A stretch of 64,000 bases of DNA from Lineus longissimus (Eukaryota; Nemertea; Pilidiophora; Heteronemertea; Lineidae). Below the pieces are notes generated by a model. The model was not told the DNA's origin. It saw only the letters and a list, made by a program, of their open reading frames with translations, and searched no databases. This document shows positions 1 to 64,000 of the stretch, one piece after another. Each line of letters opens with the position of its first letter. Positions within the stretch are counted from its first letter, which is position 1. The stretch lies in the NCBI RefSeq assembly GCF_910592395.1, contig NC_088315.1, positions 684,501 to 748,500 of the forward strand. Reading direction: 5' to 3'. The position numbers and the translations under genes were made by a program.

Positions 1-1
1 T

Positions 2-1935
2 CCCCCTACCACATCTGGCGCCCATATAGGCTTACCTGGCATGAGGCCACTTCGGCCACCGCCGCCACCAAACATGCCTGATCTGTCAAAACCTCCTCCG
101 GGATATAAAGAACACAAACCTGAAGATCCACGCCATGCTCCCATATTTGACATCATGGAACAAAAAGTGAATATACGAGAAAATAAACCTGGCCAGAAAT
201 CTAGTCCTGGGGATAAAAGTGTGGCAATACAACAAACCTTGCAGTTGTTGAACACTCAAATGGCTATTGCAAATCTGGTGAAAATGAAATCCACGGAAGG
301 TACAAATACAAACTCAAATGATACGTTTAAAGTTCCTGCATTGCCAAAAGGAGGGAAGGGTGCCAAGGATGCGTTTAAGGCACCGTTCCCGGTCGCGGGG
401 AAAAAAGATAAAGAGGTGACAAATTCTGTGAATGATGGCGTGGAGGTTATAGAAATGGATGTCGCATCTCCTGAGGATGATTATGGTTTCTCATTCTCAC
501 CGCCGCCCCTCGACGATGATGATGTTAAAGTGAATAACAAATCATCAACAAAGGAAAATGACAAACGTCCGATGAAGGGGAAGGATAAAAAAGACACCAA
601 GACGCATCGTAAGAATAAAAAGGTGAAAGATACCGGTGGGAAAGGCAAGCAGTTTGATTGGTTGCCGCAGCCAGAGGAACCATCATCTGCCGTCGAGCTA
701 GACAAGCAAGAGAAGGTACGGGTAAGATTTCCCTAATTTGCTTTTCTGTAACCTCTTTATTTTTGTGAGCCAAATATTTCACCAGAGGGGATAAAGCCCA
801 ATTTTTAGGGGTGCAAAATTGTTTCAATGTTGGAAAGGGGATTTGTCCGTAGAAATTAGTGAAAATGAAATCTGAAAATGAAGTATTTGCCGACTTAAAG
901 AAGGTTTTGACAAATATGGCTGCGAAAATCAAGGGTTTTTCAATGTTTCTTTTGCTGTTTGTTTCATGTCTTGTTCGTGCTTTCCCTTTTGTAAATGTTT
1001 AACTTCTGATAGTAAAGTGACTTAAGAATCCTAAGATAGTTTTCCCATCATGGCGAGGTTGACTGATGGAAATATTAGACTACACTCCACGTGTGACACA
1101 GGTGACGCCAGTGCTCATGGAGTCAATGTGGAATAAATTGATATCTATCCCTAGCGACTAGTCATGTGTTTGATCCTGTTTCAGTTCCATTGTCTCATTG
1201 ACTCGTCATGTGTTTGATCCTGTTTCAGTTCCATTGTCTCATTGACTCGTCATGTGTTTGATCCTGTTTCAGTTCATGAAGAAGCTAAACCGCCAGGAAC
1301 GTGTCATTGAGGAATGTAAACTTGCCATCAAGCCATTCTACGCCAGCAAGAAAGTCACCAAGGAGGAATACAAGGAAATACTTAGAAAATGTGTACCAAA
1401 GGTAACTTTCATCTATCAGTAATAACAGCAATATTTCTAGTTCCAAGTCAGGAACTGCTCATATTGAGAAGTGTGCTGGCACAGTGCAAGGGTGTTCAAT
1501 TTGCGATTGGAAGGTCATGGGTTTAAGTCTTGGCAGGTGCCAACCTTTCAACAGGCCCGAGGCGCCAAGTGTAGCTCAGTATGCCCACGCCTTGGTTTCT
1601 AGATAAGGCTGGGGGTGAATGTAAAGCACTTTGAGACAGTACTGTGGACAGTATACAGAGTGCTATAGAAGAATGTATTTCATATCATTGGCAAACATTC
1701 CTAAAACCCAGATTGACTTTTTCAGATCTGTCACAGTAAAAGTGGGGACATAAACCCGGCAAAGATCAAATCGTTCGTGGAATCATATGCTCTGAAAATG
1801 CAACAGGCTAGAAAGTATGACAAAAAGGCATCTCCAAAACCAGCCGCAACAAACACAGCTCGAGTCGGGAAAGTCGCCGGAAAAGTTAGCAAGAAATCTC
1901 CTTCTAAACAATCTATAAAGAAAAAGAAGTTATAG
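2..1935 (+). CDS. PHRF1/SCAF1-family C-terminal region, 5'-partial, 3 exons
   Basis: The 3' end of a gene entering from the left edge. Coding exons are 2-721, 1273-1401 and 1726-1935 (TAG). All junctions are phase 0; the first donor could also be at 715. The first exon is open to the edge and encodes Pro-rich, then Lys- and acid-rich low-complexity sequence. Exons 2 and 3 encode the recognisable part: [13 protein letters not shown], then [18 protein letters not shown], then [20 protein letters not shown], ending in a basic Lys/Ser/Pro tail. That block closes the PHRF1 and SCAF1 family of RNA polymerase II-associated nuclear proteins. The RING, PHD or RS parts would lie left of the window, so I cannot decide which member it is. 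The PHRF1-like choice is weakly favoured because it is the broader invertebrate form (inference). Likely role: transcription or splicing coupling in the nucleus. Confidence 0.72.
1156..1274 (+). repeat. 44-bp tandem repeat carrying the splice acceptor
   Basis: Units at 1156-1199, 1200-1243 and a partial third from 1244 are nearly identical. Each contains GATCCTGTTTCAG, so candidate acceptors end at 1184, 1228 and 1272. Only the last opens into the conserved MKKLNRQER exon. Confidence 0.9.
1470..1685 (+). repeat. Probable tRNA-derived SINE in gene 1 intron 2
   Basis: An A-box-like TGGCACAGTGCAAGGGTG is followed by a B-box-like GGTCATGGGTTTAAGTCTTG at tRNA-like spacing. The 3' part has GTAAAGCACTTTGAG and GTGCTATAGAAGAATGTATT, the kind of tail seen in many invertebrate SINEs. 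It lies wholly within the intron 1402-1725. The family is not identified and the boundaries are approximate. Confidence 0.55.
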
Positions 1936-4555
1936 CAGAGTGTGTTATTTTAGCCAATGGTTTAATTGACGCACATTTCTTTGGTTTGAAGGATTTTTCT
2001 GTGTGGCGTGACATCCTCATCCTTAGACAGTTCTCTTCTTTCATTCCGTTTTAACCCCTGGATGGCTGAGTTGGTGCTGTGTATTGGCAAAATCTCAGTT
2101 CAGTAACGTAAATATGGATAAGACATTACTTTTCTCACAGTTGATTGGACTATTATTCAGTCCTCCAAGGGTTAAAGCTACTATTGTTTGAGAGAAGTTG
2201 GAGAGGATGAAATAGGAAATAGGCGGAGCACTTGGATACCAGTGACTGTCGTTATTTTCAATTGGAAGGATTTCTGTGGATTACGTTTGCTGGGTGTTCT
2301 GACCTATGGTGGCTAAAGAAATGTGCCTGGCTTTCTGCTTATTTCCGTTAAGGATGCGGCTTCGATATGACTGACAGAAACCCAACTGCATTTATGAAGA
2401 GACTGCTTTGTATGTATCTAGCCGCCTGGGCCACGTTTTGTTGAACGTGTTCTGCAATCAGATTGTCTTAGCTTGGATTGGCTCAGTAACGTACACGGGA
2501 AAGGTGAAGACAGCTAAACCATGTGGCTTCACCTTTGCTGTGTATGCTGTCCTTTGACAATCCCTTAGGGTGTTACTCTTTGTTTTATTTATGTTTTTTC
2601 TTTGATTTGCACGACAAAGAAAATCAATTGTGATGAACTTCCTTGAAGGAATGTTATGATAATTGTATTTTGGCAACTGAAGTACTCGTGTAATTTGGGG
2701 AAGTTTGTCATCAACTTAGATAACCCGGTACCAACCAACATACTCTCTTTAGAAATAAGGATAGACAGTTGATGTTGTGGAAAGTGTGCCCCATGGTGAA
2801 AGGAGATAGTATCTATTTTCCACATCTGACATTGAATGTTCAATGAAATGATTACGTATGTGAAACTTTACTGTGCAACGTGTTGAAATATACTATGGTC
2901 AGAAGCAGTCCAACTTGGAACCTCTGCCTTCCTGATCAGCTCGGCAGACCGATTGCAAAATAATGTGTCCACTACTTGGTTCAGATTGTCCTAGCTATCA
3001 TGGATGGGAAGGTGGAGGTACATGTAGAGTGCAGTCCAAACTTGCTTATTGCTTCTTTAGGCCTAATCTTAACCCTGGCTACATGTTGCAATTTCTGTTA
3101 CCAGGCCAATTTCTTTAATTCCTCATGTGGTTGTGATGTGATCAAACAGTCTGTCTACCTTGGGGGGGGGGGGGGGGGGGGTGATAGTTATGCAAGCTAA
3201 GTGATGTTTGAGATTTTCCCACCTTGGTGTACAACCTTCCAAACCTGTTCCTGGTGATTTGTTTGTTTGACAGGCTGGTCACACCGTGTTTTTCATGTTG
3301 ACCCGTTGACTTGACTGATCATGTGTCGTTTCTGTACATATCTTTCTCAAAGTGTCCTGAATAACTTGTCTCTCTCAAATGACTACAGTGATGAGGACCA
3401 ACGTGTTGATTCAAGTTGGCGCAGAAATGAATCCGGGAGATGAGATAAGTCTCCCTGTCCTGTTGTGAGACTCCTTCATCACATAACATATTAGAATATG
3501 CATGTGTAGAGCTTGGTGTCAAACAAAGCTTTCTCTCCCCTGTCTGTGGCGGTTCTATCATTTCATAAAGGCATCAGTTTTTGTCTTCTCTTTCCTTGTG
3601 AAGTTGGTTGGGTCTTACATCAGGATAAGTGATCTCTTGACACTTGGCCAAGCTGGAGGTTGAGGCTTGACTGAAACCTTGTGGTGGGATGCTTAGTACA
3701 CAGATGGAATAAATCATGTAAATTATGAGACAGTGTTGTGTGAAACATAAATAATGTACACAGACAGATCATGTTGTATGGATTTCTGGGTGTGCGGGAT
3801 GGTGAACAATGGACAGTTGTACATCAACAAAGCTGAAGCAAGGCTATTTACCTCTAGATCCTTTTGTCAGGCATGTTGTCACAAGGAAGGCTGTTCAGGT
3901 GAAGCCACTCTTTCATGTCTGGTTCAACAGAGATCAGTGTTTTGGGTTCGCTGAAGGACAAAAGAATCTGAAGTTACTTGGTCCTTTTTGCATATAAGCG
4001 AGTTAATCTCAACCTCCCAGTATGTACTCCTAATCTGATTATCTGTCCCTGTATAGTTATGTTTGTGAAAGAATAAACCATGATTTTAAGTACAACTGCT
4101 CTTATCAATTATTACATCAGTGTCCAGCACAACACTGCCAGACTTGATACAATGTGTGATGCATCCTGAGCACTGGCCAGAATGTCACAACCCGAGACCA
4201 CCACTGTCACAACCAGGGACCAACGTTAGAACAACTCGTGTCGCTTGGATGGAGCACCTTGGACTCTATATACGTCAGGACATCACAATCTAAGACCAAC
4301 ATCCGTACCACACTCTTGTTCCAATAGGACGTACACATGAACATCAGAGACCAATATTTTGAACACACTGAAGTCGCTGGGACGCATCCTCGGTGACAAT
4401 ACCCGTTATGTCTTTACTATCTCAATATGAGGACAACATTTGTGTCACTGGGAGGCACCACTTAGTGACTATACCAGTATTTGTCAGGACATCACAATCT
4501 GAGACAAACTTCAGGCCGATGTCGCTAGGATGTGATGCTTATCGGGGCGACGCAA
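1936..4555 (+). other. 3' UTR and intergenic sequence after gene 1
   Basis: No supportable coding sequence. The long 3' flank has candidate polyadenylation signals AATAAA near 3708 and 4072. A run of 20 G lies at 3162-3181. Short open frames here have no recognisable content. Confidence 0.5.
3162..3181 (+). repeat. Poly(G) tract, 20 nt
   Basis: An uninterrupted run of 20 guanines. It could form a G-quadruplex on the + strand and is a likely site of length error in sequencing. Confidence 0.95.
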
Positions 4556-4721
4556 CCTGGGCTGAGTTGTTCAAAACCACGTTAGCTTTAACGGAGATGT
4601 TAAGTCTTAACGTGAACATTTCCGCAGTGGGTTTAACTGAAAGAGATAACGTCCTTGAGGAAACTTAACGTAATCGTTAGGGATAACGTGACTTTTGTGC
4701 TTTTGAACAACCGGGTCCAGG
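4556..4721. mobile_element. Small palindromic inverted-repeat element (MITE-like)
   Basis: The ends are inverted copies. CCTGG...GTTGTTCAAAACCACGTTA at the left matches the reverse complement of the right end, TAACGTG...CTTTTGAACAACC...CCAGG. The interior repeats TTAACG motifs on both strands. There is no coding capacity. The size of about 166 bp and the inverted termini fit a non-autonomous foldback or MITE element. Target-site duplications were not clear. Confidence 0.6.
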
Positions 4722-5250
4722 AAGACTAACTTTTGTAGGACAACGCTTCTGCACGGCGGCAATAATCCACTTCCAGCGGACGGTCGATGATAAGCCCGGG
4801 GTGATCAGTGATAGCAACGCGCCAATAGCTTCGTTGTCTCCTCAAATGCAGGGCAAGCCACCCAAATCAGTATTGGACAAGTAAAGATTGTCACGTAGCC
4901 GCGGCAATCCGATATCTATAGCCATTTTGGTCCTTTGATGGCGAAGATCTACATAGATGCAAGACAACCGGCAGTCTTATTAATGTCCCCCTGGCCCTGG
5001 AAGTGATAAGCTCAAAAGGCATGTGCTATAAGGTGCTTTTGACTATATGGTAGCCAATAGCCAAGTCAAAAGTCTGGAGAAGAAATTCTCCTGCATGTTG
5101 AACAGGAGGATTCCTAATTGCAGGAAGCTTGCATTGGCTATATCAATCGATCATATCATAATCCTGCTAGGTATAACAGCTAATCTCACGCAACTGCTAG
5201 CATCGATCACATGATCAACAACATCTCGCAGCCTCTCACGGTATCTGTTC
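4722..5250. other. Intergenic sequence upstream of gene 2
   Basis: I see no gene, repeat family or clear promoter element in this stretch. Confidence 0.4.
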
Positions 5251-5319
5251 TCTCTGACGGGCGTGGCTCATCTCCATAGCTCATTCCTCTCGAGGCATCT
5301 GCCGGTCTAACATTTCCAG
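5251..5319 (+). other. Possible 5' UTR exon of the gelsolin-like gene
   Basis: A consensus donor, CATTTCCAG|GTGAGC, ends at 5319. The first coding exon of gene 2 has its own acceptor (TTTACAG, ending 7087) only 31 bases before the ATG, so a separate upstream non-coding exon must exist. This is the best donor seen. The left boundary is arbitrary. Confidence 0.35.
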
Positions 5320-7087
5320 GTGAGCACTGTACATTTCAATCAATTCCACATACTATAGGCAACTAACTACATCGATTTGATATTATCATGACTGACTTGA
5401 GTTTTCTTAGTACTAGTATGTGTATGCGTACGATATGTCTTGACTCTAATTTCCTTTAATTAGAAAATTGGCCGTTATTCAAGTCCGCATACTTGAACTA
5501 TTCATTGCTTTCTTAAGAGTCTTTCAGAATCCTTTGTCAGGATGCGTGTGCGGATGCTGCTGAAACTGTAAAGTGTATGTTGACTGTCGATTGAATGCCG
5601 AAGTGGCCTTGTTAGTATTTGAATGAGTTTGAGATCTTTTCTTTATACGAAGACAACGGCTTTGTGAGTGATCAGAGACTTCTCTAAGGGATGCTGGTTG
5701 CTGCGGTCGGTGGGTTCCTCACTTCCATTCATGAGTCTTCCAATGTTTATTGAAAGACTCTGATGGAATATAGGCTTTACAATACATCTTCTTGCTTCAG
5801 AAAAACTACCGGTATCATGTCCTAAAAGGTGACCAATACAGAGAAGTTGGTTCCCCCTTCAACAGACCAGTTATCGTACTCTCAGCTTGGTGACCTCTAC
5901 GGTTGATTCCATTAAGGCTATCATAACTCTGTAGTATATGCCCGTGCAAAATTGAGCAGACTCCTGCCATGGGCTCTCCTGGCGTTTCCTGATCGAGTGA
6001 TTCATGCGTTTGCTATTTCCAGTCAGGTTTCTCATGATGGTAAAGTGTTGCTCTGTCTGCAACCAGGTTGGCCTACACATGAGGTCTACATTCAATTCAT
6101 AGCACTGGCTGGCCTTGATGGTTTTGAGCAGACGATAAACAAAGTTCAGAGGTTCAGTCGTCTGCTAGAACAGACGGAGAATGGAAGGGGAGACTCTGGC
6201 TGACATGAATACGATATCAAAAAAGCTCAACCTCTTAATCAATGACACCCGTAGGACTGACAGATGTTGTTCTTAATAATGGGGTATCCTCATTACACGG
6301 GTCAAATTATAAAGAAGTGACCCATTTGGCACCAAAATCAGCGAGGACGTCCTGCTTTAATACAGAGGTGGCCGCCAATAATATATAGTATCGTGCATAG
6401 CTTGTCCATTCAAGTTTCTTTAAGTCGAACACTGCTGGCAAGAATCTTTGTGTCTCCATCCACAACTCTGAACACAACATGCCTCAGCTGACTCCTCCCA
6501 GAGATAATCCCATAATGCCTGTAACAAACTTCAAGCAGATGATGATATCGATTCAAACGGCCAATCACAAGGTCAATCGATTCGAAGATCGGTTTCTATT
6601 AAAGGGGCAAACTTGTTATCGGTTGTGACGAGATGTGGTGGGACGGGGCGCCAAGTTGGGTGCGTATACTGGGTGACATGAAACCGCCAGCGCCAACCTC
6701 ACTTCCAGTATTGCTGGTCACGAAGAGTTTGGTCGGCGGCGCACCAATCCACATGGTATCAGCAGACATTCTGTCTGCCTATCCTACAGTCTGTGGCAGA
6801 AGGCAGCATGACAAAGGCTTATCTCATATATCATATTGAAGAAATGCGCAACCTTTTACAAACGACTTGCACATTCCCTGGGGAAACTTCGTGTATGGGT
6901 TTAGTGGCTGAAGAACCACCCACTCCATACCACACTGTTTTTATGCAAGGGAGCTGTATGCCATCCTTATCAAATACTTGTTTACGCGCTTTCGTCTGAT
7001 GCTGTATGTAAGTAGGCTATTATTGGAACCCTTACACGTTTGTTTCTCCTAGACGGGTAACTTAATCACTATGCGCTTTCTTTACAG
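5320..7087 (+). other. Probable 5' UTR intron of gene 2
   Basis: No coding exon or recognisable repeat was found in these 1.8 kb. The right end is a good pyrimidine tract and acceptor (CTTTCTTTACAG). Promoter or enhancer content cannot be judged by eye. Confidence 0.35.
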
Positions 7088-7118
7088 GTTCGGCTAGAGA
7101 AACATTCATATCATCGCC

Positions 7119-10100
7119 ATGACGGGTAAGTTATCATCGAAACGTCTGTAGCTTCATGTAAGATACAACTTGCTACTCAAAGGATGCAATGAACAATCCC
7201 TGGATAATATATAATACGGGTAACATGCAGGGTTCATGTTGAAGGAGGTTACCTTAACTGATACGTGGAATTAACCCCCTCTACTATATACCCCAGAACC
7301 GAGCACCCTATACATCTGCAGAATCGTATGGAAAAAGGAATCCTGGGGTGGCCTATTTGTCTCTCGGTCGCAGTTATTGAGAGGGTCGAGTTGAAAATAA
7401 GGAGTTTACGTTGGTTTGCTGATGCCTTGCATGTGACACCATTTCATGAAAGAAACGTTACCACGAGGTTATTTCTGTAACCATAAGCCACGCCTAGAGA
7501 TGAATGTAAGGCTAGGTTATCCAGCTATTGTCTCCACTCTAATGTCTACATTAATCAATAAAAGTGATTGTGGCGATGCACAAGTTTTATTCATAGCAAC
7601 CAAGGGACAATTATTCATTGTTTATTGCAAGTTTTTTTCCCTGCAGTATGTTGTAGAGATCTAGAAGTGGCAGCCGGGCGGTGCAGTATAAGCTTCGAGC
7701 TGTGGTAGCTTACCATTTTATCAGATGGCTGAGAATGCTAAAGATAGCTGCCTCCAGCAGTGTACGTGTATATTGCTACAGCTGCTTCTTACCTGGCTGT
7801 ACGCACAGGTATCTTGATGGAACTTTACTCCAAGGATGGGAAGGTAGAACCACTCACTGCTACTCTCCAAACAAACTCTTGGTAACTCCTTCAGCAGTGT
7901 TTAGACTGGTTACTCTTAGGTAACTCATCTTTTTTTTCTCCAGGGCTCGTAAAGCAAAAGAAGTATGACTGGAAGGATTCCAACCTGTCCTTGTTCGGCA
8001 GCAAACTCGAGAAGGACATCAAACGTAAGTCTAGCCAGCCTCGCGCAGATTCATGTCACTGTCTTTTACCAGGCCAACAGGCCTGAATGGACAAAGACCA
8101 AAAAGAACAACATCGTCTTGCCTTGTAGTGTGAAAGATCGGTGCTACAACAACGATAGAGCAATGACGTTATGACATTGTAGTACTCGTTTACGAATTTA
8201 GTAACTTTGGATCTGCTACATGCCGCAGGGAAAGACGTATTTGATTGTTTGCATTTATCTGTCGTTAACAGAGGCAGCAGCTGAGACCGAAAAGGCCTGG
8301 CATGTGGTGAATGCCGAGGATAAAGCCGGCCTGTTCATCTGGAGGATTGTGGTGAGTTGACACATTGAAGTTCACGATCTATTTTGGTTGAGGACGCTGG
8401 TACTTTAGTATGCCAGGACAGGTCAGTTTGATGTCTAAATGGTTTTCCTGTTCGCCGTAAAGGACGACACTCGGTTCTGTGACTTGAATTTGTGCGAGTC
8501 TGTGGATGCAATATGCATCGCAAGACTGATACCTGTTTCTCTTGGTGGGAAGGTAATCTAGGGTTAGGTGACATACTTTAGGATAGGGATGTGATGAAAC
8601 TGCACTGTCCGTTCCGAGAGTCGAACCCAGTAGCTCCAACGACGCTCTATATATCCAGACGGGTCTCTTCGTATCACTAAATAAACCATCTTGACCACTA
8701 ATGTTTTGAGATCGCTAAGTCACTCACCCAGTTTGTGGATGCCGATAGTCTCTATAGTGGTGACGACAATGCGTGAGAGACAGGATGACATAAACTTGCT
8801 TGATTAACTTTCAGAAATTCGTACCCACCCCATGGGCCAAGGAGGAATACGGCAGCTTTTACAACGGGGACAGTTACATCATTCTGAACGTGAGTTACAG
8901 AGTTTGTTAGCGAGATCATCAATCTTTTATTGAAGCAGATATATCAAACCAACGATACTTACTCCATCGACTTCTACTCACTTAGAAATAGCAGAATTTA
9001 GTCGTTTTCGAATTGGATGATTAATTCCTTCTCCTCAAATGGTTTTGTGTCTAACCCACTCAACAACAACTGACTTTATTATCTTTTCTCCAGAAATACC
9101 AAAAGGAGGGCGAGGAAGACTGGGAATACGATGTCCACTTTTGGATCGGTGCCCACAGCACACAGGTATGTAACACAAGTTATGGGTGCCTTATGATGGC
9201 CCGAGAAGACTACATATCTTCTCGTTCCTCTGGATCTTACAACACGGCTCGATACCCCTGTTGCCCAAGCCATCTTGGACAAGTAATCACATGTATGAAA
9301 AGATGCACCGGTATGAGATGTATTTAGGAGATTGCATACATAGCCTAGCCTATACCAGGGCAACAACAGAAACCATCCAAGTGTAAGGAAGTAATCTTAC
9401 GACGTGTTTCTCCATGACGTCACTTTACCAAAAACCCTGCATGTAGGTTGCGTGACGATCGCTATGGTTATAAAGAAGCGTTAAGCAACGGTGAATATGC
9501 GCGAACACTGATGAAGAAGATCATCCGAGCTCCATAAAGAAATGGTTCATTTGTAGTAGGCCTACTTGTTTCAAAGTTCGTCGTGTCTAATATTCACTGT
9601 GCTCCTCCTTCAGGACGAGTACGGTACAGCCGCATACAAGACAGTCGAGCTGGACACCTTCCTTAAGGACAAGGCCATCCAGCATCGAGAGGTCCAGAAC
9701 CACGAGTCGGATCTCTTCAAGACCTACTTTGATGAGTTGACGTAGGTATTATAAGACGGGAGTTTTCGCAAAGCCCCTGAAACACCCATACCAACTTCCT
9801 TAGGGAGTTTCGCAAAGCCCCCGAAACGCCAACGCGAATGCTTATCCCATTGTTCGAGCTCCTGATCATGATGTCGGTCAATGAGACAGGCGTTCGAGAT
9901 TGCGTTACAGGCGATCGGCGATTTGCTCCTCAACTCATCCTTCTTCCGAATGAACTGTTTCAGAACACTCGTAAGTGGCGCTGATTCCCCGCGGGTACTA
10001 AAATAGCCCATTAACACGTGAAATACGAGTATTCCTTGTCTTCCAAGACGATAGAGACACTGACTGTGGTCCATTACACAAAAACCTTATCCTTGCAGGA

Positions 10101-13100
10101 TCCTTGATGGTGGCGCGGACAGCGGCTTCCGACATGTTACCCCGGACGTCTACAAGCCCAGGCTGATCCAGATCAAGAAGGAGGATGGAAAGCGGGTCCG
10201 CGCAGATGAGGTGCCCTTCTCGAAAAAGTCCATCAACAGCGATGACGTTTTTGTTCTCGATTTTGGAGAGAAGATCTACCAATTCAATGGAAAGACATGT
10301 AGTATCAAGGAGAAGACAAAGGTTGGTAGGCGAGGCAAAGAGTTTCGTTTGTAATATGGAATTCAGTTCCTGTGCCGCCGCGTTTGGGTCGGCATACTTG
10401 TTCGATATTTTGACGGAAGGTTTCATGTAGACAGGTTCTATTGCGTTTGCCTTCCTGCCGATGATATTTAGACCATGAATTAACCATGTCGTCAATTGCT
10501 ACCAATATTATGAAGGATACGACAGACCAGGGTCGGCTGGACTACAGCTGTAAAAGGGGGTTGGCTTTGAGTCAACGCCAGTCGTGCAGTCCGGAAAAGA
10601 ACCCGTGGCATTGGGGTGTGCCACGTGCAGAGCGGTCGTAGGATACACATCAAGTTTTCGAGCAAAAACCCCACGGACACGCAAGAAACAAATGAAAACC
10701 ACTGCATGTTCGACTCCAATTAAACACTGTTACAAACATGACAAAGTTACCCGTTTCCAGCATACTTATCGTCAAAGTGGGCTGATAACACCATGACTAT
10801 AACCTCAGATTCCTCTCCCTCTAGGCTCAGGCATACGTTCAGAAGCTGCGAGATGCCCACAACGCCAAACTGGATATCACGGACGAGAGCTCATCCGACT
10901 GGAGACAGATCGTAAGTTGAATGGGGAACGTTGAAATCATTGATCCAAGTCAGAGGAGATGCCTTTCACGCTGGTGATGTGTTCGCTTATCCAAGATAAA
11001 CGTCACCCTAATACCAGTAAACGTCTCCTTTTCCCTATCATTCACCTTACAGAGGTGACATGAAGTTGTTTTCAAGAAGAAGTACGTCTGTGATTGATGA
11101 GTGTCATCATGTTGTCATTGCCATTGACAATGTTACTTGGGATGCTTCTATTTGTCACTGGCTGATCAACCACCCAATTACGAGATCTCACAGGGAGGCG
11201 CGTGGTTTTACCAGGTTGTATCTGAACATCTCCCTGTTTGCTTCCAGGAAGAATTCATGTCCCTTATGCCTGACGAGGAGATCGTAGTTGAACCTGAACC
11301 AGAGGGCGCTCCCGACTGCAAGGTTCTTTACCAGTATGTATCATTAGGGCACATGTCTTTATATCAGGGTTTCCTGGTACAGTTGGCGCCGTATTACCTG
11401 CACCTTTTTGATGATACTTTAGTATGCACGATAGTGTTGATGCTTTGTATCACTTAGAGAGTGGGAAAGGCAGAATCTGTATGCCTGAAATCCTTGTCTA
11501 ATTTTCATTCAAGTCCAACTTAAAATGACGAAATTGAAAAACAAGTTAAGGATGATTATAGAAATGTATTTCTTACTCATAGTGACTCTGACAGATGGGA
11601 AATGTATCTAACAGATGAAGTTGCGATATTTCTTGGTGGCCTTGTTGCACTGATGAACAAATTCCTAAAATGTTTGTTTCTTGAGTTCGTTTCGGATATG
11701 AAATCTCAACTATGACACATGATTGCTTCTAGGATTTCTAATGCAGGCAGCGAAGTAGAAACGGGTTTCTTCTGTTGTAAGAAAAGGTAGAGTGGACAGA
11801 CACGTTGTTGTCATGTCCGTGCCTGTCGTGTCAGTGTTGTATGGCCATCTCTTAATGGTAATCACTTGTATCCTGAAACAAAAACATTGAAAACCAAAAA
11901 CGAAGTACCAATATGAATATCTCACTTAGTGAAAATCTACCAGGTTCTGGGGTGGGGCAATCAAATCACGTCATATTTCGAGCTGCATGATGAAATTCAC
12001 CTCAGCTTAAAGTTGACATGCATGCATAAAACCCCTAACGTCCAAGTTAGAAAAAACAAACGCCCGACCACCAAGCGACCAACTGCACTTGAAACATGAT
12101 AGACACCCAGCGACTGATCTCACTTGACTGCACAAACGACAACACAGAGACGCTCTCGTGAAAATAGAAGATAAAAATACTCCTCGAGCGGGTTCGAACT
12201 CGGAACCATCGACACTTGGTCGTTGCTGCCTTCCCCACCATGCCATGAAGCCGTTGTTGTGAATCAACATATTTTTCAGATTTTCTTTCACGTACAAGCT
12301 TGACAGAATGGCGTCTTTGGTGCCATCCGTACCATTTTGAGTTTCAAAGTGGCCTTTAAAAATATTGGCAAAATGAATTCATAAGATACATAATCAGGAG
12401 ATGAACATGACACCCTGTGAGGATTATAGGAGCACGCAGCTATTTTTCGAGTTTTAACGACGCAAAAGAATTTCTCGTTTTGCTGGTATTAAAACCATTC
12501 GTGTAATGAGGAACGTTTTGATGAGATGGCATTCGAAGTACTAATCTGCATAGCAGCGCTCTGTTGACGAAAACGGTAGCGCCACTGCGGCCTGATGGTA
12601 GTCTATCATCTGAGGGCATTTGAAACTTTGGCTGACCGGTCGTTCAAAACATGGCGGACGGGCGTTAGCACTTTCCGGAAGGGTTTTGGGCATGCGTGTC
12701 AGCTTTAAAAGTGTATTATCACTGGCAACAAATCATCCACTATACATGTTAAGTCAAATCACAGGAGACCACCATGTATTACATGAAACAGCGCCACAAC
12801 CTACTGGCATGACTGGTGAATACTTCAATGTTTCTATCACAAGATTCTCCAAAATGTCACTGGTCGATATTTCGTATTTCTTGATGAACTTTCATTCTCA
12901 CGTATCCTCAGTTATGGAGACAGTAGATTCAAACGGTCTAAATAAGCATGTCTTCCAAACACAATTTCAACTTCCTCCCTCACTTACAGAGTTTTATGCT
13001 TGCAGAGTATCGGACAAGAGCGGGTCTCTGGTTATTACCAAGGTTGCAGAGGGCAGTTTGAACAAGGGAATGCTGAAACGTGAGGTAAGAGGAAAATTTA

Positions 13101-13840
13101 CTAAATGTTTATGCTAATGTGTATCAGTATAACTCTGATCTTGGCCACCAAGGTTTTTGCTTGTTATTAAACCCTAAAAGACATGAGGATCAGGATGTGT
13201 ATTCCTCTGCCTCAACTTACTCGGTTGTGTTCATATCACAACAAGGGTCATGTTTTCAGTTGGACATATTATTGGAGGAACGGGAAAAAAGCTATGATCC
13301 CCGACCCCCGAACATTTCGGACACCAAGGCTGAAGTGGCTTTCGTAGTCGTGTCATTTGGTAGATCTCTCCATTTCTTTCTCTCTGTTCCTTTGTAGGAT
13401 GTCTTCTTCATCGACACCGGCAGGGACTTGACCGTCTGGATCGGCAAGGGAGCCTCTAAGGCCGAGATCAACTGCGGCATGGTCTACGGACATGTAAGTC
13501 AAGCATTTCACTTGTCAATGTTCGAGGTAATCCACAATACAGGCAGTATATACACAATTTACATATACATTGTCAGTAGTTTTCCCTCGTTATGTCATCA
13601 ACAGAGCACCTTTACCCCTTGCTGTGGGGACTGTGTTGTATACTGGTCCTCATTCATTGGTGGTGAGATACTCGTAAACGTTGTTAGGGCATTTTGAATG
13701 TTGGAAAATATTATTACCATGCATGTTTCTTATTTTCATGATTTCAGAACTTCTTGAAGGACAAGCCCAACCCGGTCCGTCCAATCCGCCAGGTCAGAGA
13801 TGGTAGGGAAGACAAAGAGTTTTACAAGACGCTCATGTAA
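7119..13840 (+). CDS. Severin/gelsolin-like actin-modulating protein, 12 coding exons
   Basis: Exons: 7119-7125, 7944-8024, 8272-8351, 8815-8889, 9094-9165, 9614-9741, 10099-10321, 10825-10911, 11248-11333, 13006-13084, 13398-13493, 13748-13840 (TAA). The spliced length is 1,107 nt, giving 368 residues, and all phases agree. The N-terminus [17 protein letters not shown] and the block FIWRIVKFVPTPW are hallmarks of the roughly 366-residue gelsolin-like proteins of annelids and molluscs. Three gelsolin repeats follow. G1 (about 35-150) has [12 protein letters not shown] and [22 protein letters not shown]2 (about 155-265) has [21 protein letters not shown]3 (about 280-368) has [20 protein letters not shown]. 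The family binds, severs and caps actin filaments in a Ca2+-dependent way in the cytoplasm; there is no signal peptide. The first exon holds only seven coding bases. Intron 9 carries a 0.7-kb inverted-repeat element. Confidence 0.93.
12003..12709 (-). mobile_element. 0.7-kb inverted-repeat element with tRNA-like segment, copy 1
   Basis: It lies in intron 9 of gene 2. The left end, AGTTGACATGCATGCATAAA then CCTAACGTCCAAGTTAG, is the inverted counterpart of the right end best seen in copy 2 (CTAACTTGGCCGTTAGGG then TGTCAGCTTTAA). Over most of its length it aligns with 30762-31531. On the - strand, around 12262-12180, it carries an A-box-like TGGCATGGTGGGGAAGGC and a B-box GAGTTCGAACCCG, as in tRNA-derived SINEs. 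It contains no open frame of note; the longest frames over it are shadows. Confidence 0.75.
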
Positions 13841-16800
13841 TTATCAAATGCCAGAAGGATCACTAACTTATCTCTAGCTGTTGTTTCGTTGAATCGTCTA
13901 GTAGTCTCGGCATTTTAGCAAACAAACCGCATGTAACTGTTGAGAGTGGCCTACATGTTACCTTACCTTGTGTCAACGCGAACCAGATATCCAAGGAGAA
14001 CTTTTCTGAACTTCAAACTACAAGATCTGCACGTATACAGAATGTTAAAGAATAATATTACTTTTGTTCTTTTGTTCTTTTGTACTATTAGTTCTTTACT
14101 TGTTAATCTGTTGCAAGCAGTCTTTACCTGTTCGCCTCGTAGATGAACGTTCTTCTGTGTTAACCACATCTCTTGTCAAACTGTCCGATGTGTCATTTCT
14201 GTAAAACCTTGTATCATGACGTTCCAAAATATACATATAAATAACACAGTATACACTTATCTTTACTCACACTTTCTTTTTGGTCTACCATACCAGACAC
14301 AGCCTTACTTTTCTTCCTCATGTCTCAATCCACCCATCTACACTTCTTCCTCTCTTTCACTACGATGGTAGCCTAGATATACCTAAAAAAAACACTGTCC
14401 ACTTCTACTTCTTTCTCAATCTCTCAAAACAAATGTAAATCAATAATCAAACTCTTCTTCTTTCACGACTTCTTGGTCTATTAAAATGCATGGTTGACAA
14501 CTTCATTGCACTTCTTCTGCATTTTTTCTATACGTTGATACACTTTCTACACTCCCTGTTCCGTTACTAGTATACATGTACACACAGACGATTCCCATCA
14601 TCATACTCACACCCGGTGCTTCATTATCATATTTTACCTTGACAAGCAGCTCCGAGGCATGAAGGTAAATGAAATCACTGACATTCACATGCACACTGTT
14701 CAATATTGAAATCACTCCAGAAACGATTTGAGAAAAAATGTCAGTATAAGGTTTCTAAGTGAACTCTCGTGGTTTAGTTTTTTTCGAAAAGTGCGTCAGT
14801 TGCTTGGAAAGTGCTATTGAAATGTTTCCACACTTTTCTACTCTATTGTTGTCAGATAAACAATTTTGAAGTGAAATTTGGTAATCTAATATCATTGATC
14901 TGTGTTTTAGATTCAGGGCATATGTTTTGTGACGCGCTCCCATTGCGTTGTTGCAAGTATAGATTTGGTTATTGTTATGTACAATCGACTATACACATCA
15001 TCCGCAGACTGCGTATAGCAATGCCTAAAATGGGTGCTGATGTGAAATTGGCAAAAGACACGACTGGGAAAATCAAAATTATTAAAGTTCCCATGTTTAA
15101 ATTTAATGTAAAAAGCATATTTAACTTCCAAAGGCCACGTGTGAGAATGAACTAACTTGTCTTCGGAAAATTAAAACTGTAACATTGGTGCCAATATTTC
15201 ACTCGTTGTTGTCTATATGTTATTGTCTATGATGATAATTATTAGTATCAATCAAGATTGTCGTAAAATTGTGCAAGTTAGTATCTTTTATGTTGTCTTC
15301 GTAATAAATTATCTCTCCCCTCGTTTTCTGTTTTGTTGACCGTTTTCAGTTTTTTCAAATTGTGGAATGAGGTCAGACTGTTCAGTACGACGAAGGACGG
15401 GATTAGACGAAACAGGACTTAACAGGCAATGACGAGGAGAATATGATATACACTGCTGATGACATGATTTCAATCCTGATTTGCTTCACAAATATTTTCC
15501 TTCTAGGGTTGCGCCAGTTTGTTAATAACGTATGTATACAAAAGATGCATGGCGTGGAAAAGATTTCTATCTGAAGGTTTTCTACGACATAGAGATTTCA
15601 AACTCTCTATCTATCTATCAGACAGTTCTCTCATCTATACATTTATCCGATTATATTGTACTTCTGTCCTACATTTTTGTGTGTAGAGTATAGATAAGTG
15701 TGTACTATTTATATGTGTAGAGCGCAGAGAGAATGAATCGTCTCAAGCGTCCATCTCATCAACTTCCTTCTGTGTCATTGTCTATCGCCTTCTTGGTACA
15801 ATTTGTTTAGGGAACATGTAAGTTCTCTCAGTTAGTCTTTTGTAGGTTTTTCTTTTCTTAATACTACCGATGTTACTACCACTTTATTCGGAGTTTTGTT
15901 GCTCTTCTGCACGTATGATTTGTTGATCGTATTTTTGTCCATTTTATGCACGATAGTCCAAAATCGGAGAGACTTCAGTTTCAGGTCATTTCGACCAACC
16001 AACTAATAGTGGTTGGTAGTGAGAGAATGAAATGTATACCAAATCACATTATCCTGATATGAACGTTGAAATCGAAACCTGCCACATGTTTCCTCTTGAG
16101 GGAAATCCTTGATGAATGACACCGTGCTCAAAGCGAAATCTTTCTGAATTGGAGCCGAAGGTAGCGTTATGGGAGCCAATCACTCCCAAGGCATTCTTCA
16201 GTGAAGACGCCAATATCTCATGGGTCTACCCCGAGCAACATCAAGTTATGGCAAGTATGGGTGACAATGTGGTGCTAGGCTCGGCTGTTAGGGATTCAGC
16301 TTATATTCTTAATACTACATGTCTGGTAATCTAATTTTCATCCCTTTTCAGAAGCTGGAAATGCTGAACAAGTTAGGGATCGTGGTGGAGAGTTCAAAGA
16401 TATATAGAATATCATGACTTTGTAAACATAATGTATAGGACTACATTCATACCCGGCGAATAGAAATACGCTTACTCAAAATAGAGATTGCCTGCCAGTC
16501 TGTACCATTGACGTGTATCGTGTAGAAAGATCGGAAATGGAAGATGATGCCAATTTGAGGCAGGAAGGCATAGAAGCATCAGACGCCAAGAAGAATTGGC
16601 GGATCTGTTTAAAGGCATTCTACCTTTTTCTCCAGTTACATTGAAAGCAAGTGCAAACTAAAATAAAAATAAAGTTCGTCTATTCTGGACTGAATCAGTC
16701 GCCGAAACAACGACGACAAATTAGAGAGTACGAGTCTGAAGTATGTTTTAGAAAGAAGTTGTGTAGCATATCCTAATGACACTTTTTATAAAATGTCAAT

Positions 16801-18118
16801 GCGATGTTGATTGTCAATAAGAATAAACGATCAAGTACTTCAGCCACGACTTGGTTGTTTACTGGGCGACTTCAATGTGATTTTGAGTTGAACATTTTAA
16901 AAACAAGGTGTGGCCGACTAATGCATGAGGTCGATGGTTGTGGTTTTGAAAAAGGCGAGGAGGTTGAAAAGGTCAATGGAAGATACACGTCAGAAAAGCC
17001 CAGCTCCGCAACCTCCTCACACTCCGATTAAACTAGGAACTGTGAGTACTGGTTCAAGCTTGCCGAGGAGTCAATTCTGGCCTTGAACAGACACCGTTTA
17101 CCACTTTTTACACTCTACCAGAGCCGAATCTGTGCCTCTGTGAGTCATACCATGTCAAATGCCACGCATCTCATATGCGTTATTGACTGGTCCGCTGATG
17201 CTTTCGATGCGGAATTCTCGTCAGAAGGGTGTGGAGTGTTTATTATTGACCCGCCACTGTATAACAATGCCTTGCTCGGCTACATCTACGCAGTTACTGC
17301 ATAAAGTACACAAGGCTTTGGATATGTTTCCTTTGTTGTAGAGTTTGTGTCCGTTATAAAAGGATTCGCCAAAAAAGATAAAAAGCAGTGGTCCTTGGTT
17401 GCATGGTTAGAGTTTGGTCTGATTTCTAAAATTGCAAACAGACTTCTGTATAACCCTTTGATATTAATTATTCATCGAGGACTCAAACAGCAAAATATGA
17501 CATACAAATAGCCGAAAAGTATGTGTATGGATTTATACATACTAGCAGACACGTATTCAGCTGATTCCACCAAGACGACTCGTTGGTGATGGGAAGAATT
17601 GAGTAGACTAACTTTGCAATTTCAAAGGACATTCAACGTTTAATGTCCAGTTGGTTCGTACAGCACACGTAAATCATGTATAAGAACAAAACCAACATTC
17701 CTTGTCGTTCGAAGCGTCATAATGGGTGTTTCCATCTTCGAAAAAATATAGAACAAGTGGGAGGACAATATTTGCTGAAGTCCTTGGCTTGACCCGTCCA
17801 CATTCATTCGTATTTCTCAAGCACCTCGCTCACAGCAATGGCATATTCTCAATGGTAATTTGAGAGACTTTCTTGACGTCCCATGCTCCAGAACCCTTTT
17901 GCATAATTCATCTCCTTTGACTAAAGGATGTCATACCCGACTCCACCCCAATGGCAAAAAAGGTCCGAAGAGGTTGTTTAATGAACACTTCTATTAAGTG
18001 TCAAGGATGTTTCTTGTCACTGTTACAAGTATAATGGTCTCTTTTGATGTGATGAAGTGTTAACTCGTTACGAAACTGCCTTCGGTTGTTGACTGTTTCG
18101 AAAGTATTTTTTTGACAG
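13841..18118. other. 3' UTR of gene 2 and intergenic sequence
   Basis: No supportable gene. A candidate polyadenylation signal AATAAA lies near 15303 within AT-rich sequence. A pyrimidine-rich stretch spans about 14260-14480 and a short CTAT repeat lies near 15605. Several short frames (for example 16804-17031) have no recognisable content. Confidence 0.45.
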
Positions 18119-18206
18119 TTCTTTGAAACTCAACAAGATGACGATGCAGATGCTTGACTCTGACCAAGGCAACCAAAGAGACATTGCTGTCGTCATCACA
18201 GACACG
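18119..18206 (+). CDS. Isolated possible exon with VWA-like sequence
   Basis: The stretch is bounded by a good acceptor (TTTTTTTGACAG, ending 18118) and a good donor (ACG|GTATGT). The only open frame begins with one base of a split codon and reads SLKLNKMTMQMLDSDQGNQR followed by DIAVVITDT. That resembles the segment of von Willebrand A domains leading to the TDG motif, with T in place of G. No neighbouring exons that would complete a VWA fold were found, so it may be a remnant, an exon of an unrecognised gene, or chance. It does not join in frame to the start of gene 3. Confidence 0.3.
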
Positions 18207-20312
18207 GTATGTAAGAAATATCACACATGATTGGAAAGTGCCGGGGGTTTGTCTATGCCTTACAAAACTAGAAATTCTGAAACCAACTGGGGCACGAGTG
18301 AAGTTTCCTATGCAACTACGATGCGCACATTAAAAGTTGCACTGGGAGTTGGAGCCCATTGCCATGGCAGCCGTATAAACAGGTGAAAACAACTTGATGC
18401 CTCGTCCAAAACCCTGGAATCCTATTCAGCAATATTGATCATCTTAAGAGCATAAAAAGTTTCAAACATGTCAAATTTTAAGTGCTGCTTGAGGATGCCT
18501 ACGTCACTCAAGTAGGAGTCCGTGTTGAGAATGATATTGGATTGGATTTAACGAATGTACTCTGTCAGTCCAGGTTAGTGTTAGGTGGGACTACCAGTGG
18601 TCACCATGTTTCCATAATCTGTTCCGAACTTTCTCATTTTGTATAGGATTAAATACATTGCAGTTGCAAAGGTAGGTAATTCGAAACGAAATAGGTTATA
18701 AAGCCAAACATTTACTCCGAGTCGTAGAAAAAATTTTTCACGAAGAATTCAGTGAAACCTTATGAAAGGAAAGGCGGGGAAATGTACCCTTCGTAACGTT
18801 ACCAATTTCTCCTCTTCTATACTCGACCCCTGTAAAAACTGTTTCGTGGGGGGTCGATGCTACCAAAACTTCCCTGAAAAGCATTTGATAAAACAGACGA
18901 ACAATGGGAATTTGGGCAGTTGACAATAGACCGTGTAGGCCTGAATTATTTTAAATGCGAAGTTAAGTGCAGACAAAATAACGTACTGCATGTAAGCAGC
19001 AGTGTATTACGGTCATACACTTCTGATGTAAGTTGTGTACCACAGCCGCTTTAATTTCATATTGAACCTCGTCTTGAAATGTGGACAAACATGGTAGAGG
19101 CCTCTTGGCGTGGTCCGCATGATACTTGATAGATTTCAGGCACATGCTGTTTATAACGATATTGAACGAGAATCTGGTAATTTGTATGTATTGATCTCAC
19201 CAGCTAGGCCATAGCAGATTGTAAAGTTCAAAATTCTGAAAAATTTTCAAAGCCAAAAAATTTTTAGGACTGATGATGTGTCTTCATTTTGAGCAGAAAA
19301 AAATATTTGGACTTAGTTCAAAATTCTGAAAAACTTTCACAGTCAAAGTATTTTTTGGACTGATGATGTTTCTTCATTTTGAGTAGAAAATAACAAGTGA
19401 AAAAAAATATTTTGACTTAGAATTTTTTTCATCTGTAGCAGGACAAATTTTCCGCAAAAAAACATTCATTTTCAGTCCACATCCTATCAAACAGGTCAGA
19501 CATATTATACTCGGCTCTGAACCTTCAAATACATGGTTCACAAACGGGTCATGCCATAAACCGGACTCAATCAATGAGACTTGTACAGGATGTGAAGGGA
19601 GTTAAACTACGCAATGTTGATGATGGAAAAGTACCAGAGAGAAGTACCTAGCTCTATAAGCCTGAGTTGAGGAGCTATTGACATATGGCGTTGAGAGGCA
19701 GTGCCCATGTATTTGTTTGCACAACACCCTTGGTAAACATATCAAAATTGTAAACCTTTGTATTCTTATGGACTTGATGGTGAAGAGCGCCAAAAATATG
19801 ACATCTCACGTCAACGTCGGTTTGTGAAGGCAATCACGGCATTGTCAAGCATGTACATGATGCGTCACTGTACAACTATGCATTCAGTCGACATCACTTC
19901 TGAAATTCATGAGGGCATTTTTAAAATTCGGGTAGAGTGCAAAATTCAACTTTCTTTAACTTCCTTCACATGGCTATCCTTTCTTAATGGCGAGCTCCAT
20001 GGTGTTTCTGAGTAGGTTTTTCTAGGCCCTTGCATGTGTACTAATAAAAAATGGGCACAAAAAACAAACTTATTTGCTACATATCTCCAGGATTTTAGGA
20101 GCAAATTATCACAAACATAGGAACCGATAAAAACGACAGCAATGCGAAACGGCTTCTTGGCATACGTTACCTTTTACCAGCGTCAATAGGAGCCGACGTT
20201 GAGGGGCAAAACATTTTGCTACGTCCGTCAACAATCACCAATGGTTGGTGTTGTGAATATGGTTATTACCAGTGAACAGTAATACCTTTATTGGTATCTT
20301 GTCTGATTTCAG
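18207..20312. other. Intergenic or 5' intronic sequence before gene 3
   Basis: I see no convincing coding exon. It holds a 90-bp tandem duplication at 19226-19405. The right end is the acceptor of the first coding exon of gene 3 (CTGATTTCAG, ending 20312), so a non-coding first exon of gene 3 probably lies somewhere here or further left. Confidence 0.4.
19226..19405. repeat. 90-bp tandem duplication, AT-rich
   Basis: GTTCAAAATTCTGAAAAA... and GGACTGATGATGTNTCTTCA...TTGAGNAGAAAA occur twice with a period of about 90 bp (starting at 19226 and 19316), with scattered differences. No coding content. Confidence 0.75.
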
Positions 20313-20329
20313 TGCAACATTACTGCGAT

Positions 20330-23300
20330 ATGGCGCCGTCCAGAATAACCACATTCCTTCCCATCTTCATTTTCTTCTGCTTACACATCCAACAATCATC
20401 ACAACAAGCATGCTGGGAAGACATACCAATCAAAACAGAGAACAAGGAGAATTGTAAAGAATGTCCCGGGGAATCTGATAAAGCCGGGGCGCTACTCATG
20501 GAGCGGGTTGAGAAGCTGTCACAGGTCAAGTTCGACTTGAACTGCATGGTGGCTGACACAGCGGGCTGGGCTGGTACAGTTCAGACGCACCCTTGGTTGT
20601 GCAAGGTCCCGGCTAAAGACTGCACGGAGCGGTTAGGAGCGTACAACTGGACGAGCCTTGCCGACAAGGCCGCCAAGGAGGCTTTGATAACAAGGGTAGA
20701 TGGCGACTTCAAGCTGATAGAAGCGGAGGTTTTGCGGCTGAAATCCTGTGCGCCAAAGAAGTTATGCCCAAGCTGGAAGTCGTCCAAGTCCCTTGTCGAT
20801 TCGAGAAAAGAAGCCCAGAAGATGGCAAGCGCCTTAAACTGCGCGACCGACACGGCAGGTGGCGGGATAGACGTCAAAGGTTATAAATTCAAGCTTCCAG
20901 TCGGCGTACCGTTCGTTCTGACCTCGTGCACTAAAGTAGTCAACCTATACAGTGGGACCAATATCAGAACAGAAGCATTCGTGAATGAGACCAGCGCAAA
21001 GCTAAATAAGTTGTTAAAAGAATTGTACAAGTCATCCTTTTGTAATTCCAATTATCTTTGTCCCTGCGGAGATGTTCAGTTGAGCGCAAAAATAACAAGT
21101 CTTGTAAAATCTGTAAAGTGCACCAACGCTTCGGTCGTGATTGCCAGTGTGACAACACTGCTGGCAGAGTTGGACAAGCTGCTGAAAGATTCGAAATTCT
21201 CCTACACTGAGGCATGTGCAGCTAACGAGAAACCGTCGGATAAACCTGATGATGTAAGAACTGCAATCATACAGGTAACAGAGGCCTTGCGTAGTATGAA
21301 GATTGCGAAGGAGCTCTGCCCTTGTCTGGCGAAGAGACAAGACGGCAAGGACAAGACCAGGCAAATAATTGAGGCCTGGGCCCAAGATGCAACATGCGCA
21401 AATAAGGCCCTCACGGATAAGACAGCAGCTAAAACTTCCATGGATGCCATCAAGAAAGTGACAGATGCATTAGAGATAACAACAGATGCATCTAAATGTA
21501 CTGCAGGGACCTTAACGGATGCTCAAAGGAAGTCGAAGATACAGACACTGGCTGGGAGAATCACACAATTCAGCCAGAAACTTGATCTTCTCGGCAAATG
21601 TCCCTGTTCTGATGAACATCCCGAAATTGACAAGAACGCCATAAAAAGTGCCAAATTCGAAGCGGACTGTTGGTTTAAGAAGATCAAACCTCCATCGAAT
21701 AATTTAGATGCTGAAAAGACGAAAATAGATGAGCTCATAAAGAAACTTAGGAAGGATTGGCATATTGAGGAGAATGGAAAGAATGACAAGGACATGGATA
21801 ACCAGAGTGAATGTAGAAAGAGCAAGGAGACTGTTGATGATGCTGCCGCGCTAAAGAAGTTGACTGAGATATACACGGATTTAGAGGAACTGTCCAAGCA
21901 AGCTAAAATGCTGCATGATTGTCCTTGTAAGGTTTGGGCCACAGAGGATACGGTTTGGCTATTTGGGAAGATTGAGAGTCTGGCTAAGGATGCCACTTGT
22001 AACAACAAGGACCTAACTAACAAGACCTCCGCAAAAGCTAACCTGGACGCCATCAAGAAGATCACCGATGAACTTTTCATGACTGTGACTGAAGCTGGCT
22101 GCCCTGCACCGTCAGGAGATGATGCATCTCGATTGAGCAACATTCAAAAACTCGCAGCAAGAATCCCAACACACAATGCCCAGTATCTGGCTACCTGGAA
22201 CTGCCCATGCGGAAAGCTCGGGGTTAGTTGCCCATGTAAAGTAAGCTTGGTAAAGTCTGCGATTGAAAAGTATAGAGAGGTCGAGGAGCTGTCTAATGAA
22301 GCTTATTGTGTGGACCCTAATATGGACACTTCAGCCGATGCTACCGTTAAAACAGCTTGGGCAAATATCGTTCCGATATATGGAACATACTATTTGAAAA
22401 TCAGTAAAATGTGCGGTACTCCCGATGCTGCCGCTGCGGCCGCCACGCCTGCGGATAAGGTCAAAGCCATAACAGCCATTGAAAATCAACTGAAGGATCT
22501 ACGGCCAACGATTAAGACCTACGAAGATGCTATAGTTGCTGCAGATCCACTGGGACTGCTTTTTGAGAAAGTCTACAAGAGAAGTCAAATGAAAGGAGAG
22601 CTAAACTGCATAGCAGCGGAGTTGAAAAAGTTAACGCAAGGATGGACGGGTACGGTTACAAACTTTCCTTGGTTGTGCTCGACTCAGACATCAGATTGTA
22701 CTGTTGCATTGGCGAAGAATAAATGGTCAACGTTAGCCAACGCAACGAAACCGACGGTCCTTACTAAGTTAGACGGAGAGTACAAAACCTTAATCAATGA
22801 AATTGTCTTGCAAACCAGCTGTCTAGGGTATTATGCCTGCTCATCTGGCAAGGCTCAACTCGAGACAAGGACCACCGCCCAGATGCAAGCAGATGCTACA
22901 AAAATGGCCAGTGCGCTGAAGTGTGCAACTGATACAGCAAACGGCGGTATCACAGTCGCCGGCTACACATTCAGTCAACCCGTCGCAGTACCAGCGCTCA
23001 AGTCTTGCGCCGATGCCACGAACGACTACAATGGAACTGATATAAAGACACAGACATTCGTTCAAGACACTGACGCCAAGTTACAGACTCTTCTAAAGGA
23101 TTTCTATGACGTTTCCTTCTGTCGAAAGGAAGGGTTATGTCAATGTGGTAACGAAGAAATGACGGTAAATATCGACAACTTGGTGAAGTCAGTGAAGTGT
23201 ACTGATGCAACAAAAGAGAACCCAGGAGCAGTGAAACGAATGGAAGCTCTGGACATTGCCCTGCACAGTTATGACTATAAGTACACTCAAACATGCACAG

Positions 23301-26300
23301 GAGGGAAAAAGCCTTCAGACAAACCAAACAAAATAAACTTTGTTATAGAAAGGTTACCTAAAATGATCCCGATCTGGAGGTTTCTGGGGCAGCAATGCCC
23401 ATGTCAAGAGGAGAAAGTCAATGCCCGATCAGGAACTGAGAAGGTGATTAAGATCCTTGCACAGGAAGTTACGTGCCTCAACAAAGCCCTCACAGTCAAG
23501 ACAGGGGCACAAACAAAAATGGCTGAGGTTAAAAAGGTCACAGATGCACTGAAACAGACGATTACGGAGACGCCATGCACTGCTACGATTGCAGGAACTG
23601 ATGCCGAAAAGACTGCCACGATAACGACACTTGCTGATAGGATAACAGCTCTGTTCAGTGGGTGCAACAACATGGATATTTGTCCCTGTAGTGTTGAATT
23701 AGAGTTTGCTGCAATAAAGAACTTTGCGAAAACGCAACTCAGAAAAACAAACTGTGCAGAACAAAATTTAGCAAAGCCCGCCGAGGCAACTGAATTTAAG
23801 ACAGCAAAGGGTAAAATAGATGCCTTGGCTAAGCAGTATTGCGGGGAAGCTGAAAGCTCGCAGACGTGTGACAAAGTTACCACCACTGATGCAGCTCTAA
23901 CTACCGAAGTTAAACGAATTGCTACCGATTTGGAAGCACTTGTCAAAAATGCGGCAGTGTTAAAGGAATGTCCTTGTAAATCGTCTAAGGAAATGAAGGA
24001 TATCAAAGTCTATAATCGGATCCAATCTCTCGCTCAGGATGCGGTGTGTATCAATAAGGACCTGACAGAGAAAGCACCAGCAAACACTAAAATAGTTGCG
24101 ATAAAGGCAGTGACAGATGCACTTCTGATGACAGTGACAGAGACGGGGTGTACGGCATCAACTGGCACTGCTGCTGAAAAACTAGCGAAGATTACAAACA
24201 TAGCAAGTAGAGTGTCTCTGAATAACAATGTGTTGGACTGGGTACGGAAATGTCCATGTAAGCCATCTGACAAGACGGAGCTGAAACTATGTAGGGATAA
24301 GAACTCTGTAATTATAGAGCTTCTGGATGAATTGGAACATTTAAAGAAGATCTTGGAGAAGGCAAATTGCATAGTACCCGACTGGGCTACTGCAGACGCA
24401 ACTGTAAAAGCAATTACAGACTTCACAACTTGCGCTGACAAGTATGTTATCCAAGCTGGGAACACTTGTCCGCCTGGCTTTACTCCACCGACGGTTGCCG
24501 CTGAGCAAGTCAAAGCCTTAACATTACTCCAGGTCAAACTCAAAGACGTGGAAGGTGAAATTGAGTTTTATGAAGAGAGCTTCTTGGCCAAAGATTGCAG
24601 CGTCAGTCAGTTCTACCAGAAGTACAACCGACAGATACAGTTGAAAACTGCAATGAACTGTGTGGTGCTCGAGCTTAAGAAGTTGAACCCTCCCTGGGGT
24701 GGAGCCATCAGCTCCAATAACTGGCTATGCGAGAAGGCGGCAAAGGATTGTCCCGAATGGTTGGCGAAATACCAGTTTGCTACCAAGGATAATGCGGCAA
24801 AGACTGCAGTCTTGACAACACTGGAAACTGAATATAACAAAATAGAAAAGCAAATGGAATTATTAGATGAATCTACCAAGAAGAGGAGATGCATGCGTGG
24901 AACCCAATTCCTCGTGTCCAACACAGCAGGAGAACTCTATAATGAATTACAGAAGATGCAGAGTGCCTTGAAATGTGCCACGGACGCTGCAAACGGCGGA
25001 GTAACTGTTGTTGGGTACACTTGGGCGGAGATTCAGGCCATTCCGTTCCTCATCACACCCTGCAGTAAGGTCACGACTGCATATACAGGCACCAACATTA
25101 CAACAGATGCATTTGTGAAGGACACTAATACGAAATTACAGGCAGCTTTAAAAACATACTTGGAGGTGTATGCCTGTCGTCTTGAAGGTGCTTGTTCCTG
25201 TGGAAATGACGCGATGCAGGCCAAACTGACTGGTATCACCAGGGCCGTAAAGTGTACTGGCGCGAATACTACAAATGCAGTGGCGATGGCAGGCCTGAAG
25301 TCATTTGATAAATTACTGAAATGCAACTCGTTTCCCTACGAGGTGAAATGTGCCAAGGATGAAAAGCCTTCCATTGTAGTGGAAGACGTAGACAATGCAA
25401 TAGAGTCAGCTGAACATATTCTGCCAAAATGGGGATTTTTCAATGATTTCTGCCCTTGTAAGAGTGAGGGGAAAGAAAGCATGGACCAACTCACGAGAAT
25501 TATAGAATCGGAGGCAAAGGCCGCAACATGCTACAACAAAGAATTGACAAACAAAGCAACTGCTCAACCAAAGATGACGGAAATCAAGACGGTCACCGAC
25601 GCCCTTGGTCTGACCATTACTGAAACTGGGTGTACTGCAAGCACATTAACTGATGCCAAGCGACTGGAGGCTATAACTAAACTTGCTGCAAGTGTCACAC
25701 AATGGGACAGCCGGATGGCAACTGTTAAAACCTGTCCATGCGAGGAGCTGGCAGGTACTACGATGAAAGAGGTTAAAGATGTTTTGTCTCGATTCAAGAA
25801 AACGGCGGATTGCAGACAAGCTGATCTCAATACGGCCTCTGACGCTGGTTTCAAGGTGCAAAAAGACAAGATTGATGCGTTGGCTAAGAAGTATGAGATT
25901 GATGCTGCTGATAAACCAGATTGTGTCTCAGATACTACATCAACCGATGCACAACTTACCACAACAGTAACTGATCTATTTGCCAATATGGAGAAACTGA
26001 CAGCCATCTTGGACCAGGGGCAGACATGTCCTTGCAAGCTAAAGGCAGCAAACCGCGATCTCAAGCTGTATTCCCTGATAGAGGCACAAGCAAACCTGGC
26101 AGCATGCAATTATCAGAATTTGACAAACAAAGCCCCAGTTCATGCCAAGATGGGAGAAATTACGGCTATAACCGAGGCCCTGTTTATGAAAATAACTGCG
26201 ACTAATTGCGCGAATGCCACTGGGGATGATTCATCTGTCGCAGCGATTAAAGAAGCAGCAGAACGGGTTACAATCCATAATACCCAATTCCAGAATGGGC

Positions 26301-26936
26301 GTAGCTGCCCCTGCCCTGTCGAAGACAAGAATGAGTGTCCCTGCAAACTTGAAAAGGTCAACTCTGCCATGGACGGCTACAAGAGCATAGGCGAACTTGT
26401 GAAGAAGGCAAAGTGCATTGAGCGCAGTGCTACGAATATTACCGACAATGACCTAGCAACCGCTGTAGGGGAGGTTGACCAATACTCCGAAAGATACGGG
26501 GTCAAGGCCAGTGAGAAGTGTAGTTCAACAAGCACTGCTGATGCTGAGGCGAATACCGAAGAGATCAATAAGATCGGGGCAGAACTGAAGCAGCTAGTTC
26601 ATAAGATCGAGCAACTGGAAGATTGTCCCTGCCCGGATGAATCTGTCATCCTGAAGACCGCATCAGAGAAGAAGTTATCCGAATATTTCTACGGAGTTAA
26701 ATGCATTGGGGAGAAGTACAAAACTGATGCCAGCGTCAGCGCTGCTGTTGAGGAAATTGACACTATCATCGCTGCTCAGTTGGTTGCGTACAAGACTGAC
26801 TGTGCCGGCTTTACGCTCCCACCAACGGCACTGGATGCGGCCAACGCTACCAATCTGATCGGAGAACAGGAGACACTCATTGAAAGTGAAATTGGAAAAC
26901 TCGACAAGATTGACAAATGCCGAGGACTCCCCGACG
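20330..26936 (+). CDS. Gene 3 exon 1: signal peptide and three CPC blocks (residues 1-2202)
   Basis: A 6.6-kb uninterrupted exon ending in a phase-1 donor (GAC G|GTAAGT). After the signal peptide come three homologous blocks: residues 55-742 (from 20492), 743-1425 (from 22556) and 1426-2202 (from 24605). Each opens with an LNC/MNC...WLC segment and has an ALxCATDxAxGGxxVxGY signature. Each block divides into about seven subrepeats of 85-110 residues. A subrepeat is a Lys/Ala/Leu-rich, probably helical stretch with single cysteines and ends in CPC. There are 16 CPC triplets plus CQC and CSC variants. One recurring subrepeat reads AxxATCxNKxLTxKTxAxxxM, then IKxVTDAL. The last block carries an extra subrepeat. 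I recognise no known domain; a disulfide-stapled helical repeat is inferred. Confidence 0.9.
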
Positions 26937-29900
26937 GTAAGTTAATTGGGTTAGGTCGGTAGACTTCACGGGAGCAGAACCGTGAAGGGCTCATCACAGC
27001 GATCAAACGATATCTTACTAGTTAACCATTCAAAAGCTGTAAGCTGAAACCGTGTTCAAGTACTGTCAAGACAGATGTGACGATTACCTGCGGAGTCGGG
27101 CAAGTTGTCTGACTGCTTTGAGGGCCACGGATCATGAAATAAAAGAACAATTTGAAATATGAGCCTAATGGAGTAACCTTCTTCAATCGTCATCCATTTC
27201 AACGTGAGTTTGCATTGAAAGTTGCCCTTAGTCTCCGCAGTGTTTGGTCGGCTTTGCCTATGTGTCAAGGTAAGGTTCACTAACCGGAGATTCACAACTT
27301 ATTGCAGCATGCCGTGCTGGCTTACGACCTCTCAAGGTCGAGCTCAACTCCACCAGACCAATGGATATTGTGTCGCCAGGGTGGTCCGATGACAAGGAGG
27401 GAAAGCTCTGCAGTGTCAGGTGTTTATGGAACATCATTTGGTCAAAGCAACTGGTAAGTTGATAATTGCGTTGAACTCGAAAATACCGATTTCTTGAATA
27501 ACACTGCCCAAAGAGAATAATTGGCCACGCCCTCGCATTCGTGTTCCATGAGTATCATGCATGTATATTGCCTCGCGTGACCTCTAGCAAATACTGTTGG
27601 TTGTAAAACACAAAGTAGGTCAAACTATGAGAATACGCGCGTATAGAGCTTTATTTAAACAGGCATCGACGAGTCCATTTATCCGATCTGTCGCATTGTG
27701 TACGTAGAAGTAGTGTCGAGAGATGAGGAACGATTTTTCATTAGGAGGCGGCAGAAATACGAATGTAGACTGCAGACTCTGCCAATATGACACTGCCAGT
27801 ACGTGTACCTTTCAAGGTTCCAGAAAAGTAACCAAAGTTTTGGGCAGGAAATACAGTATATATCATATTCTAACACCTTCCTTTCTCGGGCAACTAGGAA
27901 GTCACCTACGCAGCTGAGGCTATTGATATAAAAGCCAATGCGGACAAGACGTGTGGTGATAACAAGCTGTGTCTTAAGGTGGGCGGGGAAAACAAGACGG
28001 ACCACTGTACTGGGCAGGATGTGCTGCCAAAGCTTGCCACTGAGGAACCCCTATTGGTCAGCTACATAAACAAGGGCGCCAAGGACTGCGGAAAGGGATT
28101 CAAGATGTCACTAAAACCTTCTTACGCCGGTAAGCATTCTGGAGAGAACACCATTCTGTTGAACAATTGATGATTTTGATGATGTTGTTCGAAATTATCT
28201 TAATCATCTTGGAATTATCTTTGTCATCCATATAAATAAGGCTTGACAGACTACTTTGGCATTATCCTGAATTGAGATGGACTGGGCTCAAATTGGCCTT
28301 TTGATGATTCCCCTGCCACTGAGTATTAAGATGTCAGTACCATTCTCGTCAACACCCAACTTCTGTCGTAATTTGAAAGTCATCTTAAGATTGACCGGTC
28401 ACCAACTTGACACAAGGCTTCGAGATCGTAAATCCCCGCATGTTAGGTGACAATTTCCTCTTTAGGATGTGGCAAGAAATCGAGCGTGTACGAAGTCCAG
28501 AAACCAGATAACATTGAAATCAGCTCACCAAATGATGACGGCAAATACCCAGACAACCTAGACTGTAAATACGAAGTCAGATATGATCCACAGTTTTATG
28601 TGAGTATTTCTAGCGTTATTATTCTGGTTGGTAGAAGGGCTGGCAGGCATTTCGACGGGATAGTGACAACGATCAAAGCTGTTATTCAATTTGAAGAAAC
28701 TTCATCCAATTCTCTCATGTTGTCTACTTTGATACCTCTGTCTGAACTTTGAAACCTCTGTCAGTACTTCGAGACTCCTAGGTATCTCCCTGAATGTTTG
28801 GACCTTATCCCAACTTTGAGACTCTCATTTCTCATCTTTAAGATTCTGTATCAGCTCTGCTGTCCCTATCTCAACCTAGAATCTACTCCAAAATTAGGAC
28901 CTTAGAAGGTACCAAGGTCGACGTCTCTCTTACTTATTTCATTCCAGAAGTGTTCATATAGCATAGGTTCCGTGGACATCAACAGTACCGACTCCAAAAT
29001 CTGCGCTGAAGATGTCCTCAATGTGACCGACAGTGGCAACACTACTGCCATCTGCGGGACAAACGCGGTCCCTGAAACTCCGGCCAAGGGTGGGAAAGTG
29101 ATGCTTAACTTTGTGTCAGATGCCGAAGGATCAGGAACCGGATTTACAGCTCTGTTTACTTGTAAATTGAAATATCCTAAAGGTATGAGACGTCATCGCT
29201 TCCCAAGGTTGAGCTTTTGTTAAACGCTGCTCAATTCAGGTCGACCAGCTTCCCAGCGACCAGGACACCACGGCCTCTGATGATGCAAGCCGGTACTGAT
29301 TGGCTGAAAATTTTTCCAGTATCAAAGTACCGACATGGCTTATCATACTTTTTGTTCACAGACTCCTAGATTTCCATAGCAAGCTAGCTAACTAGAACAC
29401 AAGGTGTGACGTGACAATAGTGGATGCACGTACATGACATACAACAATCTGTTTTCCTTTCCCAAGATACAAGGAGACTCAGAATAATGGAACAGTCTGT
29501 ACACATCGAAATTGATTGGCAGAGGGTTGCATCAACTGCACAGCCACCTTGATGCTGGCCACAAGCTTATGTTCACAAGTTCATTTCGTTCTTTCAGCAT
29601 GTGATCCTAACGTCACTGAACCAGAGGTGATCAACATCACGAGTGCGACCATCATAACGGATGTGAGGTCTTTCAACCCGATCGAGGGCAAGTACATGAA
29701 GAATGCCATGTGTCGGTGGAAGGTCTGTTGGGATCCGAGGAAATTTGTGAGTACATGTATTTCGAACCAACGTACCAATATCCTTCAGGGATTTCGTACC
29801 AACTCACAAATCAATACCCTGTCAAGGCGCTCTGTTAAATATTTTCCTTTGTTCTTGTTTTGCACTCCCACTTTTCATTCTAGCGAATTATAACTTCTCA

Positions 29901-32900
29901 ATTTTAAGAACATAAATCATTTACAGAAAGTCGAATACAAAACCGTTGGCGATTTCGACATCAAGACTAACAATTCCTGCCAGCAAGATAGGCTTGTAAT
30001 CTCCAACGAAACAGACTCAAGCAATGTGTCCGCCTGCACGACCAGCGCGATTGATACAACGCAAGTGCAAGTGGAGGCGAATTCGACCGAAGCCTGTCTC
30101 TCCGTTAACTTTACTGCGAATGGTGATGCCGAGGTCGGGGGAGGGTTCCAGGTGTTGATCACTTCAGCATATGACGTGCCTCTGCGTAAGTTGATAAAGT
30201 ATTTCTTAATCCAAATACAGAAATTTGCAGCACTGATAGTGTTGTAAGATTTAAGTCATCGTTGTGTTCGTCTCCGTCTTCGACTCTTCGATGGAACCAA
30301 AGATCCAGTTCGGCGAATCACTGAATACGTTAAGAAAGTCTGAAGAATTAGAAGTATGCTAGTATGTGAGCATCCGATTCCCCGCGAAAGAGATAAGATC
30401 TTTAACCTATCTTCACTTGCAATATGGTTTCCGTTGAAGAGTTACTTGTAACACGTACCATTTCTCTTTAGATTGCGATTCTGGGAAAGCCGGCAAACAA
30501 CCACCAGTAGCAGTCGCCAACACTGAGCCGATCTACCTTTCGACTTGGGGATATGAACATGGATTCAACTATCTTGCGAATCAAACCTGTATTTGGCCAC
30601 AATTCACTTGGGATCAGCAACGATGTGTAAGACAGTGTCTTTGTAACTCTCATCCTCCTTGTTGTTTATCCACATCCGTAGATGCATCCTGTTTCAGGTT
30701 CCGCAAACCTTTCAAAGGTTTCGGCCCACACCTTTTAACCATGGGCCAACCAGGCCGATGAAAGAAATAAAAAACATAACGGCCAAGTTAGAAAACTCAA
30801 ACGTCCGACCACCAAACGACCAACTGCACTTGAAACATGATAGACACCAGCAACTGGTCTCACTTGGCTGTAAATACAACAAGTTCATTGGCGAGACAGG
30901 TCACAGAGACGCTCTGGTGTAAAGAAAAAAAAAAGAAAAATATTCCTCGAGCGGGTTCGAACTCGGAACTCTCGCCACTTGATCCTTCCCGTCTCACTCA
31001 CTATGCCATGAAGCCGTTGTTGTAAATGACATATTTTTCAGTTTTTGATTTCACGCACAAGCTTGACAGAATGGCGCCTTTTTCTGCACCATTTTCAGTT
31101 TCAAAGTGGCCTTTAAAATTTGCCTTCTTACTATATCGGCAAAGTGAATTCATAAGACACACAATCAGGAGATGAACATGCCACCCTCTGATGATGATAG
31201 AAGCACGCAGCTATTTTTCGAGTTTTGAAGATGCAAAACAATTTCCGACTTTGCTAGTATTAAAACCATGCGTGTATTGAAGAACTGTCTGATGAGGTGG
31301 CATTCGATTTCTAACACTGGGCGTAGTGGCCACGTAGAGTAAGATATGTAAACTGATGCTTATATCAGTGCTCTGCTGGTGAATATGGTAGCGCCACCCC
31401 GACCTGCTGTTGGTCTATCATATTTGAAAGCCTTTGAAACATGGCTGACCGGTCGTTGAAAACATGGCGGACGGTCGGTAGTGTTTTCTAACTTGGCCGT
31501 TAGGGTTTTTATGTATGTATGTCAGCTTTAAGTGTATTCATCGATACCAATGGCTTTCAAATCATCAAGAAAAGTTTACAATAGGAAAGATGTTTCTCAC
31601 AAGTCTATCTCCTATCTCTACAGACACTAGGTTACGAGACAGTTGGAGTTATGTCCATCTATCAAACGGTGAACGACACGACATGCGAAACAGATTATAT
31701 TGAGGTGACCACAGGAGCCGGGAATACCACAAAGTATTGTGGTGGCGACGCCATCCCCCTGACTAATGTGACAGACAGTAACTCCCTCTCGGTGAAGTTT
31801 GTAACGGATAGCGCGACGAACACGACTGGAAAAGGCTGCAAGATAAAGGTGCAGTGTCAGAAACGGGAATTGTCGAAAGGTATGATTGATGTTTCAAATC
31901 AATGCCAATTGACTCTATCTTTTATCAATGTTCCTGCGGCTATGTAAGACTAGTGGTGTGAAAAAATGCACGGAACAATCCGAATGTTTGACAGAGTTGT
32001 TGTCCCCTTCTAGGTTGTTTCTATCCTGATGAAGACGAAGACGTCGCTGAATACGAGTTGACGGAGCCAAGCAACGGCATATCCCTTACGTCCGTTGACC
32101 GCCCCAAGAACCTCAAATACATCCCGGGCTACAAATGCTCCTGGAAGGTCAAGTACGATAATGAAAAGCTGGTAAGTCATCACTGATGGTGAAATTGTGA
32201 AGTTGAAACAATTTGGTCGAGAAGTTGTAAGCTGGCGATGGTGTATGTTGAAGGTTGACGTGTATGTAAGATTGGAAAGACGTTCATTACCAAACGATAT
32301 GACTGTTTGGTTTTGCCCCTGTAGACATTTTTCCGTTTCTAATGATGGTACTTATAAATCGATGAGGTTTCAAAATACAGTTCTAATCGCCGTTCATAAC
32401 TCTATCTCCCTGTTCATCTTACTCGTGGCTGGCGGCGTAGAGTTGGTCAAAGTGAGCAGTATGCTTTCTTTGTACTTTTCCGTGGAGGAATGACTAACTA
32501 TGAGACATCATAACATCAACCCACGTTATTCGATACCAGTTGTTGAAAAACCTGAATTTTCCCTTTAGGACCTTCTCGTCTCCACCAAGGGAAAATTCGA
32601 CCTAAAGACCGGAGCAGATTGCACCAAGGACACACTGACGATAAAGGAGGGAGCTAACGGGACGGATGAATGTGTCAAGGGGCCTATTTCTACCAGGAGG
32701 CTCGTCAAGGAGAATGAAACGGAGGTCAATCACACGTCTAACAATGATAATGAAGTTGGTGAAGGATTCGAGTTGGTGTTCTTGCCAGTTCCTAAAGGTA
32801 CATGAAGTGCATAATGGTGATCCGTTACTGCCTTGGCAAAGCAGCTTGCCAGTTTGAACAGTGAGTCCGGGTAGTCGTAATTAAATAATCCAAAGACCAG

Positions 32901-35900
32901 CAATGACTTTATATATCTAGACACTTTGAAATACCTTTGATTTCAGGTTGTGGTGGTAAACCCGTGAAAAAGGAGCTTCAAACGGATGAGAACCTCTCCT
33001 TCTATGGACAGATAGAGAATCGTACCGTAAACTATGCTCCTGATCTGAACTGTAACTGGGAGTATGAATGGGACAAAGATCTGTTTGTAAGTGTGTCCAG
33101 TCTCGAGTTTTAGTTTCTTACAAAGTTAAAGGAGGCCTTATATTCCAGCGGTCATCAAATACAATATTGGGAGTAACCCAAGTGCTTTTTAGAACTGTAC
33201 CGTACCGTACCGTACACTTTTTTAGTAGCCTTGGAGGTAAGGTTGGATCTGAAGTAAGTTTGGACCCTACAGCTATTCCGAAATTACATTGAATACGAGG
33301 CCAAAGAGTAAGATTTCCGGGCAGTCTAACAAACACCTAGTCATAGCTCGAGTTATCAAACCATATCATAAAGTGAAACCTGCACGCTAATATCACTCAA
33401 ACACCCAAACAGTAAAATCGAGGTAAAAGTTTGCTATACCACGGGAAAGGAGCATACACACGAAAACTGAATCAAGTTACAATTCTCATGCGCGGTAAGA
33501 AGCACCTGAGGTTGTTCTCCTTTTCAGGATGTGTCATACAAGATTGAGAATGTGAACATCAAGGGAACACCAGCCAAGACTTGTGACAAAGGAGATAAAC
33601 TCGTCCTAGATGATGGGAAAGTCACCAACAACGTCTGTGGCACCGCCAATGTGACCTTGACACCTGTTCAGACTGGTAAACTAAAGATACAGTTCACGTC
33701 CGATCCTGATGCGCAAACTGGCTCAGGATTCAATCTGATCCTGGTTGTCACTTTCAAAGGTAAAGATCAGAGTCTACAGCAACATATCGTCTTCATGTGT
33801 TCAAGGATTAGATTTTATTCAGAATTAAGTGAGAATATCCCAGTGAACTAGGATATTGATAAACGTGCCATCCTAGTCGGCAACCGGTATTCTTATACTA
33901 AGTACATGCATGTTGTATTTTACAGCTTGTGTTGCGGGCGCCAAAACTCCTATCAAGCTTGACAAACCTGATAAGCACGAGATCGACTTCTATGGCGAGG
34001 GCTACCCAGAGTCTCTGAGCTGTGAATGGAACTACCAGTGGGACACGGCGATCTATGTGAGTATCAAATATGTCAGAGAAGGCGAAACGGTAACTGGAAG
34101 TAATGGGATGTAGCAGGAAACGTTGTTCCTATAAACTATCGTTCTTCCCTATGGTGAATCCCTTCTACGGCAGTTTGAGACAATCTGCAGTTGCAGTCAG
34201 TCCTTCATTATTGTGTGTTGCCACTGGTCTTATCATGACTTGAAAAGTAGTCACGATGCACGTAATTGGTCCAACAGAGGCCTGGCTGAGGTCGGAAAGG
34301 CTTTCCAAAAGATAAAACAACGAACAACAAAATCATGGAGCGTTTTACTAACTGTGTGATCAAGTTTCTTGCTTTTATCTCCTCCAGGATGTGCAGTTCT
34401 GTTTCCCAAAGATCGAAGTTACAGGGAGTATGCCAGCTTGTGCCCAAGACAAGATTGATACCATGGACGGCCAGACCAAGAAAGCGTTATGCGGGGCGGC
34501 TGCTGTTAGCTGTATTACAGCCGACTCCGGGAACCTTACAATTGGATTCATTTCTGATGCCATAAAGGCTGCTGACGGCAAAGGATTTGAGATGGTCATT
34601 AAGGTCTCGTATCAAGGTTAGTGAATGAGAAAATGCTGATGGCAAAGGATATAAAAAGGATGGTAGTGTGACCGTCAATATAATGTATGGTTCTTCCTTT
34701 ATCGCAGGTAGTCTTAACATATTCGTTTAGTGAAGCATCAGAAGGCATTACCAGCAGAAAAGAACGACTCCAGCTCTCGCATCTTTTTAGTCAAACCCCG
34801 ATGGGATTCTACTAAGTAATTTAACAGAACAAGCCCACCTTACTTCGGCACAGGTGTCGTTTGCAGGCAGAAACGAGTTGGCTACTGTCACACATATCAA
34901 ACGTACATACCTTAGAGTTGAATAGACACTTGCCTACTTGACACAGATCGGGGAGCATCAAAATACGATCCTGTTGTATGTTTGCAGCCTGCACGAATGC
35001 GAAGAAGGAAATCGTCACAGAATTAACGAAGCCTGGCACTCACGTCCTTAAGTTCTACAATCCTGAGAAATACCACAAAGATCTCAATTGCACTTATACA
35101 TTTAAATGGAATTTACAGTCCTTGGTAAGTTTTTACCATATTACCTCAAGTCTAAATTCATGCCATGGGACAAGTCTCATCGTAAAGATGCTACAATGAA
35201 ATGCTTCTTTACCTGCTTTGGCCTAGCCAAGGTATCCCTGGATCGCCACTCAACGCTAGGCACATCCCAGATTTGATAACTACAACTAATGGGGCACATA
35301 ATCATGCACCGTCAGCATAACAAATGATGTCTCAAGAGCATCTACAGACTTACTCTAGAATGAAGACGTTTATGTAGATGTTCTTCCCTGAACACAGTGT
35401 CTCAACTTTCTTTCATATGTGCAACCATCCATTTTCAGACGGTCAAGCAAAAGCTTCTAAACATGGATATTGACGCCTCGACAAAGAACTGTAGCAACGC
35501 GAGCACTGATGATTACCTTGAGAGGTCTGATGGCAAGAATGCGATCAGGGTGTGTGGAAATGCTACAGACCTACTAAAGAAACCATTGGAGTTGAAGACA
35601 GGATTCGCTAGCTACAATTTCATTTCGAACGCCGACGGCAATAACGGGAGAGGCTTTATCGTCGAGTTTGAAATCACTAAACGGGTTTTGCCAAAAGGTT
35701 GGTATGTCTGCGAGATCTTACAGTGGTTACAACTACCAGTGCTTTCTTAGTGAGGTGGACAATTGCTGGACATCGAGGTGAGATCTTGGGGGTTTAGTTA
35801 CGAATGCGATGCTGTACATGACTGTTTATGGTAGGTTTAAAGTGTGGTGCGATATGCATACGCAATCTGTTGATGAACGCATATTGTTAAACCTAAAAAC

Positions 35901-38900
35901 ATACAAGTACCTTTTTGAATTACTTAGACGACAGACCCATCACTATGCTTTCGTTTCGCCAGAAACCATTAGTGTCAACCAGCTAACAGCAGATACCATT
36001 CTTTGTAAATGTTTTTCAGCGTGCCGGGATGGTGATAGTATGACCATAAAGCTTCCAGGGAACACCACGTTAGAGTCTCTTGACAGAGATCAGAACTTGC
36101 CTTACCTCAGCGATCTGAATTGTTCGACAACGCTAAAACACGATCCCAAGAGATTGGTAAGACATTCAATGTTTGTGAGGCACTGCGGAGCTGGAAGCAA
36201 AATGACCATGTATGAAATTTTGTATGTTGCGTGGACCATTAGAGTTTGGCTTTGGTGGATGGGTGTTGGAACGAGTTTAGAATCCCCGATCACACCCCAA
36301 AAAAAGGTCATCGGTTGACTTACCAAGCACCACTGTTCAATGGATTTATAGTTGAATGCGATCAAACTACGTCATTTCCGATCGGGGATTCTAATGTTTA
36401 GCCTGGGTGTTTAACAGACAGTTCTCTAGGATGTCATTACATTCAATGCGTGCATTTTGAAACTGCCGCTTCCCTCATCTAATGAAACGCCATTGTTTTC
36501 AGCGCCTTTCCCTGACAACCGTTGGAGCCGTGGATATAAACAGCCCGAATGCAAAGTGTGAAAATGACTCCTTGGTCATCCAAGATGGCGAGAAAGGAAA
36601 TACGACCAAACACTGCCAGAACACGAAGATAGAGACACCGATTGAGCTGGAATCCGGGCATACTGTGATCTCTTTCCATTCCGATGGAGCGAACGAGGGC
36701 AAGGGGTATAGTGTCGTTGTAGCGGCTGAGCTACCCGAAGGTTAGTCGCATGTGTTAGGACTGATCATGTCAGCTCTCAAAGTAGAACGGAACATATGTC
36801 GGTATGGTAGATTACTTGAACAATCACCGGAAAGAGCATACCGCGAGGTCTCACAATTGATATCAAAATTTAAAAAATAATTCACGGTTAAAATTGAAAT
36901 TTTTTACAGAATGTGATGGAGGAACAACTATAGAAATCACAAATATGACGCCACCAACACTTATCTCTTCGTGGGCACCTGCGGATGCTGAGAACTACAT
37001 TGGCGGTCTACACTGTACCTGGACTGTCACTTGGAATAAACAGAAATTTGTAAGTAGCCTTATGAGTTCTCGTCTTCTCATTGAGCTTCCTTCGACATCA
37101 GGAATGGACGCGCGATTAACAAGCCTTCGGGTTGATCAGAAATCTATGGTTGTGTCTGTAAAAAGCTTTTTTGGCTCATGAAATCTGATGAAGGAGAACA
37201 GGGCCGGGGTAGAAGTTGGATATGTCCATGGATCAAGGGGACACTTCCTTCTTCTACAGCACTTCTAAGCCACCACGTTATTGTCTCTATTTCTAGGACA
37301 TGAAAGTGAAATCGTTGGTAATGGACATAGAACAATCGGCAGGGTGTGCCAATGACTATCTCGAGACTCATGCCGGTGGCGCTGCCGCGGTGAAGACGTG
37401 CGGAAACTCCGCCATTGCAGAAACCACCATAGATAGCAAAGTTGATAACTACACTGTATCGTTTGTCTCTGATGGAGACCAGAACTCCAAGACAACTGGT
37501 ATGGGATTCAAACTTCAGTTTACACCAACTCTAAGGAAGTTACCTGAAGGTATGTGTCATTTCACCAGTGGACGTATAGCTTGCATTTGCCTCCGTAAAT
37601 AACCTAAATGCAAACACAAAGAGTACACTTGTACAGGGTCATAGTGATAGCCAAGGATACGACCAGGGAGTTTTGGGCATTTAAAATGTGTTTTGTGCAT
37701 TACTGGTGCATTCCGGGAGAGCCACTATCGATCTCTAACGTACAGGAGCTGCTATCTTTCACATCAGGAGGGACAACTGTTATTTCCCTGTCGCTTTTCT
37801 TTGCTAACAGCTCGATTGATGGATTGCTTAGGTTAATGTTTGTAGCGGGACTACGTTGGAAGTGCGGTAGGAAATACTATAGGATATATACAATTTTGTA
37901 GGATGTTCGTGGGGTAAAGAGTGCACCAATCCAAAGAAGATAACCATCCCCGATGTGAACAAGAACTACACCATTACATCCCCAGACCGTGCGGATGGGT
38001 TAGACTATTCACCTGGTCTTTGCTGCCAATATGAGTTCAGCTGGGCGAGCGACAAAATGGTAACCGTTATCTTTGGACTTTATGTTGATGACTCTAGTGT
38101 GGCCGTGGCTAGAATCTTACTCAACATAATCACCACATAACTTTGTAATGTCCGCAGCCATCGGTCATACAAGGTGTTGGGCAATTCAGAAGCTACTCCC
38201 TTCTTTAAGACAAACGAGCCGGTCCGAATGATTTCGTTTGAATTACTCTACTTTACTTCACTACACTAGCATGTCCACATGATCTTGTTCAACTGTACAC
38301 GAGATCAGCGTAAAAGTTAGAAAGGCAAGAAGCACTGGACATCGCTTTTCAACCCTATCGTCTTCTATTCAGGATGTTGTCTATGGCTTCCTGGGCTTTT
38401 TCGAAACTGAAGGCAATGGCACAGATTGCGAGAGGGATTATGTGGCGGTCACAGATGGTGCCAGCGAAAAAGTCGAGACGTGTGGGATGAAGCAATATCC
38501 AGCATCACTGACCAATCGAAGCCAACAACAGGCCAAGTCTAATAAACTTGTGCTCAAGTTTAAATCGGACAATAATAATACGAGTGTTTTCAAAGGCTTT
38601 GAGGCGATGGTGAAATCTGTCGACTTGGAAGGTATGTAGCATCATCAACGAGTCCGCAAACGTCCGATTCAAAAGCAGGAACTCTAATAATCCGTTAGTC
38701 CAAAGCTGCTGTTGTGTCAGACTTAGAAATGTACATGTATACTTTTAGTCCATAAGGTACCGCCGTGTATATCCAGGACAAAATGGCAACATGGTTTCAA
38801 ATGATATCCGTTCTGAACAAAGCATTATCTCCTCATTAGCCTTACCATCAGCAGATGAGGAGTCACACTGGTGAAAACAAAAAAAAAGACAATAATATGC

Positions 38901-41900
38901 GCGACAGCCATAAAAGGCACTAGTTCCTCTTTTGATTTTTGACATTTTCTCGCAGCATGTTCGTCGACCAAGCCTAAGAAGATAGTTCTGAAGGAAGGTG
39001 ATGCTGCAGACATTATGACGCCAGGTTTTGCGTCCTCAGGAGCGTATGGGAATAACAAGAATTGCTCGTGGGAATTCGAATTACCGGCGGGTCTGGTAAG
39101 TTGACCTAGTACAGCGACAATTAAGAACAGGGTGTTTGTTACCTGCGTCAAACCATTGCTTCAGGAAATCTCATTTAACAGTATTGGGCGATCTACGCAG
39201 TATTGTTAGTGGAAATCGGAAACACCGGAGGAGAGATACTTCGACAGACTGAGTTATTCTCACCACCATGTGAGGACAACCGCGGTGACAGGCGAAGTGA
39301 AGCTGCTCCGTAAACCAACACCCACACTACCTCGTTAGGAAATGCATTGGACGATTGGTTGAGTGCGCTAAAACATTTCAGATTTACAACAGAACCCAAA
39401 ATTTAGGCTTATCTGCATCCAAATCTCATTCCAGGCATTTGAGGGACAATTTGCAAGCTTTGACCTTGAAGCCAGTACGGGATGTACGAAGGATTACTTC
39501 CAACTCGAGCAGGAAGGGAACCTGATGGGCCGCGTTTGTGGCACATACAATTATAATGTAGCACCACCTAAGAAAGGGAACAGCGGAAAAGGGAAAGGTA
39601 GAAGAAGGCGACATACGTTCAGGTAGGATAATACACCAATATATTCTGTACGATATGTTTCACAAGTACCTGCAGTGAGTTGAGTTACTTGTCAAAGAGA
39701 CTGAAGGGCCATTTCTTCTGGGGCAGTATTTATTAAGCATATAGGCACATTTCGAGTTTCCCCAATAAAACACTTACCACCAGTGGATGGAGGATTTCAT
39801 GTTTTTCACATGTTTGCTCGTACGGATTTGCTTCCACACAAGTATCTTCACCATACCAATCTTTGCCCCTTATCTCCTTTTAGCAGGTGGAGTCGTGCAG
39901 CTATTGCGGCGGCTGCCTACGGTCATCCTTACAACTACCCAACTGTGGCTGGTGGCAAAGTGACACTGATCTTTGTGTCAGATGCGCAAACTGTGGGGAA
40001 AGGAGCCCACTTCAAGGTGAAGCTGGTCAAGCCAAAGGGACGTAAGTTGAAAAAAAAGAATTTAAAAGAATTGGCGTTGTACAGCAAAAGTGAAGGTTTG
40101 TCCAGTGATTGGAGGAAATACGATAAAACGTCGAACGTTTTTGAGTTTCATGTTCTTGCACTTTTAGCTTTTCTGTTTAATCTACCTCTGAAGGTGTAGC
40201 GAATATTGAGTCCCATGCAATAGTCGTCCAGGAAGGAAGATTCCATAAACGATTTCAATGTCAGATTACCAAAGAATGCCTTGCATGTTCAAACAAAGGG
40301 CAGGAGGATTTTCTGGAAGAGAGTATAAATATTTACTATGACACTCCTGTTATGCTTCCAGCAATCGATGGCGCTGTGAAGAGAATCACCATGGATGCAA
40401 AGAACAAACAAGTCACCATAACAACCCCTGGATATAAAAACAAGATACCAGTTCATCCCAATGCGAAGGCAGAATGGGCGATCCAGTTTAACAAAGAGAA
40501 ATACGTAAGTGTTAGTAAGCGACATACATTGTACAATCATTTGAAGGAAATGGTTTGTTCCAAGATAAACATAACGCAGAAGGTCACGCGATCTGATGTT
40601 TGCACCATAAAACACTTGATCTCTCCACAATTAGACAGACTTTCAGCAACTAGACTGATTCTGGTGTACGCCTCGATTGAAATATCTGTTTCTTGTATTC
40701 AGAGCATTGCCTGCGGCTTCCTCGGTCAATTCGAAATAAGTGCCGACACCAATACAGCATGCCCGAGAGACAAACTCGTCTTGCAAGATGTAAATGGCAC
40801 GGCTGAAACCTTCTGCGTTAATAAGACATATGGGACGGACTTGAAGGCTCTAGACCTGCCCATCAAGGCTGAGACTGAGCTTTCGGTGAACATGACCACG
40901 GACAAAGCGACTGGGAGAGGTTTCTCACTAGTCTGTCAGCTATTTGGGGCTATTCCACCAGGTACGATGTTGCTTACTTATCAAAACGACTTGTCTTCTA
41001 TTATTGTTTAATTGTGCATATAATGGTGGCATGTTATCTTGACCATCACGGCAGTGTAGTCCGCCTAGTATATTTGCAGACCTGATGCGTCAATTAATCG
41101 AATATAAACTTATTGGCTGAATTTCATCATGCCGGATGTCGTTTATTGCTGATTCAGTAAAATAAGCCGAAATAAATTATTACCAATTTTCTTTACAGCT
41201 TGCAAAGGCAATGGACCACAAACAGTCGAAGTCACCAACAACGGTAACATGAGGATCCAAAGCCCCGGATATGACGATAAGTTGCCGTACCCAAATGGTC
41301 TGAACTGCTCTTGGAATATCATGTGTCCAAATAAAGTACGTTCGAATTCAAGTTACACTTTGTTTGGAAACTTTAGTAAATAAATCGTGTTTTCAATGCA
41401 TCTCGTTTCTATTCAGAGAGTGGTAATGTATGGTGATGGTGAACTCGACCTCGAAGGTACGGCAGCCGCTTGCGATAAGGACACTGTCACCATCCTTGAG
41501 GAGAAGCGAGGAACTGACAAAGACCAAGCACTCACCATCTGCGGCAAGAAACAGTACGCCAAGGGAAAGAAGGATAAGTTATTCGTGGCTAGGTACAATG
41601 GTAACGTTTCGGTTAGCTTCGTTACAAGTAATAAGACGAACGGACTCGGATTTTCCTTGCTGTTGAATTGTGATCCATGCAGCGCAGATTGTATGGGTGT
41701 TTGTGATGGGAAGGCGAGATTATTATGTTCTCAGTACTGTATTGGTAAGTCTATTTTATTTACAGGTGAGGCAATCTTCGTCAGAAACAAGCTAAATACT
41801 TTAGAATCCACAGGACACTCGGGACTGGTGAAGTTTGAGTATAGTTGCAAATTTCTTCATGAGACTGTACCGATATTCTTATGAAACTCTTGATGTCACA

Positions 41901-44900
41901 AGAAGGCTTAAAATCCGACCGTTTTTTCTTACATTGTTTCATTTATCGAACGCCATCTACATGATATTTCATTGGGAAGTGTTCTGCGGGATGAGGATAA
42001 TGAAAGCATAGTCTTGTTTCAGATGGCCTAACTGGCAAGAATGAGACAATGACAGAATTCGAAAATGTCACAGACTGCGGCAAACGATGCATCGTCAACA
42101 ACACCAAAATTAACGAATTAGACTCCTGCAATCGATGCATGCTTGCCGCAAAGAAATCTACGTGGGGACCTCTGGGAAGTTCATATATGGACTGCGCGAA
42201 TACGTGCCATTCGCCATTTGGTGAGTTATTCTTCTTACTGATATTCTATTGCTACTGTGATGGCATAAGAATGACCGAGAGTAATCTGGCTAACTGTGCG
42301 AGCCAAAAGAGAGCACCCGGTTGCTGGACCAACGACTACCCAACGCTTTAGCAAAGATGGTTTACTATTTATCGTCGGTGACAATACGGGTCGAGTTTAT
42401 CTTGATAAAAAATTGTCCTTTATAAGAAATTGGTGTTATTTACATTATTTTCAAAAGGGTGTAAATCAGTAAAACACATTTTGGTTATAACCTGTAACCA
42501 TGGTATTATTTTGCCTTATTCAGCCATGAAGAAAAATGGGGCAGATATTGCCAAGAATACCACTGAAACATGCGATCAATGCATATATGGAACAACCAAT
42601 AAGACACTGTCGGATGTCAAGGACGTGTGTGGTGTTTGTGGTGGAAAGGGGGACACTTGCTTGGACTGCAATCAGAAACCAAACGGGTAAGATTTTACAA
42701 TGACGATTTCATCACTTCCTGCCAACTATTTAAATATGCTCTGGGTGACTAAGAATAACAACAATAACTGAGATACATTTGGACTATCATTCTTTCGATT
42801 GGTTAACAACATTATTAAGACGTTTGTAGGTGGCAATATTCTCTACGCTTCCTTGATTACTAACCCAAGAAGCTATGAGGCTAATGTACCGCATGATTGT
42901 TGACCCTTTCGTACACACATTCAACATCTTAATACGTGCATATATCAAAACCTGAATACGATGGCTTTTTTGAAATATCAACTAATTTCTGTTATTTTTA
43001 AGTGGTGCTACAAAAGAGCAAATACTACCGAAATCTGAAACATAGCAGTTTTTGTATAGAGCTTCCTTTCTGTCAACTTTCAGCGGTGCGGTAATAGACG
43101 CGTGTGGCAAGTGCGGGGGTGACGGAACAACCTGCCAAAACGTCCCAAGCAAAGTGATACCCGATATCATACCTTCTGTTACAGACCTGGTGCGTAGTGG
43201 ACCTAATTGTTCCTTATTGTCTTTGCCTTTACATTGTGGACACAGAGCTATACGGCGGCCAAGGTATCACTGTGCATGTAGATTCTTTTGCCCAACAAAG
43301 GCGTGACATACTCGCGGCAAAAAGAAGAGTGTAAAAGTTCAGCAGTTACAATCCGCCATAGCTCTGTCGTTTGTTCCAGCATCTCAACGAACAAGTCCCC
43401 ACTTTTTAGGTGGGACTTGTCTCATTGTCTGTTCGCCTTGTTTATCAAGGTGGCCGAAATGAGTTGTTTGACAAGAGTAATCAGATCCATGAAGTATTTA
43501 CTTACCAATATCAGAAATTTACACAAAATCTCACCGGGAGATTTTCTTTTTTCACAATAGTTTTTGAATGATAATTTCAGACCATTCGAGTTGAAGGTGC
43601 TGGGTTCGTAGTTGGTAAGGTGAATGAAGTGGTCTTCCAGGACGCGACTGGTAAAGAGGTGTTAAAAGTCAGCGCTGTTATAGAAAATAACCAAAATCTA
43701 ACGACAGCTACGTTTCAACTTCCCGCAGGTAAGTGTAGGAGCTATAGTCATCCAGCAAAACGTAAGGAAGATGCCTCAGTTCAGGTTACATAAAAGAGTT
43801 GTTGGGTAAAAACGCATTTGACTAAGTTCATATCCCTCCAAAAAAATATGTTAGAAATGTCCAACACTTTTGTATACAGTGATATTTAAACCATGGTGCT
43901 CACGTTTGAAATAAGATCCAAAACACTATGCATTCTCTATCTTTTTGAGAAAACAAAGCACAAGGCCAATTGTCGTCACTCAAACTTTGAAGGTGGGAGA
44001 GGTGTCTTTTAAAATCAAAATTTAAATCTAATGCATTATTCTTATTCAATTGCAGGTGCCTATCAGGTGTTTACCAAAACGGCAAGCGGGACTCTTTCAA
44101 AAAAAAGTTTGGCACTCACGGTGTTTGACAGTACTAGTAAGTTGACGAACATGCTATTGGTTACAGCTTGTCTTATTTCATTTTTTTCACTTTATTTCAG
44201 CTGTTCAAGTAGTTGTTACCAATATCTCTCTCTAAATCTCTTCAAGCTTCTTTCTGTCGTCGGAGGGTTGTTCATTTCGGAAACTGTTGTCACCCTGTGT
44301 ATCCACACATTGAGAGAAATATGGCACCAACCCTGATCAGATGGGAACAACTTTCATATACATGTATTTCAAACGGAAGACCATGAGGCCTCGTTCATCT
44401 TGGCCCAGATTCACCATTCAGGAGAAAATTTAATTCTAAGAGCGGATTGTCTCTCGCATATGATAACGAGAATTACAGTGTGCTGATAATGATGTCAGCA
44501 TCTACCCAACGCTCAACATGAGTAGGTATATACTGCTTGTAACAGCCTGGCTTGGTAAAGCCTTTCACGCGATCTTGATTTTCAAAACTCATGTGTTTTT
44601 TTTCTTGCAGAAATCAAGGTTATCGACCTCACACCAAAGGAAGCTTTAATTAGTACGGTGAAGACGAAGTATACCTTTACTTTTACGACTGAAAATGTGG
44701 AGGACACGAAGAAGATCGTATGCGTTTTTATAGGTATACTGTATAGATTGGGCGCTTTCATTCATAAAATTTCATGCTTTCAATGCCAACATTCACAAAT
44801 TTAGTCGATATTGATGCAGGATCGTGACTTGGAGGTGATGCATTCTGCCAGGAAGTTCGCAAGAAGAAGTTCTTGAATCGAGCGTTGGACACCCTGTCTT

Positions 44901-47900
44901 TCTTGAGAAAGTATGGTCAGTACTCACAAAAGGTACTGAGATTAGTTTTTTAAGGTTTTTGCATATCATGGCAATAACGCAATCTTGCAAGTATACGTAC
45001 ATACGGTGTGAACTGCAATACCAATAAACAATAGTTATTGACACGTTGTTCTTTTCCAGGTCTTTATGATGTCACCACCCTCAAGTCAGCGATTGGCAAA
45101 GGAGCGAAAATCAAGGCGAATAGCAAGACTACCTTACAGCGATACGTCATGGAGGTCCCCTTTAAGAGTGCCACAGAGATCATATGTGAGCTGGACTTGG
45201 CGATCCCTAAATCTCGTGAACTAACGGTGTTTGCTTCAGTGAACGGTGGATATCATCCCTTGACTAAAACCTTCACATTCCCGATCATGGCGCCTGCCCC
45301 GGCGGTCAAGTCGTGTAAATTTAGTGACAGTGGTCAGTATAGTGAAGCATTTGCTTCCACATCCTTATCAGTTAGAACTGGTGTAATTTTAACTGTGACG
45401 GGGATCACAACCTTTTCTATCATGGGTCCAAATCTTATGTCATTCTGTGGCCCGGCGGCGAATTTTCTTTTCCTCAACCTTGGGGACACTATAGTGTACA
45501 TTTGTACAGGGACTTTCAGCCAATCAGATTTCGACAAATACATGACGTCAGAAGTCTTAGAAACTTTAGAGCAGTTGGTGGAGCGCTCGTAAGAAATGGC
45601 AGAATACCGTGTTCGATCCAAAGGTCGCGAGTTCGAATCCGGTTGTGGACATTTTTCTTTTTTATTCTTTATATTTTATTTTCATAATGAGTTTCTTTTC
45701 CCTTGTTATTTAGATTTTAGATATTTGTGCTATTTCTGCTGCCTGCAACATACCTACAGAAAGGACAATAACAATAGCCCATCTCCAAGATCCAAGGGAT
45801 AGTCCTTCAGATATCATATCGAGTATGAATATACAATGAGACTTGTCTCATGCGAATGGTCTTCCTCCAGTAGGAATATGTTTCTCTGCAATGAGACTTG
45901 TCTTTCGATACTGCCTCGTGTGTATGGTCTTCCTCCAGTATATTTTGATACTGTATGCTTCCAATTTGAGTAACAAGCACAAACCAATACAAGCGTTATC
46001 GGATTCTGATTGGCTGAGAACCTGTGTACAATGCACACTACTGTCCGAAAGGTTCAGGAAAAAAATTCGCGGCCCGGCGCGTCTTTCGAACTCGGTGTAA
46101 CTTACTTCAAGGAGGGGTGGGAGCTTTGGCAGGCTTCGTGACCTAATTGAAACTGTTTTGCCACTTTATAAACAGTTAGTAATTTCTCTTTGAATATTGA
46201 TGTACATTGTTCATGTGTGTTATTGATACGCAAAGTTGTAAGTTTTCACTCGTGTTATTTCTGGCTGCGGCCATGTTTGTTTCTGATCTTCAGAGAGCCT
46301 CTTGTAAATGAAGCTGAGGCAAGGACAGTGCTTTTGAAAGTAACAATCAGGACGTTGTTGGTGAAGTCATTGAATCTAGTCTCGACCCAGTTGCACTCCA
46401 GACATTGAGTGTAATCTCGACCCAGTCGCATGTGCTACTCGTATCTTAGCGTTACTTACCTCCCCGGTTATGTTCATTTTATGTTTATTTCTGGTGCATT
46501 AAGGAATTACCTCTTTTCAGGCGCGTATGTCGACATTGAGTTCACTAGCGCAGTTGAGACGAGAAAGTTAAAAAAAACATCGGATATGTTTGACAACTTC
46601 AGTGTTTTCGGTGACAAAGCGACAAAGTTAAACTGGAAGAGTGTCAAGTCACTGCGAGTTTTAATTGGTAAAGGAACATCATTAGTTGTAATCGGTGAGT
46701 ATGTCTTGAAGAGTAAATGCAACATTTTGATTAAAGCTGCAGTTATTTTTGAGAATTTCGAAAACGTACTTAATAAATCGACACACAATATACAGTTAGA
46801 GTAGTGTTCTGCAAACAGATTTCGTTAACCGTTGTCAAAGCGCTTGCTTACCTCAATAAGCGTATGTATTTTAAGATACCGTGGTAACGTTCAAGGCGAA
46901 TGCAGTGAAATCGTTCGGGCAGCAGCTTTCGAAGGCTCTAACAGGAACGGAAAAGGTTGCAGCGGCGGACAAAGCCAAAGACCCCGTGGCAATCCTTACA
47001 GGTGCTACCGAGGCAGCAGGGTGCGACGTCCTTGAGTTTTTGGGTGATCAGTCTTACGGGGCCGCCGGTAGGACATGGAAAGTGTTTAAATTCGAAGTTT
47101 TCGACCCTGCCACCGGCGCTGGTCTCGGTCCTAACAAAATTAGTAAGTTCTAAGTTCTAAGTCCATGTACATTTTGCACTGCGTTCTCGCAATGTAATAC
47201 TCATATAAGGAACGAGATTACAAAAAGGTTTTGATACACTATTCTAACCATGTTTTAATGTTTAACTTCGTGATGCATCTTATTTTAATGAACTGGCCGC
47301 GACTCCGACATCAGGAGGGACGGGCGGCCAGTTCAAGCAGGGAAGGGACGATGTAATCAAAAGTTTGAGTTTTGGTGGATGTACATGAGAACGTAACAAT
47401 ATCAGATCTTACCAAGATGAGGTCCTTATTGTGCTCGAACATGAATACTGGTTCAATGACGTCGTGGCAATCGCGGTACGACACATGTGTCTAGTACGTT
47501 GTCGATTATACTCATCTGTCATCACCTTATTGACATTCCTGTTCCAATTTTCAAGATATCACGAAAGGCAAGCTAACCGTTCAAGGAGCGGATGTGCAGA
47601 CGGGTTTCAAGGTCAAATTGACGGTGACGAACTTCCTTGACAAGACAACATTTGTTGAAGTAAATCTCATTATCAATCCAAGTCCGATCCCGAAAGTCAG
47701 CTTGATAAGTGATAAAGGAGTGACAGGTTTGAAGAGGAGTGACACGTATGTACCACCATCAGCTTTTCACCCCGGCGTCAGTCCAGTAGGCTACTAGACC
47801 CGCTTGTTCAAAAGTATGATATCCCCAATGAAATATGGCGCCTATATAACCCCCACTCAGCACAAAACACAGAAAGCTGCCGTATCGTGGCAAATCACGG

Positions 47901-50900
47901 ATGATGCAGTAAATCGCAGTGGTGGGATAGTACCTGAATGACATAGTGTACCGATAAGCTAAACTAGCCTAGACGTTATCTCTTATAGATAATCCCATAA
48001 AACTTTTAATTTTCAGACTAACAACTCGGCTTGGGCCTGAACTTTAAAATAAAAAATCAAAGTTTATCATGTTCTATTAGTCGCGACGGTTTATAAGATG
48101 GTTCTCCTTCTTCACTTTTTCTTATGCCTCTTGTAATTTTAATGTTGCAGTTTTTCGGTTTGTGCTGAAGCAGAGCTTCCCGGGGGGAATTGCAAGACAA
48201 ACGGAGCAGTCAACTTTGTCTGGAGCTTCCCCGGTATGGACCCGAAGCAGGCCAACGCAAGGTGTTATCTATTCAGAAAATACACACTTAATGGTAAGTT
48301 ATTCATGTTCCCTACGCCGTCTCTACAGAAACCCGGGATCATTTTCATGCAACGTAGAATCATCGAATACATTTCTCAAAATATGCATTCCTCGAAAATA
48401 GAAGTAGCGTCAACCGTGTTCTAGAACATACATCGTACATAAGCCCCATTATTTTGGGAAACTACCCTTCTGATGAGCTTCGTTAACAATAATATGGTCA
48501 CAGTGATTATAAGCAAACAGAAGATACCTCATGTTATGTTGTTTTTTAATTCCTTCCAACCATTTTCAGTCGGCACTGTCCAACTTAGTGTTACTCTGTC
48601 AATCGGAAACTCAGGAGCAACAGTCAGCAAAACATTAGATTTGAAAGTCCTTTCGAGACCTCTCATTGCCGTTATTTCAAGTAAGTAATTACCCTCTAAC
48701 GAAAAAAAACAAAAAAAACCGCAGCGCTGAATGAAACTTTCTTTGCTCTCCCTCATTGAACCTGGGGGCTATGGTGGTTGTACTATCAAAAGAAATAATT
48801 CTACATAAACGTGTATAGTTTTATCAAATTCTGATCCACACTATTTGTGGTACATGTATTACATGTACACCCTTCGATTTGGGGCGTTTTCAAAGTCCAC
48901 CCGCAATGTACATGTAGTTAACTCGAACACAACGACTGCATATATCAAGATTGTGAATTCAGATAACCTTCATCGCGTGTTTCAGATGCACCAGCAAAGC
49001 TAGGAAGCTCTTCCAAACCAGCTAATATATCCTGCATTCAGTCAATCGATCCGGATAGAGACGCATCGAAGAAAATCAGCTGCAAGTGGTTCTGTCAAAC
49101 AGCCGTATGTAGAGTTTGATCTGAACCTATTTGTGGCCTATTGATGAGTAACTTAACCCTGAATTTGACACTTTGAAAGGACATTACAGTTATGATTTTG
49201 ATTCTATAATCAGCGGTGATTGTAAGTAGGTATGTGGCCCAGGCCTATCCCAGATTGAACATGAAACGATTATTCTCCTAAAGCAATGGAATGTAGCGTT
49301 TTATAGGGGCAACTGAATGACTGGTGCGTTGTTTCATTTCAGGATGGTCCATGTATGACAATCAGCGACAAGCAAATTGACCCTTTCATCGGTAATGAGT
49401 ACACTGTGGACCCTACTATCCTCATCCCCAATACCGTGTACACATTCACCCTCAAGGTATCAAAGGGCACGAGGACAGCATCTGCCATCAAAGAGATCAA
49501 CGTTGTGGCTGGAGACCCTCCCTCTGTAAGACATTCAGCCTTTTCGGTTGTACTTCAACTGGAAAGGAATCAAGCGCGAGCAGTAAAATGAACCATATTT
49601 ACCAAAATTTACATCGGTGTTAAAAACTACATCCATAACAACTGATATTTTACTAACTCGAGTCAATCGTAATGACTGAGACAGTAACAAATACACCACT
49701 TGTACGAGGTGGCGTTGTCAGTTCTGGACACTTGGGTGAGCGAAAAGATAGACAGGATAGACAACCTGATAACAGGATTCAGAACCAGCAATAGCTAGCG
49801 TCTGGATTCGTCCAATATTGCTTATCAGGAATCGGGACCGGGACTTACCAAAACGGGATATCGGGAAAGTCTCCTCTTATCAACCTCTATGAAGTTTCCA
49901 CGCGTAAAGATACACTTACCAGTGTCACTCATGGAGATTCTCACTCGGCGCGTACGAGTAGAACTTAACATCGAACAATATCACAAACTTACCAATCGGG
50001 TAGGCCTACAGCTTACTGGTTTCGAGACCTTTATGAAATAACAAAAACATGCTTATTGTACAAAACGATTTTGTTTCAGGTTATTTTCATTCCCATCGAA
50101 GGCATGGCAGATTCGTCTGGACGACTGAACGTGCTTGCTTTCGTCGAGTCAGCTCAAGCAATCACCAGCGCCAAGTGGACAAGCCTCGACAGTGAGTATA
50201 TACGATGCCCTGACCGCCCCCATCAAATCTAAGGGGTGACAGTACTCGTAGCAGTGTTCTCAATTGACCCCTTTAAGTAGGGAAGGGATTGCCATATGTA
50301 ATTTGACCCCCTTTTCGGGGCCTGACGTTTGTCCTCGAGAAGAAATCCTATTAACACATTTTAGCAAAAGCAATGTATACTAAGTAAAGTGGTCACACAT
50401 TTAATGAAGAAGCACCCTTTTCTCAAATCACACGGGCATTGGCAGTAATATCCATTTGGAACATCTTGTAACTCAAGTCTTCATCTTTTTCATATGTTGT
50501 GCGTTTTTCCTCTTTAGAATCCTCAGATGGAAAAGACGTTTACGCCGTCACAGAGTTGGACACTAAATGGGAAAAGACGCATGTGATTGGCGGCACAAAG
50601 AAATCCACCTATAAGATGGTTTTACCGCCTGGTTAGTAGGACAATAACTATCGATTGAAACTTCTTCTGAAAGCGAGCAGTGTCTCTTCTAAAAATAGGT
50701 CTGCGAAAAACCCCGGTTGGCCCTAGTGACGCCATGAATTGGCGGCAACTTGCCAACTTGGCAACAACCAAACATTCGGGGTCTTACCCGAGTGGTAAGG
50801 TTGTACAGTACTAAATCACTCTACAAGAGGTTATATTCATTTATTTGTTTATGTTAAAAACAGCAGTTGCAGTAAGCAAACTTTCCATCATAACTATGAT

Positions 50901-53900
50901 TTCTTCTCCAGGTACTTTAAATGCTGGTGCCAAGTTTTTATTCAGCCTGCAAGTGTTAACTGCCAGTTCCGACTCAAGCTCTTTAGTTGTATTGGAAACT
51001 GCACCTGTCATCACTGGGTGCGTTGTAGCCATTTCTCTCGCACCCTACATGGAATCAGACGAGGTACGCTTTTTGTCATGTTCAAATTGGTTCCCAAACA
51101 TTCCTAATTCTTGCAGTTACATATATGTATCTGTATACGAAGATCCAGTTGCTTAATCGGCGGCGTTAACTCCTAACTTGATATGAAATGAACTGAAGGA
51201 TAAAACGTCTAATTCAGCTTACGCTTGCGTTTGTCTTATGCCCATTGAGCAGCTGGGCCCTGCACGAAACTTTGGAGGTAGCTTCTTTAACCTGCAAGTC
51301 ATTATTTTCTTGCTAGATCGAACTATCTACATCTGAATGTGTGGCATCAGGGGCACAACACCCCCTGACCTACACATTCAAATATCGCACAACCAATGAT
51401 GGCGATTTGACTTTGGCACCCAAAAATAAGGCTCCCTCGGCGAAGATTCCCGGACCCAAGGCAACCAGCAAAGGAAAGATCACATTTGTGTCGACGGTAC
51501 GTCAACCTCTAGCCACTTAGCAGTGAAGTGCTGCAAAAACACGCTGAGGAAACCGTCATCGTTTATTGCCAAACATATAGGGAGAGAGTATCATCAATTC
51601 AACATGGACATCAGTTTTGCTTACACACGCTACTGACTTGCTGCATATCATATATAATATTGGTGATCGATAACAGCATCACATTGACGTCACAACATGT
51701 AGCCTATTCAGGTCCGCCTCCGTCACCAGTATCCCTGTATTGTGAATATGATCATGAGGCAATTTCAGTTTGCGTGTCATCAATTGGTTCTCTGTAGTGA
51801 AGGATTTGGTCTGGGACTTGTGATAACTTATAGGGATTATTACGAAGTAGCTGATCTTAATGTTCACAGGGTGTAGATCGTCTCATCTCCTGCGTAACCA
51901 TTTCATTGGACTTGTTTCCTAAAGCGTTTTCACCGCTTTTCTTTCTAGGTTTGTGATACTAATGGCAACTGCTTCGACTTTGTCAACGCAGATGTAGTGG
52001 TCAATCCCATAAAACAAGATCAAAGCACCCTTGACGGTTTGGTGGTGAAGATGATGGCCAAATACTTGCGGCTTCAACTGATTGGTAAGGATTTGGCCAT
52101 GACTGGTATCATGACTTCTTACACTTAAAAATATAAGATTCCCGATTGGTAAGAAATGGAAAAAATTATGGAAATGGTTTCATTGATAGTGGGTTTTTAA
52201 AGAGAAGTCTATTTTTATTTACAAGTGTCGCGATAGTCAATTAGCACTGGATTTGATTGCACGATAGAACTTTGTAGTTCACACGTCGTCGTTCTTTGTG
52301 GTTGCAAAAGCTGCCACAAATTTCTTCGTTTGTCCCAGAGACCTCATCAGAATTGCCTTCGTCGTTACTGACTCCGACTGACCGCATGTCAATGGATCTC
52401 GCTACACATCCCACAACCACCTGGCCATATCCGTCGTCAAAACATCCAACTTGGCAAAAACACTATAATCCTGTTTTGTTTAAGGTGCATATTTGGACGC
52501 TCTCGTCATGAACAGCAACTTCAACAAGTTCATCATAAGAATCCGAATCACAATCAGTGCCGGAAAGCGCCGAAAGAGGGCGATATCTGTAACCGCAGAT
52601 GGCGAGAAAAACGCGATTGGAGCAATTGAATCTGTTTTGAAAGGTGTTTTGAGTAAAAGTACAATAGACACGGCCTGCCAGCAACTGAGTGGCGTTGATA
52701 TCAGCCAGATGGTTCCTGCCGATCAGAAGAAGTTTGCTGGGCAGATTGCGAAACTGTTAGAAGAAGGTGCGAAAGAAGGTATCAGCAATACCAGCATCAA
52801 AGCGGCTTTGAACGCGGTATGTAACTGTTCTCGTCTCCTGCCTGATTAATTGAAAATGAAACACAAATCAAACACTTGCAGCAGATAGTTTTAAAATCAT
52901 GATGCGCAAAAAGGATGTGCAATGAAAAATAAACTGATATGCCGGTACAGTAACTCATGATTTCCTTTTCCTTTTAGGCGGAAGATCTGTTAGACGCAAA
53001 AGCTCTCACTGAAAACGAATATTCAGCAATCCAGGCTAATGCATTCAAGGGATTATTCAAGGGTGGAGCTGTGAGCCAAAAGTTAGAGGTGAAGACGAAG
53101 AATTCCGTTTGTACAACGGCAAGACATGACTTCAGCGCTGAGCTAACTGGTGGTGATCCTGCTCGACCAGTGAAGGTGAAGTTCCCCAAGGAGATGTCAC
53201 AGACGTAAGTAATCCATCCCGCTCATCGTGGCGCATGAGGCTTAACGCGAAAATCTAAGCAATCCGAGAAACGAACATCATGGTGTCAGCCATATGGCTC
53301 ATTACATGTAACACTTGCCGGAATCTTCTCCTGTCTTCAGTACTCTGCACGAGTCAAGCTGAAGTGACATGGAACATCCGTTCCTTCCGAATGCAACTTG
53401 ATTGAAATTATCTCCTTTGAATGAAATTTTCGTTAGATAGTCACATTTTAGAGCCGATTTTGCGATATAGACACAGTCCAGAGGCGAGCCTAACAGCGGA
53501 AGGTCGGAATACAACTTCTTGGAACAATTGTAGAGACAACATTGAAGAAATTGATCGAGATAATGGAGGGGAGGGGGCCTGGGAGCTGCCCGGATCCATG
53601 CTCTCATGGTGACAAACGAAAGGCAAAGAATAACAAAGTTCTGATCCATCCTTGGTGTTTTTTCAGATACTCTGATTGGACTTGTGATGGTGTCAAGAAG
53701 TGCTACGATCTCGGCGTTGTTCTAACTCATTTCAACGCCGCTGGCTACACGAGGGGTACCATCTCTGCCGCTGACTTGAAGGAGAAGTCTACAGATATTG
53801 TGGATGTGACGTGTAATAACCCTGCAACAGGTAAGTACGGGGTCCGATCAGATCTAATGGAAACTATGACGGAGATAGTGCCCCGCTGAAGCCGTTGCCA

Positions 53901-55080
53901 TTGGGTGTGGTACTACCCGAAGTCTTAATTTGCTCCAAATCTACTAAAAACCACACTTTGCCGTTCAGCAGTGTTGGACCGCTTCTTATGCTGTCAAAGG
54001 AACAAGCTAACTACTATTGCTAAAGGCTGTTTCGTGCTTTAGCAGTAAATGTGTGTATCAAAGTCTACTTCTCACATCTTTGACTATGGTATTAAATAAA
54101 CCTAAACCAGCTGAACAGCATGTGTATCAATGCATCATCGAACCATTATTGCTGAAGCAGATTTCCCTTCCATTGGCCCGAAAAAAATATTCAAATGTTT
54201 TCAGGCGAGAAAGTTGGTGTGAAAGGCCTCACGGAGCCGGTCGAGGTCAAGATACCAGTGACGAGTGGGAAGACCTGCAAAAACCACATATGTAAATACG
54301 AGGACCAGGCGACCGGAACCTGGAAGACAGACGGCGTGACCTTCGGCGGATGTGACGGGGAGAAGGTAATTTGCAAGTCGTCTCACTTATCTGTCTTCAT
54401 GGCTGTGAACAACCCGACGCCAATAACACCAGATGGCAACGGTACAAAGACAACTGATGATGGTGCCGGAGGTGCTGGTAAGTTTCTGAGTAATTGTCAG
54501 TTTCTTCAACTGTGCTAGGATTTTATATACATGTATCTGGTATTGCACAAATCTTGCCCTTCTCGAAATGCTGATTGTGACCACACGTATTCTTATTTCT
54601 CGGAATCACGTACATCTATCGTTCAGCTTCCATTAGTTGGGTGAAATAAGTATACTAGGTAACTTTGATTTCCATTTAATATCCGTTTGCACCTTGATGT
54701 GCCTATCTTTTGTTTGTGCGGCTCGGACGGAACTGTAACTGGTGGCGAGAGAAGAGGTCTGTCAATGATCGTCGACTTTTCTACGATCTCTGACAATCGC
54801 CTATAAAAATTCCGATCTGTTTTTGTCTTCAGATAACACTGGTGCAATAATAGGTGGCGTTGTGGGAGGAGTCCTGGCAGCCCTTCTCGTCGGGATGTTC
54901 ATCTTCTTCATCTGCCGCATCCAGCAGCGTGACGTCATCAAAGTGGACCACATTGAGATGGGCAAGCCGACCATGTACGCATACGATAACACCACGTACA
55001 CCTATCATGGTGATCCGGATTCCAAAGTAAAATCAACTGGTAAAAATGGTGAGCCAGAATCGAAGGTAGTTCACATGTAA
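20330..55080 (+). CDS. Giant single-pass receptor: CPC blocks, 14 CUB-like, IPT, REJ, GPS, TM (54 exons)
   Basis: One spliced frame of 16,443 nt encodes 5,480 residues plus stop; every exon junction keeps phase. Order: signal peptide (MAPSRITTFLPIFIFFCLHI); CPC blocks to residue 2202 in a single exon; 14 CUB-like modules (about 2203-4047); CGG Cys-rich linker (to about 4231); two IPT/TIG-like segments (to about 4425); REJ region (to about 5066); GAIN-like region with GPS at about 5368; transmembrane helix (about 5402-5424); tail of about 56 residues. Start: this ATG follows an acceptor ending 20312 and opens the signal peptide. REJ and GPS together are known from sea urchin sperm REJ proteins and polycystin-1 relatives. 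There the protein is either single-pass or 11-pass; here it is single-pass. Function is inferred as a cell-surface recognition receptor. Most introns are 150-600 bp with nothing recognisable; the exceptions are listed separately. Possible poly(A) signal ATTAAA near 55352. A split into two genes at 26936 is possible but unsupported. Confidence 0.85.
27308..28129 (+). CDS. Gene 3 CUB-like module 1 (exons 27308-27453, 27898-28129)
   Basis: The A exon enters in phase 1 and leaves in phase 0; the B exon leaves in phase 1, as in all later modules. A gives CRAGLRPLK and LCSVRCLWNIIWSKQL. B gives EVTYAAEAIDI, a Cys pair around the D-K-L-C strand, and DCGKGFKMSL near the end. The order matches CUB: Cys, C-x-W strand, Cys...D-x-L, CG, GF. 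The intron 26937-27307 holds nothing recognisable. Confidence 0.8.
28466..29182 (+). CDS. Gene 3 CUB-like module 2 (exons 28466-28599, 28948-29182)
   Basis: A: CGKKSSVYEV and SSPNDDGKYPDNLDCKYEV, the classic CUB 'SP..G.YP.NL.C' segment. B: SVDINSTDSKICAEDVLNV, AICGTNAV and GTGFTAL. Phases 1-0-1. Confidence 0.82.
29598..30185 (+). CDS. Gene 3 CUB-like module 3 (exons 29598-29746, 29927-30185)
   Basis: A: CDPNVTEPEVINI and AMCRWKVCWDPRKF, with an extra Cys in the W strand. B: KVEYKTVGDFDIK, SCQQDRLVI and GGGFQVLI, with several N-x-S/T sites. The B exon has an additional Cys (EACLSVNF) that could pair with the extra Cys of A. Confidence 0.8.
30472..31879 (+). CDS. Gene 3 CUB-like module 4 (exons 30472-30626, 31624-31879)
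   Basis: A: CDSGKAGKQP and TCIWPQFTWDQQRC. B: TLGYETVGVMSI, TCETDYIEV, YCGGDAIPL and GKGCKIKV; Cys replaces the usual Phe of the GF motif. The intron between the two exons is the longest within a module and contains a 0.77-kb mobile element. Confidence 0.8.
30762..31531 (-). mobile_element. 0.77-kb inverted-repeat element with tRNA-like segment, copy 2
   Basis: It sits between the two exons of CUB module 4. The left end GGCCAAGTTAGAAAAC is the inverted copy of the right end GTTTTCTAACTTGGCC; the match continues outward (TAAAAA...CCGTTAGGG) and partly inward. On the - strand a tRNA-like segment (about 31011-30945) has A-box TGGCATAGTGAGTGAGAC and B-box GAGTTCGAACCCG. It is alignable with 12003-12709 nearly end to end and in the same orientation. 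Confidence 0.78.
32014..32797 (+). CDS. Gene 3 CUB-like module 5 (exons 32014-32171, 32569-32797)
   Basis: A: CFYPDEDEDVAEYEL and YKCSWKVKYDNEKL, with an acidic insert after the first Cys. B: DLLVSTKGKFDLK, DCTKDTLTIKEG, ECVKGP and GEGFELVF. Confidence 0.8.
32947..33759 (+). CDS. Gene 3 CUB-like module 6 (exons 32947-33086, 33528-33759)
   Basis: A: CGGKPVKKEL and LNCNWEYEWDKDLF. B: DVSYKIENVNIKG, TCDKGDKLVLDDG, NVCGTANV and GSGFNLILVV. One of the cleanest matches to the CUB pattern. The intron holds a short GTACC tandem repeat at 33196-33215. Confidence 0.83.
33926..34616 (+). CDS. Gene 3 CUB-like module 7 (exons 33926-34056, 34388-34616)
   Basis: A: CVAGAKTPIKL, YGEGYPESLSCEWNYQWD. B: DVQFCFPKIEV, ACAQDKID, LCGAAAVSC and GKGFEMVI. 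It has two extra cysteines in B (after DVQF and after AAAVS), a likely additional disulfide. Confidence 0.82.
34988..35697 (+). CDS. Gene 3 CUB-like module 8 (exons 34988-35124, 35439-35697)
   Basis: A: CTNAKKEIVTEL and LNCTYTFKWNLQSL. B: TVKQKLLNMDID, NCSNASTDDYLE, VCGNATDL and GRGFIVEF. Confidence 0.8.
36020..36740 (+). CDS. Gene 3 CUB-like module 9 (exons 36020-36156, 36503-36740)
   Basis: A: CRDGDSMTIKL and LNCSTTLKHDPKRL; it lacks the usual Trp. B: RLSLTTVGAVDIN, KCENDSLVIQDG, HCQNTKI and GKGYSVVV. Confidence 0.8.
36910..37549 (+). CDS. Gene 3 CUB-like module 10 (exons 36910-37049, 37297-37549)
   Basis: A: CDGGTTIEITN and LHCTWTVTWNKQKF. B: DMKVKSLVMDIE, GCANDYLET, TCGNSAIAE and GMGFKLQF. 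Confidence 0.82.
37902..38631 (+). CDS. Gene 3 CUB-like module 11 (exons 37902-38059, 38373-38631)
   Basis: A: CSWGKECTNPKK and LCCQYEFSWASDKM, with two extra cysteines. B: DVVYGFLGFFE, DCERDYVAVTDG, TCGMKQY and FKGFEAMV. Confidence 0.8.
38956..40041 (+). CDS. Gene 3 CUB-like module 12, three exons, basic insert
   Basis: Exons 38956-39095, 39435-39622 and 39884-40041. The B half is split by an extra phase-2 intron, unlike every other module. At the split lies a Gly/Lys/Arg insert with RRRR (39600-39611) that lengthens the loop after VCGTYNYN. The third exon starts at a TAGCAG double acceptor, so one codon (39884-39886) may be optional. A: CSSTKPKKIVL and KNCSWEFELPAGL; B: GCTKDYFQLE. The GF motif is changed to KGAHFKV. 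Confidence 0.78.
40362..40961 (+). CDS. Gene 3 CUB-like module 13 (exons 40362-40504, 40703-40961)
   Basis: The A half has no cysteine: the usual opening Cys position reads PIDGAVKRI and the C-x-W strand reads AEWAIQFNKEKY. B keeps the pattern: SIACGFLGQFEI, ACPRDKLVLQD, FCVNKTY and GRGFSLVCQL. The normal first CUB disulfide is therefore absent. Confidence 0.78.
41199..41744 (+). CDS. Gene 3 CUB-like module 14 and start of Cys-rich linker
   Basis: Exons 41199-41335 and 41417-41744. A: CKGNGPQTVEV and LNCSWNIMCPNK. B: RVVMYGDGELDLEG, ACDKDTVTI, ICGKKQY and GLGFSLLLN. The B exon then runs on into CDPCSADCMGVCDGKARL, the start of the Cys-rich linker. The 81-bp intron between A and B is the shortest in the array. 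Confidence 0.8.
42023..43189 (+). CDS. Gene 3 Cys-rich linker with CGG motifs (3 exons)
   Basis: Exons 42023-42220, 42524-42686 and 43084-43189, about 155 residues. The first exon has paired CxxC motifs (DCGKRC, SCNRCMLA). The next two carry VCGVCGGKGDTCLDC and then DACGKCGGDGTTC, the D-x-CG-x-CGG-x-G-x-x-C pattern also seen in ADAMTS Cys-rich regions and in various large secreted proteins. Probably a disulfide-rich spacer between the CUB array and the membrane-proximal half. Confidence 0.8.
43581..45332 (+). CDS. Gene 3 IPT/TIG-like segments (4 exons)
   Basis: Exons 43581-43728, 44056-44136, 44611-44733 and 45060-45332. The first pair reads TIRVEGAGFVVGKVNEVVF, then a beta-rich stretch and GAYQVFTKTASGTLSKKS, matching the Ig-like IPT/TIG fold (G-x-G-F...V-x-F...G-x-Y). 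The second pair reads IKVIDLTPKEA, IICELDLAI and RELTVFASVNGGYH, a second, more diverged Ig-like segment. The last exon ends in KSCKFSDSG, the opening strand of the REJ region. Confidence 0.68.
45570..45660 (+). repeat. tRNA-derived SINE head in a gene 3 intron
   Basis: AGAGCAGTTGGTGGAGCGCT (A-box-like) is followed by GTCGCGAGTTCGAATCCGG (B-box) at tRNA-like spacing, then a T-rich tail. The cloverleaf ends are not intact, so this is a SINE rather than a functional tRNA gene. It lies in the 1.2-kb intron 45333-46520. Confidence 0.6.
45834..45950 (+). repeat. Short direct duplication in the same intron
   Basis: CAATGAGACTTGTCT...ATGGTCTTCCTCCAGTA occurs twice, starting near 45834 and 45889, with a small insertion in the second copy. 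Non-coding. Confidence 0.65.
46521..52084 (+). CDS. Gene 3 REJ region (12 exons)
   Basis: Exons 46521-46694, 46876-47142, 47556-47745, 48151-48293, 48570-48680, 48986-49104, 49343-49525, 50080-50191, 50518-50631, 50912-51063, 51317-51496 and 51949-52084. Together with the end of the preceding exon this gives about 630 residues of REJ type. Features: FSDSGAYVDIEF at the start; a CAEAELPGGNC...VNFVWSF segment; CIQSIDPDRDASKKISCKW; YTFTLKVSKGTRTAS; ITGCVVAISLAPYMESDE; and TYTFKYRT. REJ is the conserved ectodomain of sea urchin sperm receptors for egg jelly and of polycystin-1 and its relatives, and it leads into GAIN/GPS. Introns contain no genes. Confidence 0.8.
52485..54477 (+). CDS. Gene 3 GAIN-like region and GPS motif (4 exons)
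   Basis: Exons 52485-52816, 52978-53204, 53667-53830 and 54205-54477. The first has a polybasic KRRKR at 52565-52579, then helical sequence typical of the GAIN A part (AIGAIESVLKG, ADQKKFAGQIAKLLEEG). The last encodes the GPS motif: HIC, TW, GGC, VIC and SSHLS, with His-Leu-Ser at 54384-54392. HL followed by S or T is the autoproteolysis site of the family. One of the four canonical GPS cysteines is Ser here. A Thr/Gly/Asp-rich stalk follows. Confidence 0.8.
54833..55080 (+). CDS. Gene 3 last exon: transmembrane helix and cytoplasmic tail
   Basis: The exon enters in phase 1. GAIIGGVVGGVLAALLVGMF leads into IFFICRIQQR: a single membrane helix with several G-x-x-x-G spacings, followed by a positive stop-transfer. 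The tail of about 56 residues has a Tyr cluster (YAYDNTTYTY) and ends in KVVHM. There is no further membrane segment before the TAA, so the protein is type I single-pass, unlike polycystin-1 or adhesion GPCRs. Confidence 0.87.
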
Positions 55081-56651
55081 GGATATGGTCGCACGCATGT
55101 CAATGAGCATACACATGTAGCCTATGTAATGGACTTTCTCTTGAAATGTACATAGTACCAAAATAGAATGAAAAAAACCAATCATGAATAGTAATTATGC
55201 TTGAAAATTTTTTCGATTTGTATATTTTCATAACGATGATGGTTTTTTGAAACATTGCGTTTGCTCTCTGTCATAAGTAAGCAATTCGAATGTTTGAACA
55301 AAAATGATGTTTCACTTTTGCCACTCTTCTTACCGGAATCCATGTTAATGAATTAAAGGGTTTTATGTTTGAGAAATTTAAAATTACAAACTATATACAT
55401 TATCACTATTTGATCCTTTGACTTGGTGGAAGTGTGAAATCAATTATTTGAAATTCATGTATTCTACATATGCAGCTTACCGAGGTATATTTGCATTATG
55501 TATAACTGCTGTGCTTTTGTTTTATGTGGATTGTGGTCTGTTGGTCATGACCGGGACTAAATGAGAACAATGCCGGAGTGATACCGTGGACTCTGTGTAT
55601 ACGTATTACAGGAAAGAAGCGTCCATTGACTAAACTCCTTGTGAATACGGTGGTCAGTTCCTTCGGCCAAGAAAACCGTGAATAAGGTTGTAACTTTAGT
55701 ACCTTGCTCCCCCAACATAACAAGTGCCACTGGGACTCTCCCTTCCTGTAATACACCGGCTGTACGATTGGCCTGAGTGAGTTAACTAGTTTTCAATATC
55801 CTCAGGGCTATATTTCAACGGTTATCTCAATCGTCATATTGTCACTCGCGCTTCACACTTTATTGTCGTCTCAGGAATGAATGACTGAAGACATTTCAAT
55901 TTTTCAGATGAATAGCGTTCATTTTTCCTCAAGAAGTTTTTTCTCTCATAAATTCATAACTAACCACTGATATGATAGATTCGTTCGATCAGTCAGACTC
56001 ATAACTATCAATTGTCCAGGTAAAATAATTTTAAGTTCTTTCCTGTTTTGCGGAGACATAGCCGGTTAAACCAAATGTGATAAGTATTCGAAACGTCCAG
56101 ACATTCCACTCAATTCTCTGTTGTTTTAAAGTTACGTGGGAAGCAGTTTTTACTCTGCAATGAACACTCCGAGTTTGTTCCTTCATACTGATGAGGGATC
56201 TCTGTTTCATGCAAACGAGCAAAAATCATGCGTAGTTGGTTGTCTCGTATATGATACAGGTTTATCAAACCGTTCAAAAGTATTACTCGAAAAGACTACA
56301 TTTTATATTACTAAGTATCTATACCTATGTACAATATTAAAGCAAATATAAGTATAAATGAATATATACTCTTTTGGTGTCTGTTTTTGTTTGCGAAATG
56401 ATTTGTCATGTATGCGGCCTGTCAACCTATATCCTAGGCAAGATATGGGGTGGCCTGTGCAAGAGGACTGACCTTCACTCTTACCAACTGAAAGAAATAA
56501 CAATGATGGACGCTAACATGGCTAACGGTAGCGTTAGTGGGTAACCGTAATTTGAACTATTTCCGACTTCGTTTCATCTTCGTGAGGCATCAAATGCATC
56601 GAAATATGCAGTAGTTACTGTTTGATGCGGCCATCAAGAGGCAAGGTAGCC
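55081..56651. other. 3' UTR of gene 3 and intergenic sequence
   Basis: AT-rich, with a possible ATTAAA signal near 55352. The right part should hold the 3' UTR of the minus-strand methyltransferase. No other gene seen. Confidence 0.45.
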
Positions 56652-57515
56652 TTACCACAGTGGTGCCGCTTCTGTTTCCAGTCGTTTAGAGGCCAGCACC
56701 AGACTCACTTGGCCAACCTTGGTCCTGTCCATATCCTTCATCCGAATATAATCCCTCATTGTACCAGCCTTCCTCATTCTCCGAATCTTTTTTTCAATCT
56801 TACCTTTTTCGGAATCGGTGAGTTTATCCCAAAAGGAATCTGCTCCACTAACTCTTTCATTCAGAGGGCCGTTGGGATCAAAGTACAAATCTTCTGGGAT
56901 GTACAATGCTGTGGTGTCAACGACAATCTGTGAGTCTATTAGCATTGATGACTTCAGCATTTCTAATGTTTCGTCTTGGGTGAGCTGATTCTCGACGAAA
57001 AACTTCATCGCATTTTGTGCTAGATGGAAGTACCAGTATCCATGCTGATACTGGTTCGGAAAGGTCATATTTATGAGGAGTAGACCGCCTGGCTTTAAGG
57101 CTTTGCGGGCCTCAAGTACGACTGTTTGGAAGTAAGAGTGTTTTGAATGCTTCAGGGGATTTCTGTGGAAGGTGTTATTTACCATGACACAGTCGAAAGT
57201 TCCTTCCTCGTAAGGTAGCTTGGGAAGAGAGCATAGCGTCGCGGTGGCGCGGCCACTGTCCAGATATGCCTGACACCTCTCCATGGCCTTCTCCAGGAAG
57301 ATGTGATGCTCGTCCATGAGGGTCACATGGCCAACACCAGCCTCCAACATCGCCAGGGCGTATTTGCCTGTCCTGCACCCGGCGTCCAAGACGTGTAAGT
57401 CCTTCAAAGGTTTGTTAAGTCGCAGGAACACCCAGAAGTAGAGACTGGAACACGTGGCCAATTTATCTTCGTCGTAGGCTTTCGCTATGGCTTGGTATTC
57501 CGCGTATGTTGTCAT
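56652..57515 (-). CDS. Class I SAM-dependent methyltransferase, single coding exon
   Basis: 287 residues with a Rossmann-type methyltransferase core. Motif I reads LHVLDAGCRTGKYALAML, with R where a second Gly is usual. An acidic strand end LMDEHH, a CSLPKLPYEEGTFDCVMVNN segment (motif IV region) and LKPGGLLLINM (post-motif) follow. This is the methyltransferase type 11 pattern; the substrate is unknown. The C-terminal third is charged and ends in EAAPLW. The start ATG comes two bases after an acceptor (minus-strand TCTTCTTCAG), so the coding region is intron-free behind a 5' UTR intron of 114 bp (57518-57631). It lies on the opposite strand between the two CUB-array genes and shows no functional link to them. 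Confidence 0.87.
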   Translation of the reverse strand: MTTYAEYQAIAKAYDEDKLATCSSLYFWVFLRLNKPLKDLHVLDAGCRTGKYALAMLEAGVGHVTLMDEHHIFLEKAMERCQAYLDSGRATATLCSLPKLPYEEGTFDCVMVNNTFHRNPLKHSKHSYFQTVVLEARKALKPGGLLLINMTFPNQYQHGYWYFHLAQNAMKFFVENQLTQDETLEMLKSSMLIDSQIVVDTTALYIPEDLYFDPNGPLNERVSGADSFWDKLTDSEKGKIEKKIRRMRKAGTMRDYIRMKDMDRTKVGQVSLVLASKRLETEAAPLW

Positions 57516-57631
57516 ATCTGAAGAAGATTAAAAATCAATCAACAATATCATACATTCATACTAGAAGAGGTCAAACTAAGATTGTGTTTATTGCCCACTG
57601 TAGAATTGACGGTGGATAAAACGATTCTCAC

Positions 57632-57700
57632 CTTGGAATCGACGGTGTGCTGGTGGCAGTCCTCGCCTGGCAATTTTGGACAGATAATCGAGAAGGGCAG
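57632..57700 (-). other. Possible 5' UTR exon of the methyltransferase gene
   Basis: On the minus strand GATTCCAAG|GTGAGAAT is a good donor ending the exon at 57632, matched with the acceptor just before the start codon. The outer boundary is not determined. Confidence 0.45.
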
Positions 57701-59165
57701 AGTAAGCCCGATATCGTCATACGGCTGATTTTGTCACCGTTGATGCATATGACATGCTCATGGATAGCAATATAATGTGACATACTACTAGTATATTAAA
57801 CATATGGGAACATATGTCATATGTTGGCATCAAGCGATATTCATGACAGGTGTCTCAATGCCGAGGTTGGCTCGAATAGGCAAAACAAATCATCATCATA
57901 TTCCGACAGGTGTCGCCGGAGGTTAGTTGTGTGCAAATTTCAATATTTCTCAGGAGGTTGCTCGTTGCACTATCAAGACTGTTCGGGCCCTTGTACAGAT
58001 ACATGCACGCTATGGCTTTGTCTCTGAAGAAAACTACAAATTATTAACTAGCTATCTATAGTATTGATTACGATACATTACTGGAACCTTATGCATGTTT
58101 TTAGACGTGATGCGCCATGCTGTATTATGGAGTCGCATTTTATATGCAGGACATCGCGCATCAATGGAGGTCTTGGATTTACACTTCGAAATAGTGGGAC
58201 TCTGTAAGTATCGAACATGTTCGACTGATGTAAAAGGAAGGCAGGTCCCCTTACAGTAAGGTTTGGATGAATTGATTGTGTTACCATGACCAAACACTTG
58301 GCAAATCTCATGACTCTTACAACGTACCACAGTAAACCAATGATGAACTTGCGAAAACGTACCATATGATTCTAACGCGTTTAATCACCCCTCAGGATGT
58401 CAGATGTCTCAAGTACGGCAAAAACACCGAAGTTGCTCATCCAACATTGATTAACCTGAAAACCATAACAATCAAACAGGTAGGCGTGTTGCGCGTCCTG
58501 TCATTGCCAGGAAGCGAGAAGATATCTACATGTCTCAGTGATATTCAGTTCTGATTACTTTGGTTCAGGCAACTCGATCAGGGTTTTTCAGTTAGGAACC
58601 AACATTAATCCTGATGGTGGATGTGACAGCCTTTTAAAATCATCATCAGCTGCGCTCACACAAAAAGTGACAGGAAAACAGATATCCCACAAATATATGT
58701 TGTGGTGTTACCTCTAGTTTCGAACAAAAAGGCGCTGATGAAATTGAAGTGAAGTGGCACCAATGTTCCAAAAACTGACCCGATAAACGGATGCAGGGTA
58801 AAGTGATAGATATGAGTCAGTGTGATGAGAATCCTACAACTTCAAGTTCGTTTGATACATTAGGTTCATAACTTACAAACCGTACCGAAGTAAAGTACGT
58901 TTTGAGGAGAACTCGATATAAACTCTTTCGGCCAGGTAAGAAATGCTTTTTTTCTCAAACATTATTTAATTCTCATATCCCTGGATGGGGACGTTTATAA
59001 ATGGGAGCTGCAATACATTTATCTATCTAAAAGTGGATACTCTGTCAAATCAATCAAATGATAATGAATCAGTTCATGATACAGAACATGCAACAACACC
59101 TAAAATCGTGCATGGATTTATACTTTTTCATGTTATTTTTTCTATCCAAGGAATTGTAATATTTC
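57701..59165. other. Intergenic sequence between the divergent genes 4 and 5
   Basis: It contains the promoters of the minus-strand methyltransferase and the plus-strand CUB-array gene. A TATAAA near 58917 and a donor-like CCAG|GTAAGA near 58936 are seen, but their use is unknown. No supportable gene. Confidence 0.4.
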
Positions 59166-62100
59166 ATGGGGCCATCGGAATACTGCGTCCTTATGACAGG
59201 GCTGCTTGCTGCCCTTATTGCAACAACTGACTCAGTGATAAATCAAGGTAAGAGGTTTTTAGAAATATTTATTGGCGATGGGCACTGCTACCAGGTATGG
59301 AGGTAGTGAAGTTGATGTCTCCTTACTGTCTTGTATGATGTAGACATTAACTTTTATATTCATGATAACAGCCTCTGAAACATTTGTAACAGGTCTTACG
59401 ACCAAATGCCAGCAGTTCAACCCCTCGATCCCTCTGACGATGCCCAAAACATATTGTGTTTTCGTCTTATTTCAGAGCCCTGTGTGAGTCCATGGCGTTA
59501 CATCATACTAGACGGAGAGGGCACCAACTCGGAGATTTACTCGCATGGCAGGAGCACTAGTAGTTATTATGAGAATGACCTGGACTGCAGATGGACAATC
59601 AGCTGGAATCCACGAAAATTGGTAAACATGATATTCACATACTGTAACACTGTTCTGAAGGCCGCAGGTGGCCCGGGAATGGGTTAGAGCAGCAGGAATC
59701 ATCATGATACCTAAGTCGACTGCACTGATTTCATCGACATAAATCAGTGTTCTCATTAGACAAAGACCAACTCAAAATACAAAAAAATCGCCGACTAATT
59801 CATATTTTCCCTTCTAGGATCTCACGTACGCCTTTCAAGGCTCGGTTGACATCAGGAATGATGACAGCCTGACCATCCAAGACGGCGCGACATCAACTAC
59901 GTACCCCGGTCACAACACGTCCTCACCCCAAACTGTAACATCCGGAGCTTTGATGATCAGGTTTCGAACCAGCAACTTTAATGTTGGAAAGGGTTTTAGG
60001 CTGACGTTAACTACTTTATATCATATACCGCCAGGTGGGTTACATTTTGAGCTAAATAGTGAGAGCGGGAGTTCAGCAATGCACACACGTTAAGCGTACT
60101 GTGGTTTTATTTTGGTTCGTGGCATGGCCCTCGCCCATATTGCTGACAGCTCTTCAGAAAGAGTTCATCTTTCAATAAAAATAGGGAAAAACGCTGTATT
60201 CTTCTGGTAGATTTTGGAGGCAGACACACAGGAACCCGGTATAAAAAGCGTATTAGATAGATGTAAAGAATAATGACTAACATGGTGGAGAGCCGGCAAA
60301 GTTGCCCTGGACACCATGCCCTGTCAATCTTTCCACAGTCATTTCTTTAGATTGAATAATCTAACGGTTTTTTATCCTTCCTCAGCATGTAAACGCACCC
60401 TGCCGGACAGGGAACCAATCGCCATCAATGAGACCGGTGTGAATTGGGCCATCAAATCATGGGGTATGGACTTCAATGAGGTATACCTAAATGACTTGAG
60501 ATGTTATTGGAGGGTTACATGGGATCCGCAGAAGCTGGTGAGTTTTGATCAAGACGCGATTTTGCTGGAAACCTCATTCACCAGCGATGCCGTGACCTTC
60601 AAAACTTCAAATAAAGCTCATCTTACGCTTACGGTTACGCTTATAGAACATAGGCAGATGGATCAACAAGCTACCATGATTCTACACGCCTCTTTTTTAT
60701 AATGCCGAACAACCAAACAAGATAAACGGACTGAAACATGTTACAGGTCTGTTGTACTATATCTGACAGGTTTTGGCTAGGTGCGGCAGTAACCAACAGG
60801 AAGCTCAACGTGATGGCTTCTCCCCACTTGACTTCATGGAAACCGTTTCTCTTTTGACGGTTTTGAAAAGTCAAGTGCTGCGTTGGATGCGTATGACTGC
60901 TAGCGAGAGGATTTCTGTATAATAACAGCCAGTATTTAAATTTTATAAAATGGCTCAAAGAACCAACAGCTATGAAGTCTGTAACTCTGTAAATCGATTT
61001 TGCCAAAATAGCAAATGGAGCATATTGCATACTTTAAAAAAAGGTATTCGTATGTTAGCGTATACATGGTAAACATGTAAAAAATTGAATAGAAAAATAG
61101 GGTTATTGTGCACTTACCTTACGCTCCCAAAACGTACCAACATTTCTCAAATTCGAATATGAAATATATAAAACTAAAATTTGATTTCGTTGTTTCTCTC
61201 CCAAGGATCTTTCCTATGAAACTGACGGCACCGTGGAAATCCTGCGAGGGACCCACGTGTGGTGTGATGAAGACCGCTTGACCATTGGTTCAAAGCTCTA
61301 CTGCGGTACCACCAAAGTAACAGGGTCGTCCTCCGCCGGGGTACTCCTAATCTCATTCGTGACAGACGTCTCCGACAGGGGAAAAGGATTTCTACTGAAA
61401 CTGACGACGACCTATCATTTAGAAGACGGTAATATCATACACTAAAACCGCTGTGCGAATCTGTACGCGGACGCACAGACCTCAAACTGCTAATATCGCA
61501 CCCGCTGCTACAGTTGGTACGATAACCCACATGGCGCCTTCCAAAATGCACATACTTCTGCTTTTAATGATCCACCTATTTCAAAATGTGTCTTTTTTCC
61601 CTTCTCAGCTTGCAGGGCAGGTCGACCAAGAGTTATCCCCATCAATAACATGAAGGTTTATAGAAATATATATTCTTGGGGACGAAACCTGGAGCCTCAA
61701 ATAAACTACATTCCGAACCTTAACTGCCAATGGCGCGTTGTATGGAACCTAGCCAAACGAGTAGGTATATTCTACCAGTCATCGACACTTTTAGCCGAAG
61801 CTTTCATGCTTCTCCTCTAAAAACAAATGGTTGGACAAATAAGAAACTCTGGCCCCATTTGCTTGCAACATCACTGTGCAGTAGATTTTCCTTTGGTAGA
61901 ATCAAGTCTTTCTTGTGAACCATACGAGTTAATAATCTGGACCGATGCCACGACAGCGGGAAAGTTCAGCGTTTTGCTGTTGCAGCGAAATTCAAGAATA
62001 GCAAACTCGGGCGGCAATGTCAATCTGTGCTACAATAGGTGTCTCTCAAATTCTTCCAGGACCTGTACTACGAACAAGAGGGCGTCCTAGAACTACTTGG

Positions 62101-64000
62101 CACACACCATTCCTGCGCCAATGATGTCCTTACCATCAAGGATGGAACAAAACCAACTCAGCGTCACTGTGGAACCAAAGCTATTGTCAAAACCTTAGCA
62201 ACAACAGGAACTCTGGTGGTAACCTTCACGACTGCCGCATCGACAAAGGGTGGTCGAGGATTCCGATTGATGCTGACGACGATATACCATCTTGTTGACG
62301 GTAGGTAACGCCTCTCATTTCCACAGATATCAAAGAGGGTGCGTTTTTTCCGGGTTTTCTATTAAAAGTATGAGATGTCCGTGAGTTATTAAGAACGTTG
62401 TAATTTCCTGTTTGAACCCTCCTCTGGCTAGTGCATTTCAACGAAGGGAGTCACCCACTACGTTCGCCAGCGAAACCAGAAATACTACACATTTAATTAT
62501 TTCAGCTTGCAAAGATGGAAAACGGCCCCAAACCGTAGAGATGAGACGGCACGGTACTACAAGACTCTACTCGTGGGGTAGAAACCTGAAAATCAATTAC
62601 CTCCCCAGCCTCAACTGCCTCTGGACAGTTAAATGGAACAAATACCTGTTCGTAAGTACTCAGAACCTAACCGACTCATACCAATTGATGAATTACGACA
62701 TTTTCTGCTAGTTTGCTGAACTGGCTCCATTTGTAGATAGCTGGTAGTGGTATCCTGCTATTTGGTCAGAGGATCTAAAGCCTGGTTCTGTACAAGATTC
62801 AAGATCAAAAGTGAAAGTTACAGTACTTGGAGACGAATTCATCTAGTGTGCCAGACTTATTTCCAAGTCATATCTTCCACATGGCATATTGCAGGTCGTT
62901 TACTTCTGACTCTATACTCCAGAGACAATCCATTCGTAATCATGAACGTATAGTCTTCATGTAGGGGAGAGACAAGCTGATCCACTGTATTAAGAATGAC
63001 CATGGGAGTCAGATTTTACCATGGTGAATGTCACAGCCGATTTCAATGTGCTCAAAGTGCAAAACATTGTTGAAGTATCTTCCTTTTTTGTCCAACCTGG
63101 ACCTCCAACCTGGACCTAATATGCCGCAACCTTACCTTCAGAATGTCTTTTATGCGACCGAAGGACCGTCGGAAGTGCACTGTCCCGCCGATGTCCTGAA
63201 GGTCAACAGTCGCACCATATGTAGAAGCAATGTGACAGAGGCATCAGCTAGACGTGTCAAGTTGGCAAACGGAACAGCTCGAGTCAGTTTTATCTCAGCT
63301 GCCAACAGCAGAGGAGGGAAAGGCTTCATGCTCAAACTCACCACAGTCTACAATCCATATGGTAAGAATGAAATTTGACGTTATAGATTTGTGAGAAACA
63401 AAACTCCAAGGAAAACAAAGCATGCTATCGTCGTCAGATTCAATATCTCATCAACAACGTATAGGTCATGTTTGCGGTCAACTAAACTGGTACAGCCATA
63501 TTCACAGTTATCTCATTTAATTATCCATTTTCAGCTTGTCGAAATGAAAGTTATCACCCACATGTGATCACCCTCAAAAACGCAGGTTCCAACTCGGATG
63601 TCTTCTCCTGGGGTTACGATATTGGGCAGAAGTCGCCGAGGGGGAAGGTCTGCAGATGGAAAGTCAAGTGGAACAAAAACAAACTGGTACGTGTCCTGTT
63701 CCTCAGGGACGACTCCCGAATACCTTGAACCATAAAGAGCACTGCAGTCTGCTGGACTACAGCAATGTATCAGCTGATGATGATTTTGAAATACAGATAC
63801 CGTTTCAGAACCGAAAAATGGACATATTACAGAACCGGATCATGGGGAACTATCAAAGACGGTACGTCGGAATAGCCAGATGGAAACGGAAATCGAAGTG
63901 GGTATGCGAAAATAGGCCTCTTTGAGACCAGAAATGTATGTGGGTCAGATAAGTATACATCATTTCACATTTTAGGACCTTACCTACGAGACTATCGGTG
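59166..64000 (+). CDS. Secreted or membrane CUB-like array protein, 3'-partial
   Basis: Signal peptide exon 59166-59247 (MGPSEYCVLMTGLLAALIAT). Module pairs follow: 59476-59621 + 59818-60034; 60386-60537 + 61206-61428; 61609-61760 + 62060-62300; 62506-62651 + 63142-63361; 63535-63686 + 63976-64000 (runs off the edge). All phases agree, with the same 1-0-1 exon pattern as gene 3. A halves share a C...SWG...LNC-x-W-x-V-x-WN pattern (for example IYSWGRNLEPQINYIPNLNC). B halves start DLxYE or NVFYAT and end GKGF-x-LxLTT-x-Y. The modules resemble one another more than those of gene 3, suggesting recent duplication. There is no CPC block after the signal peptide. The B2 acceptor is AAG rather than CAG. 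Function is unknown; extracellular binding is inferred. The membrane end, if any, is outside the window. Confidence 0.85.

Follow-up and report, generated by a model that had tools for sequence, protein, structure and literature searches.

A triplicated array of cysteine-rich, predicted helical units in a large exon of Lineus longissimus, probably the first exon of a CUB- and REJ-containing membrane protein

The best-known long rods made of helices are intracellular, and animal receptors commonly have extracellular stalks built as chains of beta domains. In spectrin, the repeated unit comprises about 106 residues and its third helix continues into the next unit. Extracellular rods of three-helix repeats are found in Ebh and other bacterial surface adhesins, where they are built without cysteine staples.

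A spectrin-type three-helix rod has also been described in EzrA (PMC4243239). Among REJ-containing proteins, the ten sea urchin SpREJs of the REJ/PKD1 family are described as combining lectin, EGF, PKD, WSC and SUEL modules with 1-11 membrane segments, SpREJ1 and SpREJ2 having one or two (Gunaratne et al. 2007, PMC1934368). According to the same paper, a GPS precedes the first membrane helix in every one of them except SpREJ10, PLAT is present in five of the ten proteins and PKD repeats occur in SpREJ2-7 and 10; the term 'CUB' has no occurrence in its main text (PMC1934368). The domains reported for a coral skeletal REJ protein are WSC, PKD, REJ, GPS and PLAT; that skeleton also has CUB proteins, which are reported to be separate and to have no other known domain (PMC4890752).

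Here we describe a locus of the nemertean Lineus longissimus that lies in a window of 64 kb, by which we mean the whole stretch of DNA that was analysed. A single large exon encodes a triplicated array of repeats with a recurrent cysteine pattern, named CPC units after the Cys-Pro-Cys motif at most of their joints, and exons downstream of it encode CUB and REJ domains. The account that we favour, and whose chances we regard as evenly balanced, is that the array forms a spectrin-like rod outside the cell, stapled by disulfides and carried by a giant CUB/REJ receptor.

Three blocks and 22 units in one exon

The reading frame that holds the array is open from stop to stop over positions 20276-26962 of the forward strand, on which all features described below lie unless stated otherwise. 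Coding exon 1 occupies 20330..26936 (2202 codons plus one base) and contains a signal-peptide-like start followed by 22 CPC units in three blocks. It begins with an ATG at 20330 that precedes a hydrophobic stretch, and it ends at a GGTAAGT donor directly after 26936, in phase 1, which was scored as good in the exon model described below; the frame itself reaches a stop at 26960-26962, eight codons beyond the donor. The original prediction had set the start at 20492, a position that falls within block 1. Read from the sequence, 20330..20407 encodes a probable signal peptide with the hydrophobic run LPIFIFFCLHI. The remaining product, of about 2175 residues, is rich in Ala, Lys, Thr, Leu and Cys. 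There are 102 cysteines in the 2202 residues, the mature count being odd because one of them sits in the signal peptide, and 18 C-x-C sites (16 CPC, one CQC and one CSC). Among the other exons of the exon model the median length is 174 bases and the longest has 349, so that the 6.6-kb CPC exon stands out.

By BLAST between blocks and cutting into units, the array was divided into block 1 (20456..22534, residues 43-735) and block 2 (22535..24589, residues 736-1420), each with units u1-u7, and block 3 (24590..26935, residues 1421-2202), with units u1-u8. The three block pairs scored 393, 344 and 352 bits in BLAST (E 1e-109 or better), with 36.6, 33.8 and 34.9% identity over 697, 693 and 680 columns, whereas the best of 30 shuffled controls for each pair reached 29.3, 23.1 and 22.3 bits. 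These scores bear out the proposal of three homologous blocks in one exon; the seven or so subrepeats proposed for each block were found in blocks 1 and 2, and block 3 has eight.

A typical unit has about 94 residues and follows the pattern C-P-C-x23-C-x33-C-x33-(CPC), with variation: the units as cut here range from 86 to 113 residues, and spacing varies most among the first three units of each block. The two inner cysteines are kept in 22/22 units. The joints are less uniform, given that the leaving cysteine is missing from unit 7 of block 1 (B1u7) and from B3u1 and is displaced in B2u7, that B2u1 lacks the entering cysteine, and that several units have extra cysteines. Units u1 and u2 of every block stand apart from the others and share the motifs WLC and CATDxAxGG. 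Every block has an additional cysteine group where u6 meets u7, which makes this joint unlike the others; it reads CPC...CPC in blocks 1 and 3 (22202-22237 and 26306-26344) and CPC...C in block 2 (24251-24292).

The relationship among the units was assessed with leave-one-out profiles, in which each unit was scored against a profile of the other 21 together with 50 shuffles of the held-out unit, scrambled around its fixed cysteines. The real unit exceeded all of its shuffles in 22/22 cases. When the positional counterparts of the unit in the other two blocks were omitted as well, 19 of the 22 still beat all shuffles; B2u1, B2u2 and B3u2 did not, and B1u2 passed barely. In view of the misses of B2u2 and B3u2, the tie of the u2-type units to the remaining ones is weak and is not established from sequence alone.

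In a tree of the 22 units, u1 (98/96), u2 (92/88) and u5 (91/92) grouped by position across blocks and u4 joined u6 (96/98), while u3, u7 and u8 fell into no resolved group; the bootstrap had not converged. From these groupings, the array of units seems to predate the triplication of the blocks. It is at the third codon position that the blocks differ most often (0.67-0.69, with 0.47-0.48 at position 1 and 0.37-0.40 at position 2), as expected for a protein under selection, and many identical residues are differently coded (157/255, 129/230 and 138/235 in the three block pairs). These differences point to an old duplication maintained by selection on the protein; an old triplication had been suggested earlier from the low similarity between blocks.

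Relatives and predicted fold of the CPC unit

Searches for relatives covered sequence libraries, structures and prokaryote and viral contigs. Pfam returned four matches to the CPC exon product at E<=10, none of them credible; the best, DUF5033 (E 0.4, 11.1 bits vs a cut-off of 25), was rejected as a chance match. The sole NCBIfam match at E<=1, to the Npun_F5560 family, was likewise rejected, having E 0.0014 but 18.8 bits vs 125 over 65 residues only. The CPC protein gave no match to PDB by sequence at E<=1, and a profile from a 12-row unit alignment gave four at E<=10, the best at E 0.2 and none credible. At E<=10 Pfam listed no spectrin repeat, in a search whose HMMER filters drop most weak matches, and there is none among the fold matches listed, an absence that is compatible with a spectrin-like fold. 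Pattern searches produced 44 matches in prokaryote contigs and 126 in viral contigs, with none confirmed as a relative, and a search of the window outside 20300-27000 for further copies of the CPC block gave a best E of 0.70. The earlier statement that the block belongs to no recognised family thus stands within the Pfam, NCBIfam and PDB sequence searches, relative to which the CPC unit appears to be an unclassified cysteine-rich helical unit.

An AlphaFold model of two consecutive units, based on a 12-row alignment (10 unit pairs and two single units), had a mean pLDDT of 81.1 and a pTM of 0.64. Three helices per unit are predicted (3-30, 38-53 and 72-98, then 100-128, 134-149 and 166-191), with a one-residue break, across the CPC, between helix 3 and helix 1 of the next unit. 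A model of the whole of block 2, based on three rows, was poor (pLDDT 62.6, pTM 0.37), and in it the helix pattern of u1 and u2 deviates. Amphipathicity of the helices is weak, with p<0.05 for 6/22 first helices and 4/20 third helices, the latter count omitting B1u7 and B2u7 and including B3u1 as placed by hand. Modelling a block had been proposed as a check on the idea of short helical bundles stapled by disulfides. The interpretation in the original prediction is partly supported: three helices per unit are predicted, and the disulfides are deduced from the positions of the cysteines. In an up-down-up topology, the entering CPC cysteine and the loop cysteine would share one end of the bundle, and the cysteine at the end of helix 1 and the leaving CPC cysteine the other.

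Whether such bundles stack into a straight rod depends on the joints, and here the models can be read in two ways. The chain may be helical but compact, each block folding back into a globular ligand-binding domain of about 690 residues, three in all. We consider this somewhat unlikely, although several observations speak for it: the seven units recur blockwise, u1 and u2 are distinct in every block and carry WLC and CATDxAxGG, a hint that the block as a whole is one domain whose end is specialised, and the block-2 model interrupts the helix at four of its five C-x-C joints (CQC 201-203; CPC 287-289, 382-384 and 572-574). Against it, the fifth joint of that model lies within a single unbroken helix (451-507, continuous through the CPC at 478-480), and the break in the two-unit model is one residue long. 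Continuity of helix 3 with helix 1 of the next unit, on which the rod would depend, is therefore partly predicted by the two models.

Downstream exons and their joining to the CPC exon

Exons downstream were modelled with splice-site weights and codon usage, the beginning being forced at 26936 and the end at the stop at 55078-55080. As stricter settings skipped many CUB exons, looser ones were used, and these yielded 50 exons encoding 5292 residues. A CUB array, each CUB usually split over two exons, extends over 27308..41765; Pfam CUB matched 13 stretches of the modelled exons (E 9.9e-85, 280.6 bits vs a cut-off of 21.4). When exons were sorted by eye, 13/13 CUB first halves began in phase 1, a phase that the donor imposes on the first of them, and 14/14 second halves were in phase 0. 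An exon at 39887-40041, in phase 2, divides one second half, and a fourteenth first half, absent from the exon model, can be read by eye near 30470-30620. A bacterial toxin subunit match in the CUB part (E 0.16, 12.5 bits vs 27) was dismissed as chance.

The CUB array is followed by a short cysteine-rich stretch on two exons (42524..43189) with two CGxCGGxGxTC motifs, to which no Pfam match to the modelled protein gave a name. Further downstream, several exons at 49400..52038 (coordinates via the exon model) encode a partial REJ domain (PF02010, E 5.9e-19, 68.4 bits vs a cut-off of 25, profile positions 163-421 of 452). A GPS-like motif, ...C-K-S-S-H-L-S-V-F, lies at 54303..54398; its match to PF01825 is under the cut-off (E 0.07, 14.1 bits vs 22.5), and its H-L-S was recognised by eye upstream of the membrane helix. 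The last exon (54833..55080) encodes a single hydrophobic, putatively membrane-spanning segment (54847..54918, read from the sequence; TM_ErbB1 below cut-off, 16.3 bits vs 27.1), a cytoplasmic tail of about 53 residues and the stop TAA. Neither PLAT, after the membrane helix, nor PKD repeats were among the Pfam matches to the modelled protein at E<=1, and we therefore call it REJ-containing and not a PKD1 protein. The original prediction dealt with the CPC exon alone: its observation of the blocks was real, and it missed the downstream CUB, REJ, GPS-like and membrane exons.

By Pfam, then, the modelled protein is a CUB-domain and REJ-containing one, and we infer the splice that joins it to the CPC exon. 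The good phase-1 donor at 26936 matches the phase-1 start of the CUB first-half exons. In the first CUB exon, no in-frame ATG precedes the cysteine, and no ATG-started frame of at least 12 codons was found from 26963 to 27308; the exon thus needs an upstream 5' exon, the nearest candidate for which is the CPC exon. The CPC exon is probably exon 1 of a gene of about 50 exons reaching 55080.

The donor, its phase and the lack of a start in the first CUB exon also weigh against an unlikely alternative, in which the CPC exon forms a gene of its own or an isoform made by intronic polyadenylation and encodes a secreted structural protein of matrix, egg coat or mucus that ends at 26960. The signal-peptide-like start and the confinement of the array to one 6.6-kb exon would suit such a protein. 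So would the stop at 26960-26962, which is followed 176 bases later, in the first intron, by an AATAAA (27138-27143) that makes a secreted stand-alone form possible; the forward strand of the window has 31 AATAAA in all.

Other features lie elsewhere in the window. A second run of CUB-like exon halves at 59379-63900 possibly belongs to an adjacent multi-CUB gene that is truncated where the window ends; part of it, 62496-62702, resembles the CUB first halves of the receptor (tblastn E 4e-4 and 5e-4), and four single exons from the run had no Pfam match at E<=0.01. On the reverse strand, 56655-57527 is an uninterrupted frame of 291 residues with a methyltransferase domain (Methyltransf_25, E 4.6e-13). 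Gelsolin repeat pieces occur at 9560-10351, one frame being over the Pfam cut-off (E 1.7e-9) and one under (E 0.0024), and a SCAF11-like C-terminal domain at 1246-1419 (E 8.7e-7) is probably the end of a gene that starts before the window. Tandem repeats were found at 1156-1275 (44-base unit, 2.7 copies) and 19225-19390 (90-base unit, 1.8 copies). An Rfam scan of the window gave no match.

Proposed rod and comparison with known systems

In the stapled-rod account, the 6.6-kb exon would encode the membrane-distal end of a giant protein of the cell surface with a single membrane pass: a signal peptide and then 22 units, mostly three-helix up-down-up bundles of about 94 residues. One staple per unit would join the second cysteine of the entering CPC to the cysteine in the loop between helices 2 and 3, and another the cysteine ending helix 1 to the first cysteine of the leaving CPC. 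It is very improbable that the CPC sites bind metal or perform thiol exchange instead of forming static disulfides since, although they number 16 and C-x-C occurs in metal sites and in thiol-disulfide exchange, their regular spacing to two further cysteines in 22/22 units and the secretory start would fit structural disulfides better. With helix 3 passing via Cys-Pro-Cys to the next helix 1, the stapled units would stack end to end in the manner of a spectrin rod, very roughly 90 nm long at full extension. The rod may keep the tip of the receptor off the membrane, atop the CUB array, the REJ region and the GPS-like site, at which the ectodomain may be cut and tethered. Several observations speak against this account: the odd mature cysteine count, the missing, displaced or extra cysteines of some units, the helix breaks at four of the five C-x-C joints in the block-2 model, the deviating u1 and u2, the weak amphipathicity and the AATAAA at 27138. 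More tentatively, it is possible, if doubtful, that the array is a lineage-restricted extracellular counterpart of spectrin, hardened by two disulfides in each of its three-helix bundles and with Cys-Pro-Cys hinges between them; seated on a membrane protein with CUB, REJ and GPS, it would be able to transmit a pull to a cleavable site of GPS type.

Like the SpREJs, as far as these are described in the paper cited above, the Lineus protein has a REJ domain and a large ectodomain, its GPS being only GPS-like; unlike them, it has a CUB array and, if the splice is correct, a CPC array, and no PLAT was found after its membrane helix. The combination of a CPC array, CUB, REJ and one membrane helix was not met with in the parts of the literature that were searched. 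With spectrin and EzrA the CPC units would share tandem three-helix units, a helix 3 that runs into the next unit being partly predicted; they differ in being extracellular, in having usually four cysteines per unit and Cys-Pro-Cys at the joints, and in giving no Pfam spectrin match at E<=10. Ebh-type adhesins, likened here by general description, are also extracellular three-helix repeats, but are bacterial and unstapled. The CPC unit could be expressed and tested directly and, if the account is true, a REJ-containing receptor that carries a helical rod stapled by cysteines would have taken an unusual route to a long, stiff ectodomain.
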